NCBI GenBank assembly: GCA_012845835.1
Contig: JABAKD010000002.1
Span: 5,826,106 to 5,890,105 of the forward strand
Origin: Undaria pinnatifida
Lineage: Eukaryota > Sar > Phaeophyceae > Laminariales > Alariaceae
Direction of reading: 5' to 3'
Length of the DNA: 64,000 nucleotides
Shown here piece after piece: positions 1-64,000 of this stretch. The translations under genes were made by a program, and so were the position numbers. The notes under the pieces are model-generated. The model had not been told where the DNA came from. It ran no database searches and was given only the letters and a program-made list of their open reading frames with translations. Each line of letters starts with the position of its first letter. Within the stretch, counting starts at the first letter, position 1.

Positions 1-298
1 GGATTCTCGGAACTGGAATTTTTCGGTTAAATCGCTTCGTTCGAGCGCCATCTTAGGGGGAAAGCTCCAACGCCCCTCGCCCTGCCTTATCCGTTCTGCA
101 CCTCGACGTGAACGCGTATAGACGCTGAGCGAAACAAGCGAGAAGTTGCAAAAAAGTTGTATTTTGGGGAGGTATTCTCGAGGCTTCGGTTGTATCTCGA
201 CGTCTGCAGCGTCTGCAGAGCGTGATGATTTCCAAAATTGGCATCGTTTCCAAACAGTAGGTGCTAAGTTTTGAATTTTGCGGTGGTATACTCTCGAG

Positions 299-2450
299 CG
301 TTTGTTTTGCTTGAATGAACTCTGCAGGGCTTGAACGAATAAAACACGGAAAGGTTGTGAAGAATGAGATGCAAGAAGATTAGAAAGGCTGCAAGACGAA
401 CAAGATGCGTCCACAAGAACGCGTGTCATACCCGTAGTAGATCGTTCTAATTCGTCTTTATATGTTGCGTTTGGTGCTGTTGAAGTGTTTATCAATTTGA
501 GCGTGCTTGGTCTGCACGTCAACCTGATATAGGCTCTAAATCGTTTTTTACGCGAACTATTATGCAAATAACGTAAGCAGGGCTTGAACGAATAAATCAT
601 GGGAAGTGTTTTTTCAAATGCCATTTTAAAGGACATCATTTCCCGATTGGCATCATTTGCAAATTCCTCTCCCAGGCAATCTGATATAGGCCCAAAGTCG
701 TTTTATTGCGCGACGTATGGTGCAAACAACTAACCAAAATGCGACCGCGTAAATAGTTGCGAGCTTAGTTACGCTTTGACCCAATAGGCCAATGTTTCTT
801 GCGCGACCTATTAAGCAAGTAACTAGCCAAGTTGCGTTTGTTTTGCTTGATGTTTGCAGGGCTTGAATGAATAAATCGCGGGAAATTAGGAGTTGTGAAG
901 AACGCGATGCAAGAAGGTTAGAAAGGCTGCAAGACGAGATACGTCCACAAGAACGCGTGTTGTACCAGTAGTAGATCGCTCTAATTCGTCTTTATATGTT
1001 GCGTTTGGTGCTGTTGAAGTGTTTATCAATTTGAGCGTGCTTGGTCTGCACGTCAACCTGATATAGGCTCTGAATCGTTTTTTACGCGAACTATTATGCA
1101 AATAACGTAAGCAGGGCTTGAACGAATAAATCATGGGAAGTGTTTTTTCAAATGCCATTTTAAAGGACATCATTTCCCAATTGGCATCATTTGCAAACTC
1201 CTCTCCCAGGCAATCTGATATAGGCTCAAAGTCGTTTTATTGCGCGACGTATGATGCAAACAAATAGCCAAAATGCGACCGCGTAAATAGTTGCGAGCTT
1301 AGTTACGCTTTGACCCAATAGGCCAATGTTTCTTGCGCGACCTATTAAGCAAGTAACTAGCCAAGTTGCGTTTGTTTTGCTTGACGTTTGCAGGGCTTGA
1401 ACGAATAAAACACGGAAAGGTTGTGAAGAATGAGATGCAAGAAGATTAGAAAGGCTGCAAGACGAACAAGATACGTCCACAAGAACGCGTGTCATACCAG
1501 TAGTAGATCGTTCTAATTCGTCTTTATATGTTGCGTTTGGTGCTGTTGAAGTGTTCATCATTTTGAGCGTGCTTGGTCTGCACGTCAACCTGATATAGGC
1601 TCTAAATCGTTTTTTACGCGAACTATTATGCAAATAACGTAAGCAGGGCTTGAACGAATAAATCATGGGAAGTGTTTTTTCAAATGCCATTTTAAAGGAC
1701 ATCATTTCCCAATTGGCATCATTTGCAAACTCCTCTCCCAGGCAATCTGATATAGGCTCAAAGTCGTTTTATTGCGCGACGTATGGTGCAAACAACTAGC
1801 CAAAATGCGACCGCGTAAATAGTTGCGAGCTTAGTTACGCTTTGACCCAATAGGCCAATGTTTCTTGCGCGACCTATTAAGCAAGTAACTAGCCAAGTTG
1901 CGTTTGTTTTGCTTGATGTTTGCAGGGCGTGAACGAATAAACACGGGAAATTAGGAGTTGTGAAGAATGCGATGCAAGAAGATTAGAAAGGCTGCAAGAC
2001 GAACAAGATACGTCCACAAGAACGCGTGTCATACCAGTAGTAGATCGTTCTAGTTCGTCTTTATGTATTGCGTTTGGTGCTGTTGAAGTGTTCATCAATT
2101 TGAGCGTGCTTGGTCTGCACGTCAACCTGATATAGGCTCTGAATCGTTTCTTTGCGTTACCTTCGTGTTATGCGAATAACGTCTGCAGAGCGTGAACGAA
2201 TAAAACATGGGAAATTATTTCTCAAGTGGCATTTTCAATGACATCATTTCCCATTTGACACCATTTGCAAACTCCTCTCCCAGGCAACCTGATATAGGCT
2301 CAAAGTCGTTTTATTGCGCGACGTATGGTGCAAACAACTAGCCCAATTGCGACCGCGAAATAATTGCGAGCTTAGTTAGGCTTTGGCCCAATAGGCCAAT
2401 GTTTCTTGCGCGACCTATTACGCAAGTAACTAGCCAGATTGCGACCGACC
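299..2450. repeat. satellite array, 534-bp unit, about 4 copies
   Basis: The phrase TCTGCACGTCAACCTGATAT recurs at 511, 1045, 1577 and 2114, so the spacing is 534, 532 and 537 bp. Each unit holds two related halves: a GCAGGGCTTGAACGAATAAA-type motif returns near 325, 575, 855, 1107, 1390, 1640, 1920 and 2185, alternating about 250 and 280 bp. The first three copies are nearly identical and the last is more diverged. Open frames on the minus strand here simply repeat with the unit and are not genes. Bases 1-298 hold only a weakly related left edge. Confidence 0.9.
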
Positions 2451-3189
2451 GTGTACATAATTGCGAGGTTGTTACTTAGGCTTTGACCCATTAGGCGAAT
2501 GAACAACATATTAATAGGATACGCGCCAACAATGTACATCGACGGACAACCTACAAAACGAAATAAACAAATAGCGCGTGAGTGAGCGATGGCGTGCTTT
2601 TCGTACACGTATATACTACAAGTACGACATCTGCGAAAGTTTCCCTACGGCCGGGAACGAACGCGGGGATACACTTTGAGGAAGTGGAGCCCTAGACAGA
2701 CACCATACAAATTATGTAAAATTTTCCTCACAAGTAGATATTGCCGCGAACACGTACGCGGGGCAAGATACATAAGCGAGAATTGGCGTCGATTTGGGAT
2801 TACGCCGCAGACGTATATCCGAGAACGGGCCAACGCATGAGCGATGGCGTGCTTTTCATACATGTGCGTACTACGACATCTACGAAAGGTATCTCCAAGG
2901 CTGTCTTCGACAATGTACCCCAGTCCCGCCCCCCCCCGCTTCAAATCACAACCAAACCACCACCTTTCACACCCACATATGTATCGCTCCCCCAAGCCTT
3001 CTCCCTACCAGGTTATGTCAGCTCTGTCCCGACACTCTCCTGCTAAACGCAAAAACCCCGACAACCAGGAGTGGCGCTCAATGGGGGCGCCAAGACGACC
3101 GCAGACCGTGGGCAACCCATGTAACAAAATATGAATAGGATTTCAGCCTCTTTTTTCGGGGTCGCATAAGCGACCAAGAGGTGATTATT
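2451..3189. other. sequence interrupting the satellite, with a 55-bp direct repeat
   Basis: This 740-bp stretch separates the main satellite from one further copy. It contains two imperfect copies of a segment starting GAGCGATGGCGTGCTTTTC, at 2583 and 2839, about 256 bp apart. A C-rich patch follows near 2930. Several overlapping open frames exist on both strands but none looks like a protein family, so I call no gene. Confidence 0.5.
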
Positions 3190-3400
3190 TTGGGCGTGCT
3201 TGGTCTGCACGTCAACCTGATATAGGCTCAAAATCGTTTTTGGTGCGACCTACTTTGCAAATAACGCCTGCAGAGCTTGGACGAATAAAAGATGGGAAAA
3301 TGCTTTTTCAACTGGCATTTTTAATGGCATCATTTTCAAATTGACATAATTTGCAAACTCCTCTCCCAGGCAACCTGATGTAGGCCCAAAATCGGTTTTT
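3190..3400. repeat. isolated partial copy of the 534-bp satellite
   Basis: TCTGCACGTCAACCTGATAT reappears at 3204, followed by the diverged second-half motif GCAGAGCTTGGACGAATAAA near 3270. It continues the array after the interrupting segment, which suggests that segment was inserted into the array. Confidence 0.75.
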
Positions 3401-4162
3401 AATATACTCTATCTACCAGAGAGCAACAGGCAGCAGCATTATAATAGCATTCGAGGAACCGAATGACGAAGGCAGCGACACCGTGCTTCACGCCTAGAAT
3501 ACCGTCAGCACGTCTCTCCACGATCAGAATGCACACACAGACAGTCGGTCTGCGAGCCTCGGATGTAGATACTATCATGCATGGTGTAGCAGAAGCTGAC
3601 TCAGTGCGCGCCTCTCAGTGAATACAAATGAGGACATGCCGCATACATGGCCACCCCCTTGCTGGCCCCGGATGCTTGGGTGAGTCAAAACATCTAGAAA
3701 CGCACTCGGAACGCTCTCTTCGTGGCCAGACTGGAAGTAAGTAGTCCACTGTTAGTCTATATCGATCTCTTGGCATTACTTTATGTCCTACACGCGTAGA
3801 CTATGTGTTGTGTGGTAATGGTATTGAATCGAACAAGTCGAAGTGCTGCCCTGCCCTACCCATGCGGAGCCCTTGCAACCTATACGATTCGACGTGAGTC
3901 GACGAGCAGGGAAGCAATGCTAAATTATTGTCTCGAAAAAAAAAGGAAGGCACATTCCTTAGTCGGGAGGGGGGAGGAGGCCCCGCTATGTGTCCCTCGA
4001 TCTGGGTTACTGCTGGGACGGAGCGCGAGCAGAGAATAGTGCGAGGGAAACATAAATAAAACACTCACCCAAACACTTATTTTGAGGAAACTAAAAGGGC
4101 AAACCCGATGACCGAGCCCATGTCCTCCGCATGAAACAGATTCAGATATGCTCGAAGACACC
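3401..4162. other. no recognised feature
   Basis: Unique-looking sequence between the satellite and the first MITE. Short open frames occur on both strands at 3800-4160 but they overlap each other and show no family resemblance or splice context. Confidence 0.4.
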
Positions 4163-4450
4163 TGCTAACTTACAGGTGCACAATTTGTTTTTTCTTGTTG
4201 CCTACTCAAGTTGAGGAGTTTTTTAGACCTCTACCATAAAACTGTTTTATTTTCTTGTAGAACAAAAAAACTAAAACTTCTACTCGTATATCGTATACCA
4301 CTGGGCGAAAAATCGCATGGCCTGGCGTATACGACGGAAATCGCGCAGAAAAAAAGAAGGAAATTCCGTCGATTCTTGGGTTAAGGGCCGCCCGTCATTC
4401 AGAAACCGCTTTAGCCAAAAAGTGGTATACCGTTTTACCTACATCGTAGC
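4163..4450 (+). mobile_element. MITE family A, copy A1 (degenerate left end)
   Basis: The right half reads GTCGATTCTTGGGTTAAG then a CGTCATTCAGAAACCG-like block and ends ATCGTAGC. The left end GCTAACTTACAGGTGCAC is a decayed form of GCTACGATAGAGGTGCAC. Family A copies share these ordered blocks over about 250-290 bp. Confidence 0.75.
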
Positions 4451-4659
4451 GCGGGTCGGAAATACATAGAAGGTCTGTGTCAACGACATTGGCCACAGTC
4501 GTAGTTCCTTACTGGCGGTATCCAGCCCGTCGTGAAGAATTTGGCCCAAAACGTACCACGAGCGTACGCACCGCACGCAACCCTTGCGTATCACAGATGT
4601 GTGTGCTTGAGCCTGCAACGCGTTTCATGGTGAGAATCCCTAACGAAGCGCGCCTCTTA

Positions 4660-4935
4660 CCTGTGAACGATGCTGAGGTATCCCCATCTTCGCTGACGAA
4701 TTTGAGGCAGTCGCACGAGTGATTCTGTAATACTTCGTAAAAAAAACGACATTGGTTTTGGGTGATATTGTTTGGCGCAGCGTAGCTTTTGCCAATTCTT
4801 TACGGATTGAATTTCGTCCATTTAAAATGGCACAGAAGCTTAACATCGCAAAAGGAACAGGGGGATCGCCCGCGCGAGGGGAGCCGCTGCAAAATAAGCC
4901 CCCAAGAGTGACCCTCCTCGCGGTAGCCTGGCTCC
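4660..4935 (-). mobile_element. MITE family B, copy B1 (diverged)
   Basis: Contains the family-B internal block TTTGGCGCAGCGTAGCTT and decayed forms of its two palindromic blocks, GTCGCACGAGTGAT and CCCGCGCGAGGGGA, ending near GCGGTAGCC. The borders are approximate. Confidence 0.6.
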
Positions 4936-5010
4936 TGTACCCACCATTATTTACCTATACACTCTGGTGCTCTGTCTCCCTGACGTAGTATGTGCCGGCC
5001 ACCAAGTCCT

Positions 5011-5325
5011 ATATATATTTTTTTTCTTCGCACACTTCTACTTTCCAGCTTCTGGACAAGCCGTGGTCACAGGTGTCGTCCATTCTCCCCCCCGGTTCTT
5101 GCCTACAATTTTTATCGCGCATAGGGCTCAGCAATCCCACTGCTCGTCGATTTTTCATCGAGTGTTGCTTACTCACGCTCTCGCGCTTTCCGCAAGTCAA
5201 TTTGTGCGCAAGAAAAAGTCCCCACGAATTTATACGAGTATGCACTCGGGGGGATTCGAACTCACGAAACTGACGTCTACCAGGCTCGAGGATAACCTGA
5301 TACGCCACCGGGGCGACCGGCTTTA
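5011..5325 (-). mobile_element. tRNA-derived SINE, copy S1
   Basis: Read on the minus strand, the head at about 5322 has a tRNA-like start (GGTGGCGTATCAGG) followed about 45 bases later by a pol III B-box, GAGTTCGAATCCC. A conserved body follows (GCGCACAAATTGACTTGCGG, then CCAGAAGCTGGAAAGTAGAA) and the element ends in an A/TA-rich tail near 5011. It matches S2 at 51.9 kb throughout at an estimated 80-90% identity. A plain tRNA gene is excluded because the A-box half does not fold into a complete tRNA and the body is about 315 bp. Confidence 0.85.
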
Positions 5326-5468
5326 TACCTATACCAGAAGAGTATGCCAGTAGAAATAATACCGACACGGCTACTGCAGCGGCAGCAGGAGATCTGCATG
5401 CTACGGGGGAGACGTGCACCACACTTTGTTTTTGGGAATCCCTCGCTTATAAGTAGCACCATACGTCA

Positions 5469-5665
5469 CCAAAAAACTGATTTTGGAGAGATTTTTTTTT
5501 TTTACGTATGATACCCGATGATGACCAATCCCGTTTCCCAGGTATGCAGCCAAACATTCTGCAATTCAAGAATTGAATTCCGAAGATTTTTTTGGGGTTA
5601 AGGAGCCCCGTCGTTCAGAAATCGTTTCAGCCAAAAAGGGCAAATACCATATGTCGCTATCGTAG
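5469..5665 (+). mobile_element. MITE family A, copy A2
   Basis: Starts with CCAAAAAACTGATTTTGGAGA, carries GGGGTTAAGGAGCCCCGTCG and ends CTATCGTAGC. The left terminus is decayed. It faces A3 across a 27-bp gap, making an inverted pair. Confidence 0.75.
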
Positions 5666-5692
5666 CACGCGCCGAGACGCGGAGACAAGCGT

Positions 5693-5946
5693 GCTACGAT
5701 AGAGGTAGAACTTTTCGGCTGAAACGGTCTTTTGAACGACGGCGCTCCTTAACCCCAAATCGTCGGATTTTCGTTTTTTTTTTTCAAAACTATTTTGCGT
5801 TGCATACCTAGCTAGGCCATTGAGTTGTTCGTTGGGTACTCGTAGCTTTTTTATTTCCCCCCGAATCATTTTTTTGGGAGAGATGTGAAGTTCCCTCGCG
5901 TCCGGTCAAGGGCCTCATGAAACAAACGATACGCCTCTATGGTAGC
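5693..5946 (-). mobile_element. MITE family A, copy A3
   Basis: Complete copy with GCTACGATAGAGGTAG at one end and CGCCTCTATGGTAGC at the other. Internal blocks (CTCCTTAACCCCAAATCGTCG, CTAGGCCATTGAG, TTTTTGGGAGAG) are in reverse order relative to A2. Confidence 0.85.
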
Positions 5947-6029
5947 ATGCCCCAGGAGCGAGGGTCCGACCGTGAGCGAGTTCTACCGGCACCATGCCGG
6001 CAACAGGGCCTACTCAACTTACCACTGTA

Positions 6030-6240
6030 CCTGCTGGAGGTGTTTCGCCCCGACACATTTTCACCCTGAAAAGGTTTGCGCTGGGGATGTTTCGCCCCGG
6101 CATATTTTCACCTCGAAACGTTTTGCATTCATGTGGCATGGTCGGCGCAAGGGGGACGCTCGGAGGCGGCCATCATGACGGAGCTCCAGGAGGAGATGTT
6201 CTCCCGGCAGAGCACGGCCATTCACATATTAAGCACCACA
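6030..6240 (+). pseudogene. degenerate duplicate of the 5' half of DnaJ exon 1 with its intron edge
   Basis: The block CTCGGAGGCGGCCATCATGA followed by CGGCAGAGCACGGCCATTCA (6160-6230) parallels exon positions 6390-6450. The upstream CCCCGGCATATTTTCACC / GAAACGTTTTGC block parallels 6325-6350, and a third partial copy of that block sits at 6045-6075. This is a local duplication of about 215 bp covering the intron end and exon start. It lacks a clean acceptor and the second half of the exon. Confidence 0.6.
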
Positions 6241-6378
6241 CGGTTTTAGCCGTCAGCTCATTTCACCGACCGAGCTGTTTTTCTTCCCCCGGAGATGTGT
6301 TGATCGGCAACTTTTTTGTCCCCGACACATTTTTCACCCTGAAACGTTTTTTGTGCCAATGTTGCGTCGATGACGCAG

Positions 6379-25222
<18,844 letters not shown>

Positions 25223-25289
25223 ACACGCTCACAGACGCGATGGTGATTGGCGACGCTCTGCGCTCTTGGCGCAACATATGATATCATAG

Positions 25290-26600
25290 AAAGCAATGCC
25301 AAATTAGTTGTACGTAGTCACTCGTACTCGTAACATAGTATGTCTAGGAGAGATCCAACCGTGGAAAAAGATGGATCATAGACAGGTGGTTGCTGACATC
25401 TGGGTCCGGTTGTTGAAGTCGGGCCGCTCAATTTTCCACGGTTCAGGTGCATGCCATGGAAGGAAACAGAACCTGCCCTGGATGTACTCGTTTGTACGCA
25501 CTTGTGTATTCGTTGTCACACCCGAGAGATAACTGAGAAAAATAGGTAGACATATGGTTGATGGCATGTATATGGTTGATGACACGTATATGGTTGATGA
25601 CATGTATATGGTTGATGATGACATGTATATGGTTGATGGCATGTATATGGTTGATGATGACATGTATATGGTTAATGACATGTTTATGGTAGGAGGGTAC
25701 CCCGAAATGTCACCATCGAGTAACCCTGCACCCTCACTGAGAAAAACAGGCTCGGGGACTTTTTTTGGGGTGCAGCGTAGCTAACCACCTCTTTTGGTAA
25801 TCATATCAAGAACGTTGTACAGCGCACGAAAAAAAAACTGTGACCGCAAGGAACAGGGGGATCACTCGCGCGAGCGATACCGAGCAACCGAAAAAAAAGT
25901 GGCCAAGAGGGGGTACTCAATCCCCCTTGCCGTTGCATTGCCCACAGACAGGCAGGTCGACACTACGGTCGGGAGGGGCTAATGAGTACTACTCCTAGAA
26001 TCCCTGCAGGGTTTAGGCTAACAGCGCAACGGGTTCTGAGTAGCTTGAAACCAGAAGGGTTGAGAACAAGTGACCCCGAGCGCTACGTACCTTGTCCTAG
26101 GTCTGCAATGTTTGCGCTCTTCGTGGTAAATGCCATCGAAAGCAGACAGATCCAAAGCTGTAATACTCGCTTGTTCTCGGGGTATAGCTCATTCCGGAGA
26201 GATTCGTTGAAAAAATAGATATATATGCAGATGGTTGGTGCTTTGTGTACGTAGATATACAGATGGTTGATGATTCGCGTTCGTCGCTCTTGGTGAATGT
26301 CTTGGAAATCAGTTTCAAATGCTTTATGTACTCACTTGTATTCCTGGTAATATAGCAAATTCAGGAAATAACAGTTGGAGCAATATAGTCTATGCACAGA
26401 TGGTTGAGGATTTTGTGCACGCCTGCGCTCCATTGGTATAAGTTTCATGGAGAACAGAACCGAAGCTGTGCGTGCTGTCTTTGTGCTCGTAATGTATTAT
26501 GTTCAGGTAGGGATCGTTGAAAAACAGGGCATCGTAGTCAAGTTGGTTGATGGTTTGTGCATCTTGCGTTGAAACTCCCTTGTACCTTTTCCGAAAAAAA
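25290..26600. repeat. minisatellite of about 130-170 bp units, interrupted by MITE B5
   Basis: Diverged units share CAGATGGTTGATGATTTGTGC, ATGGAAAACAGAACC and TGTACTCACTTGTATTCCTGG-type blocks (25372, 26090, 26225, 26395, 26540). At 25553-25690 a short tandem array of ATGGTTGATGACATGTAT (18 bp, with 21-bp variants) has expanded from one such block. It lies just downstream of the DnaJ stop codon. Confidence 0.8.
25684..25934 (-). mobile_element. MITE family B, copy B5
   Basis: TTATGGTAGGAGGGTACCCC at the left, inner GGTGCAGCGTAGCTAACC, TGTGACCGCAAGGAACAGG and ATCACTCGCGCGAGCGAT, right end CAATCCCCCTTGCCGTTGC. It lies within the minisatellite, so it inserted after that array existed. Confidence 0.85.
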
Positions 26601-26654
26601 GTCGACAGGCGACAAAACAAAACGTTGCTGGGCGACGAAATTTGCAATTAATTG

Positions 26655-27053
26655 ATGGCTAGTCTAGATGCAGAGAGCTACGGCGATTATGATCACGACT
26701 CGTGGTGTGTCTGGTGTCTGGCTGAGTTCGAGCAGCGACTACATACAGACTATACACAGTCACCACTACCACCAACTGCTGCGGCCGCAGACTGGCGGGC
26801 AGCACAAAAGTGTGCAATGGTTTGCGCTACGACTACATCTATACTACTGGGCGGCAAAATGTTCATCCGCGGCTACATGGAACAGGACACCCTAGTGGAC
26901 ACACACTTCGGTGAATGTGCGCCAACCATTGTTTTTTTCAAGACTTTTCGGCAGCGAATGCCCATTCTCCAAGTAATGTGGACCCTTGCAACTAAGCCGG
27001 GGCTTTTCATCCCATTCTCACTCTTCACGATAATCAATCAAAATCGTGTGTAA
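26655..27053 (+). CDS. uncharacterised ORF, 132 aa
   Basis: ATG at 26655 to TAA at 27051, no introns. The first half has paired Cys/Trp residues (SWCVWCLAEFEQRL) and an alanine run, the second half is hydrophobic. No domain recognised and no repeat match. The length is only modestly above chance for this composition, so it may not be a gene. Confidence 0.25.
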   Translation: MASLDAESYGDYDHDSWCVWCLAEFEQRLHTDYTQSPLPPTAAAADWRAAQKCAMVCATTTSILLGGKMFIRGYMEQDTLVDTHFGECAPTIVFFKTFRQRMPILQVMWTLATKPGLFIPFSLFTIINQNRV

Positions 27054-27059
27054 AATACT

Positions 27060-27636
27060 TCACAAGGAATCGGTCACATTGCAAGTAAGTGTTAAAAGGG
27101 GGTTGACATACACGTACGTACGTGCTGAATTCCGGGACTGATACCCTGATGCCCGTCTCCTCCTACGTGTTCACTCTGTCTCCATGCTACGCGTGCGATC
27201 ACAAGAGCCCGATAGTGTGCAGGACTGCTAGCCCCACACAACACACAAGTAACATGTTTTGGTTGTTGTTTAAGGCGAGGATCATTGTCCGTTTCAACAA
27301 TACCCTCAAATCCGGCAAACAAAGGTGGTTCAATTTACACGTAGGTTGGTCCTGATCGTCGTTAACTCATAAAAAGCTAGGTTTCAGGGGCGTAGTCGGT
27401 CTCATTTCAATTTTGTTCAAGACGGATGCACGTGATAATGCGTAGTGCACCCTCGGCTATTCCACTCACGCCCGGAAGGTGTTCGCTGTGTCATCATTGG
27501 TTCACACGCGCTCTCTCATCACGGTAAACACGATCGGTACATTGCAATCGGTCATGTCCGAACACTCAAGACCTCATACAAAAAGTGGCCCGCGCAAACA
27601 CAAGCCACATTTCAATCGTTTACCGCGAGAGAGTCG
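27060..27636. other. intergenic, no recognised feature
   Basis: No member of families A-F. Overlapping short frames only. Confidence 0.4.
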
Positions 27637-27875
27637 TTCTACGATAGCCCCCCAACTTGTCTTTAACGAAATCGCCGGTTTGGAAATCAGTTCCCGGCCG
27701 TACCTCCTGAAATACGGTGCCCCTTGCCACCCCGACACGTCATTGTTCGATGGCCCTCTGCAAACAAGAAAATACATGGGAGACTTCGAATTGGTAGCAC
27801 CCTTGCTCATGTTGAGCAGCCATGACGCGTTCGTTAAACAAAAGCGCTGGTTTTTGGGGGGGGGCTGTCGTAGAA
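27637..27875 (+). mobile_element. MITE family C, copy C1
   Basis: Termini TTCTACGATAGCCCCCCAAC and GGGGGGGGCTGTCGTAGAA are inverted repeats. Conserved core: CTTTAACGAAATCGCCGGTTT, CTGAAATACGGTGCCCC, GCAAACAAGAAAATACATGG and GCGTTCGTTAAACAAAAGCGC. Confidence 0.92.
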
Positions 27876-28103
27876 CTATCCGAGAGTCTGCGCCCTCAAA
27901 CACCAGTCACATGATTTAGCGATGTATATCAAGAACGCGCGTCCAATACCGCACGGCTACTGCCCTCAAAGCTGGTACACACTCGTTAAGTCAAGGTCAA
28001 AACACAAATTGCAATGACGTGGAAGTCATCTCTCGGCAGGGATGCAGCGGAAGTTTCTGAGCTGCTAACGCGAGGAGCAAAATATCCCACCCGAAGGACG
28101 CGT

Positions 28104-28451
28104 GCTACGATAAAGGTGCGCACCACTTTTTTTTCTGAGATTTCTCAACTTGTGGAGCTCAAGACCTCTCCCAAAACCAGGTTTGTTTGGAGAAGAACAG
28201 CATTACTACCAGATGAAAACTCCTATGTCCTAGGTACACGACGTCAATCTGAGATTCCTCAACTTGCGGAGCTCAAGACCTCTCACAAAAACAAATTTGG
28301 AGAAGAGCAAAAATTTGCTACCGGGTGAAAACTCCCATGTCCTAGGTACACGACGAGAACCATGCAAAAATAAATGGGGCGTATTTCCGATGATTTTGGG
28401 TTAAGGAGCCCCGTCGTTCAGAAAACCATTTTAGACAAAAAAAGGTATACC
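28104..28451 (+). mobile_element. MITE family A, copy A9, with internal duplication
   Basis: GCTACGATAAAGGTGCGCACC starts the element. A segment of about 110 bp (from CTGAGATTTCTCAACTTG to CCTAGGTACACGACG) occurs twice in a row, making this copy about 100 bp longer than its relatives. Its right end TATACCTCG runs straight into C2. Confidence 0.9.
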
Positions 28452-28459
28452 TCGAGTCG

Positions 28460-28692
28460 TTCTACGATAGCCCCCCCAACTTTTCTTCAACAAATCGCCG
28501 GTTTTGAAACCAGCTCCGGCCGTAACTCCTGAAATACGGTGCCCGTTGTAACCCCGACGTCATCGTTTGATCGTCCTTCGCAAACAAGAAAAATAAATTG
28601 AGATGTTTTTTTCATAGCATCTTTCCTCGTGTCGAGTAGCCATGAAACGTTCGTTAAACAAAGCGCCGGTTTTGGGCGGGGGCTATCGTAGA
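28460..28692 (+). mobile_element. MITE family C, copy C2
   Basis: TTCTACGATAGCCCCCCCAAC and GGGGGCTATCGTAGAA at the ends. Core similar to C1. It abuts A9 within about 8 bp, so one probably landed at the edge of the other. Confidence 0.92.
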
Positions 28693-28949
28693 ATCATCCC
28701 CTCTGTATCGTAGAATGTGTCGAAGCATAAGTTCGTTCGCGCAGCCCCCCACCAATATTTCTGTGCGCTCTAGCGACGAAAAACAAAATTATCATACTCG
28801 TAAACTTTTTTCCTACTGTCCAACAGTTCCGCACTTACCTTTGAGGTGCTCAACCGGTCAGAAACGTGTTTGCCTCAAAAAGTGCAACCCCCTACAGTGG
28901 GAGGATTCTGTGTCCATCATCAGGTCCATCACTCAAACCTCAGACCAAT

Positions 28950-29231
28950 GCTACGATAGGGGGGGTCCCCTCTTAAGGGACCTTTTCTTTTTCTCGGTGG
29001 CCCGGAGTCACTCGCACGAGTGATCCCCTGTTCCTTTGCGGACGTAAGGTTTTTCTTGCTATTTCAAGTGTGGCGGCATGAATCCGCAACGCAATAATTA
29101 GCCACGCTGCTGCGCCAAGCATATCGCGCAAGCTCTTTTCGTCGGTGAGGTACAGAGTCACTCGTGCGACTGGCTCGAGTCTATCCAAGTGAAAACACGG
29201 CGCGGTGTATTAACATGCCCTCTACCGTAGC
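28950..29231 (+). mobile_element. MITE family B, copy B6
   Basis: GCTACGATAGGGGGGGTCCCC to CCCTCTACCGTAGC. Palindrome-like blocks AGTCACTCGCACGAGTGATC and AGTCACTCGTGCGACTGG lie near the two ends, with GCGGCATGAATCCGCAACGC and CACGCTGCTGCGCC between. The clearest family B copy. Confidence 0.9.
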
Positions 29232-29773
29232 CTTGGTCCTTATGCAATGGAAGGGTTCGCACAAAACCAGTAACGTTTCAAGCGGGTAAACGCGTCAGGC
29301 ATACTCCTCGGCTAAGTAAGCACGCTGCTCGTGCCCCGGCGATTCCCGTTTTGATTACTGCGGTTAAATTCCGCTAGCTGAGGCGCTGGGTACTACTGAT
29401 TACCGTTTTTTTTTCGTTCAGGGCAGTAAATGTTCAGAACTTTCGATACTGAGTGTATATTTTGAGGCATGTACTTTGATTCAATAAGAATGTTTTGGAT
29501 TGTTCGCCTTGGACGAGCGTGATCATGACTGTTGTGCGTGCACACAAGTCAGAGTGCTGCCCTCTGCCCTATTTGGAGCATGGGTGCCGGCGAATGCCGG
29601 ATCCCATGCGAAGCATTTGTATCCTGTAAGTCTCATACACGGTGACCGGAGGGCGGGGTTTTTAAGGGGGGGGGGGGGGGAATAGAAAAAAAGGGGGGGA
29701 AGGGGGGGCGGAGGGGGGGGGGGGGGTGTATTCAGTTTGTGCATGGCTATTGCGTAATAGAACGACCACCCGA

Positions 29774-30045
29774 AGCTACGAGGTGGGGGGGTGGGTCCCT
29801 TTTTTTGGGACCTTTTTTCGCAGTGGCTCGGGGTCATTCGCGCGTGTGACCCCCCTGATCATAGGCTTTCGTGCTGCTTCTAATTTTTCGATATGAAGCT
29901 TCCCTGATGGGATGGTTAGCTACGTTGCGCCAAACTAACCACCCGACGTGCTTTGGTCAGTGAGACCTGTACAGAGTCGCTCGTGCGACTGCTGAACACC
30001 AACCAGGTAGTGAAAAACGGGGGGGGGGCACCCTCTACCGTAGGC
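29774..30045 (+). mobile_element. MITE family B, copy B7
   Basis: GCTACGAGGTGGGGGGGTGG to ACCCTCTACCGTAGGC. Contains GGGGTCATTCGCGCGTGTGAC, GATGGGATGGTTAGCTACG and AGAGTCGCTCGTGCGACTG. An 80-bp G-rich tract lies just left (29660-29730). Confidence 0.88.
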
Positions 30046-30054
30046 TTGCTCGAA

Positions 30055-30210
30055 CCATACACCCTCGCATCCCTACGATGCCGGGGCGGAGCATGTCGGG
30101 TTTTCACCTCAACCAGGCAGATGTTGTTTGCACCATGCGCGAAGCGCGGTAAAGTGTTCTACGGCGAGTCGCATGAAGGGTAAAACCGCATATTTCCAAG
30201 AACCGCTCGT
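30055..30210. repeat. dispersed segment shared with 11.65-12.49 kb
   Basis: ACGATGCCGGGGCGGAGCAT, GTCGGGTTTTCACC and GCGAGTCGCATGAAGGGTAA parallel 11790-11915 in the same order. Confidence 0.65.
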
Positions 30211-30733
30211 CAAACGGACTTCTCGGCACCTTGTGCCCGACTTTCGTTCTCACAGATGATAGCGTCATTGAGTTGCCTGGTTTTCTGGGGTGGCCACTCC
30301 AGAGACGGCAATGAATGGGTATTACTATGTAACTGCGTCGTGAGGTCACGCACATGATTGCAGGATACACACAAAGTAGACTATCAGACGAGATAATCCC
30401 TTTACTATTCGAGTGGGCCAGCCTCTGGAAACACGTGGCACGCCATCCACCAGATAGATACGGGCCCGACAAATACGCATAAAGACATGCCAATTCTCGC
30501 TACAATATCCTCGGGCCTCTCGCCCGCCGCAGGAGCGGCCTGCACGTAACTTTGTGCAGGTCGTTTTGGTTAACTTCCACCTTTCACGTCAGCCCCATAT
30601 TAACCCGACCCCAAGCCCAGCCTTAACCCCGTTAGAGTCTTAAGCTAATCGATAACACAGGTGCAGGATTGGACTGCATCACGGGGGGAAGAGTCTCGAC
30701 AGCCGGAGCGCCATCACGCTGGGGGAGACGCGT

Positions 30734-30985
30734 GGTGCGACAGAGGTGCACCAATTTTTTTCCGGGTTTTCCTCAATTTGGGAGCTCAAGACATGATCCT
30801 CCCAAAACCTGATTCGGAGCCAAATAAAACCACTGCTGCTGGGCGAAAAAGTCCCATGGCCCCTAGGCATGCGACGAGAATCACACACCAAGACAAAAAA
30901 TGGCCTATTTCCGACGATTTTGGGTTAAGGAGCCCCGTCACACAGAAAAAAAAATCGCCAAAAAACGGTATACCTCTATCGTAAC
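30734..30985 (+). mobile_element. MITE family A, copy A10
   Basis: GGTGCGACAGAGGTGCACCA to TATACCTCTATCGTAAC. Inner CATGGCCCCTAGGCATGCGA and CGACGATTTTGGGTTAAGGA are intact. Confidence 0.88.
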
Positions 30986-30989
30986 ACGC

Positions 30990-32200
30990 ATCTTTAGAAC
31001 AACAGAATATGTACAAATTATCATACTGACAAAGAGGGCTTGCCCCATTGTTATATCTTGGTATACGTGTCCCGGGAGTCACCGCCACGTATGTATGTAG
31101 CAGTATCAATTTATTGTATGTACGCTTTTGGGGGGAAACCGTAAGTTTTTCCCCGCATCTCCGCAGATGTCACCGTCACACACATCAGTTTATCAAATAT
31201 AAGACCAGACTCGTCCGCGAGCACAAACAAACCAACACCCGACCTGCGTGTGTGCACAGCAGTCATGGTCACGTTCGTCCGAAGCGAACAATCCGAAACA
31301 TTCTTATTGAACCAAAGTACATGCCATGCCTCAAATATTCAATATCAGATTCTAAACAATACAGCCCCGAACTAAACCCGCCCGGTGACCAACAATACCC
31401 AGCGCCGTAGCTATATATAGCGGAAGTTAACCGCGGTAATCAAGCGGGAATCGCCGAGAAAATCAGGGGCCAGTTTAAGCAGAGGGTAGTACTAATCCGT
31501 ACGCCAATAAACTCTCGGTTTTGGTGATGAATCAAACCACAAATATTCCCAAAACAACCAACATTTCACCTCTAATTAATTCACTCCAAGCATTCGATTT
31601 AAGAAACAAAATAAATCTGTGTCAGAAAATGCCCTCAATTTCAATGACATGCCCAAGGCTAAGCGCCAAAAAGGTGAAACTACCAACGCTCATACGGTAT
31701 ACCAAGAACAAAAAAAAAACAAGACAATGTCCATGCTGATCGCGATCTTGTGTCGAATTTCGACAATCGTCGAAAAAACTAGAACCGTTGATAGGTCACA
31801 GTAGCAATCCGTCGAGAATCGGCGTGTGAACTAGGATCTGTACAGTCATACAGACAGAGTGCACAGCAGTAGTGTCCGTGTTAATCAATTTTCAGCCGAG
31901 AATACTCTCAATTATATGGAATGACAGACCAGAACCAAGCGGTAGTAACTAATCTGGGCCTTGCTCAGCACCAGAACAATCAAACGCCTACGAAAAACAA
32001 CCCAATAACTGGAAAATTTTGTGACTTTATTTTCTGCCAAACCTCAGAGCCCCCTTGTGTCACACCCGTCATGAAAAAAAACGCACGCAAATATGTGGTC
32101 TAGTCTACATACGTATACAGCAGTTGTGGCACCAAGTTTGTCATGTGGGTATTGCCTGAGGCTTAACTTTCCAAAGTAAAATCAAATACATAATATCGGG
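30990..32200. other. A-rich intergenic stretch without recognised feature
   Basis: Noticeably richer in A than its surroundings (31100-32110) and free of families A-F. Open frames of 60-120 codons on + follow from this composition. Confidence 0.4.
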
Positions 32201-32763
32201 TACTATGTACTTCATTTTGCCCGCTACCGCTTGCGCCATCAACGCCGTTGCTCCAATTCATACCCCCCCTCCTCCAACTCCCCCTCCTTCCCTACCACCC
32301 GCACCATCGCCTAGACCTAGCACGACGCGTATAGCATGTACTCCTAGCTGATATACATCTATGCGCGACGTAAATCTGTTGGAAATTCCCCTCCCCCCTC
32401 GCCCCGCCTTCGAACACTCCGCCCTTTCCTCACTGACTGGTTATACGACGACTTACGGGATAGACATGATAAACTGATGCATTCCTTCCACAGCCGTCAG
32501 ATTTGTCCCCTCAAAGGATAAAATAGTTTCCGCGCACAGATTGAGTTGTCCCCCCCCCCCCCCCCTCCCTCCTGTTCAAACGCCCCACCTAAAATCAAAA
32601 TATGCCAGAGTAACAAACACAATCAGGCAGTTGACATCACCTCATTACCTTTCTAGCTATCCATGCCGTAGCTCCAATTCATACCCGCCCCGCCTCCCCC
32701 CCACTCCAACACCCCCGCCTTCCCCACCATCCGCGCCATCGTCTAGACCTAGCACCAGAGCCT

Positions 32764-32979
32764 TTCTACGGTAGCCCCCCCCAAACGTTTCTCTAACGAA
32801 ATCGCCGGTTTTGAAACCAGCTCCCGGCCGTTACTCCTGAAATACGATGTCATCGTTCAATCGCCCTTTGCAAACAAGAAAATATATGGACATGTTTTTT
32901 CATAACATATTTCCTCGTGTCGAGGACCAATGAAACGTTCGTTTAAGAGATCGCCAGTTTGGGGGGAGGCATTTGTAGT
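32764..32979 (+). mobile_element. MITE family C, copy C3
   Basis: TTCTACGGTAGCCCCCCCC start, GGCATTTGTAGTATC worn end. It lacks about 25 bp in the middle (the CGGTGCCCCTTGCC block). It is inserted in a C-rich unit of the left foldback arm. Confidence 0.82.
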
Positions 32980-33679
32980 ATCAGTCACCACGCGTATAGC
33001 AAGTTTGAACATCTATGCGACCTAAAGCTGTTGGAAATCCCCTTTCCCCCCCCCACCCCTCCCACCCCTTCGAACACCCCGCCCTCTCCTCATTGGTTGT
33101 ACGACAACTTGCAGGATATATATCATAAACTGATGCATTCCTTCCACATCCGATGGTCAGATTCGTCCCCTTAAAAGGATTTATAGTTTCCACGCACAGA
33201 TAGAGTTGCCTTCCCCCCCCCCCCCTCCCCCCCGCTCCCTCTTGTTCAAACCCAGGCCCCAACGCCCTTGAAATTTCCGCCCTCCCCTCACCGGTTAAAC
33301 GACTTACAGGATACACTTGATAGGCTGATGCATTCCCTTCCGCAGCTGTCAGATTTTGCCCCCCTCAAAAAAGGGTTATATAGTTTCCGCGCAAAGATCG
33401 ACTAGCACCACCCTGTCGACCCTGGTACAAGCTACACCGTAGATAGTTTCAAAGGGAGTCGCCGACCAATATTCTTAATGAGGGCACACAACCCGTAATA
33501 CGCGCGATGGGAGTATCACACACAGCTTGCAAAGATGAGTTTCGACGACAAAAGTCTTTGATCTCGCACAGCTGGAGTGTATTTTTTATTTTGTATATAT
33601 AGTATAGACAGACAAGACCACCATATTGCTGTGTAGTACGTTACCACAAGAGCTGGGCGAGCAGAACTGAATCGAATCG

Positions 33680-33920
33680 CCCTACGATAGAGGTGCACCA
33701 TTTTCTTTTCTAACCTTACCCCTCAGTTTGGGAACCTAAGACACACCTCTCCCCCCAAAAAACTGATTTGGATGACAAAAGTAAAACTGCTACACCCCGG
33801 ATGAAAAAAGTCCCGTGGCCTCAGAGGTGCACGACGAAAGTTATGCAAAATAATGGGTTGAAGGAGCCCTGCCATTCAGACACCATGTTTTCAGGCGAAA
33901 AGTGATAACTCGACCGTAGC
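33680..33920 (+). mobile_element. MITE family A, copy A11
   Basis: CCTACGATAGAGGTGCACCA to CTCGACCGTAGC. Lies between the two terminal blocks of the family D palindrome. Confidence 0.85.
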
Positions 33921-34983
33921 GCGAGTCAATTACGTTATTAGTCAGTTATATAGTCTATATTATAAAAAATGAAATTACAATCCAGCTGTGAGATCGAATA
34001 TTTTGTCGAAACTCATCTTTGCAAACTGTGTGTGATACTCCGATCGCGCGTATTACGGGTTGTGTGTCCTCATTAAGGATATAGGTCGGCGACTCCCCTT
34101 GCAACTACAGTGTAGCTATCAGGGTCAACAGGCTGATGTTAGTCAGTCTGTGCGCGGAAACTATAAAACCCGTTTTTGAGGGGGACAAAATCTGACAGCT
34201 GTGGAAGGAAATGCATCCGTTTATCAAGTGAATCCTGTAAGTCGAATAACCAGTGAGGGGAGCGGAGTTTTGAAGGACGTGGGGGCCTGGTTTTGATCAA
34301 AAGGGAGCGGGGTTGGAGGGGGGGGGGAGAGGGGGGGGGGCGGACGGGCGGGCAATTTGTGCGTGGAAGCTATCAATCCTTTAAGGGGATAGATCTGACG
34401 GTTTTGGAAAAAAAAAAAAACTTCAACAGTTTATCACGGGGGGGGGTTGGGGCGGGGGTGGGGTGGGTGGGGCAGCTCAATCTGCGCGTGGAGACTATAA
34501 ATTATTTTGAGGGGATAAATGTGACGGTTTTGGAAAGAATGCATCAGTTCATCATGTATATCCTGGGGTAAGTCGTACAATCAGTGAGTAGAGAGAGGGT
34601 GAAGTGTTTGAGGGGGTGGGGGTGGGGGAGGGGTGGGGGGGTGGGGAGGTGGGGGGTGGGGACGGGGGGGAGGCGGGGGCGGGTTAAGGGAAGGCATTAA
34701 GGTGGCATAGATGTAGGGGTTTGCTATACGTGTGGTGCTAGGTCTAGGCGATGGTGCGGGTGGTGGGGAAGGAGGGGGCATTCGGGGCGGGGGAGGGGCG
34801 GGGGGGGCGGGCGGGGTGTTTATTTGAAAAATAATTTTCATCTAATAATGTACGATTAATAGCAGACATCCTTTTGCGCGCGGCCAGCCATCTGTGTGCA
34901 CGGCATGAGTATCCCGCCCATTTGTCTGTGTCTCTGGTCTATACTGCCACACCTTCAGCGAGAGTAGCCTGTTATGAGGCTGA

Positions 34984-35238
34984 TTCTACGATAGATAGCC
35001 TCCCCCCCTACACCAGCGATTTTCTTCAGCGAACGTTTCATGTCTACTCGACACGAGGAAAGATGCTATGAAAAAAAAGATACCCGTTTATTTTCTTGTT
35101 TGCGAACAAAACGATCAAACGATGACGTCGGGGAGGGTGGCAACGGGCACCGTATTTCAGGAGTTACGGCCGGGAGCTGGTTTCAAAACCGGCGATTTGG
35201 TTAAAGAAAGGTTGGGCGGGGGGGGGGGCATCGTAGAA
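34984..35238 (-). mobile_element. MITE family C, copy C4
   Basis: TTCTACGATAGATAGCCTCCC and GGGGGCATCGTAGAA. Core in reverse: CGAACGTTTCATGTCTACTCG, GATGACGTCGGGGAGGGTGG, GTATTTCAGGAGTTACGG. Confidence 0.9.
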
Positions 35239-35399
35239 AGACTTTGCAGGCCACACCTTCAGCGAGAATATCTGTCATGATGATGACATTCATAGTCGTC
35301 GGCACCGGAAGGAGGGCTACTGTAGCTTCACGCATTGCCGAAGCAAGAAAAAAAAAAGGCCCTAGTACGCCTATACACATAATATATATTGCGCAAATA

Positions 35400-35810
35400 G
35401 ACCTGCCCTACCCGTCCCCTCCCCCCCCCTCCCCCCCTCCCGCCCCACTTTTGATCAAAATCAGGCCCCCACGTCCTTAAAAACTCCGCCCTTCCCTCAC
35501 CGGATATTCGACTTACAGGATTCATTTGATGAACTGATGCATTTCCTTCCACAGCTGCCAGATTTTGTCCCCCCCAGAAACGGGTTTTATAGTTTCCGCG
35601 CACAGACTGCCTAACATCACCCTGTTCACCCTGATAGCTACAACACTGTAGTTGCAAGGGGAGTCGCCGACCTATATCCTTAATGAGGACACACAACCCG
35701 TAATACGCGCGATCGGAGTATCACACACAGCTTGCAAAGATGAGTTTCGACAAAATCTTCGATCTCACAGCTGGAGTGTATTTTAATTTTTATTATATAC
35801 TTCGTATATG
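35400..35810 (+). repeat. family D, single unit plus terminal block
   Basis: C-rich tract, the ATCAGGCCCCCACGTCC unit, GGGGAGTCGCCGACCTATAT and the family end CGATCGGAGTATCACACACA through CTCACAGCTGGAGTGTATTT. A full-length example of unit plus end in one orientation. Confidence 0.85.
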
Positions 35811-36783
35811 GGTATAGGGGCGCCTCCATCCATTTACGTGTGCATGCGTTTTGGTGCGCTTGCCTCCCCGTATGATTGATGAAACCGTTGCTCGGTGCGT
35901 CGCATGCTGTGTTGGTGCGGTTCTCCATCCCGCAGCAGCGGTGGTTGTAACGCATTGTCTCAGGTATAACCTGGTATATATCACAGTAGAGTATCGACGG
36001 GTACACGGCTGTGGTGAACATGACCCCCCCCCCCCCCGCCAAAATATCTATTTAAAAGATAAATATGTGTGTTCTTCACACACTAAAGCGTTCTTTCCAC
36101 GTACTCCTCGGCATTGTTGTAAAATATTTGCGCGAGTCAAGGGTTCGTTTCGTAGCCCAATAGCAAAGTGAGATCCGTGTCTACTATTAATAGTACCCTT
36201 ACATCTACTTTCATTGTGTGCGTGCGAGCTTTGTGTGTTGGTGACGTACCTGTGTTGCCTGCGATGTGCGGCTTGTTTGGCGAAGATCCACATGTAATGT
36301 TATAGGTGGGGGCATAGAGTGCCCCCTGCAGGTCTGCCAATTGAGCAGGTCCTCGGAGAGAACTCACTTTTGTTTCCTTCGTAGAGACGTAGCTTTATTC
36401 GATTCGACCAGAGCCCCGGATAGCTTCCGAGATCGGAGGCACGTGCCTCCGGTCTATTTCCTAACTTTCCCGAATATAAAACGCCAACCTTATCATACGA
36501 AACCCGTCCGAATGATATCAAATTCGGTTAATTACAGGTCTTTCGAGGCTGTATCTTAACAGTTGCCTTCGGTGGGCACAGGGTGAAACTAACGACGGCG
36601 GATCCCGAACAGATGGAACGCGGCTCGGCCTTCCAGCAACTAAAAAAAGGTCATGGGGTGTCCGTGCCCCCTGCCCCAGGCAACAACCCAGCAAACGCTT
36701 CCCGCGGGTGCTCCCAAGTGACATCGCGGGTGTTCCGGGGGGGATGATACATTTCAGATGGGGATGATATATTTCAGGGGGGG
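35811..36783. other. intergenic, no recognised feature
   Basis: Contains a C14 run at 36025 and short frames on both strands. No repeat family or gene recognised. Confidence 0.4.
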
Positions 36784-36904
36784 GTGATATATTGGAGCGG
36801 GGTTTGGATATTGCCGAAGCGTTTCCGTAAATCGGGGGGCGCCGAAAAATCGCAACATACGACCGCAAGGCAAAACGAAAACTCACCTGAACCTCCGTTG
36901 TCCG

Positions 36905-37192
36905 ATGATGCTAGTTATCATCGGTGGGCGTCTTCGTCGGGCCCCCCTGGTGCTGGAAGACGACAGCTCCATCATGCATCATGCTGGATCGTTTATCCTC
37001 GCGATGCGGTCTTGGAGCGATCGACACTTGGACGGGCCCCCTCCCTCTTGTGACATGGACATCGCAACGAAGAGCCTTCCCGCCACCGAGTTCATATCAT
37101 ACTCTTCATATACGTACATAGTCTATGGGATGTGGCTGCGAAATGTCACCCCGGAGAAAACTGAAAATGCAGGAGCGGAGGCTGAAGACTGA
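36905..37192 (+). CDS. uncharacterised open frame, up to 95 codons
   Basis: The frame reads GRLRRAPLVLEDDSSIMHHA, DMDIATKSLPATEFISYSSY and an acidic end (ENAGAEAED), closing at TGA 37190. Could be a terminal exon, but no convincing acceptor or partner exon was found. Function unknown. Confidence 0.25.
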   Translation: MMLVIIGGRLRRAPLVLEDDSSIMHHAGSFILAMRSWSDRHLDGPPPSCDMDIATKSLPATEFISYSSYTYIVYGMWLRNVTPEKTENAGAEAED

Positions 37193-37679
37193 TCACGAGG
37201 ACAGCACCCGACCGAGACTACGCAGTGGTCCCGGGTGAAGTCCTACAGATGGGCAGTCTCTATGTACTAAACTCTTGTTTCTGGCTTCTCTAGTTGGAGG
37301 GGTGAAGGGCTTCACAGAAGAGCGACATGCTGACCATCGATCTGTTTCCTACCACGGAATCCATTTTACTGTACCGGGGATAGTGGACCGTTCGAGAACT
37401 ATCCCCACATCCCCTTCCTGAATCTAGTACGTATCGTATAGTCTATACATGATACGCATCTTGGTTACCAACAACAGCTCATGGTATTGTGTGTGGACAT
37501 ATTGAGGGAGAATAGCATCAAAATCCACATCCGACGACATCACGACCCCCGTATTCTGCGATATTAAATATTAACTGATTTTGGATGTAATGTATCCATG
37601 TGTCCATATGAGAAAAATAAAATGATGCAGTATCGCCTCAACGGCACGCGGGAAAAAAAATACCAACACAGACCACCGC

Positions 37680-37785
37680 CGACTTGCCTATTTGAAAAAT
37701 AAAATAAGTATACCTCATTCAGCTGTGAGATGGACATAAACGGATTTGGATCGAAACTCATCTTTGGAAACTGGGTGTGACGGAT
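37680..37785 (-). repeat. family D terminal block, solo copy
   Basis: CAGCTGTGAGATGGACATAA and TCGAAACTCATCTTTGGAAA, followed by a weak GTGTGACGG. Isolated from any C-rich unit. Confidence 0.65.
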
Positions 37786-38084
37786 GATGAGGCCACGTGG
37801 ATATAATAGGCACGATTAGATGCGAGTCGACGAGGGAAGAAAGGGCGGGAGGACCATGAAAATGAAGGCGTGTAACGTGGCGGGGAGGGGGGAGAATGAC
37901 CTGCTTATGGTAGCCCTGGATCTGAGCTACCAGTACATCACAAGAGAGCTAGGGAGAAGGAGAAAAAAAAGTGCAAATATGATGAAGGGATGAGCATAAC
38001 AAGAAGGGAAAAAAAAAGTGTAGGACGCACCACTTTTTCCACTATCTAGCCTAAAACCAATCCAAATCGGTCACTTGTCAGAGA

Positions 38085-38830
38085 GCGGTATACTATATAA
38101 TGTACTGCTGCTATTGTTGTTGTTTGTTGTTGTTCTTACATAATGAAGTCCAGCCTCCGGCCACTCTGGAGCTGAGGAATACCCCAGGGCAAAAACACAA
38201 ACAAACCAAAGGTGGTACACGCATATATCACAGCCGATGCAATTCATGCCTCCACCAGAAACATATAAAGTGAAATCGGGAGTCCGCCTACGATGTGCCA
38301 GGTCCATACTGGTGCATACGTCTCACTACTCGCTACGCGCCTGGAAAAAACGACTTTGCCGCTTGCCACCCAAGAAAGACTACCATGTATACATTGCACG
38401 TAGTACCTATCGCTACGCATACGCATGACAGACGCAAGTCAAGTGGAAAAAAAGAAACAAAGAAAAGAAAAGAAGATATAGGAAAAAAAAGACAAGAAAG
38501 CGAAAAACGAAAAAGGGAAGAAAGAAAAGCAAGAAACGACAAGACACGAAAAGAAAGCAAGGAAAGGAAACGAGAAAAATTTTCATACTAGCAGACCCCA
38601 GGAACTGACTAAAGACGGCATTGGGCTCACAGAGGGTATCAAGTGCATCATCAATGGCACTGGGGAGGGAATGCAACATGGCGAAGAAGTTAGGGCAGTC
38701 TTACGCTATCTTGTGACGGCCCTTGGAAGGACCACAAATTTCAAGGCGATGATGGCCAGACCCAGACTTCACTTCGGCAGGATGCCCCCCCTTCCCCCCC
38801 CCCCCCCCCCCTCCCCCTCCCCCCTCCCCC
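38085..38830 (+). repeat. dispersed repeat E, copy E2
   Basis: Sister of E1: short GTT tract at 38105, AAAGTGAAATCGGGAGTCCG, an A/G-only stretch at 38435-38580, CATTGGGCTCACAGAGGGTA and ATGATGGCCAGACCCAGACT ending in a poly-C run. The relic frame near the end reads KDGIGLTEGIKCIINGTGEG and MMARPR. Confidence 0.75.
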
Positions 38831-40387
38831 TTCCGTCCGACCGCTTAGAGATGCCGACGATGGGTGCTGCTGCCGCAGCCTTTGCGCGTCGCTCTGCAGC
38901 TTCGCCTTTCTCCGTCTCATGCCAATTCCGCATTAACAACTCGGCTCCCTCCTCTACTCGTCGAAACCATCTGCCGGCCTTCTGAGTAGCCTTTCGCCAC
39001 CCTTCGAATTTCGTTCAAAAGACCGACATATCCTCCTTCACATGATATATAAGAGCTCTACTCTTATGAATAATACCCTGTACGGCCGGGTAGTTCGTCT
39101 CAACGTTCCGACTTCCCTAAAACACCTCACCTCTCACCTGGATGATTTTCAACGGCATTTCCAATCTCAGAACCTTTCCCGACGAATGAACCATGTACGA
39201 TCTTCCGCAAGTAGCCATTTCATGCTTCCTCCGAAATGTATTCATATGCTGCTACCGAATCGACCACTGAGAGCGTCCATAGCAGCGTGGGTAGGTTCAC
39301 AGTTCGGTGCCAGTCGACGCGTGAAGCAATAGCTGGAATCGTCTCGCGATAAAAACAAAGGTACGTACCGTGGTGGGGAAGGGAGAGAAGAGCATTCGTA
39401 GTGATCCCGGGCCTGTATTATGTCAAGAGAGTGAGAAGAAGAAACGAAAATCGCGAAGACGCCGGGAGGCCCCCCAAAAAAGCAAGCTAAAACAACAGCT
39501 GTATACTATTTTCCCCCTCACAGGACGCCTTATAAGAAACGAGACTAGTCAAAGGCTTAGATCCACAGGAAAGTAAGAAGTTCGGGAGCCGACATATATA
39601 TCGTACTCAAGGTTAGTGCAACGATGTAACCTTTCTTAAATAGGAATTCCGGCGTTATTATTAATCGTCAGTATTCCTGTTTCTTATTTGGCGGCATGTT
39701 CTTTGTTATATACTGCCGTATGCGAGTGTATACGTCTGACACAACGTACGCCGTAGTTCTCGAAGGGGGCACGACCTATTGTACTATTAATAACGCGTAC
39801 TCTGGCACATGTTGTACTCCACCCCGCCTACCCGGAGTTTCTTCTCACCTCGTCACCACTTGTGCATTCCCCGCGGCGTGGGACAGGACAGCGGCACAAT
39901 AACCACTGAGTGACCAACCCCCTACGGTGACGACTGCTCCCGTATACCTGCCTAAGTAGTACGTACCTGGTGAACACTTTGCAAAACACACACCACCACC
40001 ACACCACACCACACCACACCACTACGCTGTGGTACCTGTGTTAGAAGAGGCACTGCTAGTTCAAGTGAGTACTCCGGGGAAGGCTAAGTCTATTGAGTGA
40101 TACTGATGATATATCCGATGCACTCGATGGATTGCATTTCGCATACAATCTAGACTAGTCTAGTTGAAATAAAATATGCACTTTATCATAGTAGCATAGA
40201 CTATGCCGGCGGGCGGAGAGGATACTGTATTGAGTGGATGATACTCGGTCCATTACTGCTGCTGTGTCCGCTTTTCTTGGAGTTACAGTAGAATGAAACA
40301 TGGACCGCACAATCGACAGCACGAGTAAGCAAATGTGAAAACAACACACACCCACAAGTGTAGTCTACACGTACGATCTTGGGCAGG
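38831..40387. other. upstream region of the LOTUS-exonuclease gene, no recognised feature
   Basis: No repeat family member. A short CACCACACCACACC tract lies at 39995-40020. No TATA-like or other promoter element can be supported. Confidence 0.4.
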
Positions 40388-41197
40388 ATGCGCACGGAAA
40401 AACCTACTGATGGACCCTCCTGGTCAACACTTTCGACGGAGCTTGCAGCTGTCTTACGAAAGAATGGACCGGTGCTGATCGGCGAAATCGCTGGAGCGTA
40501 CAAGGTACAACACGGTAAAAACTTTGATCTGTGCGGATACAGGCTGAGAGGCTGCCTCGACGAGGGCAAACTACGGGGGCTCCGGTTAAACCAGCGAGCT
40601 GGTGGGTCATATTTGGTGTTGAACACAGCTGATGATGCCAAAACACCCAGCGTGGCGGCCGCGACCCGTCGTACCGCACCGTCCAGAAAGGCACCCAAGG
40701 CCGTGGCAAGCGCAACGAGATCTACGTCGAGGCTAACAACAAAGTGTACATCAACAGCGACAAACATTTCTACGAATGCAACGCAGGCCAGAAAGTCCGC
40801 GCCAGCCACAATCAGCGAAGCTTCTTCGAACACCAACGCCATCATGGCTTCCGGGATAACCATACGCAGCAGTACCGCGACGGCCTTCGACATGTCTCTC
40901 GGGCGCGCCACAAACACACCGTCTTCAACAGTAGAATCCACGTCAAGTGCACACCCAGGATCGGTGCCCCCAGCACAGGCAATGTTTGAGACCGGGGGGG
41001 CGGAAAACACACCGCCGCCACCCGCTGGCGACCAAAAAGGAGAGCATCAACCCGCGTACCTCATGGTTGACAGCAGCAAGACCTGTGCGGAGTTTATCGG
41101 GCCGTCGTTGAAGAACATCTGCGAGGGGCATGCGATTGCTGTTCAGCTGGAGGGACGTCGGCTCGGCTCCGAGGATGGGAGCATCGCCATCATCAAG
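40388..41197 (+). CDS. LOTUS-exonuclease exon 1
   Basis: ATG at 40388 is the first in frame. 270 codons end at donor AAG|GTAGGT. LOTUS-like part: ELAAVLRKNG, IGEIAGAYKVQHGKNFDL, CGYRLRGCLDEGKLRGL, GGSYLVL, which fits helix-helix-helix-wing spacing. The linker is low complexity (ATRSTSRLTTKCTST and similar). The exon ends inside the first strands of the exonuclease fold (HAIAVQLEGRRLG, DGSIAIIK). Confidence 0.8.
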
Positions 41198-44100
41198 GTA
41201 GGTCGGCAATGTGTGCGCCTATCCTAGAACATATTTGTACCCGGCAGAACGCGGCGAGGGCGGGAACACGAGGGCGGGAAGTTACACATATTATGCGCTT
41301 TACACTACCTAAATCCGCCCTTGTGCACCCCTGCGGGTTACCTGTGGATTTTGCGTTGCCAGTGTACGGGATCGTGGGAGGTAACGATTTCCTCCGTCTG
41401 CCAGATACATACCTGGTACCGTATATCGCTCCCTCCTCCGGTATTCTTGGTATGAAGCGCACACGATTGCCGTGACTCCGCCCCTCTGATTGATACCAAT
41501 GATGATGCACATCAATGAGTCGTTCTGCGGTAGCCCCCCCAGCCTTTCTTTAACGAAATAACCGGTTCTGGCACCAGCTCCGGGCCGCATATCCTGAAAT
41601 ACGGTGCCCCTTGCCACCCCGACATCATCGTTCGATAGTCCTTTTCGCTAAATAAATGGTTGTACGATATTTGTGTTATAGCATCCTCCCTCGTGTCGAG
41701 CACCAATGAACCGTTCGTTAAAGAAAACCGCTGTTTTTTGGAGGGGCTATCGTAGAATCAGAACAATGATGATTCCAACGATACCCGTATAGATGCGTAC
41801 AACGACACGGGCAGCACATGGTCTGGCATAAATGATTATGAATGGTTCGGCGTCTAGACTTGGGCACTACCCGCTGTCTTTGACTTTTTTCAGTGCAGAG
41901 TATCATTCGATGCACATAGATAGTTCCAAGGGGAGTCGCCGACCTATATCCTTAATGAGGACACACACCCAGGAATACGCGCGATCGGAGTATCACACAC
42001 AGCTTGCAAAGATGAGTTTCGACAAAGGCTTCGATCTCACAGCTGGAGTGCATTTTAGTTTTTGAATGTAGTAGTTATACTGTATGCCGTGGGACAACCC
42101 ATCGGTGTGCACTCTCTCAGTTTATCACAGTCAGGTTTTACTCGGCATAGGCCTCCTCATACGTGGCACGTTCCACGAAAAGTAAGGCGCTCGCTCCCCT
42201 ATCGCGCCTTGCGTCTATGGTATGGTGTTCTTGGACCTTATTTTTTCAGCAAAAGTTTTAGGCTTCACTTCAGCTGAGCTTGTGAGAGGTTTTACGATAC
42301 CTCATCCATCTTCCTTTCTTTCGCCCAGTACTTGCCCTAACGTTTTTCGCTTAGATCTAGACTATAGGGTTCAGCTTTTCCACGTATCTGCTTTTTGGTA
42401 TCGTCGACTTGAAGCAATTTTGGCCAACTCACGACGCTCTCGCGCGTTAAACCGCGTGTCGATTTGTAAGCAAGTAGAGTCTCATCTGAGATTCAAAACT
42501 ACCACCTCTACCTTGATACAGCTACGCGGTTTTGGACCACCGGGGACGCCGGCTGCATGTATGATCCATGCAGAACACGCCCCCTCTAAAAACAAATCCC
42601 AGCACCAGTGTCGACTTCCCTCTTCACGCGTGGTATGTATGCGCCTTCATTTTCATCGCGAAAAGGTTTCAGCGTTCCCACTTTTCTGCTGTTTCTGAGA
42701 ACTCGACACGATTTGCATCAAATTTCGCCAAACTCACACACTCCATCGCGCATTACGCCTGTCGATTTGTGAGGAACAGCCCCTTGTGAGATTCTAGCCT
42801 TCAACCTCTACAGTTACATTCAATCGCTGCGCCACGGTTGTTTTTGGACCACCGGAGCCACTGCGGTCTGCATGTACATGTGTGCCATTTATGCAGAACC
42901 CCCTCCCCCCCACAAACACAACTATCCCAGCACCAGAGTGTCGACCTCAGACCCATGGTGTGAGAAGGTTTGATCAGACACAGCTTAAAAGAGAATGCTA
43001 TAAAGCACCCATCTCAAGGTGCAGATAGATGTACATGGTCCTGCTTTTGTCCCCCCCTCTCCCCCCGAATGTTTTTCGGCTCTTTATTTACCTAACAAAA
43101 GCCAGAAAGAAGAAAAGGAAACTCTTTTTAGATTCGGGATACCCTATTCACAGTAGTACCGGGGTAGTTTTTGTTTGCCCGGCGGATTTAATATCAACCT
43201 CGGGATGAGCCAGGTACTTGTAGGTGTTGACCGACTGTAATTCGTTTAGTAAACGAAAAAACAATTTTCCGCCAACAAAAAGAGGGCAAAACAAAACAGG
43301 CGTTTTGAGACGTGAACAACGCAATAAGAGCACTTACTTATTACACTTGAAACCCATCATAGAAACGTCACGAAAGAGGACAGACAGAGCAGGAAAGGCT
43401 TCCCTCTCGCATGTCTCACAAGTGTAATGTATGTTTTTTTCAAGTAAAGCGCAACTATGCCTGAGGTGGGATGCGGCAGTGGAGGTACTCCATTTTTCGC
43501 TAAGGGATTTGAGCCACTCGCACGAGTGACTCTTCTTGTTTATAACTAAAAATATTTTGGCACTTGGTGAGCTGCAACTTGCTTGACTTTGGAGGTTAAT
43601 AGGTGAATTGTGTAGGTCAAAACAAGATTTGATTACACCTTGCCCTGATGATCAAGACTGCTGTGTGGTCGTCCCGTCATTCCGTTTGTCGTACTTGAAA
43701 TGTTGTGAGCTGAGACGTTGTTGTGTAGGGCAGTCCTACACGGACTGAGTGATACGCGACAATGCGCATGAAGAAGTCTAGATTGCCAATAGAAATTATA
43801 ACGCAGTATGAGAATGCCTGAAACGCGACGAGCGAATCGTAATGCGCAATTTCCAGACACGTATGCTACCGGTAACGGCAACACAATGAACGTCAACCGG
43901 TAAACCGGCGTCGCGGATGGGTACCAGCATTTCAAGAGGTGACACAATGTTGCCCAATATGTGCACTAATCAGAAACGTCCCCGTTTCCATAATAATAAA
44001 AGGAAAACCTATCATAAATCTGCATCTACGTGAATATCCTGGACAAGTATGAATGAATGTATTACACTTGGGGCGCTGACTATTACTAGGACATTAAAAG

Positions 44101-47100
44101 CGCACCGGCTGCTGCTGCTCTGACAATCCAACGATCGGGTCAATCCATCATTATTGACGCGGTCGTCAGCGCGAACAGCGGCAGTTACATCATGTCTCAT
44201 TTGTTCGTGTTTTCGGAATCTGGTGACGAGTCTCGCAAATTTTTATGTGACATATATACGCGCGATCGGAGTATCACACACAGCTTGCAAAGATGAGTTT
44301 TGACAAAACCTTCGATCTCACAGACTCTGGAGTGTATTTTAATTTTTATAATATATACTTCGTATATATATTATATGCCTTTTTTCCGGAAAAAAAGTCA
44401 TGCAGGATGGGCCACCACCTCCCCGGATTCTTCCTACTCAAATTTGTAGCCAACTCTGTTGGGCCTCGTGTGTAGCAAAAACGACGATTGCGACGATAGC
44501 CAGCGTCTACTAGTTATTAGCGTGAGCTCGCAACGGTACGAGTAGGATGGTGCTGCTCCCTCCCGCACGAGCATTTGAATTGTTGGCCTTCGGACGACCG
44601 CAGTTTCATCATTGCCAACCAGCAGTGGCCGATGCCGTTATTATTGTCAATTTTCGCCTCTGAAGTCTCAAATGGGTTGGGTAGTAGTATAGACTAGACT
44701 ATACAGAGTAATACACAAGATAGGACGTTTACGCCTTCCAAGCACCACGCCATCAACCATCCCACTCGAGGCCGGTACGTCTTTCAAACAGACAAATTGT
44801 ATCTCCGGTGGTTTCACATAAATCCCGCTTGCGTCACTGCACACCGCATAAACTTGCCGCTTTTGTGTGGCTTGCGATGTCGGCCCCCTTACTCCCCTCC
44901 CCTCCTGTGTCCTTGTTTGTTGTGCCTTCAAACCTTTACCCATCGTGTGTTACTACCATCGCCCCCATTGGTAGCCCCCCCCCCCCCCCCCCCGGCCCGG
45001 GCACGCGAGCAATCACCCCTGTGTGGTACACTAAGCGGAACTAGATTAAAGTTTAAAGCGTGCTCATCGCCACCGGGGTTCGTAAACTTCCACCTCATCG
45101 ATATAATAGGAAAATCACCAAGGGCGGTAAAGTATAGAACAACATGCATAGAAGTATAGAGAATAATCATCCCGCACGTTGGGTGCTTAGTTCTCATCAT
45201 TATGCCGACCATCTCTGTACCACAATGAGCGCGTACATCGATACACGATGATACGTTGGATTCTGTACCTCCTATACGGATTACGCGATACGGTAGACGC
45301 GTAGTGGGGTGGGCGTACTGTTAACACTGCTGTGCTGTACGCCACAGCACCGATTGGATCGGACGCGCATTGTTTCTAGACTCCAACGACTATCTTAACC
45401 AACAACCAATATCGACATGATACAACTTCAGGGTGGTACCCAATCCCACTGCGTATACGTAGTCTATGGCCTGGCGGTACATATATTGCAACATCTACCA
45501 AACGCAGTAGCATATGCCTAACAAAGTAAAGTCACCCTCGCGTTCAATAGTGGTGACATCGCATGCCCACGTCCCCTCGCTAGGTGTATATGTAAGATGT
45601 ATCTCTGGCTTAGAGTTGGCGACCTCAGAGCCTACATCGGCACAATAAAAATCATAATAAGCGTAAAATCGTACATGTGAGACAATAATACTGTGAAAAA
45701 GAGGTACAGTCAGAGATATGTTTAAATGTGGTAAACGGCACTACCAACTTATTATGTAGGGTATTCCGTACATACTGTCTGCATAATCGCCTCCCAACCT
45801 ATCCCAAGCGAAGTATTGCTAACGAAGTAAGGTAATTGAGCGCGTGTACACTAAGCGTTCATTTTCAAAACAATAACGATTCGCATTTCTCCCTTTCGTT
45901 CTCAATGGCGGTGACATTGCATGACCACATCACCTCGCCTGTTGTACTTGGCGATATGTATCTCTTTCTTATAATTAGCGATGCCAGAAAATGATGGTAC
46001 CTACATGGTGGTACCTATCGATCGAAATATTCTATCTTTTGATCCACGTACAATACCAAATTATAAAGCTCTTAAGACGTTGTTTACTACACCTAAGAAC
46101 TGGGTTGCATACTACATGGAACATCAAACCTTCTAGAATAATGAACATTACCAGGCGGGTGATATATAGGGGTGTCTTCTTGCTGCAACCGTCAGATTCG
46201 TCGCCTTTGAGGGTTTGCAATTTCCGCTCACATACGAAATGCTCGCCCCCTCCCCCTCCCCTCCCCGATCCCTCTTATTCAAACGCCCCACCTGAAATCA
46301 AAGCTACCAGAGTAGTAAACACTACCAGCCAGCTGATATCATCTCATTATCCATCCAGCCATCCATGCCGTAGCTCCAACTCATCTCCGCCCTCCTTCCC
46401 CCTCCCCCACCCCTTTCGTTCCCCGCCCAGTTCGTTTAAACGCCCCACTTACAATCGAAATCGGCCAGAGTAATAAACGCTCCTAAGCAATTGATATCAC
46501 GTCATTATCTTTCTACCCATCCACGACGTAGCTTTCATTCATCCCCCCTCCCCCCCTTCAACGCCCACACCCCGCACAAGCGCCTAGACCCAGCACCGGG
46601 CGTATAGCAAGCCCCTACATATATGACTAATACGCGCGATCGGAGGATCATACACAATGTTGCGAAGATAAATTTCGACCAAAATCCTTGATCTTATCGC
46701 TGAAGTGTATTACATATTGTTATAAAAATTCAAATACACTCCAGCTGTGAGATTGTATTTTGTCGAAACTCATCTTTGCAAACTGTGTGTGATACTCCGA
46801 TCGCGCGTATTACAGGTTTTGTGTCCTCATTGAGAATATAGGCCGGCGACTCCCCTTGTAACTACAGTGTAGCTATCAGGGTCGACAGGGTGATGTTAGG
46901 CAGTCTGTGCGCGGAAACTATCAAACCCGTTCCTGAAGAGGACAAAATCTGACAGCTGTATGTAGAAGGAAATTCATCAATTTATCAAGTAAATGCTGTA
47001 AGTCGAATACCCGGTGAGGGGAGGGCGGAGTTTCGAAGGACGTGGGGGCCTGATTTTGATCAAAAGGGGGGCGGGAGGGGGGGAGAGGGGGGAGGGGACC

Positions 47101-50100
47101 GGTGGGGTAGGTCTATTTGTGCGTGAAAACTATGAATCCTTCTTGTTGGGGAGGGGGGAGGAGATGTGCCGGGGGGAGGGCGGGGGGCGGGGGGGGGAAA
47201 TGTGCCGGGGGGGGGGAGGGCTTGAGGTCGCATAGATGTAGGGGTTTTCTATACGCGTGGTACAAGGTCGAGGCGATGGTGCGGGTGGTGGGGAAGGAAG
47301 GGGCGTTGGGGGCGGCGATTACTATTTTATGTCCTGAGAAACTCCCCCCCCCCCCCTCCCCCCCCCCCTTTTTGTTTTGTTTTTTCCCCTCGCTCTCTCT
47401 TGCTCAAACGCCCCACCTAATATCGAAATCCGCCAGAGAAATAAGCACTTCCACGCCCTGGATATCGCCTCATTATCGATTTAGAGCCGTCCATGCCGCT
47501 GCTGCAACTCCCACCCACCCCCGCCCCCAACGTCCCCTCCTCCCCTACCACCCGCACCATTGTCTAGACCTAGCACCACGCGTATAGCAAACCCCTACAT
47601 CTATGCGCCTTATGCGCCCCACCTAATATCGAAATCCGCCAGAGAAATAAACACTTCCACGCCCTGGATATCGCCTCATTATCGATTTAGAGCCGTCCAT
47701 GCCGCTGCTGCAACTCCCACCCACCCCCGCCCCCAACGTCCCCTCCTCCCCTACCACCCGCACCATTGTCTAGACCTAGCACCACGCGTATAGCAAACCC
47801 CTACATCTATGCGACCTAAAGCCCCCCCCCCCCGCTCCCCCCCGACACCCCCCCCCCCCCCTCCCCCACAAGAAGGATTCATAGTTTCCACGCACAAATT
47901 GACCTGCCTCACCCGTCCCCGCCCCCCCGTCCCCCCTCCCTCCCCCCTTTTGATCGAAATCAGGCCCCCACGTCCTTAAAAACTCCGCCCTCCCGTCACC
48001 AGTTATTCGACTTACAGTATTTACTTGATAAACTGGTGCATTTCCTTCTACAGCTGTCAGATTTTGTTCCCCCCCAGGAACGGGTTTTATAGTTTTCGCG
48101 CACAGACTGCCTAACATCACCCTGTTGACCCTGATAGCTACACTGTAGTTGCAAGGGGAGTCGCCGGCCTATATTCTCAATGAGGACACAAAACCTGTAA
48201 TACGCGCGATCGGAGTATCACACACAGTTTGCAAAGATGAGTTTCGACAAAATACAATCTCACAGCTGGAGTGTATTTTTTTCTTTCATTACATATTGCA
48301 AATCCCCGCGCCCCTTCGTTTTCAACCCCCGCCCCCCCCCCCCCCCTTCCGCCGCACCGCAAAACCTCCACCCTCCCCGCACCGATGTACGACTGACAGG
48401 ATATACATGATAAATTAATGCATTCCTTTAACACAACCGTGTCACATTTTGTCCCCCTCAGCTTCGGTCTTTATTTTTTCCGCGCGCGGATTGAGTTGAC
48501 CCCTCCCCCCCCCCTGCTTCTCACCCGCCCCCCACGCCCTGCAAGTCTTCGCCCTCTCCTCACCGATTATTTGACTTACATGATATACTTGATAAATTAA
48601 TGCATTTCCTCCACAGCCTTTACATTTTGTCCCCTTCAAAAACGAATTTTATGGTTTCCGCACAAAGATTGAGTAACATCATTAACATCATCAATCTGTT
48701 GACCGTGGTAACAGGCACGCTGTGATTCTAAGGGGAGTCTCCGATCTACATTGTCAATGAGGACACACACCCCCCAGTAATTCCCGCGATCGGAGTATCA
48801 CACGTCGCAGGTGGCGAATAGGAGTTTCGAGGAAATCCTTGATCTCACGGCTGGAGTGTATTTTTCATCTTAATGGTGTAGATACACAGAACATAATTGA
48901 AGACTGCGCGTCCCACTTCTAAGCCCATGCGTAGCTCTTTACCTCTATGAGCCGCACCTATCACGCAGTTGGGAATTGTCTACGCTAAAGATCCGGGATA
49001 CCTCTATTGCCTCTATTGGTCAACGCGTACTACGATAGGCTAAGATAGAGGCGCACCACCTTGTTTTTTACCAGGTTTCTCACTTTGGGAGAGCTTGAGG
49101 CCACGGGAGGACCCAAGCGTCCCCTGGTCCCCGGTTTTCCAACCGGTAAGTCTAATATCTAGATGTTTCATCGGAACAGGAAAACACGTCGATACGATAA
49201 CACGCTTCGTTTAGAGCTCAGGCTGGTTCGTTAAACAAAGACCAGAAACCTATATAAACAAGGGCTCCATCCACACACGCTGTGAGTCTCGTCAGATCGG
49301 CGTCCCTCTGGTTTTCAGCAGAGGTCCACACCTCGACTTCGAGGTACTGCAGTGGTCGAAATTTGAGGTCCACAAGAACCGTTCTACGGTGCCCCCCCAG
49401 CGTTTCTTTAACAAAGTCGCCGGTTTCAAAACCAGCTCCCGATCGTATTTCCTGAAATACGGTGTCCCTCGACACCCCGACGTCATTGATCGACAGACGT
49501 TTGCACACAACAAAGTATATGGATCCTCTGTTATCAGTAGTGTCCTTCCTTGTAGCGAGCAGCCATGAAATGTTCGTTAAACTAAATCGCTGGTTTTTGG
49601 GGGGGCTATCGTAGTAAGAATCAGTCACAAAACGAGACAAAAAACGACTTCCAGCAGAACGTATGCGTTTCATTGGCGGGCAGCTACAGCTCCCCACAAG
49701 CAACCACGGCCCGCTAGAGCGAGAAACGCTCCTGGTGGAGTGTATAATGACGTCGGGTGCGCCAGCCAGCAGTCGTCGGCAGCCAGAGGCGACTCACGAG
49801 ATGTTTTTGTGAGTTCAAACTCGCGAGCAGCAACACCAAAAGCTACCGAAATCGCTGAAATATTTCAATCCACGCGCGAGCATAATACAATGAATGGGTA
49901 CGTCACCGATGAAAAGACGGTTTTCACCAAAAGCTTGCTGCTCACCAGGCGGATGACATAACCAACTCTGTAGTATGTGGGGTTTAAGGGCTTAGGATAA
50001 AAGACAGAGGCACACCAACATATGGGTGGTTAGTTATGGAGTCCAAACAAGGACCAAAAACGCCTGAAAAGCTCTGTACTATAAGGATCTTTGCTGCATT

Positions 50101-53100
50101 TTTTCCATTTTTTTTTAAATAAGGATGTTGTTTGCAAATGCCATACTCTTATTTCAAGTTGTTTTTTATGTACGCGAAATGCCTCCATACGAGCGCCTGC
50201 TCAAAACATCCCTGTGCTGTTTGGTTCATGCCTGCGCACAAGTCTGATGTATGATGTGTGTGACTGCATAGAATCTACGAAGATTGTAGAGTAGAACATT
50301 CGATATGATTGACGGTCCCAATTTTCGACATGTTCGAGTTGAACCCGCTTTGGCTCAGTGTACTATTACTGCTCTTGTAGTTGCCTTCGGGTGTGCATGT
50401 TCAGAGTGCCCGTCCTTCTTCGGCGGAGACAACCATTATATATATATATATATTATAAAAAATGAAAATACACTCCAGCTGTGAGATGGAAGATTTCGTC
50501 GAAACTCATCTTTGCAAGCTGTGTGTGATACTCCGATCGCGCGTATTACGGGTTGTGTATCCTCATTGAGGATATAGGTCGGCGACTCCCCTTACAACTA
50601 CATTGTAGCGCTATCAGGGTCAACAGGGTGATGTTAGTCAGTCTGTGCGGGGATATATATATACTAATACGCGCTATTGGAGTATCACACACAGCTTGCA
50701 AAGATGAGTTTCGACAAAATATTCGATCTCACAGCTGGAGTGTGTTCTCATTTTTTATACAATACTTGTACAAGTACCTGTTTTAACGACTGCTTCCGAG
50801 GGCCCATCGACCGCTCCCACCTTGACATGCTCTACCTCATGATGACCTAGGCAACCCCGTGTACGAGGCACTCCAACATGTGCGATCCCCCGTGGCCTGA
50901 AGACCTCGCCCGAAAATTGTTTTTGGAGAAGAATAAAACTGCTCTCGTAGGACGAAAAATCGCGTGGAATAGGTACACGACTCGAGAACCATGCAATACA
51001 AAAAAAGTAGCCTAGATTTTCCGACAATTTTGGATCAGGAACTGTTACACAACTAACAACTCCCGTCATTCTGAACACAATTCAAACGAAGAGGTGCTAC
51101 ATGATGAAATACATACCTCACTATCGTCGTAGCACGCGTCGAGCTCTAAACCCCACCCCGCCCCCAAAACAAAAAATGATCGTGGAGCCATCCCACCGTA
51201 GGGTTGTGCAGCGGAAAGTTCCTGAGCTCCTAACATGAGGAGGAGCTGGCTTAACGCCGTTAGAACTGGAAACCCTTTTTGAGGACCAAATTACTTGAAG
51301 TTAGTATAGACAGGGGTTTGGTGGCTCTCGTGAAGGGGTTAATATCTCACCTGAAACATGAGTTCGAAGGCATTCGTTCGCGCAAGCTAACCGAGGGCCT
51401 CTATGCCCGACACTCCTAAAACAAATTGCACTCGCGAACGTCGTAATATTATTGGACTAACCGGCAGTTAACCTCACTCGAGGGAGCTCACAACCGGAGA
51501 GGTATAACTTTTTTTGGCGCAAAACGTTTAAGCCCTACCGTCGGATGCCATTCTGAGAAACTTCAAATTTCAACCTATATTGGGTCCTACCGCACAACAA
51601 GGGTACTGCGTAAATACGATATAAAACAAAAAACCCCAAGAACGATATTGGGTTTTATAGAAGTCCCGACGTCCCGAACTTCAAAAATATATACTTCGCC
51701 AAAAAGTTCCGTTTCTATAGAATAAAAAAGGGAGAATAAAAAAAAAAAAAAAAAATACACTTCTTCAGTTATGGGGGGTCCACCCAAGAGGAAATCGATC
51801 AAACTCAGCTTTGCAAGCTGCGTGTGATACCTGGTTTCTCTATTGATGTAGCCGAGTGGAGGTCCGCCTCTTTCGTAGACTGGACAGCATGGCACTCACA
51901 GAAGGGTAGACCGGTGGCCCCGGTGGAGTATCAGGTTATCCTCGAGCCTGGTGGTGGAGGTCAGTTTTCTGAGTTCGAGCCCACCCGAGTGCATACTCGT
52001 AAAAATTCGTCGGGACTTTTTCTTGTGCACAAATTGACTTGCGGAAAGCGCGAGAGCGTGAGTTAGCAACACTCGATTAAAAGTCGACGAGTAGTGGGAC
52101 TGCTGAACCCTATGCGCGATAAAAACTGAAGGCAAGAACCGGGGGAGAAAAGGGACCACACCTGTGACCACGGCATATATGTCCAGAAGCTGGAAAGTAA
52201 AAGTGTGAGAAAAAAAAAACATAAACTTCGGAAACTACCACCGGTAGATAAGACTGGCAAGCGACGAGCAACAACACGTGTTGCCGTGTTGCTCTTTCTT
52301 GGACAAACAAACGAAGCCTGACAGGATAAAAGCTGTCTAATGCCCTTCACGAACGAACCGATAGGCAAAGCTGAGCAACGTGGCCACTTGATGTGTGCTT
52401 AGCTTGCTGCAAAATTTCCCTCGCGCTGCAGGTATTGGCGTTGTCGATGTGGTGATGTTGTGTTCATCTAATGGTAAATTGTTGTGGCCATGGCGGACGG
52501 AGACGGCGCTGCAGGTGGTGTTTGTTTGTGTACGTGTATCTCACTTGTTTGCGAAGTATCATTGTTGTCGAAATTGTGGCGACCACCGTCAGCTTCGCCA
52601 TTTTTTTCTGTGCACATGGTTGACATTTATTTTTGCGCGCCCTGTACGGAAGAGCACTAAAGTATCCAACGAACTTGTTGGATTGACAGGCAAAGAAATT
52701 CTTAGGCATAGAAGCCACGACTACTGCTGCTTTAGGTTCTAGCTATGAGAGCAACGTTAAGACCACTGACTGTACACACGTTATAAAATAATAATGAGCA
52801 GACTTGATCGAAAAATGCCCGAACCTTCCTTCGCTTTTCCTCCATGTGTCAGATTGGCGGAAGCTGGCCACATCCTGCGGCGCTGATGTTCGACGTCTTT
52901 GAGCTGGAGAGGACCCCGGAAGGACACCAACTTCTGCGCGACCAGCTGCTCCCGATGCTTCAAGATGACAGTATAACGAAGGTGGCATGTGTATCAACTT
53001 TCTACTCACCAACACCAACATCAACTTCTAGACTTCATAGGAGGAGCTATTATACACATATTATGCGTTTCAGACGAATACTGGTTATTATGGTTGTTAT

Positions 53101-56100
53101 TTCATTACCCTCCATCGTAGTCTATGTTCTGATGGATGATTTCAACCACGATGTGACAGTACGTACATCATCGTAAACGCCGTTGATAGGTGTATACCAT
53201 CTCTTTAGTAAAGTTGGGTATTCAGCACCAGGTACAGTACGTATTATGCGAGCTACTACTGCCGCTCACGGGTGACTGATTGTACGATAGCCCCCCCCCC
53301 CCCAAACCATCGATATTCTTTAACCAACGTTTCATGGCTGCTCGACGCGAAGAAGGATGCTATTAATATGATATGAAAACAACATTCTTCACATGTTTTA
53401 TTGTTCGCACAGGACAATCAAACGATGACGTCGGAGGGGCAAGGGGCACCATATTTCAGGGGATGCAGCCAGCTGCTGGTCCTAAAACCAGCGATTTCGT
53501 TACAGAGATGTTTGGGGGGACTACCGTAGAACGCCTCGAGCCCGAAAAACTCATCGTCGAAACAGGCGACAACCTAAAAAACATGCGCCGCCACGTTTCT
53601 CTGGTTTCCGCACGCACGGGGAGAAAATGAAAATGCTTTTTGTTTTGTTCGCGTGCGGCTTCAAATTTGCTTTTCGAGTATTGTATGACCCCTGCCTAAA
53701 ATTCCAACCAGTTTACACCTCCACTGTTCTGATTCCAACGCACAAAACGCGACACACATTGTTGCGTACACCTGCTATTACAATCACACACGACCCTTGC
53801 TACGATAGAGGTTCCATATGTTTTCCTTTTGTTTCTGAATAACGGGAGCTCCTCAACCCAGTGGCGTTTGGCATTCCGTGTCCCCCTCCCCCCCCCACAA
53901 CATTTTTCGTTGGATACCCTCAGAAGCCACGAGAGACCGTTCGTCGGGTTCAACTTTTTGGTTTTTTTTTTCCCTACATTTGATGTTGGGTGAAAGATAT
54001 ATCAACCAATGTTTTATCAAGCCAACCACCCTCAGATTGGAAGAAAAAAACAATGCTTAATGCATCTTCTAGACGTACCGCAGCCTATTCCATACACTCA
54101 CCACACACACGCCTTTTCTCTACGGCACAGGTGGTGCACGATTTCACAAGCAGTGCCATCGCCTTGAAGCGCCATTTCCGCGACGCCTTCGCGATTAACC
54201 GCGTTATGGACACGCAATTCGCGCTGGAGGCTCTGCGAGGCGACATTCGTGGCACCGTGGGCTCAGTGATAAAGGTCTTCGCGGGGGAGAACGACCTGTT
54301 CAGCGACGCTGCGTATAGGTGACGGCTGCTCCAAATCAAACTTTTTATCACTTGTTTCCCCCGGACAAGTCTGCTCGGTACGTCGTGTGTATGTAGCATG
54401 CTCCCAGTAAACGTGGGACACGGGGATGTTGGTGTTTGTCTGTTTCGCATTTCTCACCCGTCGAGGTTTGGCGTTTTGTTGCCGCCGGAAGGCCTAGGAT
54501 AAGCGCGCGTAAAGTTGTGTCTTTAACGCCGTCTTTTTCTACTCCCTGTGACCACGGACTTGATTATGCGAGTTGATGTGAAATCAACAACAACTCCCTA
54601 TCCCTGGCAACCGTGCGGTCTGCGAGAGGCGTCTTCCAATCGTACACGAAATAGCGATATAATAGGACTTGTGCTAAGGTAAGGTCGTTCCTAGCGAAAG
54701 GAAAAATATGCGATTTCTTAACATGCGGAAACTCTGAAATGTTACTAGATATAAAATAAAACGTCCTAAGCTTTTCGCATGTTTTCGTCAGGAATATCCT
54801 GGCATCATCGTTTTCAAGGTCTTTTTTCAAAAGTAGTCAAAGTCTGGATTACTGTTCGAAATCGACAAAGATCACGGTCCGTGTAAATAGTGATGATTTT
54901 TGTCGCGATTACTGCCAGCTATTGGGCGTCGGGCCAAGAACGACCGTTGGACGATGGACCTCGCTTAGTTATAGTACATCGACGTTTATGATAGATAAAT
55001 GTAGCCCGTCTACGCTTGCCGAGGTATCGTAGCTCTGGCACAACATAAAAACAAACAAGAAAAGGGCTTCGTAGACTAAATATCATACGTGACATTTCTT
55101 CGTTCACCTTCCGCGATCGACATCCTGCATGTGCGTATGTGGAGGGCGAGGTAAGGCGCCCACACAATACACCCAAGAACGTGCAGCGCAGAGCATCGCG
55201 CACGCGCTGGGCGATTCTCTCGGGATCGCGCTTTCTTCGCTGCCCCCCACTCTTCGCCACGTTCTCCCATGTATGCGACAGGTCGCGTCATATCTATTCC
55301 GTGTAGCCTATCTCCACGTCGTGCAAGGTGAAATCGGTAGGTAGCAGTGTGTGAAACAAGGAATAAGGACCAACACAAAGTATAGTCTATACACTTTTAT
55401 GTGCAGCGCAGAAAAGTTTCTCTTGCACTCGAGTGAGCTTCAAAACGTTCGGCCTCGAGAAGTACAGGGAGTGGATCTGAAGGTGTGGAGTAAGAATGCA
55501 TTAAGAATATGGGCAGTCCTTACGGGAACGCAAGCTTTCCCCATTATTTAGCGTATTGACCTATCAGAGCGACGATTTCACTAAATTTCAAGTTCCCATC
55601 TTACGTGCAGGGCGACCGCCTTCGACCACAGGGCGGACTCGAACATACCCATCAGCCCCCACGAACTGAATCGAGCCGCTCGCACGGTCAACTCCCTCGC
55701 CAAGGTGAGGCATGGTCTTCAGCCGCACCTACATGCTGCCTGCGGTATATGCTGCCGTTTTGTTTCGCCGTCAGACCGTGTGTTGAACATTATTCTTCTG
55801 GTCTAATTCAATGCCAGGTTTTGTGCGCCTTATATGATGATGTTGGCTCGGAGGAGGTGCGCAAATCATGCGCAAACGCTTGCCCAACATGAAAATACTC
55901 CTGTGCACGGCAAGAATATATATATGGCCTATACGATCAGAACGCGTAATTGTACAGAGTACAGCTTCTACGACGAAGTGCGGCAAGAACGGAGAGGCAG
56001 GGCAAAAAGTTGATCCGAGAGCTACCTCTATCGTACCATGTGTCACTGGTAGAGCTACCTCCATTACAGCACGCGTCTCTTATCGATGGGGCTCCGAAAT

Positions 56101-58526
56101 TGAAATACAGCGGTCCCCACCTTCGTTGGAATAATTGGTTTTGCCTTTGAAAAAAACTACAATCTTAACAAATTAAGTTTCCTGAAGGCCTTTGTAAGCC
56201 ATGATATTTTCGTTGCATCAAGCTTACAACCTACCTCCTTATTCAAGTTCCGGGTGTTGTGTGTACAGCTACGCAAGGGACGATATCCTCCAAACGTCTA
56301 GCTGCACCTCCAACACAGACACATACCGCGCGGTATAAAGAGTGCGTCTGCAGTTAGTTTTCGAATATACCGAAGATACGCAAGGGCAAGATACTCCAAA
56401 AATCACTCATGAGTTACCCAGCATCTTCGTTCGGACGGGATACAGGATACATATGCATTTAAAGGCTATTCTTAGCCGTAGGATACCCTCACACACGGTT
56501 GTGCAGTCGTGTCGGGTTTAGCGCAAGACATTTCGTAACGTCAATCGCTGAGTGTATAAGGTAAATATAGAACTCTTATTGAGGCGAGGAGTCTCAGACG
56601 AAACAGGTGTTACGCTTGCCGTAGGTATCACGCGCCCATAATAGCTTGCTTTTAATGAGCATGGCGTCAACGGTAACGCGCCTTTCGCTCTTCGCTTTCG
56701 TTCCAGGCCGGGGAGATTATCATGCAGACCGGACTCACTAAGGAGAAGCGAAACCACGTTCTGCAAGCCTCTGAGGTAATAACACGGCCGACATTTTTGA
56801 ATCGAGCTATGCTGTAGCATCACACATATTGTTTGTTTTTGGCACGTTCGAAATCCGCGGAAATGACGCACCGCAGTGGACGATACAATCACCAAACAAT
56901 GCTACGGTAGCCCTTGGAGTTATGCTGTTTTGCGCGCTTTTTCTTCAGTGGCTCGGTGTCACTCGCGCGAGTGACCCCCCCCCGCGGTTCCTCGTGGTTA
57001 AAAGGCTTTCTTTCGTTGCTGTTTTCAACATTCCTGACATGAGTACGAAAAGGGATGGTTAGCAGTGAGGTACAGAATCACTCGCGCTAGTACGATATGG
57101 TGTATAGCCTCAGACACATCACCAATCATCAATCTTGACTCACAAACGAAGCAGTTGGCTAGGCATCTCACGGTATATTTCAGCTACTGTTAAGAACGCA
57201 AACGTGGTAGTTATGGGGCCAATGGCGCAGGAAAGCGCGAGTCAATGCCGGACGCCTGCTACGATAGAGAGACAGCACTTTTTTTTGTCACTTTTTTCGC
57301 CTCAATGTCGGATCCCTTAAACCCCAAGTCGTCGGAAATACGCCATTTTTTTCATTACATGATTCTCGCTGTTTAGACCCTACCTAAGCCATGAGGTTTT
57401 TCACCCTGTGTAGCAAACTTGTTTTTCTCTGCCAAGTCAGTTTTTTGGGAGGTCTTGGCATCCAACATTGGGGAACCTCAGAAAAAAAAAGCGATGCACC
57501 TCTATAGTAGCACGCGTCGCCGGGCTTTCCCCAGGTCTTACATATTGTATTTTTGTTACTATGTAAACAACAAAATGCATGCTGGTATAGTTTAATCGTC
57601 ACTACTTTTACTCTCCCGCTTAAACGGTTAAGACGTTTCACTATCAGTGACCTCCTTGGACAAGTCATGATCACAGGTGCGTTCCCTTCCCCCGCCCCCC
57701 CCGGTGCTTGCTTTTACTCTTTAATGCGCATGGGGTGCAGCATTCCCGCTTTTCGCTTTTCTTGTGTCGATTGTCATATCAATTTAGTCTAGCTCACGCT
57801 CTCGAGCTTGTCGATCGTTCTTTTTGATTGCAAAAAAATGTCCATAGGAGCGCGAGTACGCACTCGGTAAGACTTGAACCCACGGCATTTGCCTTAGTAG
57901 GGATGCTATTCACCTGGCACTTCGTTGGGGACGCCGACATACATCATACCATGCCCACGCTTCTCAGAAAAAGTTGAGTGCACGCTTGGCCCGAAGGGTT
58001 GGGAGTCGAAGCACTAGTGATGCGTGTGCCCACCGAACGTGGCACCTGGTATGTATGCCACTTGATGCTGCTCACCCAAAGACCCCCCCCCCCCCCCTCC
58101 TCAATGTCGGAAACTACTTAATGTGCCATGATTTCGTAGGGAAAATAGCATTTATTTCTACCAGTACCCACCAGGTTTATATCCTGAACCTCTCCTGAAT
58201 TATTTCAGCGTGTTTCTTATGGTCTCACTTCGAGGTTTTCACCACCTGCATTCATAATATCCGCAGTGGTATCGCCTATCTGCCTACCCTCACATACCTG
58301 GTGTACCCTCAAACTTGTCTTTGTTTCGGCCGCTTCAACTCCCTCTCAGCTGAAGATCAGCTTCGCCATCTGCAACTTGGATCACGCCCGGTGGATATCT
58401 TTTCGCGACGAGGGTAAATGCTGGGGCGGCGGTGTTGGGAGGGTTATGACTAGCTACGAGATGAAGAAGGTCAGCCCCAAACTGCGGCAATATTTCGCTT
58501 CACACGTGGGAGAGGTCACACCGTAG
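40388..58526 (+). CDS. LOTUS/OST-HTH plus EXD1-like 3'-5' exonuclease-fold protein, six exons
   Basis: Exons 40388-41197, 52853-52981, 54131-54318, 55611-55704, 56707-56775 and 58350-58526 splice in consistent phase (0, 0, 2, 0, 0) to about 488 aa. Residues about 10-75 resemble the LOTUS (OST-HTH) winged-helix domain of germ-granule RNA proteins. Residues about 80-215 are a Ser/Thr/Ala linker. From about 222 the sequence follows the DEDD exonuclease fold of EXD1/Egalitarian: VDSSKTCAEFIG, AIAVQLEG, ALMFDVFEL, VVHD and VMDTQFA. Known animal EXD1 is an inactive RNA adaptor in piRNA production. Here the Exo I Asp is Gln and the Exo II Asp position reads Ser, so an RNA-binding rather than cleaving role is inferred. 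No membrane segment or signal peptide seen. Confidence 0.75.
41523..41758 (+). mobile_element. MITE family C, copy C5
   Basis: TTCTGCGGTAGCCCCCCCAG and GAGGGGCTATCGTAGAA. The nearest MITE to exon 1, 325 bp into the giant intron. Confidence 0.9.
41925..42060 (+). repeat. family D terminal block, solo copy
   Basis: GGGGAGTCGCCGACCTATAT, CGATCGGAGTATCACACACA and CTCACAGCTGGAGTGCATTT, without a C-rich unit before it. Confidence 0.85.
42395..42552 (-). mobile_element. diverged tRNA-SINE-like copy S4 (head half)
   Basis: On minus: CCCCGGTGGTCCAAAACCGC, GGTAGTTTTGAATCTCAG (weak B-box) and CTCTACTTGCTTACAAATCG then a GCGCGAGAGCGTCGTGAGTT body block like that of S1/S2. Heavily worn. Confidence 0.55.
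42690..42860 (-). mobile_element. diverged tRNA-SINE-like copy S5
   Basis: Same layout as S4 about 310 bp further on, including the shared flank TGCATGTA...CATGCAGAA and ATCCCAGCACCAG. S4 and S5 therefore look like a local tandem duplication rather than two insertions. Confidence 0.5.
42900..44250. other. giant intron, sparse region
   Basis: Only a partial family B palindrome block (GAGCCACTCGCACGAGTGAC, 43512) and T-rich or A-rich patches. No exon found. Confidence 0.4.
44255..44375 (+). repeat. family D terminal block, solo copy
   Basis: CGCGATCGGAGTATCACACA to CTCTGGAGTGTATTTTAATT, followed by an AT-palindromic ATATACTTCGTATATATAT. Confidence 0.85.
44376..46190. other. giant intron, with one diverged direct repeat
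   Basis: About 90 bp around 45543-45630 (GTGGTGACATCGCATGCCCA, GATGTATCTCT) returns diverged at 45898-45985 (GCGGTGACATTGCATGACCA, GATATGTATCTCT). A C18 run lies at 44977. Otherwise unrecognised. Confidence 0.45.
46200..48875. mobile_element. family D cluster: palindrome and tandem C-rich units
   Basis: A left part (46200-46715) ends in the terminal block. From 46733 the same block and units run in reverse (to about 47330), then forward again to 48290 and once more to 48875. Two terminal blocks thus meet head to head about 15 bp apart at 46720, forming a long potential hairpin. C- and G-runs of 10-20 are abundant. The 206-bp duplication described separately lies inside. Confidence 0.75.
47411..47822. 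repeat. 206-bp tandem duplication inside family D
   Basis: CCCCACCTAATATCGAAATC begins at 47411 and again at 47617. The two copies appear identical except for one base (ATAAGCAC versus ATAAACAC). A very recent event. Confidence 0.95.
49029..49130 (+). mobile_element. MITE family A, copy A12 (left end only)
   Basis: ACTACGATAGGCTAAGATAGAGGCGCACC, read as two overlapping tries at the terminus, then TTTGGGAGAGCTTGAGGCC. The rest is lost. Confidence 0.6.
49382..49617 (+). mobile_element. MITE family C, copy C6
   Basis: TTCTACGGTGCCCCCCCAGC to GGGGGGGCTATCGTAG. Core CTTTAACAAAGTCGCCGGTTT and ACCCCGACGTCATTGATCG are kept. Confidence 0.9.
49620..50435. other. giant intron, no recognised feature
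   Basis: No family member and no exon. T- and A-homopolymers only. Confidence 0.4.
50438..50770. repeat. two family D terminal blocks facing inward
   Basis: The first (50465-50560) is reversed (CACTCCAGCTGTGAGATGGA, ACTCCGATCGCGCGTATTAC) and continues into CGGCGACTCCCC. The second (50660-50760) is forward (GGAGTATCACACACAGCTTG, CAGCTGGAGTGTG). A TA repeat precedes the pair. Confidence 0.8.
50880..51133 (+). mobile_element. MITE family A, copy A13 (diverged)
   Basis: GAAGACCTCGCCCGAAAATTG, AATAGGTACACGACTCGAG, CGACAATTTTGGATCAGGA and CTCACTATCGTCGTAGC. Two short insertions near the right end. Confidence 0.75.
51185..51420 (-). repeat. dispersed repeat F, copy split by another short repeat
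   Basis: GGTTGTGCAGCGGAAAGTTC at the left and ATGAGTTCGAAGGCATTCG at the right are the two halves of family F. Between them sits a block (51255-51345) that elsewhere occurs alone at 14565-14650. Confidence 0.6.
51421..51907. other. giant intron, with a worn family D end at 51760-51830
   Basis: TACACTTCTTCAGTTATGG and AACTCAGCTTTGCAAGCTGC are the only recognisable parts, in reverse orientation. An A20 run lies at 51740. Confidence 0.4.
51908..52222 (+). mobile_element. tRNA-derived SINE, copy S2
   Basis: Head GGTGGCCCCGGTGGAGTATC, B-box GAGTTCGAGCCCACC at about 51974, body GTGCACAAATTGACTTGCGG and CAGTGGGACTGCTGAACCC, 3' end CAGAAGCTGGAAAGTAAAAG then A10. The best preserved copy. Confidence 0.88.
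52223..52852. other. end of giant intron, no recognised feature
   Basis: Sequence to the acceptor of exon 2, which has the tract CCTTCCTTCGCTTTTCCTCC. Open frames here overlap on both strands. Confidence 0.45.
52853..52981 (+). CDS. LOTUS-exonuclease exon 2
   Basis: Acceptor TCCATGTGTCAG, donor AAG|GTGGCA, 43 codons, phase 0 at both ends. IGGSWPHPAALMFDVFEL matches the strand after Exo I in EXD proteins (x-L-L-Q-V-x ... x-V-Y-x-F-D-V-x-x-L). LRDQLLPMLQDDSITK matches the helix before the K-V-x-H-D motif. Confidence 0.8.
53281..53532 (-). mobile_element. MITE family C, copy C7
   Basis: TGTACGATAGCCCCCCCCC to GGGGGGACTACCGTAGAA, inside intron 2 of the LOTUS-exonuclease gene. Its core CAAACGATGACGTCGGAGGG matches C4. 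Confidence 0.88.
53798..54000 (-). mobile_element. MITE family A, copy A14 (one clear end)
   Basis: GCTACGATAGAGGTTCCATA and AGCTCCTCAACCC are recognisable. The far end is worn. Lies 130 bp upstream of exon 3. Confidence 0.5.
54131..54318 (+). CDS. LOTUS-exonuclease exon 3
   Basis: Acceptor TTCTCTACGGCACAG, donor AG|GTGACG, leaves phase 2. Encodes VVHDFTSSAIALKRHF and INRVMDTQFALEAL. In EXD1/Egalitarian the same place reads H-D-C-R-x-D-S ... V-F-D-T-Q, so the first D and the D-T-Q strand are kept, while the second D, which supplies the Exo II acid, is Ser here. Confidence 0.82.
54319..55610. other. intron 3, no recognised feature
   Basis: No family A-F member. Overlapping frames near 54919-55378 on both strands have no splice support. 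Confidence 0.4.
55611..55704 (+). CDS. LOTUS-exonuclease exon 4
   Basis: Acceptor CATCTTACGTGCAG, donor AAG|GTGAGG. One base completes the split Arg codon, then ATAFDHRADSNIPISPHEL and ARTVNSLAK. No domain hallmark. Chosen because phase 2 in and 0 out fit both neighbours. Confidence 0.65.
56707..56775 (+). CDS. LOTUS-exonuclease exon 5
   Basis: Acceptor CTTCGCTTTCGTTCCAG, donor GAG|GTAATA, 23 codons, phase 0 at both ends (AGEIIMQTGLTKEKRNHVLQ). A helix-like segment. Small, so somewhat uncertain. Confidence 0.6.
56901..57098 (+). mobile_element. MITE family B, copy B8 (right end worn)
   Basis: GCTACGGTAGCCCTTGGAG, GGTGTCACTCGCGCGAGTGAC, TGAGTACGAAAAGGGATGG and AATCACTCGCGCTAGT. Lies in intron 5. 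Confidence 0.8.
57258..57511 (-). mobile_element. MITE family A, copy A15
   Basis: GCTACGATAGAGAGACAGCA to GCACCTCTATAGTAGC. Inner CCCTTAAACCCCAAGTCGTCG and GTTTTTTGGGAGGTCTTG. Confidence 0.88.
57652..57936 (-). mobile_element. tRNA-derived SINE, copy S3 (diverged)
   Basis: B-box on minus GTGGGTTCAAGTCT near 57868-57881. The body keeps a GAGCGTGAGC-like block and CCTGTGATCATGACTTGTCC near the 3' end, parallel to S1 and S2. Confidence 0.7.
58350..58526 (+). CDS. LOTUS-exonuclease terminal exon 6
   Basis: Acceptor AACTCCCTCTCAG, phase 0, 58 codons then TAG. Reads LKISFAICNLDHARWISFRD, a Gly-rich turn and KKVSPKLRQYFASHVGEV. No Exo III Y/H-x-x-x-D is evident. An internal GTAAAT after GAGG could be a donor, so a further exon cannot be excluded. 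Confidence 0.65.
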   Translation: MKISFAICNLDHARWISFRDEGKCWGGGVGRVMTSYEMKKVSPKLRQYFASHVGEVTP

Positions 58527-58610
58527 ATCATGTAGATAATGTAGATCGTACAGATAATGTAGATCATTGTAAATCAAATAGATAATATATATATATCGTA
58601 TATATCTTTC
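58527..58610. repeat. 9-10 bp GTAGATNAT tandem repeat after the stop codon
   Basis: GTAGATAAT / GTAGATCGT / CAGATAAT units followed by a TA tract, immediately after the stop codon of exon 6. Probably part of the 3' UTR. Confidence 0.8.
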
Positions 58611-58708
58611 GTTGCGCAAGGCTGCGCCGGATCTGTGTAGTGCAGGTCGTTCAACCTAGGAAACACGTGCCGGATCATGCAGATCGATACTCATCGCTCT
58701 CTAAACGT

Positions 58709-59020
58709 TTACAATACGGTATATTCCCCACGCAGATCACATAGAGCAGGGATATGCCTGCCCTGAATATCAAATGTCGTACATAGGGGACTCATCTGTT
58801 CGATGTTTGCAACTTTCGATCGGACGCGCGACGGAGGTGACACCGTTTCTGTAAACCAGAATGTTGCTGATTTGCGGGTAGGTTTTACATGAGCAGCGAC
58901 TTCATAGGGTGGGAAGTAATAGCGTTCAGGATTCAATGTGCTGTTTGTTCTTGGGTAGTCATAGGCCACTAGACACACCCAATGGGGTGTGAGCCGAGGG
59001 CGCCCTCGCATCTGAATCCT
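58709..59020 (-). CDS. candidate terminal exon of a minus-strand gene
   Basis: Open to a stop at 58709. Reads RLTPHWVCLVAYDYPRTNST, RYYFPPYEVAAHVKPTRKSA and FDIQGRHIPALCDLRGEYTV. Two usable acceptors on minus lie just upstream (TTCAATAG and GTGGCGTCTAG). The sequence is protein-like but no family is recognised. It would end 183 bp from the stop of the LOTUS-exonuclease gene, tail to tail. Confidence 0.35.
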   Translation of the reverse strand, partial: RIQMRGRPRLTPHWVCLVAYDYPRTNSTLNPERYYFPPYEVAAHVKPTRKSATFWFTETVSPPSRVRSKVANIEQMSPLCTTFDIQGRHIPALCDLRGEYTVL

Positions 59021-59429
59021 AGACGCCACAATACCCTATTGAATTGGAAATTTACTCTTTATTTTTATTTTCGTGCATGTGTGTGCTTTTTTATTGCATG
59101 CCTGCAGACGCTGCTCTATGTTCGTGTACCTGGCGTCTACTACTGCTTGGCGATAAACGATTCTAGTTTGTTTTTTGTATACATATAAGCGAGTGTATGT
59201 TTCGGAACGCAAAGAGGAAAACCCACCAATCAAAACACCTACTACAATCGTAGTACGCATGACAAATCTCGACGTACCCAAATCAACCCAACTAGCTCCA
59301 CTGCCTATTCGACGTTCAGCGCCGCCCAGTTCTGCTACCATCGTAAGGCGTTGCTGCCCCTTCACCCCGACCCCCACGCTCTCCATCAGTCTTCCCTACT
59401 CCATCAAATTCCCGCCTGTCCTCCTCGGT

Positions 59430-59835
59430 TTGTTCCTCTTCCCTCTCTTCCTCCTCTTTGCCCTCCTTCTCACCTTTCATGTTTTCTCCTTCCTTCGCGT
59501 GCCTTTCTCCTATTTGTTCGTCCTCCTCCTCATCCAACCCCTTTTTGCACCGTTCCTTCTCGTCTTTTCTGTCCTCCTCCTCGTCGCCCTCTCGCGACCC
59601 TCGTCGTCGCCCTCATGCACCTCTTCATGCTCCTCCTCCTCTTCCCGTCCTCCTCCTCATGCTCCTCCTCCTCTTCCCGTCCTCCTCCTCCTCCTCATGC
59701 TCCTCCTCCTCTTCCCGTCCTCTTCCTCCTTCTCCTCCTCCTCCTGCTTCTCCTCCTCGCCGCCCCCCTCCTCCTCCTAGTCGTCACCATCCTCCTGCTC
59801 GTCCTCTTCTTCCTCCTCCTCTTCTTCCTCCCCCT
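59430..59835. repeat. CTCCTCCT pyrimidine-only tract
   Basis: About 400 bp of almost pure C/T on +, made of CTCCTCCTCTTCCCGTCCTC-type units in a tandem array at 59630-59830. It opens frames in several phases and ends in CCCCCTAATAG, which could act as a 3' splice site on +. Confidence 0.9.
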
Positions 59836-60600
59836 AATAGTCAAACTATCGGTGTCGATGGGAACGCCGCTTGGTTGCTGTTGGTATTTTCCCTCCCTCC
59901 CCTTCCACCTGACATCTTGCGTGGTCCAATCGTCACGCTACTTGCTTTCTTGCGGCGCTTTCGCGACCTGATTGACGGCATCCTCTCCTTCACGGCTACT
60001 TTTTCGGACTTGCTTACGTCGTACTTGGCTCGGAATGCAATAGCCACGAGATCTTTATACCTCATGGCGACGGCAACAACGTGCTCCGTCTACACGTGGT
60101 GGGCAATAGAGCACGTCCATATCCAACGGCAATCTTTGCAAAAAAGGTACCTGAGGGGCACGTTAGTGCACAGCAAATGCTTTCTTTCTTTCGACACCGT
60201 TTTTTTGCTCAGCACGACGATGACGTTTCTCTCGTCTCCTCTTCTTGCAGCGAAAGTGCAGCGGGAGAACACGCTAGGCGCCTTTTTACCCTTCGGGTGC
60301 TCATGTACCCTTGTCCTGCAGGATCCCACACCGGCCACATCACAAGAGCCGCATTTGTCGCTCTCCTGGACAGCCCTTGGAGTACACGACAAATTCAAAC
60401 ACCCACGAAGAACGGAGTAAAAATCGAAACTCGAATCGTAGCCCGAATAGAGCAAACTTGTCATCGCTATAGAGGTTTCGAGGCAGTGCGATACGTCTCA
60501 CCCAACAAAACACTACGCGTGGGTATAAAGAAGGCAGATAGGGCGTACCTTGGTCTCTGTGAGGTACCCCGTAACGTAGTGCCGCAGTTCCCGTACAACC
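59836..60600. other. region open in several frames on both strands
   Basis: On + one frame gives VDGNAAWLLLVFSLPPLPPD and another ECNSHEIFIPHGDGNNVLRL followed by PYPTAIFAKK. On - 60065-59841 gives RYKDLVAIAFRAKYDVSKSE. Each looks partly protein-like and they exclude one another. Neighbouring evidence (exon at 60603-60859) favours the minus strand slightly. Confidence 0.3.
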
Positions 60601-60602
60601 AC

Positions 60603-60859
60603 CTCCATTCTGCAGGCCCGACCCTTGACCGCCCCAGCGGCAGAGGATGCGGGTACTGCCTCTGATGTGAGCCACATCCGACGTGTAGATGAAGTCAGCA
60701 TGCGGAAGGGAAGGGTCAATGGTGTGGGAAACCGTTCGCATGACAGGAGTCTCCTTAAACACTTCCACAAGCTCCACGGTCTCAACCAGTACCTCCTTCG
60801 TAGACAACAGCTCGTCATGCTGAACACGTACGATATCTTGCCCACGCTTGTGTCCGGGC
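60603..60859 (-). CDS. candidate internal exon of a minus-strand gene
   Basis: On minus the acceptor is GAATTTTGTGTCTAG. The frame reads PGHKRGQDIVRVQHDELL, STKEVLVETVELVEVFKETP, VMRTVSHTIDPSLPHADF and SDVAHIRGSTRILCRWGG with no stop. The alternating Val/Glu stretch suggests a strand or coiled region. The donor is unclear (GGAG|GTGG at 60602 is possible). Function unknown. A + frame across the same bases is a weaker alternative. Confidence 0.45.
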
Positions 60860-61079
60860 CTAGACACAAAATTCAGAGAGGGAAGATATAGAGGTGGCCT
60901 CTGTGCGCAGCTTTCGCGCCTCCTACTCGAAAATGAAACATTTCCCCCGCCCCTCCAGCTTCATAGTGGTGCCCTTGGTGGTGTGCCGGTAGGGGTTGGC
61001 TCCGTCGGGAAAAAAAAACGTTTCTGACCTGGTTGAGCTCCTCACGCGTGCGGAAAAAATAACTATCGGTTAGTATGAT

Positions 61080-61230
61080 AACATTACGGGTCTCTTCGTT
61101 TTATGCCTACGCCATCCTAATAGTAAGCGTTGGTTGGTTTGCGCGTCGCGAGCGAATGTCTTGGAAGCCGGGTGAGACATTTTTCTCCTCGTGTCAGGAT
61201 CCCGGAAACTTCTGCTGCACCACTAAGGAC
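61080..61230 (+). repeat. dispersed repeat F, copy
   Basis: TTGGTTGGTTTGCGCGTCGC, GAGCGAATGTCTTGGAAG and AACTTCTGCTGCACCACTA follow the order seen at 16430-16540. Confidence 0.6.
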
Positions 61231-61528
61231 GACGCACCGGTCACAAAGGGAACACAAGGTGTTCAACTCGGGCGAGGAGTGAAGACACAATATGCACACG
61301 GAAAATTGCACTAGACATCGACAGACGGAAGAGATATCCACAGAATGACATAGAAAACATTAACACTCTTGCTAACGTAACCTTGCACCCTGTCGTAGCC
61401 AAGAGATACCTTGGCGGGGCAAGACGAAATGTTGTGTGCGTTGGCTTGACCGAACGCCATGCGACTTGTAATAATGAGAGCACAGCGTTCCGTTCAAACC
61501 ACGGTTCCCCTGGGCTTGACAGGTTCAA

Positions 61529-61623
61529 ATGGAGAGCGCGATGAACTTACGCGGCAAGGTAGCGAAACCGTCAGGGTCTACCAGGCCACCTCAACAAGCT
61601 GACGCAACGCCGTCTGTGTTCCG
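61529..61623 (+). CDS. unrecognised gene, exon 1
   Basis: First ATG in the frame (MESAMNLRGKVAKPSG) to donor CCG|GTGGGT, phase 2. An earlier donor AAG|GTAGCG at 61558 would be phase 0 and break the join, so the longer exon is preferred. Confidence 0.5.
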
Positions 61624-64000
61624 GTGGGTGTTCTCAAGGGGATCGATAGTAACGAACCCCTCGTGTACCTCTCCTGTTCCCCAATTCTACCGATTTTGTC
61701 ACATTTGTCTGGAATATCTAATAACATGTAGTGTGTTTTCAACATCCCTCATCTCACAGATACTTCATTGTCTAAAGCAGCAAACAAGTTCCAAGATAAC
61801 TCGGTTCCATCATACGTTGTCGTATTTTTTTTGTGCGCCTTGAATTCTGCGTTCAATCAAACCTGTGCACATTCCATTGCTACAAGCTACGGGATGCATT
61901 CTTTTCTCAGACGTTAACCCCGGTCAATCTTGTACATAACGACACCTCCCTTCCGCCATGTGCTGGCGAGAACGAAGCCGACGGAACAGGTTCGTTCTCT
62001 TAGGTAGTTTCGTTTTCAGTAGAGGTTCTTGCGGCAGGATATATACATATCTCGTACGTAAACTTCAAATGTCCGTCACGAGTCACCATGTGTGGCTGGT
62101 GCGATTGTGATGAAATCATAAGTCGCTGTATTCTTCACCAAGGTTACAGCAGAAGGTTTAGTTGGTCGTTTTGTAGAATCTATCTCCACTCCACCGTCGG
62201 TCTAGTGTCGAGCGCAAACATTGGTCGTATTAAGCTCTTCTTGTGCGTTCCCGTTTACCGATACACCACGAGCATATGACCTCTTTTTCCATCCAACCAA
62301 CCAAACCCATGAATCATCAATCACGACCACCGTCGCAGGGTATGCACGTTATTCGCCAAGTTTTTGTTTTTCTGGCCCGTTGAGCTGTTGAAGCGAGGAA
62401 ATAACCTGTTAGTCTGATGTTTTTACGAGTGTACTATTTGATCCACGACTATTAATAGGGCACAGCGGTGTTGGGCGTGTTGCTCGAACGAGTGCCTTCG
62501 AAGTCATGGTAAGGGTCGTGAGATATTGATGGAGCTTATCATACTAGTGGCTCAGAAACTTTCGCTGCGCACCCTTACCGATGGAGGACAGCCCGCACAC
62601 ATGAATAATACCAGGCATCTATCGTCGAGGGTACGATAGGAGGGCACCCTCCATCTTGAAAAACGATAATTTCTAAACAGAACGAAAGAAAGAAAGCCTG
62701 TGACCGCAAGGAAAAAAGGGGCCACTCGCGCGAGTGACACCGAGCCCCTGAGAAACAAGTGGTCAAAAGGGGGTAATCCACCCCCCCCTCACCGCAGCGA
62801 TGGTCGTTTGATTTGTGTTCTTGTGTGTGTTCGTGAGGTTCGTAGGTGCGCGGAGTGTCAATCCCTCGATGATAATGCTGGGGGTAGCGCCTTTACCGTA
62901 GCTTAGGTCTCTTAGATTTCTTGTTTTTCGGTCGGTCGGCGCGAAATAAACGCATGTGCGTGGAGTCCAACTGAATGTTTACGTGACAGAAACTCCTTGG
63001 TTTTGTATCTCTAGGTCGTTTTTCGGCCACAATGAGAAGCAGACCGACACCAAAACAACGGCGGACGATGTGAACTCTCCTCTTGAGGTGCTGCAGCGAG
63101 TGCCAGAGGTCTTCCTCAGAGAGCATCTCTCAAGAAGGTGCGATGAGGTTCATTTACTCCATGGATAGTATCACACGGCGTTATAAAATTGGTAATGACA
63201 CAGATCAATCTAGTCGTGAGTCGATTGCTGCATAACACGCAAGGAGACCGTACAAGCATCCATGGGATAATTTTTTCCGACCAGCGCTTCCAGTAGCAAG
63301 AGGGGTACGCAGAGCGGAAAGGTGCATGTATGTGGAAAGATGTCGTCGAGACGTGCCGCCACGACATCGTAGGGGCAACACTAGAACATATTCAGAATGG
63401 TGCGGCGCGGCAGAAGCCAACATCATATTCGAAAACGTCATCATCTTATTTCGGAATATGGTGTTACATTCATAGACCATTGGCATTGTTTCTCGCGGGG
63501 TATCATTTAATTTTCCTCAAGAGCAGCTTTTGGGTGGGTCACGAAGCTCTTCGAGCCAGAAGGCTCACAACAGAATTGGTGCACTTTTACTGCTGCCGTA
63601 GCATGTGTTTCGAGATCATTCTGCAGACACCGTAGACGACGTTTTTACTCACTCTGTGGTGGAGAAATATAGTGAAGACTTAGACCCCCGAGTGGGTAGA
63701 TTCCCTGCCGTGTTATTCGTACGGCACTTCAACCTATCTAGCACGCCAACGGCATCGATCGGTACATTTGGCAACTTTTAAACTTGGGTGATGGTCTGCA
63801 GAGGTATTGCTTCTCAACGTTTCTCAACCTTTTTTTGTCACAATGATGATCCTCCAAAGGACAGGCGCGATGCACGAGGCCCCTGTATACAGTGAGCAGG
63901 CAGAACCACTTCAGTGCCTCTGCGATTCTCTGAACCGTGCAAATAACGGAAGTGCCGCTAGCATGATACTTGTGGACGGCATTGAGCAAGCAGCCCTCTT
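61529..64000 (+). CDS. 5' part of an unrecognised gene, three exons, runs off window
   Basis: Exons 61529-61623, 63015-63137 and 63860-64000 join in phase 2 at both junctions, giving about 119 aa so far. The N-terminus is Pro/Gln-rich and probably disordered, followed by helix-like segments (LEVLQRVPEVFLREHLSR) and an Ala/Ser-rich stretch. No signal peptide or known domain is seen. Family B and F repeats lie in intron 1. Direction is divergent from the minus-strand candidate gene to the left. Confidence 0.5.
62470..62580 (+). repeat. dispersed repeat F, copy
   Basis: GTGTTGCTCGAACGAGTGCC, TTCGAAGTCATGGTAAGGGT and CTTTCGCTGCGCACCCTTAC. About 50 bp before copy B9, as F and B are also close at 28.0-29.2 kb. 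Confidence 0.65.
62630..62798 (-). mobile_element. MITE family B, copy B9 (shortened)
   Basis: GGTACGATAGGAGGGCACCC, TGTGACCGCAAGGAAAAAAG, GCCACTCGCGCGAGTGACAC and CCCTCACCGCAGC. The middle GCAGCGTAGCTT segment is absent. Confidence 0.8.
63015..63137 (+). CDS. unrecognised gene, exon 2
   Basis: Acceptor TTTTGTATCTCTAG, donor AAG|GTGCGA. Encodes SFFGHNEKQTDTKTTADDV then the amphipathic LEVLQRVPEVFLREHLSR. Phase 2 in and out. Confidence 0.55.
63860..64000 (+). CDS. unrecognised gene, exon 3 (cut by window end)
   Basis: Acceptor after CAACCTTTTTTTGTCAC...CCAAAG, one base completing the split Arg codon. Reads TGAMHEAPVYSEQAEPLQCL, CDSLNRANNGSAASMILVDG and stays open to base 64000. Confidence 0.5.

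Follow-up and report, generated by a model that had tools for sequence, protein, structure and literature searches.

The window analysed here, a stretch of 64,000 nucleotides from the brown alga Undaria pinnatifida (contig C26, 5826106-5890105, in an assembly of 511,146,479 bases), carries on its forward strand a split gene that was originally predicted to consist of six exons, the last of them 58350-58526, with GT-AG borders and consistent phase, joining into a protein of 488 aa. The gene as revised below is listed in Table 1. Codon-position asymmetry of the joined coding sequence exceeded that of every one of 305 length-matched overlapping intron windows; for exon 1 on its own, the same held against all 318. 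Each exon was also scored with a coding model trained on the other five exons and compared with overlapping intron stretches, and its score was matched by 0/2266 stretches for exon 1, 19/2364 for exon 2, 0/2356 for exon 3, 7/2369 for exon 4, 3/2372 for exon 5 and 12/2357 for exon 6 (scored as 58350-58523). When the comparison was restricted to stop-free intron stretches, the scores of exons 2 to 6 were reached by 77/3193, 0/1519, 30/5066, 31/6857 and 53/1774, respectively, while the introns offered zero stop-free stretches of the length of exon 1. The length of the open frame alone is weak evidence, because 2 of the 60 windows simulated at order 1 and 3 of the 60 simulated at order 2 also contained an ORF of at least 287 codons. 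An antisense ORF of 281 aa (40204-41046) was set aside because the conserved protein reads on the plus strand, and an acceptor for exon 6 at 58209 was rejected, as the stretch it would add (58209-58349) scores as non-coding.

Table 1 Features of the LOTUS-like/exonuclease gene and its downstream continuation (window coordinates)
Feature	Coordinates	Strand	Basis
Exon 1: single open frame with LOTUS-like domain, linker and initial exonuclease strands	40388..41197	+	Codon asymmetry; kept in paralogs A and B
LOTUS/OST-HTH-like region, aa 10-78	40415..40621	+	PF12872 matches below cut-off
S/T/A-rich linker, length varying among paralogs	40643..41050	+	Alignment
Start of exonuclease fold	41129..41197	+	PF01612 match from residue 245; Egalitarian alignment
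Exon 2: exonuclease fold	52853..52981	+	GT-AG borders; acceptor ranking against Egalitarian; paralogs
Exon 3: exonuclease fold, ExoII acid replaced	54131..54318	+	Acceptor ranking; paralogs
Exon 4: last part of exonuclease fold, Tyr and Asp of ExoIII replaced	55611..55704	+	Paralogs; register with Egalitarian chosen by eye
Exon 5, 69 nt	56707..56775	+	AG/GT borders in three copies
Exon 6 with revised end	58350..58469	+	Paralog similarity ends at donor GT, 58470
Final 18 codons and stop of the original prediction, probably intron	58470..58526	+	Without paralog similarity past the common GT
Speculative connecting exon, entered in phase 0 and left in phase 2	60616..60827	+	In the window copy, its longer form (phase 0 out) has the best coding score of the stretch from exon 6 to exon 7
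Exon 7: N-terminus of SpoIIIAA/Ycf45-type AAA+ ATPase	63015..63137	+	Remaining exons lie beyond the window, to ~80591 (continued coordinates)

Of the 11.7 kb of intron 1, repeats seen within the window cover 4.0 kb; these repeats have zero overlap with the exons. An interspersed repeat family of ~245 bp occurs on both strands and also in the introns of the gene (27631-27875, 28454-28696, 41517-41757, 49380-49614, 53277-53540 and others). Elsewhere in the window lie a tandem satellite of ~534 bp in four copies (298-2443), parts of which are 97-100% alike and other parts 71-73%, and a CCCAA-like pentamer array (13948-14149). Two plus-strand stretches, 12894-13112 and 15233-15415, are probably exons of a DnaJ-type co-chaperone, matching DnaJ_C at E = 0.09 and at 3.5e-6 (above cut-off), respectively.

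Two paralogs, A on the minus strand and B on the plus strand, are located on the same contig ~180 kb away. Each has all six exons in phases identical to those of the window copy, with exon borders that we assigned ourselves; exons 2, 3 and 5 measure 129, 188 and 69 nt in all three copies, while exon 4 measures 94, 97 and 97 nt and exon 6 measures 120, 120 and 147 nt. The six phase-consistent exons of the original prediction, the sixth for most of its length, are upheld by the GT-AG joins, the coding scores and their recurrence in two paralogs, and the genes with a LOTUS-like and an exonuclease part form a small family in this kelp. The host had been taken for a protist or alga from the letters alone, and the genome indeed yields 61 chlorophyll-binding matches, indicating a photosynthetic eukaryote.

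None of the six single open frames queried matched the exonuclease family. The joined model of the window copy matched PF01612 at E = 0.00084 with a 209-aa piece and at 0.0047 with the 488 aa, both below the curated cut-off, and the match crosses the junctions of exons 1, 2 and 3. Paralog A matched at 5.9e-6, above the cut-off, paralog B at 0.0001, below it, and a copy on another contig, C57, at 0.11. Egalitarian was the sole PDB sequence found at E<=10 with the joined exonuclease part (E = 0.079), and a profile of the three paralogs retrieved Egalitarian at 6.5e-6 and 4e-5, otherwise only one unrelated chain (0.67); EXD1 was absent from the PDB matches of this profile at E<=10. The pairwise score against Egalitarian was reached by 0 of 3000 shuffles, whereas the similarity to Bombyx EXD1 was weak, 60 of 3000 shuffles scoring as high with an EXD1 query that comprised a 124-residue piece only. 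EXD1, proposed originally as the nearest relative of this part, was therefore rejected in that role, since Egalitarian scores better in both the pairwise comparison and the PDB profile search, though the two exonuclease domains are related to each other. Ranked against Egalitarian, exon 2 came second of 948 acceptors, tied with one other and preceded by exon 3 itself, and exon 3 came first of 332 acceptors given that exon 2 was already joined. Exons 4, 5 and 6 added nothing to the local Egalitarian score (ranks 202/275, 138/195 and 57/129); exon 4, placed in a register chosen by eye, gave p = 0.0023 by shuffling.

At the ExoI site, the window copy has Q-x-E where Egalitarian has D-x-E. Using what we take to be the positions of the DEDD catalytic acids in the exonuclease alignment, the four sites read D,E,D,D in Egalitarian, Q,E,S,T in the window copy, E,E,G,S in A and Q,E,G,A in B, while the C57 copy reads R,D,H with the fourth site not found. 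At least two catalytic-acid sites are replaced in each copy. As the acids are replaced in every copy, the sequences suggest that the exonuclease domain is probably a binding domain without catalysis, and nuclease activity would be missing. No relative could be confirmed from the searches of viral and prokaryotic collections. Genome-wide, PF01612 produced 20 matches, none of them in the four family loci, and ten of the loci so matched were inspected. By eye, three of these ten (L015, L017 and L019), on three contigs and with close frames, look WRN/EXD2-like and are possibly a dispersed family; one (L024) looks Rrp6-like, another (L021) looks like the end of an exonuclease, and in the five further loci inspected the frame reported was not the exonuclease.

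The N-terminal domain of the window copy matched PF12872 (OST-HTH) at E = 0.033 with the first 81 aa, at 0.033-0.038 with the N-terminal piece and at 0.25 with the 488 aa. The bit scores of the window copy (14.3) and paralog B (20.3, E = 0.00049) both fall below the cut-off of 23.8, and paralog A and the C57 copy gave no PF12872 match. For the N-terminus of the window copy and for that of paralog B, OST-HTH was the one Pfam family listed, but its score alone is weak proof, because unrelated Pfam matches at E = 0.006-0.08 turn up in other window ORFs. When the 511-Mb genome was searched with PF12872, two candidates were scored and the sole match at E<=1 fell in exon 1 of paralog B (19.5 bits, E = 0.42). 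What counts is where this match lies rather than how high it scores, because a chance match to WH_Egal (PF23713), the Pfam family of the Egalitarian ED1 domain, reached 19.0 bits (E = 0.98) outside the gene family, in a genome-wide search that gave none above cut-off. WH_Egal did not match the N-terminus of the window copy either.

Searches of the PDB at E<=10, with the window domain or with a three-copy profile, listed zero LOTUS chains. Against a profile of five animal LOTUS domains, the window domain cannot be told from chance, its score being reached by 87 of 3000 shuffles. Other window ORFs score higher against this profile, and with Egalitarian ED1 added to it the score of the domain was matched by 564 of 3000 shuffles. 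In leave-one-out runs this animal profile gave true LOTUS domains 30-46 bits, and it also misses Egalitarian ED1 (-0.2 bits, 217 of 2000 shuffles as high). Aligning the region directly to ED1 showed no similarity above chance (934 of 3000 shuffles scored as high), and a single-sequence AlphaFold model was of too low confidence to be usable (pLDDT 43). With moderate confidence, the sequence matches point to a LOTUS-like domain, which may be a true LOTUS fold. Of the originally proposed union of LOTUS and exonuclease in one non-animal polypeptide, the exonuclease fold stands, by PF01612 (above cut-off in paralog A only) and by Egalitarian, while the LOTUS assignment is less firm, its profile matches in the window copy and B being below cut-off.

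Similarity among the three copies ends at a common GT, KK|GTCAGC in the window copy (58469/58470) and KE|GTAAGG and KE|GTAATT in the paralogs; the donor of exon 6 in the window copy, AAG|GTCAGC, is weak. Because of this common end, the stop at 58526, where the 488-aa protein had been predicted to finish, is most likely intronic, and the gene probably runs past it. Downstream on the gene strand, the window copy and paralog A have nine exons in common, in the same order. The joined downstream exons of the window copy match PF19568 (Spore_III_AA) at 8.5e-9, above cut-off, and TIGR02858 at 2.7e-14 (53.1 bits, below the equivalog cut-off of 281.3), with intact Walker A (GEAGSGKTT) and Walker B (TIVVDEI) motifs. 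A PDB search with the ATPase listed midasin only, via the P-loop (2.6e-4). This ATPase had been overlooked in the original prediction, and only its first exon lies inside the window.

With the best-looking acceptors, exon 6 leaves in phase 0 and exon 7 requires phase 2, which would call for a connecting exon in between; in neither the window copy nor A did the search reveal a conserved candidate. Weak pairs between these two copies near 60.6-60.8 kb and 62.7 kb were not accepted as conserved exons, the latter resembling a repeat, and for the speculative exon of Table 1 no counterpart was accepted in A. An in-frame phase-0 acceptor (CAG), identified by eye a few codons inside exon 7 in both copies, would make direct joining possible. 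In paralog B a single ATPase exon remains, the last one (C26 5705909-5706067, locus L011), ~830 bp past exon 6, in phase 0 and open to its stop. Differences between this exon and the other copies are commoner at third codon positions, a part of them belonging to the branches of the other copies, and the remaining ATPase exons of B seem to have been lost.

When the joined ATPase was used as query against the genome, 17 exon matches with E<=0.001 emerged. They fall in four loci, with 7 matches each in the window copy and A, 2 on C57 and 1 in B. All three multi-exon ATPase loci lie downstream of exonuclease-type exons, and no locus among the 17 matches was without such exons. The PF19568 search of the genome returned 0 matches; further family copies may exist, because the genome searches with PF19568 and PF01612 miss known exons. 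The C57 locus has the exon 1 tail and exons 2, 3 and 6 ahead of the ATPase in the same order, with weak matches for the first three (E = 0.49, 0.005 and 0.004, tblastn within 50 kb), the first two of which sit apart from one another, and a match of 9e-5 for exon 6 in an ORF comparison; searches for exons 4 and 5 at this locus came up empty. The exon 1 tail is contained in an open frame of 1195 codons whose N-terminus matched no Pfam family and reached only E = 0.91 against the LOTUS region of paralog B. The C57 donor of exon 6, AAG|GCAAGC, is of the GC type. A candidate connecting exon (C57 1248340-1248923) is open, enters in phase 0 and leaves in phase 2, and is followed by a phase-2 exon 7. 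Exons 6 and 7 in the window copy suggest these same phases. The borders were picked by hand from 12 listed donors and 10 listed acceptors, of which 2 and 3, respectively, had the required phase. The C57 ATPase copy matched the SpoIIIAA/Ycf45 profile at 9e-6, below cut-off.

Taken together, we consider it most probable, at roughly 0.6, that the gene encodes an RNA-handling protein of three parts, predicted from sequence as a LOTUS-like domain, a dead Egalitarian-type exonuclease and a SpoIIIAA/Ycf45-type ATPase. The LOTUS-exonuclease and ATPase halves would then form one polypeptide. They may instead belong to two adjacent genes, a LOTUS-exonuclease gene that ends soon past exon 6 and a separate SpoIIIAA/Ycf45-type ATPase gene, copied together by block duplication. 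We regard this as unlikely, but it deserves weight because no conserved connecting exon links the halves in the window copy and A and because the exon 6 donor is weak; the phases of exons 6 and 7 at their best-looking acceptors clash, and known relatives of the ATPase are generally separate proteins. Two independent genes fit less well with the order kept in three multi-exon ATPase loci, one of them on a different contig, or with 17 ATPase matches of which none lies apart from exonuclease-type exons. The phase-fitting candidate exon on C57, the lone last ATPase exon that B retains open and in phase, and the phase-0 CAG acceptor inside exon 7, which would permit direct joining, likewise argue for one chain.

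Doubt about the N-terminus takes a different form: it may be another small helical domain that merely resembles LOTUS, in which case the gene would encode an Egalitarian-type exonuclease-homology protein without LOTUS. That the sole genome-wide OST-HTH match falls within the gene family, that paralog B reaches E = 0.00049 and that the position of the domain agrees with the LOTUS-like domains of Egalitarian make this a rather improbable account, despite the sub-threshold OST-HTH scores and their absence in A and C57, the PDB searches without a LOTUS chain, the inconclusive animal LOTUS profile and the unrelated Pfam matches of similar strength in other ORFs. An EXD1-type piRNA or RNA-silencing adaptor, the role originally suggested, is very unlikely. 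EXD1 and Egalitarian do have related exonuclease domains, and PIWI-domain exons, seemingly from a single gene, occur in the genome (6 matches inside 5 kb of contig C38; PIWI or Argonaute), but the similarity to the Bombyx EXD1 piece is of the weak kind described above, EXD1 is missing from the PDB matches of the profile at E<=10, and no specific evidence for a silencing role was found.

In the three-part protein that we favour, the chain would run from a LOTUS-like winged helix through a flexible linker to a catalytically dead Egalitarian-type exonuclease fold, and from there, probably via a second linker, to a C-terminal, bacterial-type ATPase. By analogy with Egalitarian, the LOTUS-like and exonuclease-homology domains may hold structured RNA without cutting it, and the ATPase would power remodelling or movement of the RNA-protein complex, so that the whole could act as an RNA-binding clamp joined to an ATP-driven remodeler. 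Both RNA binding and an ATP-driven step are expected on this proposal. We put at about even odds the wider view that such genes represent a new eukaryotic family, expanded in a brown alga, of RNA-protein motors or remodelers that combine a LOTUS-like domain, a dead exonuclease and an AAA+ ATPase on a single chain. On that view, two RNA-gripping domains would replace the nucleic-acid-binding module of other Ycf45 relatives, which we take to be R3H. Among the matches listed in the open-licence literature, as far as the texts were available, none described the LOTUS-exonuclease-SpoIIIAA trio. The pair of LOTUS-like and exonuclease-homology domains, described recently as reading stem-loops in mRNA transport of the fly, would occur outside animals, and the pairing would be either ancient or have arisen twice. 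If the ATPase is on one chain with this pair, the gene offers a new and testable coupling of RNA recognition to ATP hydrolysis, and in any case an entry point to brown-algal RNA biology.

The closest known system is Egalitarian, the Drosophila mRNA-transport adaptor (PDB 9uju, 9rvy), the best solved sequence relative of the kelp exonuclease part, in which, as in kelp, a LOTUS-like winged helix stands N-terminal to an exonuclease-homology domain with flexible linkers. PMC13186709 describes three LOTUS-like domains followed by an exonuclease-homology domain, states that the putative catalytic residues are dispensable, and has RNA stem-loops held by the LOTUS-like domains together with the non-catalytic exonuclease fold. 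Because Egalitarian has both domains (PMC13186709), the LOTUS-exonuclease pair is already known in animals, and the architecture is not, as originally thought, foreign to described families. The kelp gene differs from Egalitarian, whose layout as published comprises three Egl-type winged helices (WH_Egal), an XAD helical domain and no ATPase, in having one OST-HTH-like domain, replaced catalytic acids and ATPase exons downstream. The OST-HTH/LOTUS proteins Oskar, TDRD5/7 and Limkain b1 (PMC2848206) resemble the kelp protein in placing a LOTUS-like domain beside other RNA-related domains; stramenopiles are listed there among OST-HTH bearers, and section 5 of that article names no 3'-5' exonuclease or SpoIIIAA partner for these proteins. 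The Bombyx protein EXD1 (PDB 5fiq) has a related exonuclease fold, to which the kelp sequence is less similar than to Egalitarian in a comparison with a piece only. EXD1 is not known to carry a LOTUS domain or an ATPase. For the downstream half, the relatives are the SpoIIIAA-type AAA+ ATPases, among which we count Ycf45 and plant SPD1, as judged by the PF19568 and TIGR02858 matches and the Walker A and B motifs. Known SpoIIIAA/Ycf45-type members are generally separate or R3H-bearing proteins, unlike the kelp ATPase exons, which sit behind LOTUS-exonuclease exons.
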